64,000 nucleotides of DNA, taken from NCBI GenBank assembly GCA_946894095.1, contig OX335657.1, forward strand, positions 4,526,001 to 4,590,000, written 5' to 3'. Shown here piece after piece: positions 1-64,000 of this stretch (within the stretch, counting starts at the first letter, position 1; each line of letters begins with the position of its first letter). The notes beneath the pieces were generated by a model, which was not told the origin of the DNA, did no database searches, and saw nothing but the letters and a program-made list of their open reading frames with translations. The DNA is from Incurvaria masculella (Eukaryota > Arthropoda > Insecta > Lepidoptera > Incurvariidae). A program made the translations under genes and the position numbers.

Positions 1-155
1 TAAATGCGTGAGAAGGCTCATTTAACTTTTATTTTCTTAAATACGATTTAAAGTGACATTTACTGTTGGTGCAATGAACATTATTGAGTTAAATCCATTT
101 AAGCCGAGAAACCTTATTTAAATCGCTAAATGAGATTGATGCAAGGCACCCTTAG
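1..155 (+). repeat. Direct repeat, copy A (cut by window start)
   Basis: About 155 bp that recur almost unchanged at 945-1099: same order of blocks, only scattered substitutions. The block is rich in the words TTTAAAT and TAAATACG and ends in GCAAGGCACCCTTAG. The left end may lie outside the window. Two direct copies about 945 bp apart could be terminal repeats of one element or two insertions of a short element. No coding capacity is seen. Confidence 0.7.
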
Positions 156-944
156 GCCCCCTTGCACCAACATCGTATTTAAATCACTAAATACGAGTTT
201 TGTTAAATTGTATTTAAGTTCGTAACTCGCTAAATGAGACTACGCGTTGCATCAACAGATAAGTTCATCTATTTAGCTAAATACGCATTTAGCGAAGAAA
301 CAATTAATTTTCTAAGCAATGGCAGCACTGTGGCAGTTTGTTCTGTTCCATTAAAGTGCCGTCTCTATCTTTTGACGCATGAAAAAGAGTGATGGTAAAT
401 TGGACTAAAAACGTATTTATGCATCAATAAAACAAACCCCACACTTTATTTATTTATTTATTTATTTGGTAAATGCATGGTAGAAGTGTTCACAAAGATG
501 TATACATAAAATTTTTGCCTTGTAGTAAGTCCAACAGCAGATCAAAATTACATTGCATTGCTACCCAACAAGGTGTGGCCCGTTCTAGGGTTAGCAATTA
601 TTTGATAACTGTTGCCTGATTGGAATTATTTAAGTTAAATTTCGGTTGTCGTCCTTTTGAAAATCTAATCTATGTTCAATTTTGTCCAGCATGTAGGCCC
701 GCAGTCTTTGAGAGTCGAAATTTACGAAATAAATATTCGTCGCGCATGTTCACAAAATGGTCATTTCCATCTATTGAAAAAATGTGTGCCGATTAAATCA
801 ATTGTTTCTCCGCCATCATCAGAATAATCGACGAAATGCATGTCTGTTGGTTGTTTGTTTGGCTCAACCAAACAAAGAACCAACAGCTCCATCCAAATGT
901 ATAACTTGACCCTCAACAGCTCCCTAAACACGTATTTAGCGAGT
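156..944. other. AT-rich stretch between the two direct repeats
   Basis: No gene is visible. It has a TTTA run near 447-465 and several variants of the flanking repeat words (for example near 176-300 and 930-945), so part of it may be internal sequence of the same element. No reverse transcriptase, integrase or transposase motif was seen in any frame. Confidence 0.4.
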
Positions 945-1099
945 TAAATGCGCGAAAAGGCTCATTTAACTTTTATTTTCTTAAATACGTTTTAAAGTGA
1001 CGTTTAACGTTGGTGCAACGAACATTATTGAGTTAAATCCATTTAAGCCGTTAAACCTTATTTAAATCGCTAAGTGAGATTGATGCAAGGCACCCTTAG
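945..1099 (+). repeat. Direct repeat, copy B
   Basis: Second copy of the 1-155 block in the same orientation, with roughly a dozen differences. It ends in the same GCAAGGCACCCTTAG. Confidence 0.7.
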
Positions 1100-2431
1100 A
1101 GCCTTTTAAATATGAGCAGTTGTATTCAGAGTGAACTGTCAAAATTTAGAACGTGGACTAGTACCGGACTAACCATACAACATTCTATTTAGTCCGGCGA
1201 TTATCCCTGTATTAAAGTTTGTCGGCCCTCTCTGAATACTACTGGTAGACATTAGCGATAAGCAATGGCCGGCTTTACCTCACATTGGTGAAGGCTATCT
1301 AGTATAATGTATAAAGGGGCAGGGCTCATGCTTCATCTCCGTGGCAGGGCTTTATATACTCGCACTTGCGAATGCTAGGCCGACCATGGAGGCGAAGAAA
1401 TAATTAAAATAAATTCTTCACCTCCATGGGCCCGATGACGCATCGAAAAACATGTTCTATCAACATGTTTTACCAGCTTGCGGTGTTTGTTGTATTGGCG
1501 TGGCAAGCGTGGCATAGACTAAAATCAGTCAGAATCGTGCCAAAGACTATCATTAAGATGTGACAACTGTAACTGTATTCTGTGAAAAAGATTTTATTTT
1601 CTCTTTTGACGTGTGGCTGCGCGTGCATGCGTGTGTGAGTTTTGGCTAGCTCGCACCCGCACGAGATTTCGTGTTTTTTTTTTGTGCGTGGGGAGTTTTG
1701 TGAGTGCCGCTGCGGAGATAAATGTTTCGCAGTGTGACAGCAGTGCTTAGCCACCCTGTAAGTGTACCTGTATTCTTACATGCAAGCGCTAAAATAAATA
1801 ATATCTATGAAAGGGAGCTAATCAATTCATGCTCGGATCCGGGAACCTACTTACGTGGTTTGCTTTGTCAAAGCCGTTCTTACGGTTCGTCTCATTAGCG
1901 CCACAAAGATCACTCACTAGATTTATTTCCACTTTGTCGAATATTTTACAGCTGCCCACGCGGCGACCGACTTTCTATATCACTCATCGATTACCATTCA
2001 ATCTTCCTTCATAGATCCTTTGAAGAGTCCTATTATTACCAAAGGGAAGACGTAAAATGCGCGTAACCTTCATGTTTTTGCTAACATATTACTCGAATAA
2101 TTTGTAAATTCCTCGAAAACTGAAGGACCTAGGATAATTGACACTTGAAACTTTTGAAAATTATGTAGCTGCTCCATTGATTTTTTATAAAATTAGGTGG
2201 TAGAGATGTACCTAGGTGTTTGAACAATATTGTCTTTTGTTGCATGTAATATTTTTGACAATCATGTTACTATATTCTTATTTCTTTTTGCTTTACAGTT
2301 ACGCAATACTGTTCACCAGTAAAAAAAAACATTTATGGAATAAGAATGTGGTGCTAACAGTGTGAAATGTGTAGATGTGGTAGTCGTGAGTGTGGTAGTG
2401 TATTGTGAGTAGGGTGTAAGAAGCCGTCAAG
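1100..2431 (+). other. Region upstream of the GalNAc-transferase start codon
   Basis: Probably holds promoter and 5' UTR of the downstream gene, but no TATA box, initiator or upstream exon can be fixed from sequence alone. A hairpin at 1386-1430 has a 16-nt stem with one mismatch (CCATGGAGG...CCTCCATGG) around an AT-rich loop. The 60-100 codon frames here have no recognisable content. Confidence 0.4.
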
Positions 2432-2587
2432 ATGCTGCGCAGCAAGATCCGGTTCCACACGTGTCGGATCATACTCCTGACTTCGCTCGTGTGGCTGCTG
2501 GTGGACGTCGCTATACTCACAATGTATTCGGACTGCCTCGGAGACAAGTGGGAGTGTGGGAAAAAACCCAACGAATTTGATGTGAGG
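2432..2587 (+). CDS. GALNT1/13-like: GalNAc-transferase exon 1: start and membrane anchor
   Basis: Encodes residues 1-52. The start [11 protein letters not shown] is followed by a hydrophobic stretch (about 13-29) with an internal Asp and Trp, as in the signal anchor of vertebrate GALNT1/13. This gives a type II Golgi protein. The donor is AGG/GTGAGT, phase 0. The ATG is chosen because it is the one directly before the basic tail plus anchor. Confidence 0.9.
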
Positions 2588-5500
2588 GTGAGTATACACA
2601 CGCAGTAGTTACCTTATCAAATGCAGTTATTTGGCAATTTATTTTAATTAACTTTAAGGTCTGCTCACCTTACCCGTTTCAGTAAAATAGCCTATACAAC
2701 TGTATGGACTTGACTGGTTTTTTTTTGCCATACTCAGGTTAATCATCAAAATTTTGGAAAAAAAAAACTGAACACAATTTTTTTTTTAATTTTTAGATGG
2801 GCAGTCATGGCTGATGCGTCTAAATGTTATTCATTTCTTACTGATAATATTATACACGGTGTAAACATTTTTTGCGACATTACTATTTTAATACCGATTA
2901 TATAAATATTTCGTATATGATAATTTTGTGGTATTTGACAATCAAATCTAAAATAGTAAAAAAAAAAATTGCAGATTTAATCCAAACTTGTGAAATGTAA
3001 TTTCCCTTTAGAATTGTGTAAGCACGCCATGTGTACGCACCACTGCCAAGGTCACGCGTTTGCTGTCTCGCAGCTGACTGCGCGCCGCCGCCAATTGTAT
3101 GGGGCCGCTCCGAATGTAAATTTTCACGTTTATTTTAAAAAATTTCCTAATTTAGAACTTTTTATGAATTCAGTGCGATTCCTATTACGAAATACTATGT
3201 TTTCATACTAGTATTAGAAATCTAAAATTTAAAACAAAAGCTCAAAACAAGAAAAATCCTTCGTTTTCGGAATCAGTATGCGACCCAAAATAACCCTCTT
3301 TCGGGAATGTCGCGAACTTGTTTAACACCGTGCATAGATAGTATTTTTTTAAATATTTTTTCGTGTTTCATCTCGGGCCTTCTTTTTTTGTATTAAAAAT
3401 TTTGGCACCATCTATATGGACGCAGACAAAGCCTCTTAAAGAAAGATATCAGTGAAATATGCATTAATCAGCCACGTCACATTAGTCGCATTGAACTTGG
3501 GAATAGTTTGTTTACGCGTATCCTATCTTGTAGATAGCACCAAAAACAGAAAGAGATGCCTACATAAGTATTTATGTTTCCTATATATATTTTTTTACTT
3601 ACTTAAATTACCAAATACCTTGATTATGTAATTGTTATTTTTATGATATTGGGTAATGTGCCTAATGCACATATGTACTTACTGTAGAGTCTCACTAATC
3701 CGGGACTATTAAAAATGTAGTACCGATTTATTGGAATGTTCGGATTACTTTATTATGTGGGGAATTTCAATGCAAATGAAGTAAAGGAACCACTACTGCA
3801 GCGGCAAGTGTGTATGTTTAAAACGAGAATACACGCGTAGCCATATGGTCCCTGCTGACAAGTGCTCGCTGAAACTGAGCAGCAGGGGGCGGGCCGGGCG
3901 GTTTTTGAGTGGCGGAGAGCAGGAAGCGGTGACGCAGGGTGCCGGACTACTGGACATTCAGATGTCCTGAAGTGCCGTAATAGTGGGACTCGACTGAACA
4001 TATAATGTGGAATTCTTAAAAAATTTTTTTGTTCTCATTTACTGCCTAACACGATGTTGAGCTAATTTTGTGCACAATGATTTTTTAAATTATATTTTTC
4101 AGAAGTTTTTAATGCCATCTTATATTTGAATGTTTTGCTTAGGGCCGATACTACTTACTTATTGGACTGATAAATTGTCAAAAGATGGATAGTCATTACC
4201 AGAGAATTATATTTTCTATCACAAACATATGACTGCAATTTTAATAGTAAAAATAAGGACTTGATATAAGGGATGAATAAGAGGCGTAAATAAATCCGTC
4301 GAATGGTTATCTGACTGATTCACTTACTATCTGAAAGCAGCCTTTAATGAAACATAAATTTGTTAACAAGTTCAATATAACATCGCAAGACTAGAAATCG
4401 CATTTGTCCCGTTCAGGTCCAAGTGGAAGAAGAGGAGTCGCCGAAGAGCGGCAAGAGGGCGTCGCTGGTGGGCGCGCGGCGGGCGGAGTCGGAGGGGCGC
4501 GAGGCGGCCGAGCCGGAGGTGGGCGAGGACGGGCTGGTGCTGCCGCCGTACTCCAAGAGTCACCTCAAGCGCTGGCAGCCGGCGCCCTCGGTGCGGCCGC
4601 ATGGTGGGCAGCCCGGCGAGATGGGTGAGTTTTTCTTTAGGTTGACATCTTGACATCTTCATTGAAGCAATTAGTGCCTTTAGTGGCCCGCAGGTTATTA
4701 TTGTATTGTATTGTTTATTCATCATCCATTAACAGTACACTGCACTCGGATTTGTCATATTTTAATATTAGCCAGTTCAGCAAAACAAAACACAGCAAAG
4801 AAGAACTGGCAAGAAACTCTGCTATGTTTTTTTTTTCAACGTCCACTTAGTCGAATTTTATAAAAGTGTTTGTCAAATGTTTTAACAAAAACATGTGTAG
4901 AACACTAAACAAAAAATTATTCACAAATTTCAACAATTTATGCCGTATGCAACAGTTCATGACAAATATGAAGTGGCGCAGGGCTTAGCATGTCAGAGGT
5001 CTGGGTTCAAATCCCCAGCCCATTTGTGCACCCCTTTCTGCCTCTTTCTGAGTTGGATAAGTGCATTTTGTCACCAATGCGAGCTGCTCCATGGTTCGGA
5101 ATCCATGTAAGACTGTAAGCTGTCCCTCTTCCCCTACCAGGTGGTAGGGTTAATCCCGCCAAGGTTGGTATCATCACATTGGATGAAATTATGTTCAAAA
5201 CGGCAATGATATGTTGTCTAGTTTTTCTTCCAGTTCAATGTACCCATGCTCATTAATGGAAGGTCCAGGCATGGCACTTAATTCCTTCGGGAATTAGGTG
5301 CTAGGTGTGTTGGGCTAAAATCATGGCTGTATGTGTGCTATTAGCCACCCATTTCCAGTTATATAAAAACCATTTGAAAAAGAGCAGAGCTGCTAGGCCC
5401 AGTTGTCACCTAAACTGGCGTTTACGGAACTTACCGTAAACGCCAGAATATTTACAAACAATAAAAAATTACCAATGAATGTATCGTTTATTTATTTTGT

Positions 5501-8500
5501 TTGCCAAAATGTAAGGAATATCCTGGACACCTAGTATCCATGAGGTGTTTTGGGCTGATATTACAACAGTAGATGTGGTATCAGACATCAAGGTGCCGTT
5601 ACAATAAAAAAAAATACCTAATGTTCCCAAAGGCAGGTTTATTTGAGGAAATTATGTCAAACTTACTAGTTTTATCAACAGCTTAGCTTGTTTAAAAATA
5701 TATGCAAAAATTTGTCACCACAGCTTCCAAGTTTACAAATGCAATTACTGTTTCAAACAAAGTAAGTAAAATATATGTGTTGAATGACCCAAGCAAATTA
5801 CTATGAGTTGACATTATCTTGTCTGGGTCAAGTTTACTCAAATCTCATTAGTCTGCATTAATAATAAATTGTGTCTCTCTCTCTCTCTCAATTGGATTCG
5901 CTATCACACCGCTGCGTCGGCACAATGGGGCGAAGTACTTTCTTTTTTTGCTGATCTCCGTATCTGATTTAGGCAATGCACCGTGAAAGATCGTTCTCTT
6001 AATGCTGTGAAAAGTGGGCTTAAAAATTATTTGTGATTGGTGGAATGTGAATATTTATTGGCCATGGTTATGCATGTGATGTAGGTTTAAATTATAGCTA
6101 TATTACTGGTGCAAAAACATTTACTGAAGGGCATTATAATTGTTTTATTGAATTCAAATGAAAAAAGAAAAAAAATAAACATTATTGCAGTTTAGTTATT
6201 CCAAAAATATGGTTAACAACAATGCTATTAGAAAATATATGGCCCAAATTTAATAAATGGAAAATGTTTGTATACTTTGAAAATTACAAGCATGTTCCAT
6301 TTTTTGTATGTTAACTGGAAGTTGTGCAACTGACAGTAGTAGTTTATGACAAAACTCATAGTATTAAAACCTAATGTGCAAGTGTTTCACAGTGTTGTGT
6401 TGCCACTGGAGCAGTGCATCGCTTAAAGATCCTTGCTTACGGTGACGCTTGGCTCAGGTTATCTCTTTCCCTAAAATATGGTTGAAAGAGGTAATGGCTG
6501 TGCCCGGCGTGATGCTCGTGAACGGGTGCTGTTTGTGGGGACTGGCCTGCTCCAATTGGCAACATATTAGTTGGAGGGGATTGTCTTTGCAAATAAAATG
6601 ATATTTGTCATGAACTGTTGCATACGGCATGGGTTGTAAACTTTTGTGTATTCATGTGAATTTAGTGTTTTACCTATGTTTTTGTTAAAATAATTGACAA
6701 ACACTTTTGTAAACTTAGACTAAGTGGACGTTGAAAAAAAAAACAGCGGAGTTTCTTTCCAGTTCTTCTTCGCTGTGTTTTGTTTGCTGAACTGGCCAAT
6801 GCTAAAATATGACAAATCCGAGTGCAGTGTACTGTCTATGGATGATGAATAAACAATACAAATACAATACAACACGGGCAATCATTTAAATGAGTAAATA
6901 ATATTTATTGAATATCTACTTTAGTGCAAGCCATACTGTTACAAATAGGCAGAAATTAATTCTATAAGGCATTTTCTAACATTCAACCTTAGTGATGTAG
7001 GATAGAGGGATAGGGGGCCCAAAAAATACTTATCAATGAATTAAAGAAAATAAAGTTTAAATATAAACGATAAAAAAATATTAGCAAAACAAAATATTGT
7101 CTATCAAACAAAACAATTTTTCATAAATGGGTAAAACCTAGAAAACAGTTATAATAAAAGCAATATCAAATTATTAACATATCAATATTGAATAACGAAC
7201 CCGGAAAGTTTCTTGTCGGCTTTTCTTTGCCATAGTTAATTGAACCGGCAGTAAAAAAATACAAATTCGATTGTGTAATATACATCTAATGGAGGAAATA
7301 AATAAACTGATACTGAACATGCCGTACAGGAGCCAGTTTTTACGCTTATTTTGAAAAAAAAAAATTACTATGAAAATATATATTTCAGAGTAGTAACTAC
7401 ATTAATAGCTAAAATGTATTGTTTCATGATTTATTTGTAAATTTGCAGTTAATAATTTACTATGAAAATATATATTTCAGAGTAGTAACTACATTAATAG
7501 CTAAAATGTATTGTTTCATGATTTATTTGTAAATTTGCAGTTAATAATTTGAGAAACCATGAAGGGTAATTTTTTATATGTTTTCATCACGAAAATGTCT
7601 CGCTGCGCTTCCTGTCCACTCGCTACTGCCTGACAGGGTAAGAAACGAAGATCTACTCCAAAGTAACAACAGATGTAATCCCTGTTTTATTCCACTATTT
7701 TCAATGTTCTCGATCACTAGTTAAACAATTTGGAAATCGAGTTATATACGAGTTGTATTTTCAGGCAAAGCGGTGCAGATACCTATCGACCAAGAGAAAC
7801 TGATGCTGGAGAAATTCCAGGAGAACCAGTTCAATCTGCTGGCTAGTGACATGATCTCGCTCAACAGATCGCTCTCCGACGTGCGCTTTGAGAAGTGAGT
7901 CGTACTTATTCACATATAGATACCTCGATAATTGTGGCGAGAGCTGAAACATTTTCAGGAATAGCTCCTAAAACCACATTAGCTTGGTTTTTTGCTAAAA
8001 GTAGATGAAAATATAGTTGAAATTAATTAAGGACCGCGGCACGGAGGCTACTACAAGGTATCAGAAATATAACAGGGTCAGAAATGGTTAACTGGTCGTC
8101 CTTAAAAACGCGATCTTATTATTAATCTTATTTAACTCTATTCTTATAAATTGTTATATTCTCCTAATTTCTGAAGCTAATTTAGGATTTTATGACTTAT
8201 AAAAATCTTTAAAAAAGGGCTAAAACCGTATGTAAAGAAAGCTGTTTCCCTTATTTATTTATCATATTGATTCTGTAGGCAGAAGTAATATTGATAACAA
8301 CGATTGTTTTGTTTTTGTGTTTGTTGTAGAGGCAGCACTATAACCTATGTAAAGAAAGCCATTTCAAACGTCTAAGACGTACTGTAAAATCAAGCAAATG
8401 TTTGCAATTGTGACGGTGTGCATTGAAATGTGTTTGCTCGATGATAACATAAATTCTATTAGCTGTGCACATTGACTCGTATTTTGCACAAACACCTGCC

Positions 8501-11500
8501 AAATTACATCTGTTTTGCTCTTTCTTGGTGTGTCAGGACACAAACTGGTCAGCAATTTTATTTTGCACACACACACACCTGGTCAATTACGACATCAGTT
8601 TTGCTCGTTCCTGTTCTCTTAGAACTGGCCAGCATTTTCCCCTCATGGAGTCTTTCGGAGCTGTATGGATTTACAAACCTAGTTTTTTTGTACCGTGTTC
8701 AACGATGCGTGCAGATGCAAGGACAAAGAGTACCCCGCGCTGCTGCCCACCACGAGTGTGGTGATCGTGTTCCACAACGAGGCGTGGACCACACTTCTTC
8801 GTACCATCTGGAGCACGATCAACCGCTCGCCGCGCCCGCTCCTGCGCGAGATAATTCTCGTGGACGACGCCAGCGAGAAGGGTACGTCGACACTTCCTGA
8901 CTTATTTTGGCAGAAGCGGTACACGGCTCCACTCAAGACAATTTCGTTTGGTATTGTATTCGTCAAATTGGCAGACAAGCTACACTCAGACAGGTCATAT
9001 TTTCTTTGCAATAAACAGAACAACAATAAATATGCATGCATCTTACAATTTCTGGCATATACCATCGTCAAATTAACTAAATAAATAAAACTGAGCTAAA
9101 TATGTCAACATAATTATTAGTCAAAGGTTTTATGATACTGGATTATCATGGTTATTTAAAAAAATCTAATTATAAATATTATACATCTGTATCAAACTAT
9201 AAATAAACCATAGAAAATGTATGGTACTGATGATGAAAAGTCCATGTGCTAACGTAATAGGCTATCTAATTACCTTTCATCGAAATCGGTTCGGTTGTTA
9301 CTGTGTGATTGAATAACAAACATCCAAACATACTAGCTCTCCCATTTTTAATATTAGTAGGTTTGTGCTGAAGAACTTTGGGTGCATGCCTAGCGATAGA
9401 TCGATGTGTATTCAGCGCTGGTGAAATGACTCCTACACCGGTGCCCTCCTTTTCCATCACCTTTGCTTTTCAACTATAATGTCGGAACTCATTCTCTTAT
9501 TCGTGAACAGGACTATCTCGGTCCTTTTGGTTTAATCTGAAATCGGTTGATCCTGATACAAGTCTTCAAATAATAGGTGTGGCAGCCATTCATGTTTAGT
9601 TACAACGAAAAAACTAAGTTTCTGTTTCTGTTTCTGTTTCTTTATTTCCTCCATTAGATGTATATTACACACTCGGATTCGTCTTTTTTTTTTTTCCTGT
9701 CGGTTCGATTACTTCTGGCGAAGAAGAGCCGACAAGAAACTTCGTCAGGTTGGTCATTGTATTATTATTTTTTTCTTTTTTTTTCCAGTGATACTTACAA
9801 ACTAGTTTACAGTGATTGATTGATTATGATGTGATTGATTGATAGTTTACAGTGATTGTCAAATTAAAAATGTTTTTGGGGGTAGCATAAGCATAAATAA
9901 TATGTCTTATTATATTAGAATGTGTTCGTATGTACCTATGTTACCGCTGTTAATTCTCTTAAATAACAATAAATAAAAAAATAAATAAATTAAATTCTTC
10001 AGCAGCGTAAACTCTTGGTTCTTGGTTTACCAGGAAGCAAAGAAAACCAAATTAATTAACAACATATTAGCCATCACATCAACATACGTGTCGGATGTCA
10101 TGAGACACTTTCACAAGTTTGTAACCATTAGTACTGATAAACTGTCAAACTGTCAACACTGCATTCTATATTTAGGGATCCTGTCTCCTGTATTTTTAAT
10201 ATTATTTCTGAGAAAATAAGCGAGTAGTTTCCTGTTACATGTAAAAGATATTCAAACTTCCTATTTTCTGGAGAGTTGTGGGCGAGGTCTCTTATGAACA
10301 TTTCAGTTTATTTAACTATTTTTATTTAGTTTAACTATTAGGTTCAGTAAAGTTGCCATTTTCTATGGAATAAACGAATAACTGAAATCCCACTAAGTTT
10401 TATAAATGGGAAAGTTTTGATTTTTGTATTTCAATAAAGTCTCCACGGCTGAACGGATTGGGATGAAACTTAGTTGATGTTTATGACATGTATTAGCACG
10501 TTGGTTACTGCTTTGGATAGAAAAAATCAGCCATACACCCATCCAGATACTATTTAATAATTAGAGATAATATCCCATGTTATCTTCTTTGTTCTATCAT
10601 TTTTAGGGTTCCGTACCGTTTTCACCCTTTGGGTACGGAACCCTATTACTAAGCCTCCGCTGTCCGTCCGTCCATCCGTCCGTCCGTCCGTCCGTCCGTC
10701 TGTCACAGGGCATCTCAGTAACCGTAACAGATAGACAGCTGAAATTTTCACAGATTGTGTATTTATTTTGCCGCTATAACAACAAATAGGTAAGATTATA
10801 AAATAATTTAAATTAAAGGGGGCCCCCATACAAAAAACGTGATTTTTTGTATTATTTTTTTGTGCGATGGTACGGAACCCTTCGTGTGCGTGTCCGACTC
10901 GCACTTGGCCGGTTTTTAATTATTTGTAGATGATTGAAGCATCTGCTATAGATTTGTAGCATTGTTGTGCGGGAATCAATACATTATTTATGGGCGATTT
11001 TTACTACCTCTTCAGAAAAAATGTTCATCCCTGCAAAAAAAAAAAAAAAAAATTTCGAAATAAATGGTAACAGCTAGAAGCAAGGTCTGGCGAGTAGGGT
11101 GTAATAGTTTCCACATGTCACTTGCCCGCAGATCACCTCGGCAAGAAACTGGAGGAATATATCTCGACGCTGCCGGTGCCGACGCACCTGTACCGCACTG
11201 AGAACCGCTCGGGGCTGATCCGCGCGCGCTTGCTCGGCGCCAAGCACGTCAAGGGCGACGTCATTACATTCCTCGACGCGCACTGCGAGTGCACAGGTGG
11301 GACCATAGATAAAAAGGATCCGTAGATATGTGCCCGCTATGAGACCCACTGTCTCCGATTAAAAAAAACCACCGACCCAACTTAAACGGACATGCCAAAT
11401 GCAAACATAGTCGCAGACGTATTGGAGGGTTTGTGTGGGTGGGAACTGACTTGACAAATGCATTTTGGGATCACATCAGCGCGCAGTGGCGATGTTTCGA

Positions 11501-14500
11501 CTGTTTGGCATACGACGCACCGCTGGATTCGGTCATTTTGACCATACAGGAGAGACTCGATATTAACCACATGCCACTCCTCGTAGGACAGTATCCTCGC
11601 ACCATTTACAATTTCATCGTTTCTTAAGCGTAGCTTCTATAGCCTTTTTGCTCTCGGTTTCTGGGGAGTAAACTGGGGAATAACTTAGGTGGGTAGACAA
11701 ATCCATTTTAAAATGAGCCGAGTCCATTTTAAAATGGATTCATCTACACATATACATACACTACAATGGGTGGACTAGGCCATTATGACGCATCCTCGTC
11801 CAAAATTGATTCAAGTAAACCCAAAGAAAAAAGCTTTATGAAAACATAATTTCGAAAGTTTGTTGAAGTTTCTAGATTACCATGTTCCAAAAAATAATTC
11901 TGGTTAAAGAGCGATCAGAGAGGAATAACTTTTGGGTCTCTGAAGTCGAGGCATCTCCTGAGCTCGGGTTCATAGTGTGTGTGTGTCGCAGAGGGCTGGC
12001 TGGAGCCGTTGCTGGCGCGCATCGTCGAGGACCGCACCACGGTCGTATGCCCCATCATTGACGTCATCTCCGACACCACCTTCGAGTACATCCAGGCCTC
12101 CGACATGACCTGGGGCGGCTTCAACTGGAAACTCAACTTCAGATGGTTAGTGTCGCTCAGCCATTTTACCCCTGTCCGTCTGCCCGTCTGTCCATCTCTT
12201 GTTATTGGCCGGGTCTTCATTTATTTGGGTTTTACTCTTTTAACTACTAATTAATTTTAACGGACCAAGAAGTGTCTATATCTTCTTAGTACGTCTCTGT
12301 CTACAAGGGACATGTAACTATGTAATAAGCTCATTGTAGTAGTTTATGACAAAACTAATAGTATTAATTAAAACCAAACTTGCAAAGGTTTCACAATGTT
12401 TTGTTGCGGGTTATCTCTTTCTCTAAAATATGGTCGAGACAGGTGATGTTTTTTTAAAAATTGACAATCAGTTTTGTAAATTTAGACTAAGTGGACGTTG
12501 AAAAAAAAACAGCGGAGTGTCTTGCCAGTTTTTCTTCGCTGTGTATTGTTTTGCTGAACTGGCTAATTTTAAAATACTGTCTATGGATGATGAATAAACA
12601 ATACAAAAAAAATATACAATACTGTCCTGATGTTATCCTAATACACCACATGGGAATTAGGTGCCGTGCTAGAACCTTAAATTCCTGATGACTTCACATT
12701 TCAATGCTACTGTGTCAGTAGGGTCGAGGAAGTATCATGATGTTTGAATTTTAATAGCATTATCGAAAAGCGAAAGTTATCTCTGCCAAGGGCACAAGAA
12801 CAATGATCAATAAATAATCAATTGTCTTGTGCATTCACACATATAGTGGTCATTGTTCCACCACACTTCCGTGATGATCTTGAAAATATACAAACACAAA
12901 CAGCTGCTGAGTTGCAGTGTGGATTGTGATTTTTTCGTTTATGGCCAATTTGTTTTAGCCAATGTTTATTCCAATCCGGGTCTATTCATTTAAATTTCGA
13001 GCAGTTTTATGAATTTTTAAAGGAACTGTCATGATAGTAACGTCGATGGCAATGATATAAGGGTTACAGTCCGATTTGAACCATCGTTACCAAAAGGGCG
13101 TTCAAAATTCATCCAATTCGCGCTAAAAGCCCTCAAAATGGCGTCCCGTGAATGGTATGACGTCATCGTTACGTCACTCGATGCCGTAAACCGTGCTCAC
13201 TCTTTGGAGGTAGGGCACTGTGTGGCAACTGTCAGTGTCACATTATGACGTTTCTATAGCGTAGTCTATCATCTTTCCACCGTGTTTTTTCACAAACCGT
13301 TGAATGTAGCTCAGTAAAATCCAAGTTCAGCTTATAGCAATTAGTTACATTAAAATTTGAGGTTAACTACTGCAACTAATGTCATTTGTTCCATGTTTGT
13401 TGTTTTGTTTCCGTAAGAGCGTACACGAACGGTCCAAATTGTTTGTGATGCTTACAACTTTAGGCGTGCTATCTGATTCCGGACGTTTTTATACGCTTTT
13501 AGCACTGTAATCGTTTATAGTTCAAAACGGACCGCATTCCCTAAGGAACTAGCCCTTTCGAACACCTTAATGACCAACAGTTGTACAGAAAGTGCAAAAA
13601 CCATGGAAAAGCTCACATTAGTGACAAAAAAGGCACTCGTCCGTTAGAATTAAGAAGAGAAAGGCTTGTTGTTATTATTATTATTGTATTGTACATGCAC
13701 AAGCAGCATCATGCTGATGCGTGCACTTCTTTTTATGCACTTGCACTTATTTATTTATCTTCTTGTCTGTTAATTATTTTATTTCAAGTGAAGATCCAGT
13801 TTGACGATACAATCATTATTTCCTCAGGTATCTGTTCCATTTATCCACAACTCCGTTTGTTAGAAAGTGTTTTCAAGGGGTTATTGATGCTTGGGTGCGA
13901 TTTAACTTTAGCGAGTGACCGCGTAACCATTGTTTTTAAATTAGCGACCTCATACGTCATGCATCATACGCTAGGCTAGGCGAGGGGACTGGCCTACCGT
14001 ACCAGAGGTCTGGGTCAATTCCTCGCCCCGACATGCACCGCTTTCTTTCTCTTTCTGAGTTTGATAAGTTCATTTCGTCACGAATTCGAGCTGCTCCATG
14101 GTTCGGACTCCATGTAAAACTGTAGATCCCCTTCCCCTACTAGGTGGTAGGGTTTAAGCCCGCCCGGGTTTGTACCATCGCATTGGATGAAAAGATGGTC
14201 GGAGCGGCAATAAAAAATTGTTTGTGTTTTCCATCCAGTTCAATTCAGCCGTGCTCATAAAGGGAAGGTCCCGGCATGGCACCTAATTCCTTCGGGAATG
14301 TGGTGTATTGGGCTAATATCATAATGGTAGTTGTGTGGTATCCATAGCCATCCATGTCAGGTTGCATAAAAAAAATGTTTCGATTATAATAATAGATGCC
14401 CATGTCTGATTTAAAAAAAAATGGATGGCGCAGGTATCGCGTGCCGGAGCGCGAGATGCGGCGCCGCGGCGGCGACCGCACGGCGGCGCTGCGCACGCCC

Positions 14501-17500
14501 ACGATGGCCGGCGGGCTGTTCTCCATCGACCGCGAGTACTTCTACCAGATCGGCTCCTACGATCAGGGCATGGACATCTGGGGCGGCGAGAACTTGGAGA
14601 TGAGCTTCCGGGTATGGGCGCGTCCGAGCATTCCTCCACTCCTCCACACCACGAAATATCGCAGTGGGTTATCTCGGTCCATCTCTACATAAATGTGTTT
14701 CGTTATGCGTGAGTCAATGAACCAAAGTAGGTGCACTTGTTTACTTTCAGCACATAAGTCCCGAGGATGACAGCACTACATTTTCTATCTGATTTGTTGT
14801 TTGTGGATTAATTTGGTTAATATGGTTAAAATAAATTGGTTCCACGAAAGACATAAAACAAGACAGTGATTTAAAACATAGGTAAACCATAGGTATAGGC
14901 AAGGTAAACATAGTTCAATTCAATCTGACAACCATAAAAAAATATTGTTGAACCCATGTGATAACTTCGAATGATTTACAAAAGATTTGTTTAAATGTTT
15001 TCTAACTATTGATTAGAGATGGATCGACCGAATTCACTTGAAAGTAATGCAAATGTTGATGCGACGATAGCAAATACGCACAGACAATATTAAATTGGAA
15101 TAACTAATTTTTTTTATGCTGAATTCACTGGACTCACCGTGAGTTGTGTTGAAAATAGATAACTACAAAGTAATTAAAAGTTGTGTTTAATTTGTGCATA
15201 TTTGCTATAAATAACAGGATTTGATTGGTATTTGTTTGCGGAAAGATAATAGGACATTCTCCATGCTTATCTCATTGTCTGGTATTATGAATGGATTCAG
15301 ATACAGTGTGAAAGACAAATAAAATGTTGAATAATCGTTCCATGAAATCCGATGTTTAGCTGTTTAAATATGGTTGTTTCAACAACTATTTTGTTTCAAA
15401 ATAGTTTACGTGCGAAATTGATATCGCTATATAATATGTTCCAGTCAAAGTCGTCTTCTTGGGCGACATGCGGCAGGCAGTTGGGTCTACATGGATGAGT
15501 CGGGATAATTGTATGACGACAAGTCCACACCAGTGTGAGTGTTAGGTGTGAAAGTGCGACGGGTGGTTTGTGATCGCATGTGGTCACACTCGGGTTCCGT
15601 GTTCCGGAACAATTCGCTGTAAACCTTCGTAGACGACGTGCGGCATGCAGTGGGCTTAGGTGGTGCTGCTTAATACAGCGAACGTCGCCGAGGTCTGGAT
15701 GAACGAGTGGAGGAAGTTGTGTGACGGCACGTAGCCAGGTGTACAGCGGTGTGAGTGCTAGGTGTGGCAGTGCGGCGGGCGGCTCGAGATCGCGCCGTGC
15801 TCGCACGTGGGCCACGTGTTCCGGGACAAGTCGCCGTACTCCTTCCCGGGCGGCGTGCAGCAGGTGGTGCTGCACAATGCGGCGCGCGTCGCCGAGGTCT
15901 GGATGGACGAGTGGGGGGAGTTCTATTACGCCATGAACCCAGGTTTGGATGCACACGACTGTGACTTCACGTTTGGTGCCCCCAATGATTTGGCTGTTGC
16001 GGAAGTTGGTTTTGCACACTTTGATTCAGAAATTTGTTTCTTCTTAGATCTGATTTCACCTGACGAAATATAAAGACGTACATTGATCAATGGCTAATCC
16101 GAAATTCGCCTAAAAATAAGTTGGTTGACAACATAATTTTCGTCTTGGAAAACCTAGTGTCCAAAATTATTAGTAAGTACACTAGGTAGAATAAACAAAC
16201 TTAGGAATATAAAATCCCGCATGCGGATGCTGTGAGCATAATTCAATTTACTGTTGACATCTTAACAGTACTGGACTAATCTTATTGATGGTTCGATACC
16301 GTAATAGCTGTCACCGTGACCAAGAACTAGACATAAACTAAACTTTAATTCAGGTTTTACATGATCTCTGCTGGGTGATTCTAGGTGCAAATAAATAATC
16401 TTTTTCAAGTCATGTTTTATAGATATTTGTAGATGACTATCTGTTGAGCAGCTCATAGCTCAGGGGCGATCATGCCAGATCATGGTTTCAATTCCCGCTA
16501 CGTTCATGCGCCACTCTCTTCCTCTTTCTGAGTTGGATAAGTGCATTTCAACACAAATGCAAACTGAGTGGTCAGTCTGAGTTCTCAACTAAATTGGCGT
16601 TTACGTAACTTCGAAGTTCCGTAAAAATGTCAAACTCCATACAAGTTTTTACTATATATTCTGTGGTTTTACTTCTTCAAGCTGTCAAAGTCAAACTTGG
16701 ACTTCCGATTTGTATGAAAACGCGGAGTCGGCGTTAACGGCAACGTCGACGTATTTATGGCAACTTTGAGTAAGCTGTCAAATCAAACTCGGACTCGCAA
16801 ATGGTAGTTCGCTTAACGCCCACTGCGCGCGCTCCTCAATTTCTCCATACATTTGAAAACGCCAGTCGGGTACTGCTCTCATCTAGTAGCCATGTTCATA
16901 AAGGGAATGTTCTGTCATGGCACCTAATTCTTTCGGGAATAAAGTGTGTTAGGCTGATATCAAGGTGGTGGGTATGGTATTAGCCAGTTAAATTATAAAA
17001 GTGACTAGGCATGCCTAATGCTGAGATTCATAGACATTACTCGATCTTGGCTTTGCCAAAGTATGGCTTCCGACTGTCAAATTTGACATTCGATCCATAC
17101 ACGTTATGTCAAAACTGACAGTGGGAAGAAATATTTTGACTTAGCTAAGTGCAATTAATGTCTATGAATCTTAGAATAAGTATTGTTTCAAAACAGTTTA
17201 AGATTAATTTTTCGTTTGTCTGAGCCTCTCAAAGCACTAAAATGCCATTGATATTCGCGTTTGGAGGTAGCAGCTGCAAGTTGAGCGCTTGTGCGCTATC
17301 AGAATCGATCAGTGCAGAGCCAATTTTTCATTTGCAACACAATCAACATCGTTATCGGGTGCATTGAACGTGAAACGAGCGTCGAGCGTTGTGAAAATGT
17401 TGTGGCGTAGCTAATAAACATGTCACTAACTCTAGAAAAACTCACAAGGAACAGCTCTCACTGATGGCAAATCTTCCAACTTGCAATGTCTTCCGACTTG

Positions 17501-20500
17501 GATTGGAGTTTTGCCACCAGTGGCGCGTTTCATTTAGAGAGATCATCATAACACTCATCATAGATTGGATCAACGTTTGGAAACTAATTGACTAACAGTT
17601 TGCAACTGCATAACCTTCACTTAACCTTTGCATGTTCGTCATTGTTTTGTTATGTTTTATCATTTTTCCTTCTTTCATCACCTCTCCCGCCTATGTCCTA
17701 CATTTTTGTCTTTGTTTTTCGAGATTTATTGAGGTGTGTGGTTGGTTATTTTGAAATGCTTTTCATGCTGTTTGTGTGTCTTGCACTCAGGGTAATAATT
17801 TATTAATGCAGTTTATTCCAAATACTAAAAATTTCTAACTTTAAAGGTCATTAGAACAATTTGAATAAAAAAATGCAAAATATCATAACGTATATGGTCG
17901 TCATGGTATGCGATCATGTAATGTTAATCGTGGCCAAAATAATTTGAATTGTATATTTTTTTCCATTGAACTTTTACATTTAAATCTGACTGATCAATTT
18001 AAAAAAGGAATTAGTAATAAAGTGACTTGCAGATTGGCTCAGAAATATGGATGCTTCAAGATCTGGGGACCTAAGGTTCGATCCCCGATTAGATCAAGTC
18101 GTGGTAGCATGTAGCACTGCGTTGCCAGGAAGAAATTGCGTCATGGCAATATAGTGACCCTTGGGTAACAAACGAATATACAACAACATCTTATCTTTTC
18201 GTTTCTTACATCTTATTTTTCAGCTGTTCTTACATAAAAATGCAGGTGCAATCTAAACTTTATTACTGCTGATGATCTTAGCAATAATATTTTGCACCGT
18301 CACAAATATACAACCCACAACATTTATTAAGGTTCCTTGGCTTAATGGAACGACCTACTTACAGTGTGAGTGAGATAGAGCAGGGTGTGTTTGAGCGTGA
18401 GTATGTTTGTCTGTCAGTGAAATTATTGTGTGGGTTGACATTGCTGTGTTTGACTGTTTGCTTTCATTGCTTTAGTTCATATTGCTTATATTACTAACCA
18501 CTAATGTGTAATTTATGTAATAGCATTAATCTTGTCATTCATAACACTAATAATGTTTACTACTGCTTTTTATAAGCACTGGCAAAGAATGGGTTATGCT
18601 CCATTTATTTATATGTATTCCGTAGACAATGCATAATATATAGTTCATTTAATTATTATCGCTACGCAGGTTACATATCAGCAGAATAGGGTAATTCTTT
18701 CCAATATAAAATCATAGATTTAAATTTTTCTGCTAAAACATTGCTCACTCCGCTTACAATTGGAACTATCACTGAGAAATGTATATTTTTTTATTGAATA
18801 AGGCCTGGATGCCTAATATTGCATCTACTGTCATGATATTTAGTAAAATTTGCTAAAAGCTTACACAACAAAGAGTTCGTTATGGTAATTTCAAAACAAT
18901 TTCTTAGGCAATAAACAAAATTTAACAATACAATATGGAACTGCCTTTAACACAGTACTTCAAGAAGCGGTGCTTTCAAATACAATAAATCTCAACACAT
19001 TTTTGAACCTGAAAATGTTCAAAGATTAAGGGCTCTGGCAACACTATGGTATCCGTCAGTTGTCAAGTGTTTGCCTTCCTTTTTACTCGCGCGGATATAT
19101 AGTTTTTGTCTCGATCTCTCTTCGGCTTTGTCCGCCCCTGCCCTGATGCGTAACATCATCTGGGAGCCAAAATAGTCCGGAGTAGAATACCAGAGGCCCC
19201 ATTCTGTACACATAACGCTATGATACCGTGCACTATATCCACAGCGGTACATACAAAAACACATCATACCATATCGTAACACTATTTTGAGGCCTGGCCA
19301 AACAGAATGCGTTTTTAGCGCACACACATGACTGGAAATTTGATTGAATTAATTAAATTAAAGGTGAAAATATTTGATCAATTAATAAATAAAACTTTTC
19401 AAATTATAAAAATTAAAAGAAATAACACATGCTCTTTTTCTCTGCAAACGTGATAATCGTTCTTTCACATCTGAATCACTGGACATTACAAGAACGAAAA
19501 ATCAAACTTTTCTTGTCAAATCCTGCTAGCAATGTGGTACACGGTACGGCTCTGGTATGTTGCAGAGCGACGCTCTGTGTGACGTTCAAAGTACGCAATG
19601 CCAAGCATAAACCTATCCTCGAAAACATTTCCTAACAAACCGAGTTGTGGATAATTGGAACAGGCCACCTGAGGAAATAATAAGTGCACCTTCAGTAAAT
19701 GTTTTCAACAACAAACTCGATCTTTACTTAAAATTAAAAAAATCGTAGACAAGAAAATAAGTAAATAAGTGCAAGTGTTTAAAAACAAAAGTGCAAGTGC
19801 ATAAAAAGAAGTGCACGCATCAGCATGATGCTGCTAGTGCATTACAATATAATAATAATAATTATATAGCGCTTTGACGATGTGCTAAAAACGCGTTCTG
19901 TTTGGCCACGCCTTTAGTGTAATGCGCCAGAATGCGGCCTCAGGCGTAGGTAGGATTCGAGCGTTGTCTACGGAATACGCGCGCCGGGTGGGGTTAGGGG
20001 TGGTGTACGAGCGGCGTTTGCCGTCAGGTGTGGACGTGCGGCGGGCGGCTCGAGATCGCGCCGTGCTCGCACGTCGGCCACGTGTTCCGCAAGACGACGC
20101 CGTACTCGTTCCCCGGCGGGACGAGCCGCATCGTCAACCACAACAACGCGCGCCTCGCCGAGGTCTGGCTGGACGAGTGGAAGGAGTTCTACTACAATAT
20201 CAACCCAGGTCACTGGCGGCGCCGCGCCCCCCCTCTCCTCGCCCTTCCCGCCCCCCTGTGGCAACGTTTCTCTAGGTGCGCCGAAAGGACAATGCCCCCC
20301 TACATTTTGGGCCCCTGCTGTATCTATCTTCCAAATCAGTGTTATAATTTAGAAAATAATATACATTTTTTCAGTTATGAATTTTGATGACCAAATCCAT
20401 TGCCATTTTAAAGTTATTGACAAAATGCGGTTTTGAGGTTATGAATGTTTAAATGACGCCCATGAGGAGAAAATGCTCCATTCCAAACGCAATAATAATG

Positions 20501-23500
20501 GACAGAGTTTAATGTCTCTTTGATATTTCATTAGCAACAATCCTTCACATACAATCAATCACTTTTATAGATGAGACCTGATCGCATTTCGTACTTTGAC
20601 GACCGAAGTAGATTCACAAATACCAAAATATACAGAAAACATTTTGGGAAAATCTTTTCTTGGGTCTGGTACGATTTTTATATGTACTTATGCGACCTTG
20701 GTGTATTCGCCCTTTACTTTGGGTGTAATTGCCTCAATTTCCAGGGAGCATAGATATAGTTCTTTCGTGTGTTCATGCTACATATTGGTTACGTGCAGTT
20801 TCCCAATTCTTCTCTCTTTTATTACGAAATGTCTCCACGGAATGCACTAAAAAAGGTTCAAATTAGTTAACCACCCACTTTGTTCCTAGTTCAAACATTT
20901 GGTGTAGAGAAACATTGCCACCTATAAATTGGACGAGGTGAACGCTCGTCACAGAAATGTGCCGATGAAAAATTGCTGATTGTGTGACCAAAGCCTGTGT
21001 GAAGCCAGGCATAAATCAGCGCTTGGTGTTGTGACAATTTCTACGCTAGTGTGTAGCCAGACATTTTGACAAATTGGTTTGCCATTATTTTGGTATCACT
21101 CGAACACTTTTAAATTCAGTTCACTTTGATTAAAAATTTCATCGTTTAAGCATTAACTGCTTTTATCAAAGGGTTTTATCTTATCTCTCAAGATCTCAAA
21201 AAAATTAAGTTTGCATAATTCATTTAGTTTTTGCAAGAAATATTTTGAATTCCTGTTTTTAATTAAAATACCATGTATCAAGACTGTTTAATTCATCTGT
21301 TGCATCGTATATTATATTTAGATCCATGATTTAAAATATAGACATTGAAAATTTTGTAGAAATCTTATTAAACTTAATTAATTGAACTGTAATCAATTTA
21401 CTCATGCATTTCAGCAAAGGAAAAATAATGTTAGTTCGTGCAGCGCAACCAATTGCTCATTCGCTCTTAGTTGTCACGGTATTGCTTGGCAACTGTAACA
21501 CACATCGGTGAACAATGAGGACTTGAAATGTAATAAAATATATTTGCATAGCGCTATTCATATTGTCATGATCATGTTTGTGTGTTTCTGTTTATTTATA
21601 TTACAATGCTCCATCATCACATGTTGTAGAATCATTATCCATATCATTAAGTAGATGCATGCTTACTCAAAATTAACAAGCTAACATTGTTTATGTGTAT
21701 TTTGTACCACCATACGCTATTTGTTCAAAAGTGAAATTGTGTGGATAGTTTTTCCCCATTTTAAAGTCTTCAAATCTTGCAAGTAATTCAAGCTAAGGTT
21801 ACCGAGGAGGTAAACTTCTGATCTTTTGATTATCCGATATATTCCAAGAAGCCACCTTAACATCTGTGGAATTTGATTTTTCATAATATCTTAAATAATG
21901 TAAAGTATGAATCGCCAATTCTGGTGACATTAAGCGCAATGCATCCGAAAATGTAAACTGTATGGTAAATCGCCACAGCACTGCAATAAATTGCCCAACT
22001 GGCTCAGGTCCAGGGTCGACGGATTATTTATACCATTCACAAGCGGCGTGAAGTCGAGACATTGACGCATGTGTGAACCTGTGCAGGCGCGTTGAGCGTG
22101 CCGGTGGGCGACATCACGGCGCGCCGCGAGCTCCGCGAGCGACTCAAGTGCAAGAGCTTTCGCTGGTACCTCGAGACCATCTACCCGGAGAGCCAGATGC
22201 CGCTCGAGTACTACTACCTGGGCGACGTGAGTAGACTGTTCGCTACGGTGTCACGCGAGTGTGACCTCACCTGTGCGTGCTGACCGTGCCGGTGGGCGAC
22301 ATCACGGCGCGCCACGAGCTCCGCGAGCGACTCAAGTGCAAGAGCTTCTGCTGGTACCTCGAGACCATCTACCCGGAGAGCCAGATGCCGCTCGAGTACT
22401 ACTACCTGGGCGACGTGAGTAGACTGTTCGCTACGGTGTCACGCGAGTGTGACCTCACCTGTGCGTGCTGACCGTGCCGGTGGGCGACATCACGGCGCGC
22501 CGCGAGCTCCGCGAGCGACTCAAGTGCAAGAGCTTTCGCTGGTACCTCGAGACCATCTACCCGGAGAGCCAGATGCCGCTCGAGTACTACTACCTGGGCG
22601 ACGTGAGTAGACTGTTCGCTACGGTGTCACGCGAGTGTGACCTCACCTGTGCGTGCTGACCGTGCCGGTGGGCGACATCACGGCGCGCCGCGAGCTCCGC
22701 GAGCGACTCAAGTGCAAGAGCTTCCGCTGGTACCTCGAGACCATCTACCCGGAGAGCCAGATGCTGCTCGAGTACTACTACCTGGGCGACGTGAGTAGAC
22801 GGTTCGCTATGGTGTTACGCGAGTGTGACCTCGCCTGTGCGTGCTGATCGTGCCGGTGGGCGACATCACGGCGCGCCGCGAGCTCCGCGAGCAAGAGTTT
22901 CCGCTGGTACCTCGAGACCATCTGCCCGGAGAGCCAGATGCCGCTCGAGTACTACTACTTGGGCGACGTGAGTAGACTGTTCGCTACGGTGTCACGCGAG
23001 TGTGACCTCACCTGTGCGTGCTGAGTGTGCCGGTGGGCGACATCACGGCGCGCCACGAGCTCCGCGAGCGACTCAAGTGCAAGAGCTTCCGCTGGTACCT
23101 CGAGACCATCTACCCGGAGAGCCAGATGCTGCTCTAGTACTACTACCTGGGCGACGTGAGTAGACGGTTCGCTATGGTGTTACGCGAGTGTGACCTCGCC
23201 TGTGCGTGCTGATCGTGCCGGTGGGCGACATCACGGCGCGCCGCGAGCTCCGCGAGCAAGAGCTTCCGCTGGTACCTCGAGACCATCTACCCGGAGAGCC
23301 AGATGCTGCTCGAGTACTACTACCTGGGCGACGTGAGTAGACGGTTCGCTATGGTGTCACGCGAGTGTGACCTCGCCTGTGCGTGCTGATCGTGCCGGTG
23401 GGCGACATCACGGCGCGCCGCGAGCTCCGCGAGCAAGAGCTTCCGCTGGTACCTCGAGACCATCTGCCCGGAGAGCCAGATGCCGCTCGAGTACTACAAC

Positions 23501-25901
23501 CTGGGCGACGTGAGTAGACGGTTCGCTACGGTGTCACGCGAGTGTGACCTCGCCAGTGCGTGCTGATTGACGTTGTTTGCTGTTACAGTAGAGCATCGAC
23601 TATTGGAAATTATACGAATGGCCACTTATCCAAACAGCCTAAAACTAAGCCAAAGAAAAGATCTATATCCTAAAAAAGTCCACGATCTGGATGCTTAAGG
23701 TCGGCCCGTAAGCACCTGAAAATTTCGCCTCCCATACAAACGTAGTTTGCTAATAATTTGAAAACCACTGTTCCAACTTACTTGATATTTGATATCTAAT
23801 ATTAGGCTACAAATATCTGTGTCTGCATGCCTTTGTTTTTTCGGTAAATGTATTCTGGGTCAAACCACAGAGAAAACAAAATTCGTATGAAAATTTTCTT
23901 TTTGCTTTCATTTCATTCGGTTTGGATTTTTCAAAAAAACAAAAGCATGCAGACACAGATATTTGTTACCTGATATTAGAAATTAAATATCAATTTAATT
24001 GGAATGGCGTTTTCCAAATGATTAGTAAACTACGTTTGTATGGGGAGCATAGCTTACGGGCCGTTCTTAAAACTTGCAGGTTAACTTTTTCAGACTAAGA
24101 TTAAGCATTTCTTTAAGCCAGTAGAAATACAAATGGCATCAGCCTAACCACCACACATTGGACTTTGAGTCACATATGTTTTCCTTGCAAAATACCAATG
24201 CCTATTTTGTTGCCGAGGGTGATGCGCCATGTCCATTCATATAATGTTTGTATGCATGCATGTATTACAGGTTTACATGTGTAGGAATAAAATAATATAT
24301 AAGTCATAAATATGTATCTTGGGGCGGATTTTTCAATAGTCAGATAACTATTGGACGAATTTATTGACGCCGCTGCTAATCCTTTCGTTGTAGTAAGTCC
24401 ATATTGTTATTAGCAAAATTACATTAGGATAATAGTGATAAAAAAATATTCATGTACATATAGGGGACAATTATCTGAATACCCATTTCTTTTGCTTAGT
24501 TCATATAATCGGTGCTCTACTGTACTAGCTAAGTTAGTTAGTTGGGCAAAAGGTTTTCCGCGCTAAGCCTATACTTATTACTATTACTACTTATATACTT
24601 ATTACTAGTACTAGCTTATTACTACTACTGTTACGGAACCATGGTTTGGTGCCGGTCTCTCAACGTCTCACGTCAAACGTCTCAATTTCTAGACTGATTT
24701 CTAACGTGTCCTTTTATTTTGTTTGATAGAATGATTAAAAAAAAGAAACGATTTTTTCTGCAGATTCGCAATGCTGAAACGAGCAACTGTCTGGACACGC
24801 TCGGCGGCAAGGCGGGGCAGCCCCTCGGCATGGGTTACTGTCACGGCATGGGGGGAAACCAGGTAACCACATCCCCTCCCTCTGTGCAAATGTATGCATA
24901 TACCCACCTGCCTCCTACTAAAAATGTATGTTCATTGCAGTCAATGTCCGCAATGCAGGTAAAACGTTAAAATCTGTTTTATTCAAATTTTATGGAAACC
25001 TCATAATTTTTTTCATGTTGCGAGAGACCGTTTAAATATATCTTAACATATGAAAACCAATTTAAACAATAATTATCAATCACCAGGAGTTTCTGGTGAT
25101 AAATTCAAACTCATGTATCTCTTGACTCCAGTTTATTAGTGGAATAAAGAATCAAATGATTAAGAAATAATAAAGAAAATAGTAAAAAAATCTAGGAAAA
25201 AAGAAACCGTATGTTTTTTCAACATGCCGCGAGTGACAGATTAAAAATACCACCCCAAGTTTGAGTTTTCCTCACCACAATACTTCACATAACGCTTGAC
25301 ATAAACAAGCCCGTGCATTGCATTTCAGGTGTTCGCGTACACAAAGCGAAAGCAGATAATGTCCGACGACAACTGCTTGGACGCGTCGAGCCCGCGCGGG
25401 CCCATCAAGCTCATCCGCTGCCACGGCATGCGCGGCAACCAGGAATGGACCTATGACAACAAGGTATGTCAATCCAACCAGTGATGTCAACACACGCTAT
25501 TTATTTATTTATAAATGTTTATTGCACTTAAAATTCGGGCAAAAGGTACAACTTAATGCTAGGGGCATTCTCTACCAGTCCACCTTTGGGTATCGTGAGC
25601 AGTAGTGCGAGTAGCAGTGATAGAGACAAATGAATTTACTACAACTACATTTCGCGAAAACTTGGTAAATTTGAGAGACGCACCATGCATTTGGTTGATC
25701 GTGATGTGTTGACAGGCGCGGACGATTCGGCACACCAACACGGGCATGTGCCTAGAGAAACCGGACTCGGGAGACCCATGGAAGCCCCTGCTAAGGTCGT
25801 GCGACCACACGCTCGGCCAACAGTGGGTCATGAAGTCGGAGTTCAAGTGGCAGGCGCGCGACAGCTCGCACGCGCGCGGTCGCCACCACGACGACAGCTA
25901 G
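2432..25901 (+). CDS. GALNT1/13-like: Polypeptide N-acetylgalactosaminyltransferase (12-exon gene)
   Basis: Starts mucin-type O-glycosylation by moving GalNAc from UDP-GalNAc to Ser/Thr of proteins in the Golgi lumen. Exons: 2432-2587, 4417-4624, 7765-7894, 8715-8881, 11132-11296, 11992-12145, 14434-14611, 15762-15942 or 20028-20208, 22087-22226, 24764-24862, 25329-25463, 25716-25901. All introns are GT-AG and the phases chain without a break to 632 residues. Order: short cytosolic tail, membrane anchor about 13-29, acidic stem to about 130, GT-A catalytic domain about 165-450, ricin-type lectin domain about 490-620. The metal-binding D269-A-H271 and H404 and the W376-GGEN motif are present. 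Wording of the conserved blocks is closest to human GALNT1/GALNT13; the stem is about 70 residues longer. The Drosophila counterpart is probably pgant9, from memory. Exon 8 is alternative and exon 9 is followed by a decayed tandem array. Confidence 0.95.
2588..4416 (+). other. Intron 1
   Basis: About 1.8 kb, mostly AT-rich and apparently unique. A GC-rich patch lies at 3875-3960. No recognisable repeat, RNA gene or exon was seen. Confidence 0.6.
4417..4624 (+). CDS. GALNT1/13-like: GalNAc-transferase exon 2: stem region
   Basis: Residues 53-121 plus one base. Highly charged and low complexity (Glu/Arg/Gly/Pro), with no fold signature, as expected for the luminal stem. Ends in GGQPGEM, which lines up with the GEMG...I segment just before the catalytic domain of GALNT1. 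Acceptor CGTTCAG, donor G/GTGAGT, phase 1. Confidence 0.85.
4701..4970 (-). repeat. LINE-like 3' tail repeat, minus orientation
   Basis: The reverse complement recurs at 6598-6872, and shorter versions lie at 12455-12612 (+) and 60537-60645 (-). In sense orientation it contains AGTGGACGTTG, an A-run, a GAACTGGC block and ends in ATGAATAAACAATACAA with an ATACA-type tail. That tail is typical of a non-LTR retrotransposon 3' end. It lies in intron 2. Confidence 0.6.
4973..5360 (+). repeat. SINE with tRNA-like head
   Basis: About 390 bp. The head has TGGCGCAGGGCTTAG (A-box-like) and GGTTCAAATCC (B-box-like), followed by a body shared with many other copies in the window (CTTTCTGAGTTGGATAAG, GGTGGTAGGGTTAA, CCAGTTCAATG, GGCATGGCAC, and a tail about TATTAGCCA). 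It should be mobilised by a LINE and transcribed by RNA polymerase III. It sits in intron 2 of the GalNAc-transferase gene. A fragment of the same tail recurs at about 5540-5595. Confidence 0.65.
5398..5450. repeat. Short palindromic MITE remnant
   Basis: Both ends carry GGCGTTTACGG in opposite orientation. The same termini bound longer copies at about 16575-16875 and 48358-48695, so this looks like an internally deleted copy of that MITE. Confidence 0.5.
6598..6872 (+). repeat. LINE-like 3' tail repeat, plus orientation
   Basis: Inverted partner of 4701-4970, about 1.6 kb downstream in the same intron. Ends in GATGAATAAACAATACAA plus further ATACA units. The two copies could pair as a long hairpin in the pre-mRNA. 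The stretch between them (5600-6597) shows only a CT-run near 5875-5888. Confidence 0.6.
7190..7320 (+). repeat. LINE-like 3' end fragment
   Basis: Contains TTTCTTGTCGGCTTTTC and ends in TAATGGAGGAAATAAATAAAC. A minus-strand copy lies at about 9625-9745. This matches the style of insect non-LTR retrotransposon 3' UTRs. No coding sequence remains. Confidence 0.5.
7365..7548 (+). repeat. Exact 92-bp tandem duplication
   Basis: Two back-to-back copies (7365-7456 and 7457-7548) that look identical. They lie about 215 bp upstream of exon 3. Each holds a TTTGCAG that resembles a splice acceptor, but no open exon follows it. Confidence 0.85.
7765..7894 (+). CDS. GALNT1/13-like: GalNAc-transferase exon 3: start of catalytic region
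   Basis: Residues 122-164. Contains the family block [20 protein letters not shown], which precedes the first catalytic Cys in GALNT1/13. Acceptor TTTTCAG, donor AA/GTGAGT, phase 2. Confidence 0.92.
7895..8714 (+). other. Intron 3
   Basis: About 820 bp, AT-rich, with a short CA-run near 8566-8578. Nothing else is recognised. Open frames at 8465-8900 are shadows that run into exon 4. Confidence 0.6.
8715..8881 (+). CDS. GALNT1/13-like: GalNAc-transferase exon 4: N-terminal nucleotide-binding part
   Basis: Residues 165-220. Contains [19 protein letters not shown] and [11 protein letters not shown], the two hallmark blocks of the GT-A fold in this family (UDP-binding beta strands). Acceptor GCGTGCAG, donor AAGG/GTACGT. 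Confidence 0.95.
8940..9135 (+). repeat. Interspersed repeat, copy 1
   Basis: A second copy in the same orientation lies at 53415-53620. Shared words include GTATTCGTCAAATTGG, TCTGGCATATACCATCG and GCTAAATATGTCAA. It begins about 60 bp after exon 4. The family is not recognised. Confidence 0.6.
9136..10600 (+). other. Intron 4, left part
   Basis: AT-rich. It contains a minus-strand LINE-like 3' fragment at about 9625-9745 (partner of 7190-7320) and a short GATTGATT patch near 9815-9850. No gene is seen. Confidence 0.5.
10600..10916 (-). repeat. GGTTCCGTACC interspersed repeat, minus orientation
   Basis: Read on the minus strand it starts near AAAAACCGGCCAAGTGCGAGT, has AGGGTTCCGTACCAT, a run of GGAC units (plus-strand CCGT at about 10663-10700), and ends GGGTACGGAACCCTAAAAA. 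Sense copies lie at 32458-32738 and 59151-59430. It is a high-copy element of lepidopteran type from memory; its class is not certain. It lies about 215 bp upstream of exon 5. Confidence 0.7.
11132..11296 (+). CDS. GALNT1/13-like: GalNAc-transferase exon 5: DxH motif
   Basis: Residues 221-275. Contains [22 protein letters not shown] and [12 protein letters not shown]269 and H271 form the DxH motif that binds manganese and the UDP diphosphate. Acceptor GCCCGCAG, donor ACAG/GTGGGA. Confidence 0.96.
11385..11600 (+). repeat. Interspersed repeat, copy 1 of pair
   Basis: Resembles 61870-62075 in the same orientation (shared words: GCAAACATAGTCGCAG, GATGTTTCGACTGT, CATGCCACT). Intron 5 holds no other feature I recognise. 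Confidence 0.5.
11992..12145 (+). CDS. GALNT1/13-like: GalNAc-transferase exon 6
   Basis: Residues 276-326 plus two bases. Contains [22 protein letters not shown] and [11 protein letters not shown], the core of the catalytic domain near the acceptor site. Acceptor TGTGTCGCAG, donor TG/GTTAGT. Confidence 0.96.
12455..12675 (+). repeat. LINE-like 3' tail next to a SINE tail fragment
   Basis: 12455-12612 is the third copy of the 4701-4970 family (plus sense, ends GATGAATAAACAATACAA). 12632-12675 is a short antisense piece of the common SINE tail (CCACATGGGAATTAGGTGCC). Confidence 0.55.
12676..13978 (+). other. Intron 6, middle part
   Basis: No gene is supported. The stretch 13690-13785 contains AGCATCATGCTGATGCGTGCAC and recurs inverted at about 19795-19840, where it follows a LINE reverse-transcriptase C-terminus. 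It is therefore probably a LINE 3' UTR. The 132-codon frame at 13581-13979 overlaps it and has no recognised domain. Confidence 0.45.
13979..14361 (+). repeat. SINE copy in intron 6
   Basis: Same order of blocks as the SINE at 4973-5360 (GAGGTCTGGGT head, CTTTCTGAGTTTGATAAG, TAGGTGGTAGGG, CCAGTTCAATTCAGCC, GGCATGGCACCTAATTCC). It ends about 70 bp upstream of exon 7, so the branch-point region of this acceptor lies next to SINE sequence. Confidence 0.7.
14434..14611 (+). CDS. GALNT1/13-like: GalNAc-transferase exon 7: WGGEN motif
   Basis: Residues 327-386. Contains the [16 protein letters not shown] and [15 protein letters not shown] blocks. W376-GGEN is the Gal/GalNAc-transferase motif that contributes to UDP and acceptor binding. 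Acceptor TGGCGCAG, donor CGG/GTATGG, phase 0, compatible with both forms of exon 8. Confidence 0.96.
14612..15437 (+). other. Intron 7, left part
   Basis: About 825 bp of AT-rich sequence with no repeat, exon or RNA gene that I recognise. Confidence 0.5.
15438..15528 (+). pseudogene. Decayed partial copy of exon 8 (oldest)
   Basis: Reads GACATGCGGCAGGCAG, then a CTACATGGATGAGT stretch, then ACACCAG followed by a TGTGAGTGTTAG. It aligns with the second half of the decayed copy at 15546-15738, and through it with exon 8a, but lacks an internal block of about 40 bp. No usable reading frame. Confidence 0.6.
15546..15738 (+). pseudogene. Decayed full-length copy of exon 8
   Basis: Begins right after a TTAG acceptor-like site with GTGTGAAAGTGCGACGGG, against GTGTGGCAGTGCGGCGGG in exon 8a. 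It then follows 8a along its length through GTCGCCGAGGTCTGGATGAA to GTAGCCAG/GT. It is 193 nt instead of 181 and carries stops and frame changes, so it cannot encode the active-site loop. It is separated from 8a by only 23 nt, and the last part of that spacer (GTGAGTGCTAG) matches the one before this copy. Confidence 0.8.
15762..15942 (+). CDS. GALNT1/13-like: GalNAc-transferase alternative exon 8a
   Basis: Residues 387-446 in one isoform. Contains WQCGGRLEI, the metal ligand H404 in HVGHVFR, and the mobile loop [11 protein letters not shown]. Acceptor GTGCTAG, donor CCAG/GTTTGG, 181 nt. Compared with exon 8b it is 45 of 60 residues identical. Its loop is less basic (D408 where 8b has K408) and its second half departs from the GALNT1/13 consensus, so 8a is probably the derived copy. 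Joining both 8a and 8b would shift the frame (181 is not a multiple of 3), so they must be mutually exclusive. Confidence 0.9.
16446..16990 (+). repeat. SINE interrupted by a MITE
   Basis: A SINE head (CTCATAGCTCAG at 16452, CTTTCTGAGTTGGATAAG) runs to about 16573. A palindromic MITE with GGCGTTTACG and AACGCCAGTCGG ends follows (about 16575-16875). SINE tail words (CATGTTCATAAAGGGAA, CATGGCACCTAATTC) resume to 16990. The MITE therefore appears nested in the SINE. Some SINE body is missing. Confidence 0.55.
16991..19010 (+). other. Intron between exons 8a and 8b, AT-rich part
   Basis: About 2 kb without a recognised gene or repeat family. 17040-17170 has short GTCAAATTTGACA-like inverted words. 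Selector or docking sequences for mutually exclusive splicing could lie here, but none can be named by eye. Confidence 0.4.
19270..19916. repeat. Element with inverted ends holding a LINE relic
   Basis: AGGCCTGGCCAAACAGAATG near 19290 is matched in inverse by CGTTCTGTTTGGCCACGCCT near 19895. Inside, 19515-19750 (+) reads as the C-terminus of a CR1/Jockey-type reverse transcriptase (a frame-broken [26 protein letters not shown]), followed by its 3' UTR with an AATAATAAT tail. The inverted ends may belong to a DNA transposon or be flanks of two insertions. Confidence 0.45.
20028..20208 (+). CDS. GALNT1/13-like: GalNAc-transferase alternative exon 8b
   Basis: The other version of residues 387-446. 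Contains [10 protein letters not shown]404 in HVGHVFR, and the loop [11 protein letters not shown] followed by [18 protein letters not shown]. It is closer to the GALNT1/13 consensus than 8a, so it is probably the ancestral exon. Acceptor CCGTCAG, donor CCCAG/GTCACT, 181 nt, same phase as 8a. The first 65 bases differ from 8a at only a few sites while the rest differs at many. Confidence 0.92.
20209..22086 (+). other. Intron 8
   Basis: About 1.9 kb, AT-rich after a short C-rich stretch at 20220-20310. No repeat family, exon or RNA gene recognised. Confidence 0.5.
22087..22226 (+). CDS. GALNT1/13-like: GalNAc-transferase exon 9: hinge to lectin domain
   Basis: Residues 447-493. Contains [23 protein letters not shown] and [16 protein letters not shown] (given here as two blocks), the end of the catalytic domain and linker. 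Acceptor CTGTGCAG, donor GAC/GTGAGT, phase 0. This is copy 1 of the tandem array and the only one with an acceptor. Confidence 0.95.
22098..23568 (+). repeat. Tandem array of eight exon-9 units
   Basis: Units start (at GTGCCGGTGGGCGAC) at 22098, 22286, 22474, 22662, 22850, 23027, 23215 and 23392. Spacings are 188, 188, 188, 188, 177, 188, 177 and about 177. Each unit is most of exon 9 plus its donor and about 55 bp of intron. Units 5, 7 and 8 share an 11-bp deletion (CGACTCAAGTG). Two sequence classes alternate (ACTGTTCGCTACGG and ACGGTTCGCTATGG). Few substitutions separate units, so the expansion is recent. Confidence 0.95.
22286..23568 (+). pseudogene. Seven extra exon-9 copies without acceptor
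   Basis: In every extra copy the acceptor CAGGCGCGTTGAG of the true exon is replaced by CGTGCTGA-type sequence with no phase-compatible AG. Copies 2-4 keep an open exon frame, copies 5, 7 and 8 are frameshifted by the 11-bp deletion, and copy 6 has an in-frame TAG (near 23134). All keep the GTGAGT donor. If the first donor is skipped, translation stops at the TGA after CDLTCAC at 22281-22283. Confidence 0.85.
23695..24070. repeat. Palindromic MITE with TTAA ends, copy 1
   Basis: Both ends are TTAA. The left arm (GGTCGGCCCGTAAGC, then CATACAAACGTAGTTT) is the inverse of the right arm (AACTACGTTTGTATG, then GCTTACGGGCCGTTC). The centre is also inverted (CTGCATGC.TTTGTTTTT against AAAACAAAAGCATGCAG). 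TTAA target sites and palindromy suggest a piggyBac-mobilised foldback element. Second copy at 36610-36985. Confidence 0.7.
24071..24763 (+). other. Intron 9, right part
   Basis: AT-rich. A low-complexity TACTTATTACTA patch lies at about 24570-24630. No other feature. Confidence 0.5.
24764..24862 (+). CDS. GALNT1/13-like: GalNAc-transferase exon 10: lectin repeat alpha
   Basis: Residues 494-526 (33 codons). Contains [15 protein letters not shown] and CHGMGGNQ: the CLD and GGNQ pieces of the first ricin-type (beta-trefoil) repeat that binds GalNAc on already glycosylated substrates. Acceptor TTCTGCAG, donor CAG/GTAACC. Confidence 0.95.
25329..25463 (+). CDS. GALNT1/13-like: GalNAc-transferase exon 11: lectin repeat beta
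   Basis: Residues 527-571. Contains [20 protein letters not shown] and [10 protein letters not shown], the second trefoil repeat with its QxW motif. Acceptor ATTTCAG, donor AAG/GTATGT, phase 0. Confidence 0.95.
25716..25901 (+). CDS. GALNT1/13-like: GalNAc-transferase exon 12: lectin repeat gamma and stop
   Basis: Residues 572-632 and TAG. Contains [24 protein letters not shown] (third QxW) and a basic, His-rich tail ending RGRHHDDS. The tail is longer than in human GALNT1. Acceptor GTTGACAG. Confidence 0.93.
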   Translation, partial: ARTIRHTNTGMCLEKPDSGDPWKPLLRSCDHTLGQQWVMKSEFKWQARDSSHARGRHHDDS

Positions 25902-28720
25902 TAGGCACTGCCGAGGTGAGTGTGTGAAACGGCTCACTCGGACAACAGTTAAGCCCACCTGGGTTGGTACCATTGCATTGGGAAAACGATGGTGGACGCG
26001 GAATTTGATAATTTTCCGTGTTTCACATTCAGTTCAATGTAGCCGTGCTCATAAAGGGAAGTTACTGGCTTATAAAGTTATATAAAAGATGAAAAATTAT
26101 TAACTCAAATGAGATTTTCCCAACATATTAATTAAATTAATTCTCTTGCAACATAGTATCTGTGTCAATTGCGAATCATGTTACTTTTAGAAAGATCCAG
26201 GTAAACAGGTTTCAGCTAAATGGGCATAATTTTTCGTTTCAGGAGCAGTATTACACCATTACAAGTCTTCCCCCGGATTATAAATCTGAATTGACCTTCG
26301 TATACATACATAGTTATATTTTGTGAGTTGAGCCAACTTCACAGTGCTAATAGCAATAATATTATTTTTTATATTTATATTTTGCATCTCAATTTTATTT
26401 TCAGTGTAGATCCAAAGTAGAACTTTCAATAACACATTTATACTGTTTGAGAGAGATGAGATCTGTCAGCTAAGTTGTAAATTCTTCCAGTAATTGCATT
26501 ATAGCTTGTTCATTTTAGGTTCTGTCCAAATTGTGGTATACTGAAATGTGGTAATTTAATGAATTTTCATTTAAAATCAGAATATGAAACAATGCTTACA
26601 ATTTTGATTATAGCTGGCATTGCAGCGGATATGGAATATCTTTTATTCTATAATTTTATGATATTCTTGCCTCATTCCAAGGTTACAAGGACCAAGGTGT
26701 AAACTGCACACATTGTGAAGTGGGCTTTACGTCGCTCGAAATGTATGACAATACATATAATTGCTGCTCTGTTATTCCCTAACATTTGCTCAAACCTCTG
26801 TGACCACAAGACTTTTCTGTCTCCTGTAGTGTTGAAATTGATCGTGTGTATCCGTACAAACATTTACGTGTTTCATCGTAACACAAAACTTATTGGACTT
26901 TGGTTCATTGATTCAACCATTAAAAATAAATGAAAACGCAAGTTCTCTTCCTCTTTCTAAGCACGTCTTAGTGCTTAGTGGTTCGTGTAAAGAGTAAACA
27001 TTTAAGAGGATAATGAGGTGATCGACTTCAATACAATGGCTCGTGCCTGTTTCCTCAATCAAATTAAGAATAATAATAAAAACATATTCTGTCATAAACA
27101 ACATGCATAAAAATATTTAAACAATTTACATACACATAAGTACATTATCTCATTTGTTAATTATATGTTATTATACATAGCCACTGGAAGGTACGGTGCT
27201 TGTTGTTCATTCTGTCTTGAGCTAGTTTTCGTGATGTTGGCACGAAGTTGTGCCATACGTACTGCAAGCTAACGTTAACTTCATACGCACTAAGTCCGAA
27301 ACGGAATCCATGAATTAATAATGAAAATACTCTATTATTTATTTAAATTAAACTATATTCGCACAGTTGCGTGAGAGCACCGTTGTGTTGTAAGAGGAGG
27401 TTGTACATTGATTTGCGTCCACATTCGTGTTAGACTAGAGTAATGTTAAAGTTCGTTTGCTGTATTCGTTTCTTAGTTTACAGTCACAAAAAGGTCTTTA
27501 AAGACTCATCACAAATATATTTCTTCCTTAGTTTAGTTTGATAGTTACTACTACATTTTTTCAATGTCCTTTTTTCTTTGCCTTGTATTTCTTCTTCTTG
27601 CTTGTTTACCTCAAACTTTACTATAAATGAAATGGTCGAATGAATCCTGTTCCGAAATTGCATGACCATTTCTAATATTTTAACCGAGAAGATGTTTTTA
27701 CTTTTCCACAGATTTTACAGCATTTTATTGTTATGCAATATAAATTCCTTTAGTTCTCGCTTTTTTTATTGAATAAAGCAACACCTAATGCGCCAGGTAT
27801 GAATTGATTTATTAACACTGCAATATTGCAATGCGTGCTTATAGACTGTGATTGAGTTGATAGTTTGCAGAAGTAACAATGTATCCACTTTAGATTTTGT
27901 AATGATTCTTGATCATTGTGTGTTCGTACTTAGCCTAGCACATTTTGTAATAGTTTCTTATGTATAATTTCTATGTATAAGTGTTTTTTTATAAATACTA
28001 TACGTTTGCTCATATTGCTCAACGCTGAGCAATCATATCAACTATTATTATAAGTAGATACAAATTGAGAAATATTGCCAAGTTTTGGGTTTTTAAATCC
28101 CCGTCCAAATTTTTATTTTTGTAACTGATGTATAAATTTGTTGTCACAAAATTTAATGTATATAGTTGTGTGGGTGTGTGTGTGTGAGGGCGTGTGTGTG
28201 TGCATCAAATGGATCTGATCACTCATAGTAAACGATAATCCTGCTTTTATTATGAGAAGTTAATTACAATACATAACAAATAAGTATGAATTTGCGAAAA
28301 GTCCACAAATATTTCTACATGTAGGTTACTACAATTTTTTAATATAAATTTTCTTAAAACATTAGAGAAGGCTCAAATCCTCCAAAGTTTGTTTACACCT
28401 ACTTATCGTTTTGTTTTTCCAATTGTTCGAATTGTGTTTCCGAAAAATATGCTTTGATCCAGAAATTATGTAAGTTGTTTTTCACAAATCTTTAAATTGA
28501 AATGGCATGCTTAGTGCCAGACTTGAATTTGGTTGCAATTAGCTCAACGGAAAGCCCAGTTTTAGGCCATAGGTGAGGCAGGAGGTTTATAATCGTGGCT
28601 GGCGCAAAATCTATCCGTATGAACTGTCGTGAACCGCTGATCATTCCATTAGAAATTGTACACTTGAACCAAGGTTCATGATTATTGTATATTCTGAGAA
28701 TAAATAAAAGTTTTGACTGA
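25902..28720 (+). other. Likely 3' UTR and downstream flank
   Basis: No further coding. A SINE fragment lies at 25945-26070 (GTTGGTACCATTGCATTGG, CAGTTCAATGTAGCCGTG). Candidate AATAAA poly(A) signals are at 26925-26930 and 28699-28708; the real end cannot be decided. A GT-rich patch is at 28168-28203. Short open frames here are AT-rich and unsupported. Confidence 0.4.
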
Positions 28721-31249
28721 ATTTTTAACAAGTGTTTTAAGTTGTTTAGTGTTTTACTTGGTCATAAATCAGCCATCGGTACAGGGTAAAAAGGAGACGG
28801 TCTTTATCACACTCACTTTAACACGCTTCATTTTTCTTTTGTCACATGGCGTCGCTCTCAAGTCCTCAGAGAGAGAAATAAGAAAACAAAAGATGGAAAT
28901 GTTTCAGTTCTTTATTGTCATCATTTGGTATCAAAATTATTATTACACCACTATCTACAAGAGCTCCATTCCTTACTGTTTTCAAAACTGTACAAATTTT
29001 AAAATGTATGATGCATTGTGGAACGATTCCCGCTCCTGGTATTGTTTTTTTTTTTAAACCCAAGGTTACACACCTGGGAGTCAAATTAAAGCCATCATCG
29101 TAATATTGGTCATATAATTAAAAAGGGAAAGTATTTTACAATCTGGATCAGCAACACTGACCACTGGGACACTTGAAATCTGGGACGAATTTGTATAAAT
29201 GGCCTTGAAGCTGTAATGGCACGAAATAAATAGATCCGAAAGGCCAGCTCCATAGGGGTGAACCTATTAATTTTTTTTCAAAACCATCACATTGCGATAC
29301 TTTTATCTACATAAGAGTAAGTTCGTGATTTACTTAGATTTCCTTTGGTTTCGAAATTAGGCCACTTATAGAGCTTCAGTGTATTGAGATTATCACTTGC
29401 CAAAGGTTTAAAATTATGTTCACAGATGAAACGTGAGTTCATTCTGTTTTCAAATCTTTTTAAAATTATACAATACATAAGGTTTACTTTGTACTTATAA
29501 TTTTATTCTGTATGTCCTTTATGGTAGTATCAATGTAGTTACAAGAAAAATGAAATAAGCAAAGGGTAGGTAGGTTGAGTGATCAACGAGGCCCCTATTG
29601 TCTTCATTTTCACTGTTATATCTTAAAAAAAAAGAAACCCTCTTAAGTTTAACGCCTAGCTTAAAAATATTTATAACTACAGTCTGCCAAATGTTTTGTG
29701 ATCAGTGTTGATCAGGTGTAATGATTTGAAGGTAAATCAATTGACACAAATTCATCCAGTACGACCATTCTGGAACATATCCCCCTGTCCAGCAGTGACT
29801 AGGTCTCTCTGACTAGGTTTACACCTGTACCCGTGAATTAATATTTCTTTGTGATCTCAACGTGGATATGATAATAATCTACGAATATATCTTTGTCCCA
29901 CTTCCACGTCACATTGCTTCGTGTGAGCAGGGGCGTTACCATGGTAATTTAAATAGTTGGGTGAACAGGGAAGTGAGTGATTAAATCCGACCTTTAGTTG
30001 CATTTAATACCATCAATTTACCAGTTTGCGTGATACGAAATGCGACTAACCGTCAGATTTAATCACTATTGCCTGTTCTCCCGGTGAGTTACTTTACCAT
30101 GGTAACCCCTCAGGAGACACACAATAAATTCATAATAAGACCTTGTTAGCTGCACACATTTTTTTGTAAATAAATAAATTATTATAAATATCGAATAATT
30201 CAACATTTGAACGTTAACAGTTAAACTTAAAAATAAAGGAGGTTGAAAAAATTGTCCATTAACCTTTGGGTGATTAATATAAGATAAATAATTTAGTTCC
30301 TTTTCTAACATCACATATTGTATTTTTTTATTTGGGTCCCGTTTTAGTTAGGTGACCATTTTTTGACAATATTCGAAGATTACATTAAGATTTTTGTTTT
30401 TGTGAGAAATAACCTAAAAGTTATTGTACTCGCCGCTTATACAGAATATATAACCCGATGTTAAACAATCACTACGTAAAATAGACACTAGTTTACAATA
30501 ACACACTTTTCAATCTTCCTATAATATAAAAAATATTTACACTAAAGTAGAACTCACTGAAAATATTTTTTCAAAGAAAGTGTCGCAAGTTATCAATTAG
30601 TCAAGTCTTAAAAAACATCACTACATTGTGGGGTGGGAGCTTTGTTGGAAACATATCGTTTGCAAAAAACAATTCATTGCCTTATTTTGATTATTAATCT
30701 TTTTTATTGATGATTTATGATTTGATTATTTTGATAAATATAGTGGGTTGCTTAATTTTGCAGAACGTCAAATGAAGACACTGTTTTAAAAATTGCAATT
30801 GTTTTCAACTTTACAAATTAATTTTAAAAAAGCGATTAAGGCAGATACACTTCATCTCGACAGCCGCCCACAACACCGGTTTCTCGAATAAAAGAAAACA
30901 TTTCTATAAAGAAGTTATAGCATCACACGAGCAAAATCACACACCACAACAATGCTCCTCCACATAATTGCCCATGGGGGCATTTGCCTTCTGCATTTAA
31001 TTCAATGAAATCATAATCAATCCGCACAACCCCTTCTTGTACCTTCTTGGTGCGGTAATCCGCCACTCTTCCAGAGTTCCAGTAATTACCGCTATTCCGG
31101 GGTTCGACCCACGCACGATGCACACTGCTCATCGGTACGCACAATACACGTACCCACAGTTTGCTAGTATGCACAATGCACGCACCCACTGTTCGTCAGT
31201 ACGCACAATACATTTTAGAGTCCCGCTGGTTCGTCAGTTGCCGGTGACG
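28721..31249. other. Region between two convergent genes
   Basis: AT-rich, no gene supported. The minus-strand 3' UTR of the TAK1-like gene should enter from the right; TTTATT at 30703-30708 is a possible minus-strand AATAAA. 31112-31210 (near the stop) has an imperfect repeat of about 32 bp built on ACGCACAATACAC. Confidence 0.4.
31112..31210. repeat. Imperfect 32-bp tandem repeat near TAK1-like stop
   Basis: About three units starting ACGCACGATGCAC, ACGCACAATACAC, ATGCACAATGCAC and ACGCACAATAC. Lies in the presumed 3' UTR, 40 bp past the stop codon of the minus-strand gene. Confidence 0.6.
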
Positions 31250-31339
31250 TCACTCGTGCGTGCCATCCGGCAGCAGTACCCAGCCCTCGTCCAGGTGCAG
31301 GTCCTGCTTTAGTGTCTTGAACATCAGCTCCAGTGACTC
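31250..31339 (-). CDS. Tak1: TAK1-like last coding exon
   Basis: Acceptor (minus) TCATTGCAG, then ESLELMFKTLKQDLHLDEG and WVLLPDGTHE with a TGA stop. Continues the coiled coil for about 17 residues; the tail after it is hydrophobic and short. Confidence 0.8.
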   Translation of the reverse strand, partial: ESLELMFKTLKQDLHLDEGWVLLPDGTHE

Positions 31340-33387
31340 CTGCAATGACACACAACTCGTCATGTCCTGTGAAATGTATGTACTCTTTCATGTTAAGTAT
31401 GTTCGTAGATTTTTTAACTAAACTGATATGTATGTAGAACCAGGGACCGAAAACTCGTTAAAATCGGTGGCACAACCGGGCGGGACTAACTCATTCAGGG
31501 GAACGGCACAAAACCGTGTTATCGCGCTCTGGGACCTTCTCTGTTTCAAAGAAAAAGGCAGGTTCCGTGATCAGCTACGTCTGATGACTAATTTTTTTTT
31601 AGATGTTTTTATTTTATCGTTGAGTAATCCAAACGTCCAAAGTTATTGCATAAAACGCGCGAATAATTCGGACCTTATAACTTAGAAACCAAACACAATT
31701 TCACAATGCCAACAGTCATCCACTTCGACAAAATAAAGCTATTTTAAATAAAATTTTGGATCCATGACAGATATATGGACATGATCTTCTTTCCACATTT
31801 GTATGGGGAGATGAGCAGGAAGGTCCACCTTAAATGTTTTGGATAAAACTCGTTTCATTAAAAAAATTAAGCTAAAAACCTCCAATCATTCTTACCGCGG
31901 AAATAACTGAAAACCTTCAGAACCTTTTTCTGACCTACTACCCTGTAAAACCTGGAAGCAACTGGGCTGTCAAGCAAGGATGCATTTAGTGTTAAGAACC
32001 GTTCATGGATACAGAATGCTCTGATCGCACATCTGTCATAATAAAGATGAGTCCATCACACCACATTTTCCGAGCAACTAGGTGCCATGCCGTGAGCTTA
32101 TTTTTATTCGGGCACAGCTACATTCAACTTTAAGAAAAACACAGATAATTTCTTATTGTTGCTTTGACTGTCTTTTATTGCTACCAGCCCCGGAGTGCTT
32201 AACCTTAGCTTCAGTTTTACATGGGTTCCGAATCATTAATTGACTGAAATTCACATTTACAATAGGCATGCACCCTTTTCTTTCTCTTTCTGAGTTGGAT
32301 AAGTGCATTTCGTTACGGATGCAAGTACAATACCGTTCAATGGTTTGGAAACCATGTAAAACTGTAGGTCCCCTTCCCCTACTAGGCGGTAGAGTTAAGC
32401 CCGCCCGGGTTGGTACCACCGCACTGGATGAAACTATGGTTGCAAATTTTCTGTGGCAAAAAAAACTGGCCAAGTGCGTGCGAGTCGGACTCGCCCACGA
32501 AGGGTTCCGTATCATCTTACAAGATTTAACACAAACAATCAGTTCTTGTTTGTATGGGGCCATTGTTTTTACCAATTTGTTGTTACGGCGGCAAAATAAA
32601 TACACACTCTGTGAAAAATTCAGCTGCCTACCTATTACGGTCTATGAGATACAGCCACAGACGGACGGATGGATGGACGGACAGCGGAGGCTTAGTAATA
32701 GGGTTCTGTTGGCACCCTTTGGGTACGGAACCCTAAAAAAAGGTGTACCTTCTCGGCCTGCAGGTCGATGACCTCTCGCTTCCGCCGCAGCACCTCCGCG
32801 TCCATCCCGCGCTCGAGCTCGGCCTTGTGCCGGCTCAGGTACGCCAGCTCCGTCTGCACCTGCACCCGCCGAGCGCGACACGTCAACAACCACGTTCACC
32901 GACCGACCAGGCCCCTTACCACGAACGCTGTCGAGTAAGCGCTATCGAGCAAGCGATGTCGTCTGTCAAAAATATTGTATGCGTTTGGCAGATGGTAACG
33001 ACAGCGCTTTTGATACCTGTTTTGACAGGCGATATCGCTTTCTCGATAGCGCGTTCTCGAAAGCCGTCGTAGTAGGGCTCCAGGAGCTCTACTGGAAATG
33101 GAGTGATCGTATCGAATGATAGTAAAATAGTAATTTCAAAAAATATCACTTGCATCAACAAAAAGGAGACAACACCTTGAGGTATTCCTGCGCGAGCTGC
33201 TTGTGCTCGTCGAAGATCTGCTTGGAGGCGGGGTCGGCGAGGTCCGGCGAGATGGGCCGCAGGTGCTCGTCCAGCATCTGGTGCATGGAGTCCAGGTCGG
33301 GGTCCGGCGCGGGCGCGGCCGGCGGCGCTCGGCTCTCCTCGCCGCCACCGCCGACGCCGCCCGACGACGACGACTGGCTGCTGTTGC
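31250..33387 (-). CDS. Tak1: C-terminal end of TAK1 (MAP3K7), three exons
   Basis: Minus strand, exons 33387-33176, 32859-32749 and 31339-31250, all GT-AG. They give 70, 37 and 29 residues plus stop. TAK1 is the MAP3K that relays IMD/TNF-type signals to JNK and NF-kB; its C-terminal coiled coil binds TAB2/3. The sequence matches that region: a Ser/Gly-rich linker, DEHLRPISPDLADP, then FDEHKQLAQEYLKVQTELA and a charged heptad-like stretch to LKQDLHLDEGW. The FEQH..AQEYMKVQTE pattern of human TAK1 is clearly recognisable. The linker exon opens in phase 1 and so needs an upstream exon. I found no kinase exon (no APE, HRDLK or DFG context) further right in the window. The gene is convergent with the GalNAc-transferase gene. 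Confidence 0.82.
31430..31840 (+). repeat. Interspersed repeat, copy 1 of pair
   Basis: A second copy in the same orientation at about 39570-40045 shares GGCGGGACTAACTCATTC, GACCTTCTCTGTTTCAAAG, TCTGATGACTAAT and GACCTTATAACTTAGAAAC. It lies in the last intron of the TAK1-like gene. No coding capacity seen. Confidence 0.65.
32265..32457 (+). repeat. Truncated SINE in TAK1-like intron
   Basis: Has the body words CTTTCTGAGTTGGATAAG, CTACTAGGCGGTAG and GGGTTGGTACCACCGCA and stops abruptly at about 32457, where the GGTTCCGTACC repeat begins. The second element probably inserted into or replaced the 3' half. A further SINE tail fragment is at about 32050-32095 (antisense). Confidence 0.65.
32458..32738 (+). 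repeat. GGTTCCGTACC interspersed repeat, plus orientation
   Basis: Starts ACTGGCCAAGTGCGTGCGAG, has AGGGTTCCGTATCATC and GGACGGATGGATGGACGGAC, and ends GGGTACGGAACCCTAAAAA. The end is only about 10 bp from the 5' splice site of the TAK1-like exon 32749-32859. Same family as 10600-10916 and 59151-59430. Confidence 0.75.
32749..32859 (-). CDS. Tak1: TAK1-like coiled-coil exon
   Basis: 37 codons in phase 0: VQTELAYLSRHKAELER, then a charged helix ending DLQAEK. Acceptor (minus) GGGTGCAG, donor AAG/GTACAC. Charged with regular Leu/Val/Ile spacing, consistent with the TAB2/3-binding helix. Confidence 0.85.
32910..33081. repeat. Short palindromic MITE in a TAK1-like intron
   Basis: About 172 bp with inverted ends (CCCTTACCACGAACGCTGTC against the inverse of CCGTCGTAGTAGGGC) and repeated CGCTATCGAG words. 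A half copy lies at 63806-63915. It fills more than half of the 316-bp intron between 32860 and 33175. Confidence 0.65.
33176..33387 (-). CDS. Tak1: TAK1-like linker and helix-start exon
   Basis: Two bases complete a codon, then 70 codons: a Ser/Gly/Pro/Ala-rich linker with SSSSGGVGGGGEE, then LDSMHQMLDEHLRPISPDL and SKQIFDEHKQLAQEYLK. Acceptor (minus) GTTGTTGCAG, donor AAG/GTGTTG. Very GC-rich, like the GalNAc-transferase exons. Confidence 0.82.
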
Positions 33388-33537
33388 CTGCAACAACGCG
33401 CTGCCCCGTCAGCCAGCTTCCCAGTTGATGGCCCCTCGCTCGGAACTCTCAAACGCTGGGATTCCAAGACTGGTACTTTACTCCGTCAGGAGAACAGATG
33501 TCGAAAGCACTCTTGACAGTATCAAAAAAGTATTTTG

Positions 33538-33747
33538 TGAATGTCCTGAGAACCGACTTTAGAGTATCTCAAAATCGACTTTGTCTATTTCCAGTTCCTT
33601 AGAATCGACTTTGTCAACTTTGAGTTCCTCTGAATAGACTGTGTCAATTGAGAGTTCCTTAGAATCGATTTTGTAAATTTCGGGTTCCTAGAATTCGACT
33701 TTCTCAAATTCGAATTCCTGGTACTCGAATTTGGGAAATTCGATTCT
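33538..33747. repeat. Degenerate 30-bp tandem repeat, six to seven units
   Basis: Units start at 33568, 33598, 33628, 33658, 33688 and 33718 (plus a weak one at 33538), each near CTTAGAATCGACTTTGTCAA with a TTTGAGTTC end. The unit is exactly ten codons. On the minus strand most units read as variants of ELKVDKVDSK, with a stop in the unit at 33688. It lies just upstream of the last TAK1-like exons. Confidence 0.75.
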
Positions 33748-35130
33748 CTAGACGTTCTGAAAAATACATTTATAATAGTATCAAGAGTGCTTTTAAAAAC
33801 TCTCGAGACTGATTAACTTACGAGGAAGTCTTTGAATCTCAGCATAAGAACGACATCTCGTTCCTTTGAACAATAACTGTGTAAAACTGTTAAGAACCCT
33901 CGAGGCACACAGCACAATTCCAAAACGCACAATCGAACTTCAATCATAACTTCCTGATTTCTTTTTGCACCCTCAACATTAACCCCTTCAAAGATTATGA
34001 TGTCTAAAGCCGCCTGCCTAATATCTTCTATATCAAAGAATTGAGAACTTCATATTCATTTTTGAGTATTGTTTGAACAATACTCACGAAATGCCGAGCT
34101 AAGGAAGTCTATCTTGTGAATTATATCTGAACATGTTTAATTCAAAGGCAGACCGTGAGCACATCATAAAGCACCTATCTTTTTTAAAACATTTTGGAAG
34201 TGCTATCAATGGACAACGCTGCTGTCCTACGCTATTAACTACATCCGCCATATGAGTAGATCATAATATAAATTTTGCTAACATTTGAGATGAATTGTGA
34301 GCATTAATAATATTAGAAAGTCCAGCGTAAATGAAATGACAAAATTATGCAATATGGAAATGTTAATGGCATACAATTTAGAAAGAGCACAATTGTTATT
34401 GCCCCTTAGATGTACAAACATTGTTCTAGGTGAAACATTGTAGCTAAAATCTTTCAAGATACACCCCACACAAGAAAGCGTCTGCAAGACCGTCTATCCA
34501 TCGTCGGGAGACAGATGGCGACTCAGTGACTCATGCCTGGATCGTAACCTCGACTAGATTCCCACATTTTTTTCGAGGAAAGTATTAAAATTCTGCGCCG
34601 AATTTGTTGAAGATCTTATTGATCTTCAATTTTGGGACACTGATGAAAACCTCAAATTAATTCTGCCATCATTTATCAATATTCACACTGGCTCTCTTCG
34701 TAAACGCAGCAACAATGAACAGAAACCCTTTTTCTTATTTAATTATTTTTATTTAATTAATTATATATATTCAGACCAGTCAATGGTTTCTTGAGGTGTC
34801 CATCTGAAAAATACGTGTCCTAGAGCATGAGGGTCACTTGCACGATCTAAGTCTAGAGTGGTCCAGAGTTTAGTGTTGGCTTTGCACGCTGGACGCGACG
34901 CGAATACGTCAGCTTGTGTAATAAGTGCGTATTTGAGTAGCCACACTTGGCGGATCGTATTTAGGTTAGAGTGCGCAGATCATCGCCTCGCCACCATCTG
35001 GCGTCGTCCGACTGCTCAGCTTTGTTTACGTTCCTTCCTTATTTATATCGCAAACCTCGCACCAGCCCCGCCGTCCACGGGCGTCGCTGGGAAATTTAGG
35101 TCCGGGCACATCTTCGTTTGATCATCGGAA
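33748..35130. other. AT-rich stretch without supported gene
   Basis: No exon, RNA gene or known repeat recognised. A minus-strand frame of 61 codons at 34761-34946 has mixed composition but no recognised domain. Confidence 0.4.
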
Positions 35131-35149
35131 GGTATTGACGCACAGGACG

Positions 35150-35800
35150 CTGACGCGGACGCCAGAGGGTGGAGGGACGACCTCGTGATGTAACGACAGC
35201 GGCTTCCGGAAGCGAGGCGCTCTCACTCACTGTAGAATATCCAACTACAGCTGACTGTGTCCCTGATGGTTGTGACGATACTGGCGCCGGGGACGTCACA
35301 CATTCTGACGCGGCGGGGTCGCGGCGGCGGCGCGGGGCGCGGGGGCATCGCCTGGCGGGCGGCGGGGGCGCGACGCGTCCTCTCGCGGAGACAGTGCGCC
35401 GAGCACTGCTGCACGGCGGCGGCGGCGCGGGCGGCGCGGCGCGGCTTCCCCATCCCCCGCCCGCCCGAAATACCCGCGCCGGAGTCGCCGCGGGCGGGAC
35501 GGCGCGCGGCGACGGCAGCGCCGGGGCAGTGCAACAAACAAACCGCCGACTATTCGCGGTGCGATGACTCATGGACGTCAGGCCGGGCTAAATGCGGACG
35601 CGCGCACGCACCGCCGCCGCCGTGCCGATGGAGTGGCGGCCGCAGCCGCCCTTCGCGAGATGTTCTGCCGCGCGGCGGCGGCGGAGGGCGGTTCTGCAGC
35701 GCGAGGGCGGCGGGGTCAGCGAACTGCCGCCGCTCCCGCGCTGCACCCGGCACGCCACCGACATCGCTGTTTACATAATGCGTCCGATTCCGGAGCGCGC
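35150..35800. promoter_or_regulatory. CpG-rich island, possible promoter
   Basis: About 650 bp that is strongly GC- and CpG-rich (many GCGGCGGCG runs) in an AT-rich neighbourhood. Several frames on both strands are open for 100-170 codons, as expected from GC-rich sequence with few stops, and none looks like a known protein. It may be a promoter and 5' exon of an unseen transcript in either direction. Confidence 0.35.
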
Positions 35801-36609
35801 ATTAACGCGGAAGACCGCTGCGAAACAGCAACCAAAAAACCGAACTAATCGAATGCAACCGAAGTATTCCACGTCTTCACACTCGCGGGAAACGAGACGA
35901 ACCGATAAAGACGACTCCAGACCGACAGACCGACTAAAACGGGGGGAAAACGAACGAGAATTCGCTTTCGTAGAAAAAACCCGCGCTCATTCCGGTCAGC
36001 GACAGCCCCGAAATATCTTCCGCACCTCGCCGGCGCCGTTTCTGCAGGCCAATCAATGAAAGTTCGCCGACTCACTAATGGCGTGCTCCAAAAACAATTA
36101 CGTTCCTCAGACAAATCCATTCATTTACGAGCGACAGTGCGACTAACCAGCCTCCGAAGTGCAGTGGGCAGTGGAGCTAATGTAGCAAACGTAAATCTAA
36201 ATAAAATTAAAACTTTCCCTGAAGGCCTGCCACAAAGTTATTACAAGTATGTAGATGTTAAAGGTGTTAAATGTGAAAATGGAAAAAATACGCGTTCCAA
36301 GGTTCGGTTAGCAACCACATTCCGAAGACCCATTAAACATCAATAATGGAAATAAATTCCTTAAGGTTAAAAAAATATTCATATTTTGCTATTTAGCTCT
36401 TGGAAGATCCTCAAAATGGCGGAGCCATTTCGAAAAACGTTAAAAAAATTAACAAAACTTTTGTTTTGTGACAAGACCTAAAGTGCATACTTAATGCAGT
36501 GAGAGAAATAATAGTATTTTGTTTTAAGGTGCGCTATAATTCAGTTTTAAGGATCAGTTAGCGACGACATTACGAATACCCATTAAACTTCATTAATGGA
36601 AATAAATCC
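35801..36609. other. Flank of the CpG island
   Basis: GC falls to the right. A block of about 70 bp at 36297-36367 (ACCCATTAAACATCAATAATGG) recurs at 36540-36612, next to the TTAA MITE. No gene supported. Confidence 0.4.
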
Positions 36610-36985
36610 TTAAGGTCGGCCCGTAAGCACCTGAAAATTTCGCCTCCCATACAAACGTAGTTTACTAATCATTTGAAAACCAGTGTTCCAACTTACTTGA
36701 TATTTGGTGTCTAATATTAGGCTACAAATATCTGTGTCTGCATGCCTTTGTTTTTTCGGTAAATGTATTCTGGGTCAAACCATAGAGAAAACAAAATTCG
36801 TATGAAGATTTTCTTTTTGCTTTCATTTCATTCGGTTTGGATTTTTCAAAAAAACAAAAGCATGCAGACACAGATATTTGTTACCTGATATTAAATATTA
36901 AATATCAATTTTATTGGAATAGCGGTTTCCAAATTATTAGTAAACTACGTTTGTATGGGGAGCATAGCTTACGGGCCGTTCTGAA
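36610..36985. repeat. Palindromic MITE with TTAA end, copy 2
   Basis: Very close to 23695-24070 in sequence and length. The left TTAA is intact; the right one has become TGAA. The 66-codon frame at 36837-37037 is a product of this element. A decayed half copy may lie at about 58130-58315. Confidence 0.7.
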
Positions 36986-39569
36986 ACGACTAGATTCAAA
37001 GGCCGATTCATATATTGACTACACAAGACTCTACTAGATAACGTCGACAAAATTTTTACCGGCACAAAAATAAACGAAAGTGAATTTCTTAAAAAAATAT
37101 TTGTGTCGGCCAAAATCTGTTTTCGAAAATTATAGGTCAAAATCTGTTTACGACCTTCCATCTTACAAGTCTAATGATAGGAAGTGAGTTGCGATTGCAC
37201 AGCAATGCGGTCACGTGTTGATAAGTATGACAAGAGGTGTAATGCGCGGGTAGCAAGACAAAAATAAAACATGTGTGATGCCAATCGCACACCGAACAAT
37301 AGTAGTGTACACACCGACAGTAACGTATTGACCTTCTCCACGATCAATGCAATCTCAACTTAGACATTGCATCTACACACCGAAAATGCTAAATGTGCAC
37401 TCGGTGTACACTCAAGTATTTCAGAGGCGAGAAACCTACAGTTCAAAGTAGTATTCATAATAAAGTGAAACCACAGACTTGGTCGTGCTGCAGAAAGAAA
37501 AATTAAACAGTGTAGAGCTATAAAAGTATATGATGGAGGGAAGGAAATTGAAGACGAAGACGGAACAAAGAAATGGGAGCAGCGCGCCAAAACAATGAAT
37601 CATTCAGCGGACTGTATGTCAGAATGTATGTCTATAAATAATTTGGCGTCTACGAACTACCATACGCAGCACGAATCGATGTTTGCATGTTAGGTTGCTG
37701 CAACATCACTCAAAACAGAAGGAAAACTTATTTTATCGTTCCTAAATGATTTGTCCTCAAGACGTCTGGAACTTTCGTTAACACGATGAATTGCAAATTG
37801 CAACCACCAATAAAACTCGACCATAATCAATTATTTTAGAAATGTTTGCTTTCTTAGGTATGGGTGACGTTAGGTGACCACATTGCAATCTCATTTTGCT
37901 GCCTCTCGGATGAAACAATAATGAAGCGAACTCTTCTTCCCTGAAACGTGACAGTTTGACGAATTTCTGACGCGATTCGCGAAATCGTTTTGCGATTTCG
38001 TAGATCAATTATGTCTGACACTTTAATAGCCGACAGGTCACCTTCATAGATATTTGTTCGGTGCTTAAAATGTTATAAATCTTCGTGGACAGCTTAGCGC
38101 GCTGCGAGCGCTAGGAATCCCGACGGGGCAGCGTTGCAGCAATTAAGGCCCCCCACACAGGTGTTCTAATTGAACTCGCGCGAAATTTCTGCTAATTTCG
38201 CTCCGCGTGGGGGAACATTTAGAGCGTACAGCGTATCGACACCAACGTGTCAACGCGATACGTCCACGAGTGGCCCTTAGCTGTATCGACAGCCGCCACG
38301 GTAGCAGTGCCAAATGGTACCGTCTAAATAGCTCATTATTTCCAACAGGATAATGATCCAATGCCAGCCGGGAAGGTCACAATTAAGGTAAGGGGCGGCT
38401 TAGCTTAACATTGGACATCAGTGCATATTGTTTCAGTTCCTATTGTTTAAATGTCCAGGTATCGATACCGAAGGATCCAAGAGGTCTAATCATAAAAGAT
38501 AAAGTTGCCGTGCATTTTCTTAACTGGTGAGATTGGATCAGTGCATATACTCTTGAATCTGCGGTGAGCCGCTAGCGAAATGCCATCCGCTGCATAGAAA
38601 ACGTATTTTTTTTTCTACATAGAGTTTGACAGCTTCTCACGCGAGATCTTCTCGTGTTCGCTTCCTGGGTAGACCCCTGGCTTTGCTCAGTTTTAAGCTA
38701 CACGAAGTTGCAGGTTCCCAGTTCACAGGATGACAACCCTACGGTCACAGTCCGTAGGGTTGCCATCAAGAATAGCTAGCTTTACAGAGTTTGGCGTTTC
38801 TAGGCAGCAATTTTCAAGGTCGTTCGTACAAATATATCCGAGTCAAACAGAACAGTTGGAATATTTCTCTCTTGGCACAAACCTTGTCCCAGTCTAGATG
38901 GCCGATGCGGATTTTGATTGCGGTACAGTCTCTAACTCATTTCTACGTTGACCTAAGAATGCACTTCTACTTTACACAGGCGGCTGGGTTCGACACACAG
39001 GGTGTGCATTTGTTTATTTATGACTACCTGGATTTTCCCGTTATTTTGGACGAACTTATTTAGAATTCCATAGGAACCTAAACTTTTTTCGGGATAAACA
39101 GTACCCTATGTGTAATAAACTATCTACGTGCCAAATTTCATTCGAATACTTTCAGGCGTTTTGGAATGATTGAGTAACAAATATACAAACTTTCACACAT
39201 ATAAAATGTAGTACGATCCGAGATTTAAATGACTATTTTCATTGAGGATGCGGGTTACTTCATAGTTAATAACCCATGTCAATCGATAGACCCCTTTCTC
39301 TACTCAAAAGGTGGTAGGGTTGATCCCGCCGGGTTCGTTACATCGCATTGAATGAAATATAATATTAACCGGGTTTAATTTCAGTTCAACGTAGTTGTCA
39401 AGTTCCTGCTGCACGGCATTTAGTACCTCCAAGAGTTGGGTTTAATTAGTCAATGTTATGAAAGTCCCGGATCACGGGTTCATTCCACTGTCCACTTTAT
39501 TCCTATGAGAACCGACCATTCCTGTACATTCTTCATTCATAGGTTCCCCAAAAAAAGGTAGAAAACCCA
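36986..39569. other. Unassigned stretch with small palindromes
   Basis: No gene. At 38728-38757 there is a hairpin, CAACCCTACGG with its inverse CCGTAGGGTTG. Around 38140-38280 short inverted words (GATACG, TGTCGATAC) suggest an old MITE. A decayed SINE runs about 39275-39430 (GGTGGTAGGGTTGATCCCGCC, CAGTTCAACGTAG). Confidence 0.4.
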
Positions 39570-40045
39570 TGGGGGCGTCAGATTTAAACTTGATCTTAAG
39601 GTGGCCCAACCCGGCGGGACTAACTCATTCGCGGGCACGATACACAACCGTGCTGTTGCGCTCTAGGACCTTCTCTGTTTCAAAGAAAAAGACAGGCTCC
39701 ATGATCAGGAAGATGCAACATGTCCACAAAAAAGACAATGTGCATAGTGTATGATTTGGTAAGATTTACTAAATTTTTAATTACAAAACGACTTATAGCT
39801 AAAAGTAAACCACGACCGCTGTAGTAAAAATCTAACAAAAACCAAATAGATTATAAATCTTCATTAAATAAGCTATGTCTGATGACTAATCTTTTTAAGA
39901 TGTTCTTACTTTATCATTGCGTAATCCACCTACAAAGTTATTGTATAAAACCCGCGAAAAATTCGAACTTTCGGACCTTATAACTTAGAAACCAAATGGG
40001 CGTGATCTTCTTTGCCCGTTTGTATGCGGGATGGGCTACCTTAAG
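39570..40045 (+). repeat. Interspersed repeat, copy 2 of pair
   Basis: Partner of 31430-31840, with an extra insert of about 120 bp at 39720-39850. Ends in a TTTGTATGCGGGATGGGCTA block comparable to TTTGTATGGGGAGATGAGCA in copy 1. Confidence 0.6.
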
Positions 40046-40379
40046 GGCCTAGGCCCTCGGAATGGGGAAGTTGATGTTGAAACAGCGACACACAACGTGA
40101 GGCGAGACGGCGGTGTTGGGGACAGCACCGCGGAAGGCGAGACGGCTGAAGGCGTTAACGAGCGAGCCGAGGCGTCGATAAGATGCGTGACAGCAGCGAC
40201 GAGAGCTCCTTCCGGCGAGCCGCCGACACCACGACACTGACAGTGTCCCATTTTGGAGACAAGAACTTGCGTGGGTGAAGCATTTTGATGAGCATATTTC
40301 GCACAGGTTCTCTTTGGGTTCCGCAATGGCTGGAGTTTTTGTTTATGTTAAGCGCGGCATGTGGCGCCTCATAAAAAAG

Positions 40380-40520
40380 GCGCCCGACGGCGCCCATGGG
40401 CTACCGGACTTTCATAGGGGCTGCGAAAACCATGCCCGCCGGCCAGGTGCTTCTTCACAGGATGTTTAAAGGACCCAGGGACTTTGAGGGAAAAACTTCG
40501 GCAGGGAGTCATCTCTGGTT
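40380..40520 (-). pseudogene. LINE reverse-transcriptase C-terminus relic
   Basis: Antisense to words shared with 49290-49390 (GGCCAGGTGCTTCTTCACA, AGGATGTTTAAAGGA.CCC, TCGGCAGGGAGTC). In the better copy these encode the LPAEILPPRYNLGSFKHDV end of a CR1/Jockey-type LINE. Only a short, damaged piece is left here. Confidence 0.5.
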
Positions 40521-40954
40521 AAGGATAGTGTTAGTGTTCTTTCTTCTTTTGTCAGTATAATTGTTAGCAATAACGTTAACCATAACCAGATATGGTGTAC
40601 TCCAGCCCAAGTGTTGTAGAAACGCTAACGGTCAACCGGTGTACAATAAGGTAACTTGTTTTGAATATTTGAGTCTAATTCTTTCTATACGTTTCGCCTA
40701 TCTTTGACTTAAGTTTATTTCTACTATTGCTATCTATCTGTACAAAACGGCTCTTACTTTTAGCCGGATGTTTTAGGCTAGATTAAAATCCATCAGACAG
40801 ACATGACGTCAGTGTTCTGCTTCAAGACTCGATGTTCGCACACGTGCCAAGGTGAAAAGTAAAGACATGCATGCAAGGGAAGTAGTGCAGTTGGACCACA
40901 AAGCTATGTAGTTAGCTGTCTCGGACGCATTTTTATGGAACAGGACAGTTTTAC

Positions 40955-41260
40955 CCACTGTCATGATATTAGCTCAAAACACCGCATTCACAAAGCAACT
41001 TTCCTTACATTGCACGGCTAAATTGAACTGGTTGGAAGGCATGGGGCAATTTTAATTGCCGTTTTGACAAATTTAATTCAATGCGACGGGCGGGCTTCAC
41101 CCTAATACCACCTAGATGTAGTAAGTCGTCGTTTTACGTGGAATAAGAATCGCGGCCAGCCTCGTCGCTTGGACGGTAACAATCTCTTTGACGGTCGCTA
41201 ATCCAGAACTCCACCGTGCCCAGTATTACTAACCTCGATGATGGAACACCGATATGTCGA
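40955..41260 (-). repeat. 5S-headed SINE, minus orientation
   Basis: Minus strand. The common SINE tail and body (antisense ATATTAGCTCAA, TTACATTGCACGGCTA, GGCGGGCTTCACCCTAATACC) run to about 41130. A decayed 5S-rRNA-like head follows (41145-41250: GCGGCCAGCCTCG, CACCGTGCCCAGTATTACTAACC). Confidence 0.55.
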
Positions 41261-42364
41261 GCTACCCTGCTACCGAGGTTATCATACATACCATTGCAAT
41301 CACGATAGAGTATGTTTCTTAAATGATGCACATCTAAAGATGTGCATAATTTGCGCACAATCGCAATTTTGTTAAAAAACCATGTACCAAGATACCCGAG
41401 TGACGTGTGGCCAAATATCAGAAAAAAAGTTACATTGGGGCCCGCAGCTGCATTGGCCATCAACCGGCCTCAAAGACTGCCTGTAAAGGTATTGTTAAGG
41501 AGCTTTTCAACGATGCGCAGTAGCTTCCTGTACCAGTAGCGCGTTAGTGGAACTAAGTAATTCGACGTGATTAGACTGGCACTAGGCGCGAGTCGTTTAG
41601 GTGGCGGTTTGGAGGCGCGGAGGCGGGTTGCATGGATGTCGAAACTTTATTGGTCTAAGAGTTTTTTTTATGTGTGTTTACTAGTATGTGCAGTGCAAGC
41701 GGGGCGCACTTGGGCAAGGACCGAGACGCGCGTCACTCCTTCTTTATTGTGACAAGTGACAGGCGCACCCAGCTTTCCCCGCGCATTTACGCGCTCCGTC
41801 CCGCTCGACTCACGCATGCGCGAGCTACTGCCCGTCTCACCCGCCTCCAATCTAGCGCGCGTGCGCACTTGGGCCAGTCCATTCACGTTGAAACGCTTCG
41901 TGCCACTGGCACGGCAAGCCACTGCGCATAGTGTAGATTCTCCATTATATTCGTGGACCTGATAGATAGCCCACTTGGCGGCGATGCGGCAAGCATTACT
42001 CATGCAACCGCAGCTGTCCGTTGCAATCACAACTGATTTTGATCCGAACGTCCGAGCGTATTTAGACAGATGTCACCGCCGACTGCAATATCATAAGTTC
42101 AACAATGATATTTATAACGGGTCGGGTGGAATCTGATTTGGCAGACGAGATCGCTTTCCACCGCGCCAATCGACTTGCGGCACGACCTGTCTTATGCAAT
42201 GTCATGCCAGGCAGACCTGACGGTAGTATTGAGCTTCGGAGGCAGTTTTTAATTTGTTTTTTAGTGTCCGGGCATTATAAGAAGAGTTTAGACACTAAAT
42301 TGTTGCATGGAAGAGGTATATCGAATCCTTTTCAAATCTCTTAATTTACGATTTTCAAGATATA
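41261..42364. other. Stretch left of the mariner
   Basis: GC-rich around 41575-41960, but no recognised protein in any frame; no repeat match noticed inside the window. Confidence 0.4.
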
Positions 42365-43651
42365 ATAGGTCGGGGAAAAAGTCTTTTCGCATTATAGTAT
42401 GTATGAACTTGTAATAAAATCTCTTTGGCTATACTATTTGTATCTGGCTGGTTTTGGTATCATTGAAAGTTTAAATTTTAAAGAACATAATTCCAAATTC
42501 AAATTAGGAAAATGTGTGATTCTCATTGGTTTTTCGTACTGTCAAAATGAGTGAATCTAATGAAGAAATTCGATACATTTTAAAATTTTACTACAAAAAA
42601 GGTAAAAATGCAACGCAAGCCGCGAAAAAAATTTGCGATGTTTATGGACCTAGTGCAGTGTCTGTGAGAGTAGCACAAATTTGGTTTAAGCGTTTTCAAT
42701 CCGGAAATTTTGATGTCAAAGATGCACGTCGCTCTGGTCGCCCTATTACGGATCAAATGGATGCCATTTTTGAAAAAGTGGAGCAAGATCGGCATATCAG
42801 TAGTTACGACGTAGCTGAAGAACTAGGAATTGACCACAAAACAGTTTTGGCGCATTTGAAAAAAACTGGGTACACAAAAAAACTCGATATTTGGGTACCT
42901 CACGAGCTCACTGAAAGAAACCTAATGAACCGTGTACTCATTTGTGATTCTTTATTACGACGTAATGAAACCGAACCATTTTTGAAGAAGCTGATAACTG
43001 GTGATGAAAAGTGGATCACGTACGACAAGAACGTGCGAAAAAGGTCGTGGTCAAAGGCCGGTCAAGCTTCACAGACTGTGGCGAAACCCGGGTTAACTCG
43101 CAACAAGGTGATGCTGTGTGTGTGTGGTGGGATTGGAAGGGCATTATTCATTATGAGCTGTTACCACTAGGCAGGACCATCGATTCTGAACTCTACTGCG
43201 AACAACTGATGAGATTAAAGCAAGAAGTTGAGAGAAAGCGGCCGGAATTAATCAACAGAAGGGGTGCGGTTTTTCATCATGATAACGCTAGACCTCACAC
43301 ATCTTTAGCCACTCAGCAAAAACTAAGAGAGTTTGGCTGGGAGGTGTTAATGCATCCGCCGGATAGTCCTGACCTTGCACCTTCAGATTTCCACCTGTTT
43401 AGGTCTCTTCAGAATTCTTTAGGCAGTGTCAGGTTAACATCACGAGAGGACTGCCAAAACCACTTGTCGCGGTATATTGATCAGAAGTCCCAATATTTCT
43501 ATAGCAATGGGATCATGTCTCTACCAACAAGATGGCAAAAAGTTATCGAACAAAATGGTACCTACATACTTTAGTTAAATGTAAATAAACCATATTAAAA
43601 AATGTTTTGAATTTTCTTAAAAAATGCGAAGAAACTTTTTCCCCAACCTAA
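42365..43651 (+). mobile_element. Mariner transposon (cecropia-like), nearly intact
   Basis: 1287 bp flanked on both sides by the TA target duplication (42363-42364 and 43652-43653). Inverted ends of about 30 bp: left ATAGGTCGGGGAAAAAGTC, right the inverse of TTAGGTTGGGGAAAAAGTT. It encodes a DD34D transposase broken by one frameshift. Inserted between the CpG island region and the Helitron pair; no host gene is interrupted. Confidence 0.93.
42547..43574 (+). pseudogene. Mariner transposase with one frameshift
   Basis: DDE-type transposase that cuts and pastes the surrounding element at TA sites. The frame starts MSESNEEIRYILKFYYKKG at 42547 (an N-terminal helix-turn-helix domain) and includes WVPHELTERN and TGDEKWITYD (first catalytic Asp). 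It leaves frame in the TG-run at 43114-43126 because of about two extra bases. The rest lies in another frame from there to TAG at 43572-43574: HHDNARPHTS (second Asp) and SPDLAPSDFHLF (third Asp, 34 residues on). Full length would be about 341 residues, usual for the family. All three catalytic Asp remain. Confidence 0.92.
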
Positions 43652-45196
43652 TATAATCTGCATGAGTGACTTTTTTGAGTGCTCGGGTATTGAGCTTTTG
43701 CGTTTCTGAAATTAAAACATCTATGAAAATGTTATAAGCAGTGAATTGTGCCGGCCTAAGTACATATAATACCATCGAATCATATCTGGAACAGGCGCAT
43801 CTCTACATCCCAAAGGTTGGTAGGTAGAGAATGTCCTTGAGCATTAAGCCCGCCTTTTGTAACCATTTTGAAAGACATACAATAAATATTTTTACTACTA
43901 TTGTTATTATTAAATTTAGATAATATCAAGAGAAGGAGGATCTTATTGCCGTTTCATTGTCGTAAATACTTCGGTACATCAAATTTAAATGCATCTACTT
44001 CCACCCATCCGATCAACCTGACTCACCAGCGGGCGCCGCAGATAAGCACCGCAATCTTAAAACCGTTACTTCCGAGACGAAAACTATTCGCACATAAAAT
44101 CAACCGAACATTCGTCTTAAAACACGACCAAGCTGCCAGCAATCAAAGATAAAATCGATGCCGTAAACACGCTAAAAGTAACGCTCTTTGATCGCGATTT
44201 ACCGATCTCGGCCTAATTCGAAACGAGTCGTGTCCGAGATGTTTCCTGGATATTCTGGGATTCGTCCATTTACATAGGAACTATATTCAATAGCGGACTC
44301 GTTATGTGGGCGAATTCGAACAAGGCGGTGATAAGATAGCTCGTTTATGTTCTTGTTTAGTTTCTCTAATTATAATTAAACTGCCTTATATTCTTGAATG
44401 AGGAAATACCTTTCTTCTACCCAATTGACTACGTAAGGAAGGGGAATCACGAACAGCGAATTCTTTAGTTGCTTGTTACGACTTTTTACGTGCCCGAACA
44501 AATCAAAAAGACATATGAGCTCACAATTTAGCTAAATGTCCTCCAGCTATACAGAGAACGTTGTGGTGGGAAAATTCCGAATCCTTAAATTATGCAGATC
44601 TGATTGCTTGATGATGGGGAGCGAGACCAAGATGGCATCGCTGGGAAGTTTTTTATAAAACATTACATTAGAGTGAAACTAAGAAATAAATATGAAAGAA
44701 TATGTGCGTAGCCGCATCATACCGCAATTTACAAAGCGTCCTCAATTCTCAGATATTATTATAAAAATGACACCGACACATTCATCATTCTCATTCGTCC
44801 GGAGGCTCGCGCAAAAAAGCATCGCAAAAACTCCGGAGCACATTTATATCAATCCGAAATTAGCGGCGTCGAAAATAAGGCGTCCTTCAGTCTCGCACGG
44901 AATAAGGACAATTAATAAAAACGACGCGCGCCCCTGCTGCGAGAACGTGAATTATGAAAACGGCTTTATATTTGAAGAGAAAGCTATTTGGAGAGTCCGA
45001 CCTGAATCGCCGAGAACGGACAAATCTAAAAGAAGACGGTCATAAAATGTCCGCCGCAGGTTGTGTCCCATTTAGTGAACTCCGACTTTTTTTTAGAAAC
45101 GAGTCTTTGTGCGAAAATATATAGAGTACTCTTAGGCGAGATGAGAGAGGAAGTAGAAAGGGAGATTGTGCTTGCACGCAGTAGATGCTTCCTAAA
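43652..45196. other. Unassigned stretch between mariner and Helitron
   Basis: No gene supported. A 117-codon frame at 44692-45045 is basic and Arg/Lys/Ser-rich without a domain I know. Confidence 0.4.
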
Positions 45197-46355
45197 TCTA
45201 ATAATCTAATAATAATATATAATATAAATAATATAAAGGGGAAAGTTTGTAATAATGGATGGATGGATGGATGGATGGATGGATGGATGTTTGTTACTCT
45301 TTCACGTAAAAACTACTGAATGGATTCTAATGAAACTTTACAATAATATAGCTTATACATCAGAATAACACATAGGCTACAATTTATGTGCCCATGGGCT
45401 TTAGAACTTTCACGGGGCTGCGAAAACGATGCCGGTAGCGATACTTCACACTAGGGGGAGAGGAGCCGGGGGCGGTGGCGGGGAGCGGCGGCGGGGGGAG
45501 GGCAGGCGTCGTGACTGTTTGGTGTCCGTTTGGCGAATTTTCAAGGCACTAGCGATTTGTAAAACTTAGTACATGTACATTGAACTACCCGGGAGTTAGG
45601 ATTGACTAAATAGAATTCAGTTCCGCTTACGCTAAGATGGGGCTGTCATACAAATTGCAATGCTATGCACGGCTCGGCTTTGCGGCGGCAGCGCTTACTT
45701 TTTCTGAAGTACGGCTTGGTATTTCCTGCAACTTTAGGACTACTTGGCATCACGCTAAATCGCCGGAGGAGCGACCAACAGAATAAAATCCTTGAGAACC
45801 AATTACTCGATTTAGATGTGCATTGTATCTACGTCTAGCCTGATTCTACTAAAAACTTATAGATTACATAATATAACGCTTCATTACCAGAAGGGTAAGT
45901 AGTGAGTCTTAAAGTCTTATAACATGCGAACCACTTACCTGATTTATATGCGTATTTTATCAATGTATAGCATCTCTGGGAGCAGTCAGGTTCGAGATGG
46001 GTTACTGTTTTCGATGTTGACGCTGGCTGTGGGTTGGAGTCCACGCAAAACTTACCTACGTTACACGTTACTTACTAGGTAAGCAATGTAGCAGTGAAAG
46101 TGCAGAAAGGTTCTCGCGGCAAATGTTTTTTTTTTAAATAGCCACCAAACGTCAACGAAGCTCTAAATGGGAATTATTGGATGTTTCTCATTAAATCATG
46201 CTATTTCGGCTCGAACGATCTTGATTAAATTTGGTACATGGATACATTGTCCTGGACCAGTTTGACCCTATTTTGGACCAGTCATGTGGGCTACTTTTTA
46301 TCCATGAGATAATTTAGCCGACACTAACCCGAGCGGAGCCGGGTACCGCAGCTAG
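45197..46355 (+). mobile_element. Non-autonomous Helitron, plus orientation
   Basis: Starts A/TC (TCTAATAATCTAATAATAAT) and ends CTAG/T at 46352-46355, after an imperfect hairpin (ACCCGAGCGGAGCCGGGT): the 5'-TC, 3' hairpin, CTRR and A-T insertion rules of Helitrons are all met. Inside are a GGAT microsatellite (45255-45288), a G-run-rich block (45450-45510) and a block resembling a 5S-headed SINE (about 45840-46085). No Rep/helicase gene, so it depends on another element. Nearly identical inverted copy at 55442-56606. Confidence 0.75.
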
Positions 46356-46374
46356 TAAATAATAATAATAACGG

Positions 46375-46615
46375 GACATGGGTGGCCTATGCCAGATCTA
46401 CTGGCATTATATTAGCCAAAAAGGGTAACACGGTAACATGCCAGGACCTTTCTTATATTGCACGGCTACATTGAACTGAATGAAAAACATAAACATTTTT
46501 TATTTCCGCTTCGAGTTCAATGCGATGGTACCGCCATGGTACCACCACCATGTTGGTACCACAGTGCAGGATGAACCATACTAGTAAGTAAGGTAAGGGA
46601 CCTCCTTTATTACGT
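46375..46615 (-). repeat. SINE, minus orientation, next to Helitron 3' end
   Basis: Antisense tail and body words: ATATTAGCCAAAA, CATGCCAGGACCTTTCTTA, TTGCACGGCTACATTGAACTG, GTAAGTAAGGTAAGGGACC. About 20 bp past the Helitron CTAG end. Confidence 0.6.
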
Positions 46616-46990
46616 GTAAAACCCTCGGTCGTAGGAATCCAACCGGCACAAAATGACCAAGGCCGCTGTCGTATTACAAACAGTAGGAATCATGTAATAT
46701 AATAATTTACAGGAACATTTGCGCAATTAAGTGGTCCAACAAAAATAGTTTGGCGCATAAATCTACCGATCTATTCATAGTTTTGTTTCGCTATCATTTC
46801 TAAACGAATAAAACTGTGTCGGAACAATTTCGTATGAGAACATTTCCGGTTGTTGAAGACTTCGCACGCTCTTTTATCATTATAACCTCCTGCTAGCGAA
46901 TCACCCGATAAATTTGCTACGATGCTCTTTTTCACCAACTAAATAATGTTATAGTAAACTATGTTGCCCCCTATGAATGCTTATACTTCT
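46616..46990. other. Unassigned AT-rich stretch
   Basis: Nothing recognised on either strand. Confidence 0.4.
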
Positions 46991-47215
46991 TCTTCAGCCT
47001 TTTGCTGTCCACTGCTGGACGTAGGCCTCGCCCAGACTTCACCAAGTTGTGCGGTCACCTGCTGTCTGACGTATATCGTCTGACCAACGTGTTGGCGGTT
47101 TGCGGACGCTTCTTCTCCCTATGTAGGGTATCCACATCAAAACTTCAGTGCTCCATCTGTGGTCATCGCTGCGACATACGTGACCTGCCCACGTGGCCTG
47201 CTTATACTTACATTG
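46990..47215 (-). pseudogene. LINE 3' coding end relic (antisense)
   Basis: The minus strand reads through GGCCTACGTCCAGCAGTGGAC (a YVQQWT-type motif at the very end of an RTE/Jockey-like reverse transcriptase) with upstream Cys/His-rich text. The plus strand opens CTTTTGCTGTCCACTGCTGG. A shorter, similar piece sits at 49175-49250. Confidence 0.55.
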
Positions 47216-47639
47216 CTTGTAATTAACATTTTAATTCCAGAGTAAATCTGTTTAAGACTTTGGACCCACTCCAAACAACCTTAAATATTTTGATGCTAAT
47301 CTTTAAATGCTAATCTGCAATTTATCAAAAAATGAAAACTTACAGACGTACCTCACAGTTGATTTAATGAAATGTAAAATATATAAAGAAAAACTTAATT
47401 TGACTGAGGAAACAGACACAAGCGATTGTATGTCCTTAGTAGGCACATACACCGACGCGAACGTATGCGGCAGCGAGACCCTGCGAAACCATTGCGATAG
47501 CAAAACATCTGCAGAACGTTAGTACACAGAAGTTATTGCCCAAAGAAATGTCGTTGTAGCTTTTTTGTTAGCGTTGTAGTTTGGAATAAAGACAGAAAAT
47601 GGTTAAAGATCGATAGAAAAGGCGGGCACGATGCGTGCA

Positions 47640-47950
47640 GTAACTAGGGTGCCAACGTAGGGTAGGCAACGCGAGCAGCCGGTAAAGTGGCGCGTGCGCG
47701 TCGACAACGGTCCGGCCGGGCGGGCGGCGCGGCGGCTGGGCGGGCGGCGCGGAGGCTGGGCGGCGCACGTGCTGCGTCCCCCTCTCTGCGCCGCCGCCGC
47801 CTCGCTCCGGCGTGACTCACGCGAGTATTTCGGCGCAACGTCTCCGGCCGGTCGGCCGATAACTTGTCGTCGGCTTCATTTAAGAGGGCAATAGTGGTCG
47901 GCTCGGGAAAATTGCGCCGCGTCGCAAGCGCTAGTGGTCGCACGGACTGG
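47640..47950. promoter_or_regulatory. CpG-rich island
   Basis: About 300 bp of high GC and CpG content (GGCGGGCGGCGCGG repeats near 47715-47765). Open frames on both strands are probably composition effects. Could mark a transcription start; no gene is visible next to it. Confidence 0.3.
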
Positions 47951-48340
47951 ATGAAGTGCTATTAAAAATAATTAGAGATGTCTACAGCTAGCTTATCCAA
48001 TCAAATTAAATAATGTCTAGGTTGAAAACAAACATATTTAGCATGGTTGAGTGGTTGTGCGTTTAAGGACATTACTGGATGGCATGTGTGTGATGTTTTT
48101 AAATATACGTAGCATGTTTTATAAGTTTTGTCTTTTGAGAAAAAAAACAACTAGAAAATTATATACATGAAATTGATTTTTTATTTCTTTCCCACGACAT
48201 TGTATGCACTATTCCATTAAATCATCAGTGATGGTAAATCTTGGATTAGCCTAACCGGATGATTCTAATCAGCAATAGACCGTCTGGGTCTTCCAAGATG
48301 GGCCAAAACCTACAAAACTTGTTTGCTCCCGCATAATACC
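47951..48340. other. Unassigned AT-rich stretch
   Basis: Nothing recognised. Confidence 0.4.
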
Positions 48341-48357
48341 GCAAATACTGAGCCCGT

Positions 48358-48695
48358 AGTCCCAGTTGTCACCTAAATTGACGTTTACCCCAAACCGATC
48401 GACTGGCGTTTTCAAACGTATGGAGAAATTGAAGAGCGCGCGCAGTGGGCATTAAGCGAACCAAAATTTGCGCGTGCAAGTTCGATTTGACAGTTTACGT
48501 ATCGTCGGCGTAAATACGTCGACTTTGCCGTTTATGCCGACTTCGAGTTTTCATACAAATCGAAAGTCCGAGTTTGACTTTAACAGCTTCCACCACCAGA
48601 AAACCACAGAATATCAAGTAAAAACTTGAACGGAGTTTGACGTTTATAAGTAACTTCGAAGATCCGTAAACGCCAATTTAAATGAGAACTCCGAC
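48358..48695. repeat. Palindromic MITE, full-length copy
   Basis: Inverted ends (GTCACCTAAATTGACGTTTAC left; inverse of GTAAACGCCAATTTAAATGAG right) and further inverted inner words (AAAACTCGAAG against CTTCGAAG). Same family as 5398-5450 and 16575-16875. Confidence 0.6.
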
Positions 48696-48754
48696 CGACC
48701 ACTCAGGTATAGTTCCAACGTTCGAACAAGAGAACCCTTAGATGGTTAATGCAG

Positions 48755-48995
48755 AATGGTATATCTGTTTAGGCTTAAGAGCTTCGGAAAACCAACCCAA
48801 TGTAACGCATCATACGCCAGCTCGCACACCGTTCAAACTATTTACTATTTAAAGCAGCAAAACGTAGAAATTCTGGATGACTCTTCGTACGGTCCTGACT
48901 TAGGGCCGTGTGCACGAAAGGACAAAACATTAAATTCAACATCAAAGTATGATCAAACAGGTCACTTTGTGTGGACAGTATGGAAGGAACTCTGT
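48755..48995 (+). pseudogene. Mariner transposase relic
   Basis: A frame with NASYASSHTVQTIYYLKQQN and SYGPDLGPC matches the region between the second and third catalytic Asp of mariner transposases (DNA..H, then SPDLAPCD), with key residues changed. Only this piece is left; no ends were found. Confidence 0.65.
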
Positions 48996-49159
48996 GCGGA
49001 TCACTAAAAGTGACGTGTTTGAACATTGATTAACTCGGCCGTTTCTTCGTGCAACCGGGGCTTAGACTCGGACGATTTTTTTCCCATTCCCAAAAGAAGA
49101 AAAATCATCTTGACCAACCCCTTTTAAGTACCCCTACTTTGAAGTGGAATGTCAGTCAG

Positions 49160-49470
49160 TCAGTCAGCGTGTTTGCGTCCACTGCTGGACGCACTTGATG
49201 TCGTCGTCCCACCTGCGGGTGGTTTTCCCACACTCCCTTTTCCTGTCCACGGCCGCCAGTGCAGGACACGGTTGTATCCACGGATGTGCAATAAAACCAT
49301 ACCGGCCGTCCAGGTGATTCTTCACATCATGTTTGAAGGATCCCAGGTTGTACCTTGGGGGAAGTATCTCGGCAGGGAGTCCATTCCATAGTTTACCGAC
49401 CCTGTAGACATAGGAACTAGAGGATGGGTTGGTTGTAATTTTAGGAATTTCGACAGTGTATGGGTACAAT
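49160..49470 (-). pseudogene. Two joined LINE C-terminal relics
   Basis: A single 101-codon minus-strand frame (49469-49164) reads first as a CR1/Jockey-type end (YRVGKLWNGLPAEILPPRYN) and then, after DGRYGFIAHP, as an RTE-like end (RRWDDDIKCVQQWTQTR). Two different LINE tails seem joined in frame by chance. Confidence 0.6.
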
Positions 49471-49494
49471 GATGTACAGCGTTAAGCTAATTTT

Positions 49495-49867
49495 TTTATG
49501 TGGCTGGACATGGATGGCTAATACCACACCTTCTGTCATGGTATTAGCCTAACACACCACATGGGAACTAGGTGCCATGCCAGGACCTTCCTTACATTGC
49601 ACGGCTACATTGAACTGGATGGAAAACACGGACAATTTCATTGCCGCTTCGACCATCGTTCATTCAATGCGATGGTACCAACCCGGGCGGGATTAACCCT
49701 ACCACCTAGTAAGTAAGGAAGGGGACCTACAATTTAACGTGGAATCCGATCCACGGCCAGCCTCTCTCAACGGTCGAATAGTCACCCATCCAAGACCAGA
49801 CCGGACCCAGCGTTGCTTAACTTCGGAGAGCGATCGCCTAAGTGTCGTGCCGCTGGGCTATTGAGGC
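49495..49867 (-). repeat. Complete 5S-headed SINE, minus orientation
   Basis: Minus strand. The head at 49867-49770 reads GAAGTTAAGCAACGCTGGG, GGTCTTGGATGGGTGAC and so matches the internal promoter half of 5S rRNA. The common body and tail follow (CTACTAGGTGGTAGGGTTAA inverse at 49690-49715, GGCATGGCACC inverse at 49570). About 370 bp and the best-preserved 5S-headed copy in the window. It is not a 5S gene: the 3' half is SINE body. Confidence 0.75.
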
Positions 49868-50376
49868 TGACAAAATCGGTCCATATAGTAGAAGCGATAG
49901 AACACAGATATAGACCCTACATCCCTTCGGAGTTGAAGCGATTCTAAATTCAGAGATATGTCTCTATCTCTATACAAAGTGATTTCCCTGCAGCAAAATT
50001 GTGCCGTCATCGTAAACGCATTCTCCTGACTATTATGAACCAATAATTTCTGCAGGCGCCGGACGCCCGGTTCAAAGAGTCTGCCAAATTTCAGTCCGAA
50101 CATTTCGCTGCGAACCAAGCGATGCATTTGACGCCCTGAAGAACCCACTTGGCACAGTCGCTGCATGTCCCTGTCGCATCCAGGAAATGACTCCTTTCGC
50201 ATTCGATTAGCAACAAAGTTGCGGCAGCTACATTGGAAACGATAGGCGCGGTGACAGGCATATATAAATGTTTAAATTAAAATGATCTGGATTAAGAAGG
50301 TGCGACGCTGAGATTTAAACATTTTAAGAAATGACTTCTTGGCACAATTTTGGACGCGAATGCACGAGAATGAAAC

Positions 50377-50833
50377 TAGCGAAATCGTCTTCCAGGCCCT
50401 AACGATTTCCTACCCGTAAAAAATATGATTTTAATCACTTGAGAAAGCTTGATTCTATGTTCGAATTTTCGATTTTATTTTAATGTAAATATCTGTATTT
50501 TTCAATAAAAAAAAAAAAACCTACAATTAAGGTGAAAAAGACAACTTTTTTCCAAGGTTTTATGCCTATATTTTCCAATATAAAAGGTATTTTAAAACTA
50601 CATATATACAGACGTGACTATACATTTTATAATTCAAAATTTCAAAACCTAGTAAAACATTAAGAGGCTTTAAAAATATATTATCCGTCGTACGGGGAAT
50701 TGATAGGATAACGACTCTCGGAAAAAAACATACGGACATAGAATGAAGCTTTCACAAGTGATTAATTTGTTTTTATTAAAATCAGAAAACTTTTAGCGAT
50801 AGGGAACCGTTAGGGCCTGGAAGACAATTTCGG
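50377..50833. repeat. MITE with about 90-bp inverted ends
   Basis: GTCTTCCAGGCCCTAACG at 50386 is inverted at 50808-50826 (CGTTAGGGCCTGGAAGAC with one change). The arms continue inward (TTAATCACTTGAGAAAGCTT against AAGCTTTCACAAGTGATTAA). 457 bp, AT-rich centre, no coding. Confidence 0.7.
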
Positions 50834-53030
50834 TAGTTTAATGGCAGTCACCGTGCAAAAGGACACGCCTTGGTCATTGGACAAAGCATGAATTTCTAAA
50901 ACATGTCTAAACTTGGATTTACGATGCCTTCACGACAGCCTTAAAACACGCTCAAACCAATTCCACCCATACCTATCACTGTGCCGCCGCCCCGGAGTTT
51001 GGTATTTTAGTTTTTTGCCACTTTTGGTGGGACACTGTGGAAGCCTCTCTTTACACTCTTAATTCCTACCCTTTATCTTAGCTCTTCGTTTTTCGTGGAC
51101 TTTGTCGTGACAAATTTCAGAGTTTAGCAAGCTTTGAGAGCGTGCGCGCGTCCGTCATGTCAGCCCTAATATTTTAATTCGGCGTCGGAAGCTAGGTCGC
51201 CGGCGCGTGACGCAGGAAAGCGACCTACTTTACTGCGGAAAAACGTAAGCTTTCCGATTTATCCCGGCCGGCGTCCGCGCCAGCGTACATATAATCGAAA
51301 CTGGAATCGTGAAAACACACAAACCATTCAATTCCTTTCGAAGTGACCTCGACTGGGGAAAAAATGCTTAATTTAAGATTGACACCATGAAGTCCTAAAT
51401 AAGGCGCGTGTCGCAAACCAGACCAAAGACTGCCTGCTTTACAAGGCGCAGATAGGGTCTGGCTGATGGGTTATCGCTAGCATCTTCAACAACGTGGGGA
51501 GAACTATGGAGAATGCTCTTCGGAGATGGATACCACAATCCCTGCGTTCCCGTTCTACCGTCGCTCAACGTACAACAAGCAGCGAATGGACCCTGTTCAT
51601 TCCCAAAATACGAACCACGCGATCCTCTAGACCCTTTATATATAGGACGAGTAAACCGTGGAATATATGCCCCCCAAATGTACACCTGGGGTCCTGCAAA
51701 CTCAAGCAACAGCCCGGCCGGCATGGTTTTCACAGCCCCTGAAAAAAATCGAAAACCCATGGGCGTCGTCGGACTGAAAGTGTGGCGTTCGAAATATGTC
51801 GAGCTGTACATAGAAAAGTATGTGTCCTACCTGGAGTTGGCGGGGCGAGTCATCAAAATGGAGGGTATAACTATTTCCCTGTGTTTCTGATCGCCTAATA
51901 CATCCCTAATATGACTAATATTATAAATTCGGAAGTGAGTTTGTTTGTTACGCTTTAAGATGGTTATACTAGCCAATGCGAATGGTTTGATTGCGTCAAG
52001 TTCCTGATCTCTATGGAATGAGAGCATGAAAAAAAAAACATGTATAATTCCAGCTAACGTTCTACCAAAACATAAAGAAAAATGTTACAGAAATTGATAT
52101 TTTATGCATGGAAAAAAATTTTGAAGTCAGGTCTCAAATATATTATTTTTCAAGTTTGCGGCTTATATTGATATTTACTAATACTTATTTTAATACCATT
52201 TCAAAGATCTTAACATTATCTACCTATTCAGGGAAGAACATGTTTAACTTTCCCAATTTCTTTAACGAAACAATAAAAAAACCGGTTTCACTCGTTATGC
52301 GGGTTGGTCACATTTAGAAAGAATTATTTCGAGCTGCTCTAACTATGCGACGTCGGGCTCTGGCTATCTCGTTTTAATCGCAAAAATTGGTCCAAAATGT
52401 TTAGGTATGAGGATGCTCTTAACGACCAAAGCACTGGAGGCCTAAATATCAACCCACTTTTATGAATAGGCCATGTTTTCGCACTTCTTCAACGTCGTTT
52501 TAGTTCGGTGAAAATCTGGTTTATCATATGAATATCTTGGAAGGTAAAATAACAGTTCGGATATATATTTTCCATATACTTATAGGTTAACTAATTCCCA
52601 AACTCAAACTCACTTTTCTCTCAATGATCTTAATGAAATGTTGCTAGGAGATAAATTAATACATAGCTTGAAAGGGCTGAAATAGTGAAGATAATTTGTA
52701 TGGGCAACTGTTATCCCAAGCACACATTAGAAGAGTAAGCGGTAGAGTTAGTAGGGCAAGTAGTAAATATCCCTCTCACTCTACCAATGTAGACGCAATC
52801 GGTAGAGTCCATACTGAAAACGGTACAGTAGAGTTAGTAGAGAAAAATATTAGGTCTCTACTCTATCAATGTGGACTAGGCATTAGGGGTATGCTTAAGA
52901 CTAGAGAACGACTTATCCGATTTCGACGCTAGTTGTACTAATTGCTACCTACTATCACGCACGGGTCCCCAGTGGGATGAACTTGAGAACAATGCGGTTT
53001 GTAATGTATCTACTCGTACGTCTCATTTTC
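50834..53030. other. Mostly unassigned stretch
   Basis: A plus-strand LINE C-terminal relic lies at about 51600-51760 (words GGACGAGTAAACCGTGGAATA, GCCGGCATGGTTTTCACAGCCCCTG broken here as short matches to other relics). A Helitron-like 5' start may be at 51908-51960 (ACTAATATTATAAATTCGG). Frames at 51395-51890 on both strands overlap the relic. No host gene is supported. Confidence 0.4.
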
Positions 53031-53405
53031 TAATCTGAATCTACTCATAGCTTATAAACTACATACCATCAAGCTCAATTACCAGAGGAGTAAGTAAGGG
53101 GTTAAATGCTTATAACTTGCGAAATATTCCCCAAATTTACATGGGGATTGTATCTACGTACAGCATCTCTAGGAGCGGTCGGGCTTCCGATGGCTGGTGT
53201 TTTCTAAGTTTAGGCTGGGTGTAGGTCGTATTCCATTTAAAACTTTAAGTCCCCTTCTTTACTTGCTAGGAGGGTTAATCCAGCCTGAGTTGGAAAATAC
53301 CATTGCATTAAAGGAAAGATTGAAGAATTTTCCGTATTTTTATCATTTTCAATTTAGCCGAGCAATATAAGGAAAATCCTGGCATAGCACCTAGTTCACA
53401 TGTAT
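53030..53405 (+). repeat. 5S-headed SINE, older copy
   Basis: 53035-53160 and the head at 53160-53215 (AGCATCTCTAGGAGCGGTCGG, CCGATGGCTGGTG) correspond closely to the block inside both Helitrons. The usual body (CCTTCTTTACTTGCTAGGAGG, CCATTGCATTAAAGG) and tail follow to about 53405. Confidence 0.55.
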
Positions 53406-53414
53406 TTATGTATG

Positions 53415-53620
53415 TATTCGTCAAATTGGTGGACAAGCTACAATCAGACAGTTCATATTTTCTTATTTTAAGGCATAGATATTGAGCATATACAACAATA
53501 AACATAACAACTATAAACAATGCATACGTTTTACAAGTTCTGGCATATACCATCGTCAAACTTACTAAATAATTAAAACTAAGCTAAATATGTCAAGGTC
53601 ATTATTAGTCAAAAACTTTA
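53415..53620 (+). repeat. Interspersed repeat, copy 2
   Basis: Partner of 8940-9135. It follows the SINE directly, and a SINE tail fragment (GTGTGTTTAGGCATCCATGTCCAG) follows it at 53630, so it probably inserted into the SINE. Confidence 0.6.
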
Positions 53621-53889
53621 TGAACATGTGGTGTGTTTAGGCATCCATGTCCAGCAACAAAAAAAGAGAAGAACCGACCAGAAAAGTCGCCAGTCTTAAT
53701 TTATAGATGCAAGAAATAATCGGGAAGCTGGGCCTATAGCTTACGCACTATTATGAGAGTCGTGCGTGACTCTGTGATAGAGACTAATGGCGGAGTGCGT
53801 ATTTCGACGCATTAGGCGAGCAGCCCCCGCCCTGTACCGCGCCGCGAATACATTATTGAAATAAACTTGTCACATATTTTGATTGTATC

Positions 53890-54060
53890 TAGAGCGAGTT
53901 AGTCATGTGGCGGTGCGGTGCCAACGTCCCGGCGGCGGCGGCGGGTAGGGGGGGACGCGGAGGGGGCGGCGATGTTTACGGGGGTAAGTATAGAAATCTC
54001 ATCGGACGCAGGTGACCTGGGGATATGGACCATGTGTTATGGACGACGAAGGAACCCAAA
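53890..54060. other. Short GC-rich patch
   Basis: CGGCGGCGGCGGGTAGG and neighbouring G-runs at 53930-53975. No gene recognised. Confidence 0.3.
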
Positions 54061-54425
54061 GGCCGGTGGCGCGACGTCTCGGTGTTCGACGAACGAGGCT
54101 AAGCAATGCTGGGCGCGGTCGGGTTCTGGATGGGTGACCGTTGGTTGGGTTGTTGAGGCTGGTCGTGGTTCGAATTCCACATAAAACTATAGGTCTCATA
54201 AGCTATAGGTCCCTTTTGCTCACCTAGGCTAGGCGGGGTTAATCCCGTTCGGGCTGGCACCATCATGAAATAAAGATGATAGAAGCGGCAACGAAAAATT
54301 GTCCGTGTTTTCCAATCAGGTCGACGTGGCCGTGCAAACATGTGTTAGGAATGTCTTGGCATGGCGTCTAGTCGCCATGTATTTATGGTTTGATGGGGTA
54401 ATATCATGATCGTGGCCTCCGTGAT
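54060..54425 (+). repeat. 5S-headed SINE, plus orientation
   Basis: Head: GAGGCTAAGCAATGCTGGGC, GGTCGGGTTCTGGATGGGTGAC is the 5S internal-promoter-like part (54095-54140). Then TTCGAATTCCACATAAAACT, AGGCGGGGTTAATCCCG, GGCATGGCGTC and the usual tail. Confidence 0.72.
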
Positions 54426-54714
54426 CTCCGCTGCATGTTGGGCCTACCCTGGCGATGTCGTGCGTCTGGCATGTTCGCTGAAAACGGGCTAGACGACTTC
54501 TTCGATATATTAAGAGAAAGGAAAGCGGCTTTGTTGGAACGCGTGGCTCGGTGTGATAATCATATCATACGATTTATTTGCAATACGATTTTTTATGTGG
54601 ATTTTATCAAATTGTATTTTTTTTTATTTGTATGTTAATGGTTAACGTTAAATGTTAAATTAATGGGACTATGTACCTCAATAAACAATTATTATTATTA
54701 TTAGCTATCCGTTT

Positions 54715-55435
54715 TCGTACAACGGATGCATTTTTGCATTCTTTGGAACCATTTTAAAAAACAGTTGGACCAGTTTTCTTCAGGAACCTCTCCAATGGCT
54801 TTAGGACCGCATTCACCGCCACTTCCGGGCTCGTAAATCGCAAACCTCTAACCTTATCTTTAATTCATGGAAACAAAAAGGTGCAAGGCCCGAGCTGTAT
54901 GGCGAATTCGTCATCAGTTTTACATTTGAAGCCTTCAAATACGCATGCGTTAACTCCTAGCGGAATGTGCGGGCATTGTGAAGGACGACATTGTTTCCAG
55001 CACCCTGAGCGAGCGAGTGCTTCGATAACCATCTACAGTCAACGACTGTCCTCGTTCTTCAAGCGACACTGTTGCTGTACGTCCTGAATTTCCGAACAAG
55101 AAGAAACACATTTCTTGATTTTTCTTAACTTTCATAGGCAATTCAAAAGGAAAGACCCATTCTGCCGATTGGCCTTTTCTAGCCGGCTCAAAGCGATACA
55201 CTCACGTTTCGTCATTGTCACGATATTATGTACAGTCAACGATTGCCCACCATCAAACTATCATTAGGGCACCACAATACACGCAGTCGCTACATGCGGT
55301 ATCGGTGTAAAGTTTCCGTACCTCCAGATGCACACGCAAAATATTTTGCACGTGACTCATTCCAATCCTAATACAGTACGAATTTGCTGACAAGATTTTT
55401 TTGTCAGTCTCAATTAGTTGTCGCACATAATCTAT
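54715..55435 (-). pseudogene. Mariner transposase relic (minus)
   Basis: The minus strand has many stops, but LGPCTFLFP.IKDKVRGLRFTSPEVAV is readable near 54900-54800. It matches the LAPCDFFLFP..K..L.G.RF region after the third catalytic Asp of mariner transposases. About 700 bp in total; ends not resolved. It abuts the second Helitron. Confidence 0.6.
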
Positions 55436-55441
55436 ATAATA

Positions 55442-56606
55442 CTAGCTGCGGTACCCGGCTCCGCTCGGGTTAGTGTCGGCTAAATTATCTCATGGATAAA
55501 AAGTAGCCCACATGACTGGTCCAAAATAGGGTCAAACTGGTCCAGGACAATGTATCCATGTACCAAATTTAATCAAGATCGTTCGAGCCGAAATAGCATG
55601 ATTTAATGAGAAACATCCAATAATTCCCATTTAGAGCTTCGTTGACGTTTGGTGGCTATTAAAAAAAAAAAAACATTTGCCGCGAGAACCTTTCTGCACT
55701 TTCACTGCTACATTGCTTACCTAGTAAGTAACGTGTAACGTAGGTAAGTTTTGCGTGGACTCCAACCCACAGCCAGCCTCAACATCGAAAACAGTAACCC
55801 ATCTCGAACCTGACTGCTCCCAGAGATGCTATACATTGATAAAATACGCATATAAATCAGGTAAGTGGTTCGCATGTTATAAGACTTTAAGACTCACTAC
55901 TTACCCTTCTGGTAATGAAGCGTTATATTATGTTATCTATAAGTTTTTAGTAGAATCAGGCTAGACGTAGATACAATGCACATCTAAATCGAGTAAATGG
56001 TTCTCAAGGATTTTATTCTGTTGGTCGTTCCTCCGGCGATTTAGCGTGATGCCAAGTAGTCCTAAAGTTGCAGGAAATACCAAGCCGTACTTCAGTAAAA
56101 GTAAGCGCTGCCGCCGCAAAGCCGAGCCGTGCATTTGCATTGCAGTTTGTATGACAGCCCCATCTCAGCGTAAGCGGAACTGAATTCTATTTAGCCAATC
56201 CTAATTCCCGGGTAGTTAAATGTACATGTACTAAGTTTTACAAATCGCTAGTGCCTTGAAAATTCGCCAAACGGACACCAAACAGTCACGACGTCTGCCC
56301 TCCCCCCGCCGCTCCCCGCCACCGCCCCCGGCTCCTCTCCCCCTAGTGTGAAGTATCGCTACCGGCATCGTTTTCGCAGCCCCGTGAAAGTTCTAAAGCC
56401 CATGGGCACATAAATTGTAGCCTATGTGTTATTCTGATGTATAAGCTATATTATTGTAAAGTTTCATTAGAATCCATTCAGTAGTTTTTACGTGAAAGAG
56501 TAACAAACATCCATCCATCCATCCATCCATCCATTATTACAAACTTTCCCCTTTATAATATTTATATATATATATTATTAGATTAGATATTAGATAGATT
56601 ATTAGA
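55442..56606 (-). mobile_element. Non-autonomous Helitron, minus orientation
   Basis: Inverted twin of 45197-46355. On the minus strand it runs A/TC at 56606 to CTAG/T at 55442, with the same hairpin, microsatellite (56508-56535), G-run block and SINE-derived block. The 69-codon chance frames at 45835-46044 (-) and 55755-55964 (+) are identical in all residues, showing how alike the two copies are. Confidence 0.75.
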
Positions 56607-59150
56607 TTCGGTAACCCTCATAGCTCAGCGATAGTCCGCAAATCCGCTGGTATGGGGTCACTCTGAGCGTGCTTTGGCGAGGTGAGGTGGGTTTGGCTTT
56701 TGGAGTACCTTTGGTCTCTTAGCACAGTCACCCATACCGGGTGTTCAGAAAAAATACACAGTCGCCCGTCGACCTTAATGTGCATCGTCATGGAGATGAT
56801 TACGTCCACGTCTAAATTCACAGAATCACACAATAATATACCAACCTACATTTATAGTGTATGAAATAACGAATATATTTATTTTTTTAGGTACACCAAC
56901 AGATTAAAAAATAAACAAATGATCGTTAAATAATAAATACAGAAATTCAAAATTCTTATAAAAAGATACAGATGTGTGCCATGTTGACTTGAGCTGTGTA
57001 TTGTTTCGCTGTGCATTATTTACAGATTTTTGTATCTAAGAATAACTTTGCAATCTTTTTTGAAATCGTCGGTTTTTCACGTTTCGAGTCCCGTTTCCGC
57101 CTTAATTTTGAGGGAGTTACGCCGGTGGGAGCTGCGCAGCCGCTCTCGTCCGCGCGCACGCAAAAATTGTCGACGCCTTCGCATGTGCACGTGAGTCACT
57201 CATTTTGTTGGTCGATCCAACTTGATCATTTACGGTAGAAGGCGTCCAGTTTTACAGCTGGCGGTATCTCGAACACCAATCAATTGCAAACGTTATAGGG
57301 GCAGGGTTTCCTCTGGTCGAAAAAACAATCCATTAATGTCCAGGACATTTCGTCGGGTAATTGCATTGATCGCGATATAAGAAGCAAACGAATTAAATGA
57401 GTTTAATTTAAAGAGAACCAATCAATTTTATAGATCTTTTATCTATAGGATCGGTAAACTATGGAATCGAGTCCCTTCCAAAGTATTGTCCCCAAATTAG
57501 ACTAGGAGGTCGCGACAAAAATGGTAACGATAACGTAAATGGCTGAAACTGGGTTCACAGGATAAAGACCAACCCTCTGAAGCTAAATGTGTCAGTCTGC
57601 CTGTGCCAAGTGGTTGCGTTACGTAGATAATGCGCCTGAAAAAGTAGTTATCGTTACAACAAAAATATATGAAAAGGTAAATGGTTGCAAATAATGCAGC
57701 ATGAAAGTATCCGTACATACTTACTTTGAAATACCAAAACTGAACAAATCCTTGTTTGCATTTCGTAGTTATAGGCGATTTAGGTTACAGATATAACTTT
57801 ACGTATATTTAAGTATTTAATTGAAAAACCGACTGGTTACTGTTGTATAACTAGTCGTTATCAATATTCTAAGACCATCAGCATATTCATCAGCAGGTAC
57901 ATACCGACTTCTATTTTATATAGCCAATCTAGATAACGCAACCACTTGGCGCAGGCAGACTGACTTATTTAGCATCGGAGGGTTGGTCTCTAACATGTGA
58001 ACCCAGATTCAGCCATTTACCTTATCGTGACCAAAAATGTCGTGACCTCCCGGAATAAACTGTCTTGTCGGACGGCATGGTTTTCGCACTCCCTCTGAAA
58101 GTTCGAAAGTGCAAGATTTACTTTTGTCTTTCATGTGACTGCACATTTTTGATTAAACAAAAATGTGCAGACCCAGATATTCGTTGTTTGATTTTAGATT
58201 GTTTTTTAGGAAAAACCGGTATGGGTAGCTAACAATGGGTATCAATAAATAAAAATTGCGGTTTTAAAATTATTAATAAACTACGTTTTTTTTTTCGGGA
58301 GAATGAATGGCCCGGCACCATTCGAAGTTAATACAAATTCATATCAATAATGATTCCAGTCAGGCATTATTCAGTCAGTCAGAATCTCATACGGGAATCT
58401 TATTCATACTGTATTGATCAAGTTGCTCTGAAACATTATACTCTTAATTGTTTTGTAGGTGTAGCATTTAAAAGTATAATGTTATAATTATAAAAATATA
58501 ATAAAAAATATATAATTATATATAAAAGTGTATTTTTACCCAATGGAGGATGCTGAACGAATAAAAAATTCCTAATTATTGTGACACAAACCAATTAATG
58601 AACTAAAATCGCAAGTGCTCTAGAACGACGCGAAGAATCCGGTGCAGTAAATCGAATCGAATAGCCGCGAAATGTTCGCCAACTCACGGCGGCCGACGCG
58701 CGGCTACAGTTACTCGGTTAGTCGTCGGTTTAATCGTTGACATCGCCCGCATAGCACTTAATGTCGCCCGCACAATACAATAACAATTAATGACCGCTGA
58801 TTTATAAAGCGGAGACACCTTGGCACCTGCCCGATCGCGAGACTCGCAACGAAAGTGCGCTGTAGCCAGACGCGGATCTAGGATTTCGCTCAGGGGGGGC
58901 TAAAAGAAGAGGGGGGGGGGGATATGCAATAAGATTCAGAAATTTTCGATGAATTAACCATGATTGACCGTGATTTTTGTGTGCCGTGCCGTGATTCGTT
59001 ATTCGTTGCGTGCTTAAACACAGCATTGGGCGAAAAGAGGTCGACATTGATCAATCGCTGGGAACCCTGAAGCCTCAAAAATGTCATTCGCATTCATGAT
59101 TTGTTTTTTTTTGCAACAAGTAACCATACACATGCAATTGTCACGTAACA
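56607..59150. other. Mostly unassigned stretch
   Basis: A tRNA-like SINE head remnant (CTCATAGCTCAGCGATAG) lies at 56618-56650. A LINE C-terminal relic is at about 57435-57510 (ATCGGTAAACTATGGAATCG). A decayed half of the TTAA MITE lies at 58130-58315 (GTGCAGACCCAGATATTCG, AATAAACTACG). A run of 11 G is at 58911-58921. No host gene seen. Confidence 0.4.
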
Positions 59151-59430
59151 TTAAAAACCGGACAAGTGCGAGTCGGATTCGCACACTAAGGGTTCCGTAC
59201 GATCGTACACGATTTACCACAAAAAATCACGTTTTTTGTATGGGCCCCCTCCTTAATTTTTTATATTTTTTTATTGTTACTTATTTGTTGTTATAGCGGC
59301 AAAATTAATACACACTCTGTGAAAATTACGGTTCATGAGATGCAGCCATGTGACAGACGGACGGAAGGACGGACAGCGGAGGCTTAGTAATAGGGTTCCG
59401 TAGGCACCCTTTGGGCACGGAACCCTAAAA
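59151..59430 (+). repeat. GGTTCCGTACC interspersed repeat, plus orientation
   Basis: Starts AAAAACCGGACAAGTGCGAG and ends GGGCACGGAACCCTAAAAA, with GGACGGAAGGACGGACAGCGG inside. Third copy in the window. Confidence 0.75.
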
Positions 59431-59652
59431 AGTATTTCCATTACAGGGTTCAAAGTTGGTCGACAGATACGCGCCTCTCCCCCGTAATACCGTGACGCCG
59501 CTATATGTTGAGGCTACAGCCCCAGTAAGCTTCACTCACTCATGAACATGTCCATATAGACACGAAGGTCGTGCGATGATTGCAGCGCGAGCGACACCTG
59601 GAGCGAGGCCCCCGAGTGCGGCATCGCTCGGCGGCGTCACGCCCCCGGACCT

Positions 59653-59790
59653 GTCACCACACCTCCCGTCACGCCGCCGTCTCTGTCACCACACCTCCCG
59701 TCACGCCGCCGTCTGTCACCACACCTCCCGTCACGCCGCCGTCTATCACCACACCTCCCGTCACGCCGCCGTCTCTGTCACACCACCTCT
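59653..59790 (+). repeat. GC-rich minisatellite, 30/32-bp unit
   Basis: Four full units start at 59653, 59685, 59715 and 59745 (GTCACCACACCTCCCGTCAC, then GCCGCCGTCT), plus a partial at 59777. The first unit has two extra bases (CT). Frames through it read Thr/Pro-rich (VTTPPVTPPS) but have no start or domain context. The neighbourhood to 59900 keeps decayed ATGCCACCG/GTCAC words. Confidence 0.8.
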
Positions 59791-59899
59791 GCGATGACAC
59801 CGTCACTGCGATGCCACCGCCTCCTTCACGATAACTTCTCCGTCACGGAGCTGTCTGTGGCGCGCCACTTCTCTTGTCACACCGTTACCGTCGTTTCGA

Positions 59900-60190
59900 T
59901 GCAACCGCGTCCGTCTCGCAACTGTCTTTAACACGATATCACTTAATCGCTTTTTATTTGGTCTCTCCCACGCCGATATCTTTGGTCATGGAAATGTATC
60001 ACTTGTGAGAACTTCTGTCAGTGTCAGTTCCTGTAATAAGTATTCACCATAATTGTGGCCTTCATGCAAATTTATGTCACGTTACTGATATTGTCACTAC
60101 AATTTTAATATCCCATATTCAATATATTCCACCCGACTCCCCGCTCAATTGTTCCAAGCTTTAGATTGAAGATTTAAAATCGTATGTTCA
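59900..60190. other. Unassigned stretch
   Basis: Nothing recognised. Confidence 0.4.
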
Positions 60191-60475
60191 GTAACGCACG
60201 TGCTCGCAAGGCACCCCGACGATGCACTCGGCTAGGAGGCGACCACGTCGACCGGTGCAGCGAGACTGCGTCGCGCGCCCGGCCGCCCTCGCATCCCGTG
60301 CGATAACCTTAAATTAGACTAATTGCAGCGAGCGTGATTCACGCGGAGACGCGCCGAGGTTGCGGCGGCGCGCGCGCGGTGCTCGCCGTTGTGCAAGCTC
60401 GCGCGCAGGCTTCGCGCCGTGCCTGCGCGAGTGCGGTCGCAGCACGACGTGTATGCTGGTAGACGTCTCTATGGC
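60190..60475. promoter_or_regulatory. CpG-rich island
   Basis: High CpG density (GCGGCGGCGCGCGCGC near 60363, TCGCGCGCCCGG near 60272). Possible promoter or first exon of an unseen transcript; no coding context is visible. A LINE-like 3' tail (minus) follows at 60537-60645. Confidence 0.3.
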
Positions 60476-60645
60476 GATATAAAGACTGTCCGCGGAAATA
60501 TAATCCAAACGTTATCCAGGAATTCCTGGGCATATATTGTTTATTCATCATCCATAGGCAGTACTTCAGCAATCCCAGCGAAGTACTGGCAAGAAACTCC
60601 GCTAATAATATAATTAGTCTAAGTTTACAAAAGTGTACAGACATA

Positions 60646-61869
60646 CAAGGTATTTGTACTTGTTTGTGTTAATAATGGTATTTACCAATTATGATTAAAA
60701 GGATATGAACCAACTCATCATTATAGAGTTGATTCCGTATGTAACCACTTTTGACAATACATCAATTTGAAATGGCTTTCAATTGGTTATCAACTTCTAA
60801 GAAAATAATCTTATCGTGGAGCTCCGCAGTTCCCGCATCCGATGTCATATTGTAGGGAACTCAGCAGTTGCCGCATCTGATGTCATATTGCAGGAAACTG
60901 AACAAAATAGGTAATGCTGAAGAAATCGTGCTACTGTCTTTGGGTTTTGGTATAACGCCGACGAGACCGAGGTCGTGGCTATCGAACGAATGGCGAGGGT
61001 TGTGCTCGATTCACCGAAGCGCTAATAAATACCATATTAAAGAAAATGGATGTACTGTGGATTAGTTACAGTAAACGGGCCTACAACATGCTGCGGCGTA
61101 CAACAACGTCTTGAAATCTAAAAAAATACAGGTGCTCTCGCGTTTGAGAGGACTCTGAGAAATATATACGTATTTTTGGTCCGGTGTCCATCGCCCAGAC
61201 ATGCATATGCGAACCAGTGAGAATACAAATTACACGTTTGAGTGAATATCTCATCTCATGCATCTATAAATTATAGAAATCCATAAAAACGGTGATTCAT
61301 AGAACGGGCGGGCGAAGCGTAAATAACGCAATATCGTTCTTAAATTTCGGCAACGTCTGAAGTCACGGTGATTCACATCTAGATATCGACGGAGTGGAGA
61401 TTTTTCGCGTGAGAATCCACGGGCGTGTTTATTGAAGGTACGCCGCAGCCGCCGCCATCAACGGAGTCATTACCGGCTATTTTCTTGGAAGAAATTCCGT
61501 TTTCGCCCCATTGACGCCGGCCCGGCTAACCAACCGTCGCCGTATTGCGCCACTAATCAGCATAAATCCACTTGATCTTACGGCGCATGACGGAGAAGAC
61601 ATTGTCATGCGAAATAGTACCGCAGGAATCTTTGCATCTACATTTTGTTTTTTCGAAATTAATTCCAGCCACTGCTTCTTTTTTTTTAAAGCAACTAACA
61701 TATACTAATGGATAACTTTATAATAACCAAATATATCCATACAGTCTGCCAAATCATCACTAATATAACAAAGTGACAAAATAATACCGTTGCACAAGAA
61801 GGAGAATGCCATCTGGCGCGATTATTGAGATCCGGTGTCTCCAATTTTCAAAAACTACCAATACGTACA
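60646..61869. other. Unassigned stretch
   Basis: 60835-60900 has two similar words (GCAGTTCCCGCATCCGATGTC and GCAGTTGCCGCATCTGATGTC with a shared CATATTG). No gene or known repeat. Confidence 0.4.
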
Positions 61870-62075
61870 TGTCACGAGCAAACATAGTCGCAGGTTTATT
61901 GTGGGTATTGAACTGACTTAAATAACGCATTTATAGAGATAATTCGCGCGCGGTGAGGATGTTTCGACTGTGCGGGATACGACCCGGCTCTGGATTATTA
62001 TACAATTATATGGTCACTTTAACCATACGGCGGAGACGCTATATCGACCGCATGCCACTTCTTCCTTTCTCTTCA
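61870..62075 (+). repeat. Interspersed repeat, copy 2 of pair
   Basis: Partner of 11385-11600, diverged with several indels. Confidence 0.45.
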
Positions 62076-63175
62076 GTGCGTTGCACATAATGTCTGATTC
62101 ATTTCCGGTAAAATTATTGAAACTATGCGCAATCAAAATAAAGTTCTCGAAAAAGTGGTTGGCGACGTAGAAAACCTGAGAACGATTAAGAATTCACCAA
62201 CAATAGAGCTGGTTTTGGGGATGTAACTAAAGGATTTGAGACTCGCGTACAGCGATCTTTCGAAAGTGGCAACACTGCCGCCGACGTGTCGTCATGTCGA
62301 AATCTAACGGCTGAGACGATAAATCCGACCGGATATTGAAGGTAAACAGACAAGGCGGCGGCGCAGCCATCTGCACGGTGTCCACAGAGTCTAGCGTCTG
62401 CTTTGATGCCGCCCAGGCGAACCGTAAACATTCCGACTGGCGCAGAGTGACAGATCCTAACTCGAAAATAGTCACATCATAGGCGTTTACTCGACTGAAA
62501 ATCGTTATTAATGATGTAAACTGACCGACGGTAGAAACAGAATATTCCACAGTAACCAGAACGTATCTAAATATATTTACATGAGAAGAAGTTAAGCCAC
62601 ATGGCTCAAAAATCGATAGCAAAATCACAAACGGAAAAAACGGCAATACTTATTTTCAAAAGGTGGATAGCGTGAGAAGTTTGAAAAAGAGATCAAGCTT
62701 TGAAGACACTGTGAGAATCGACCAGTGACGGAAATGGTTCGAAAATAAATGAATCTCAAAATAAGGAAAACAATATTAAAATTTCCAAATATATGTTATG
62801 GGAATACTAGATTTGCCAGAACACGTTGGTAGAAGAAACTAGAATGATCTTTTTTGGGGTTTAGTTAAAATCCTTCGTGACGTAGGTATTTCTCTAAAAC
62901 CTCTGTGCGCCAAAAGCACGTCACCCACCGAAGGCAACTAGAGGGTAGCCGAGTTAACACTACTGATTCAATAACAATAAAGAAAGTTCTAATCGTATGT
63001 GATAGCAATGAGCCGGTTGTTGAACGGCGCCTGAGAATCATCTTCTGAGAAGGTAAGCGAATCCGATCAGAAATAGAATTCCGCTTCCAAGAAGCATGAT
63101 CGGAATCATTGCATCGGTGCCTCGCATAGAGACGCAGCAATTCTTCGGACGCAGCGGAGCTAGCTATCCGGTAAA
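62076..63175. other. Unassigned stretch with one longer minus frame
   Basis: A 139-codon minus frame (62646-62227) starts hydrophobic (MPFFPFVILLSIF) and could be a chance frame or a decayed membrane-protein exon. It has no motif I can name, so no function is given. Confidence 0.3.
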
Positions 63176-63179
63176 TTAG

Positions 63180-63320
63180 GGAATTGTCCGTGTTTTCCAT
63201 CCAGTTCAATCTAGCAGAGCCATATAACGAAGGTCCTGGCATTGCACCTAGTTCCCATATCGTGTGTTAGGCTAATATCTCACGGTCAGTTTGGTATTAT
63301 CCATCCATGTCCAGTGACAA
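63180..63320 (+). repeat. SINE tail
   Basis: GTGTTTTCCATCCAGTTCAAT, AAGGTCCTGGCATTGCACC, ATATCGTGTGTTAGGCTAAT: the 3' 140 bp of the common SINE body. Another tail, antisense, begins at about 63945 and is cut by the window end. Confidence 0.65.
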
Positions 63321-63805
63321 AAAAACATAGCTTATGTAGTAACTGATCGAAAATGAGACACTAAACGTAAATTGAGAGCGGTAAGGTGATTTACAAAATA
63401 GCTCGAGCGTTATTCTGCTTTACGGATTTTTCGAAAGTTAGAATGGAATGGTTTAAACAAGCGATTGAGCATTGCTTGGCTATCCAAACATTGCTATGGT
63501 AATCGCCATTAAAATACATTGAAAATACAACGAGAGTTCCTTTTGTTCTGATCAATAGCATTTTCGGCATTATTTAGCTCATCTATACGTTAGGTTGTTT
63601 GAATTGAAGGTTCGATGATTAAAATTGGCTTTATAGTTCAGGTTCACTGCCACAAAGGTAACGCAACACGGTAAAATCCCGAAAATGCAGTTAGCTGAAC
63701 ACACTCAGCAAGAATATTATTTATCGAGATAAGGTTCCAGCAAACAATCCTCGTCATATAGTTATGAGGGATTCCCCAGAATAATTTAATTGGCAATTAC
63801 AAGAC

Positions 63806-63915
63806 GGAGCCCTACTACGAACGCTATCGAGTAAACGCTATCGAGAAGGCGATAGCGGCTGTCAAAAATGTTGTATGCGTTTGAAAGTTGGTTTCGAAAG
63901 CGCTGTCAATACAAT
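63806..63915. repeat. Half copy of the 172-bp MITE
   Basis: GCCCTACTACGAACGCTATC and CGCTATCGAGAAGGCGATAG match one arm of the MITE at 32910-33081. The other arm is missing. Confidence 0.6.
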
Positions 63916-64000
63916 CTTTTTTTAAATATGCAACCTGACCAAGATAGCTAATACCACAAAGCTACCGTTATGATATTAGCCCAATACACCACATTACCGA

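What the first reader, a model, noticed from the sequence alone, without database searches (positions are those of the whole stretch)
15762..20208. Mutually exclusive exons swap the active-site loop of a GalNAc-transferase
Exons 8a and 8b have the same length (181 nt), phase and splice style, and both encode residues 387-446. This segment contains the third metal ligand (H404, equal to His359 of human GALNT2) and the flexible catalytic loop ([11 protein letters not shown] or [11 protein letters not shown]; Arg362-Ser373 in GALNT2). Using both would shift the frame. Fifteen of 60 residues differ, with 8b more basic. Splicing would thus change loop closure and substrate choice. Drosophila Pgant9 is known to make two splice forms with different substrate preference, but as I recall the swapped part there is in the lectin domain, so this would be a different switch.
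Basis: partly seen in the sequence, partly recalled or inferred. Interest (0 to 1): 0.85.

Follow-up and report, generated by a model that had tools for sequence, protein, structure and literature searches.

The report
Alternative catalytic-loop exons in moth PGANT5
A moth or butterfly gene for an enzyme that starts sugar chains on proteins carries two interchangeable exons that swap the enzyme's substrate-gripping loop between an acidic and a basic version; the same switch is already described in fruit flies, and the comparison here suggests it is far older than the fly salivary proteins it was thought to have evolved for.

Summary
Observation confirmed. Exons 8a (15762-15942) and 8b (20028-20208) are intact, 181 nt, same phase, and encode alternative versions of residues 387-446 (15 of 60 differ); using both, or neither, gives a premature stop. 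The gene is a lepidopteran ortholog of Drosophila pgant5 (GALNT1).

The novelty claim fails: Drosophila pgant5 has this switch (residues 398-457; loop DKS in 5A, KST in 5B), with kinetics, rescue and a variant's crystal structure in a December 2025 preprint (PMC12776162). 8a is A type, 8b is B type.

Added here: A rows of insects, a copepod and a lobster form one clade apart from B (94/91, 60 columns), with a probable pair in a millipede. A-like segments carry Asp in 53 of 55 distinct cases even when typed without the loop. So the acidic loop predates Drosophila salivary mucins, against the preprint's proposal. Pgant5 is enriched in a moth's middle silk gland (PMC12661448), so isoform use is testable in public reads.

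Also seen: dead 8a copies upstream, and an eight-copy array from exon 9 in which only the first copy has an acceptor. No RNA evidence was available.

The parts
2432..2587 (+). exon 1: start codon, N-terminal hydrophobic segment (residues 13-31), a likely signal anchor
4417..4624 (+). exon 2 (stem)
7765..7894 (+). exon 3
8715..8881 (+). exon 4 (start of GT-A catalytic domain)
11132..11296 (+). exon 5 (D269-A-H271 motif)
11992..12145 (+). exon 6
14434..14611 (+). exon 7 (WGGEN motif), donor shared by 8a and 8b
15437..15533 (+). fragment of a probable older decayed copy of exon 8a
   Evidence: local alignment score 22.5 against at most 16.0 in 200 simple letter shuffles
15527..15738 (+). dead copy of exon 8a with its 3' splice flank: stops in all three frames, indels
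   Evidence: 72% identity over 15546-15738
15762..15942 (+). exon 8a, A type: H404, acidic loop [11 protein letters not shown], apolar helix I
20028..20208 (+). exon 8b, B type: H404, basic loop [11 protein letters not shown], polar helix I
22087..22226 (+). exon 9, the only copy of the array with an AG acceptor
22275..23509 (+). seven further copies of exon 9 (188 or 177 nt units): GT in place of the AG acceptor, GT donor kept, three with 11-nt deletions
24764..24862 (+). exon 10 (lectin domain)
25329..25463 (+). exon 11 (lectin domain); one search printed its start one base early, mended
25716..25901 (+). exon 12 (lectin domain, stop codon)

Best explanation
This is a lepidopteran pgant5 (GALNT1) gene with its A/B pair of alternative exons. 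Shown here: the two exons, their shared phase, and a reading frame that stays open with exactly one of them. Shown by comparison: 8a groups with the A exons and 8b with the B exons of other insects, and the two occur together in insects and in at least two crustaceans. Inferred: each transcript carries one exon, chosen by tissue, and doubles or skips are lost through premature stops. Inferred from Drosophila PGANT5 experiments: the A loop, with Asp at residue 408, favours basic acceptor peptides; the B loop, with Lys there, resembles human GALNT1 and does better on already glycosylated peptide and perhaps acidic ones. In a moth a likely place for the switch is the labial (silk) gland, where Pgant5 is enriched in Plodia; that last step is a proposal.
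For: Gene model and frame logic. GALNT1 is the closest solved relative, 529.8 bits against 401 for PGANT9; the model of a moth ortholog matches mouse GALNT1 at 65% identity. Nearest named proteins are PGANT5 isoforms of Lepidoptera. In 12 of 12 same-species pairs that I picked from the listings by name and contig length, the two proteins differ only in this 60-residue block: 15-19 differences inside, 0 outside, no gaps. A clade: 30 of 30 rows on one side of a branch, support 94/91 (not starred, bootstrap not settled). With the loop columns left out of the typing, 53 of 55 A-like distinct segments have Asp and 84 of 89 B-like have Lys, 1 tie. Drosophila 5A/5B: DKS against KST, 2.7-fold kcat/KM difference on a basic mucin repeat, traced mainly to D419 (PMC12776162, section read).
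Against: No RNA reads for this species, so exclusive use is not shown. The donors match GTRAGT at 1 of 4 (8a) and 2 of 4 (8b) positions; exons 5, 7 and 10 also have 2. The 8a acceptor follows a dead exon copy and has a 17-base pyrimidine fraction of 0.41, against 0.18 (exon 7) to 0.71 elsewhere, so 8a could be used rarely. No RNA pairing between the flanking introns rose above resampled sequence. The Pro/Thr difference that affects fly isoforms is absent: both window exons end in N-P. Window 8b departs from the B majority at 2 of 10 type-defining columns. In the tree a horsehair worm, an acorn worm and one pseudoscorpion row fall next to the A side, so A-likeness alone does not prove the same duplication.
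Confidence: 0.9

Rival explanations
1. One of the two exons, most likely 8a, has become a silent relic in this species, and the gene makes a single isoform.
For: 8a lies at the end of a run of decayed copies and has the weakest donor of the eleven non-terminal exons by this simple count (1 of 4 positions of GTRAGT) and a pyrimidine-poor acceptor flank (0.41; exon 7 is lower still).
Against: 8a is intact and its protein is 97% identical to the Brenthis A exon, whereas the copy next to it, 72% identical in DNA, has stops in every frame. It follows the A majority at 10 of 10 type-defining columns (typing was by likeness to the window exons, so this is partly circular). Anticarsia and Maniola have annotated A-type isoforms.
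Confidence: 0.07
2. The A and B exons arose separately in flies and moths by repeated duplication of one exon (convergence).
For: The exon is prone to copying: dead 8a copies here, at least two A-like copies in Dendroctonus, two copies in Lingula. PMC9741552 treats such vertebrate, fly and worm events as convergent (passages). Only 60 columns carry the signal, and Gordionus and Saccoglossus rows fall near A without any known pair.
Against: The tree puts all 30 A rows of insects, copepod and lobster on one side of a branch (94/91), and A stands before B in 13 of 13 joined two-exon models of insects and crustaceans.
Confidence: 0.05
3. Two separate genes or an assembly duplication rather than alternative exons.
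For: Local duplications are plentiful (exon 9 array, 8a copies).
Against: Only exon 8 was found with two intact copies; each other coding exon except 9 was found once (blastn and tblastn), and the two exons differ at 37 of 180 nt. The window's whole genome could not be searched.
Confidence: 0.02

Closest known systems
Drosophila pgant5 isoforms A and B (PMC12776162; UniProt Q6WV17-1/-2 as cited there)
   Same: Orthologous gene, same 60-residue block, same loop difference (Asp-Lys-Ser against Lys-Ser/Thr-Thr), apolar against polar helix I.
   Different: In the fly, A ends in M-S-T and B in F-Y-P; in the window both end in N-P. Window B has T at two type-defining columns (389, 409). Tissue use unknown in the moth.
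Drosophila pgant9 isoforms A and B (PMC6115407)
   Same: Alternative exons of a GalNAc-transferase change the charge near the active site and the substrate preference.
   Different: The pgant9 swap is exon 8 of that gene in the lectin alpha repeat, not the catalytic loop; a different family member.
Tandem duplicated exons in GALNT13, Pgant5 and gly-5 (PMC9741552)
   Same: The same gene family is listed with tandem duplicated exons in vertebrates, arthropods and nematodes.
   Different: That paper presents such cases as convergent; I could not see which exon is doubled in human or worm.

Membership tests
Polypeptide GalNAc-transferase (GT27; family label recalled) | GT-A catalytic domain followed by ricin-type lectin domain | tested here: met
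   PF00535 127.7 bits (cut-off 23.3), PF00652 98.6 bits (cut-off 29)
Polypeptide GalNAc-transferase (GT27; family label recalled) | DxH motif, third His ligand, WGGEN motif | tested here: met
   D269-A-H271, WGGEN at 376, H404; ligand role by alignment to PGANT9
Polypeptide GalNAc-transferase (GT27; family label recalled) | GalNAc transfer to Ser/Thr | not testable with these tools
   needs an enzyme assay
PGANT5 / GALNT1 orthologs | closer to GALNT1 and to PGANT5 than to other family members | tested here: met
   best solved match GALNT1 529.8 bits, next family member PGANT9 401; nearest named proteins are PGANT5 of Lepidoptera
PGANT5 A/B exon pair | two intact tandem exons of equal length and phase for the loop and helix I-turn-helix II block | tested here: met
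PGANT5 A/B exon pair | type-defining residues (10 columns) | tested here: met
   8a follows A at 10 of 10, 8b follows B at 8 of 10; types were assigned by likeness to 8a and 8b, control without loop columns
PGANT5 A/B exon pair | Thr in A against Pro in B at the end of helix II, as in Drosophila | tested here: not met
   both window exons end in N-P; Thr in 3 of 128 A-like rows, Glossina twice and Lucilia, and in Drosophila by the preprint. A fly trait, not a defining one
PGANT5 A/B exon pair | mutually exclusive, tissue-specific splicing | not testable with these tools
   no RNA data; frame logic only

The most novel reading that the evidence does not exclude
The acidic/basic loop toggle of PGANT5 is an ancestral device of mandibulate arthropods for sorting acceptor proteins by charge, kept by selection across insects and crustaceans, recruited to labial-gland secretions more than once (fly salivary mucins, moth silk coat), and part of a wider tendency of this one exon to be doubled in animals.
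Probability: 0.4. Interest if true: 0.6.

Novelty: new member of a known kind. Interest (0 to 1): 0.4.

Why it matters
The exon pair turns one enzyme into two that, in the fly, differ in charge preference. Its depth (insects, copepod, lobster, probably millipede) means that the Asp loop of PGANT5A did not arise for the basic salivary mucins of Drosophila, as the preprint proposes, so its general role is open. It also re-opens a dismissed link in moths: the Plodia paper judged Pgant5 unlikely to modify sericins because it has no signal peptide, but this family is held by an N-terminal hydrophobic anchor (recalled), and exon 1 here encodes such a segment. Public silk-gland reads can test which isoform is used.

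Tried and rejected
Long-range RNA pairing as the basis of exclusion: the best complementary stretches between the three introns scored 32.5, 34.5 and 38.5 against maxima of 39.0, 35.5 and 45.5 in 25 Markov resamples each; nothing above chance, though one genome has little power. Gene conversion between 8a and 8b in the first third: 18 of 20 shared codons identical in columns 1-21 (11.8 expected from codon use) and 19 of 25 in columns 22-60 (16.3 expected), Fisher p = 0.27 between the parts; not shown. A third live alternative exon, or alternative lectin exons of the Pgant9 kind: none found by blastn and tblastn. Exon 9 copies as alternative exons: rejected, because 7 of 7 lack AG at the acceptor place. 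Structure models of two moth orthologs (P0019, A type; P0124, B type) gave the expected fold with the lowest catalytic-domain confidence at the loop (10-residue blocks of 78 and 80) but no way to compare substrate grip; only the B model was searched against the PDB. Literature on gly-5 splicing (one paper listed) and on lepidopteran isoforms (two papers listed) gave nothing by their listings; I did not open them. PMC3385985 lists fly pgant5 with a splice index of 0.49 in a TDP-43 knockout (passages), but which exon is affected is not said. Whether A-type exons exist outside Mandibulata stayed open: only the best 120 of 1045, 239 and 357 hits are listed.
Full report
What is there. The + strand of 2432-25901 holds a 12-exon gene for a 632-residue polypeptide GalNAc-transferase: N-terminal hydrophobic segment, stem, GT-A catalytic domain, ricin-type lectin domain. 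Exon 8 exists in two intact versions, 8a and 8b, each 181 nt, in the same phase, with AG/GT borders, coding residues 387-446. They differ at 37 of 180 nt and 15 of 60 residues. Isoforms with either one are open to the end; both together stop early in exon 10, none stops early in exon 9. So only one exon per message keeps the frame.

What the block holds. It carries H404 and the loop that align with the GHIFR histidine and following loop of PGANT9; PMC6115407 names His437 as Mn ligand and Arg440-Arg448 as the active-site loop (passages), and I matched the numbers by their spacing. In models of two moth orthologs the block runs from a strand through a loop of lower confidence into helix I and helix II ahead of the lectin domain. 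Net charge of the 60 residues is -2 in 8a and +1 in 8b.

It is pgant5. Among solved structures GALNT1 is far the best match (529.8 bits; PGANT9 401). The nearest fetched proteins are PGANT5 isoforms of Lepidoptera: Maniola 82%, Cydia 80%, Anticarsia 78% identity (names). The order Lepidoptera is therefore well supported; the species is not determined.

The switch is known. PMC12776162 (bioRxiv, December 2025; abstract, sections 7, 9 and 11 and passages read) reports that Drosophila pgant5 yields isoforms A and B that differ in residues 398-457: loop D419-K420-S421 in A, K419-S420-T421 in B; A prevails in salivary gland; A is about 2.7-fold more efficient on the basic Sgs1 repeat, mainly through D419; helix residues act on overall activity and lectin function. 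PMC9741552 (passages) names GALNT13, Pgant5 and gly-5 among families with tandem duplicated exons in vertebrates, arthropods and nematodes, and presents such cases as convergent. My literature searches, judged by their listings and by passages of five opened papers, showed no paper on the insect-wide history of the pair; most subscription journals are not held.

How old is it. Three protein searches (the best 120 listed of 1045, 239 and 357) brought 268 proteins. In 12 of 12 same-species pairs that I chose from the listings, X1 and X2 (or equivalent) differ only in this block. Of 17 proteins with more than one copy of the block, 13 are two-exon fusions of insects and crustaceans (P0002-P0012, P0014, P0015), and all 13 have A before B. 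The other four: P0001 (beetle, several A-like copies, B last), P0121 (millipede, a DRS copy before an RTT copy), P0016 and P0064 (distant relatives with other loops). A tree of 85 rows by 60 columns puts all 30 A rows (insects, copepod, lobster) on one side of a branch (94/91), with the first millipede copy next to them (93/76). Against a simple story, rows from Gordionus and Saccoglossus (96/79) and one pseudoscorpion (92/92) then also fall on the A side. The other 44 B rows, chelicerates among them, group with the second millipede copy (83/88). The bootstrap had not settled and 60 columns resolve little; P0009, P0014, P0015, P0016, P0064 and every protein without an organism in my list were left out, identical segments counted once.

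The Asp. Of 118 A-like 60-residue segments, 117 have the loop DKS and one (a Dendroctonus copy) GQT. After I set aside 18 proteins (non-arthropod, fused, odd or distant ones, that beetle and the millipede among them), 50 of 50 distinct A segments have Asp and 76 of 77 distinct B segments have Lys. Because types were assigned by likeness to the window exons, I repeated the typing without the loop columns on all 145 distinct 60-residue segments: A-like 53 Asp, 1 Gly, 1 Lys; B-like 84 Lys, 2 Arg, 1 Asp, 1 Val, 1 Ser; 1 tie.

What follows. The A loop with Asp was present in the ancestor of the winged insects (dragonfly and mayfly rows included) and, by the tree, of insects with copepod and lobster. 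This goes against the preprint's suggestion that PGANT5A evolved for the basic salivary mucins of Drosophila; those mucins may instead suit an old enzyme, or A has another general client. The Thr at the end of helix II, which lowers fly A activity, is seen in 3 of 128 A-like rows (Glossina twice, Lucilia); two other fly rows, Diamesa and Bradysia, have Pro. The brachiopod Lingula also has two copies of the block (loops KAT, then KVS), but neither groups with arthropod A, and the second goes with a bivalve row (100/99), so a separate doubling there is likely.

A place to test it. In the moth Plodia, Pgant5 is strongly enriched in the middle silk gland (PMC12661448, passages). Its authors judged it unlikely to modify sericins because it lacks a signal peptide. 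The window ortholog has a hydrophobic N-terminal segment (mean hydropathy 2.42 over residues 13-31), as expected for a type II Golgi enzyme (recalled), so that argument is weak. Their reads are public.

Splice signals and mechanism. Donors of 8a and 8b match GTRAGT at 1 and 2 of 4 positions; the other ten donors of the gene match at 2 to 4, three of them at 2. The 8a acceptor flank is pyrimidine-poor (0.41), but that of exon 7 is poorer (0.18). Weak sites would suit regulated exons. The intron between 8a and 8b is 4085 nt, so steric exclusion is unlikely (inference). No intron pairing above resampled sequence was found. How one exon is chosen is unknown.

Exon debris. 8a is preceded by a dead copy (72% identity, stops in all frames) and a probable fragment of another. 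Exon 9 heads an array of eight 188/177-nt units; copies 2-8 keep the donor but have GT where the acceptor AG should be, so they are best read as intronic.

Verdict. Observation confirmed; interpretation right in mechanism, wrong in novelty; worth keeping for the evolutionary contradiction and the silk-gland test.

Noticed in passing
22087-23567: Tandem array of eight units grown from exon 9 and its donor side; only the first unit has an AG acceptor, all eight have GT donors, and three have an 11-nt deletion.
   Followed up: partly
15437-15738: Decayed copies of exon 8a directly upstream of the live exon, so its acceptor flank lies in former exon sequence.
   Followed up: partly
P0001 (Dendroctonus ponderosae), about residues 381-590: A gene model with at least two A-like copies of the block (one with loop GQT), a partial third and a partial B copy: the cluster seems expanded in this bark beetle.
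   Followed up: no
P0226 (Lingula anatina), residues 241-387: Two copies of the same block in a brachiopod, loops KAT then KVS; the second groups with a bivalve row, neither with arthropod A.
   Followed up: partly
42520-43571: Mariner-type transposase (HTH_48, E 1e-17, for 42520-43167); it seems to go on in another frame to 43571, judged by eye from the ORF list.
   Followed up: no
5010-5117, 14017-14124, 16490-16597 and neighbours: Dispersed repeat family in the introns of the gene (83% and 63% identity to the first copy).
   Followed up: no
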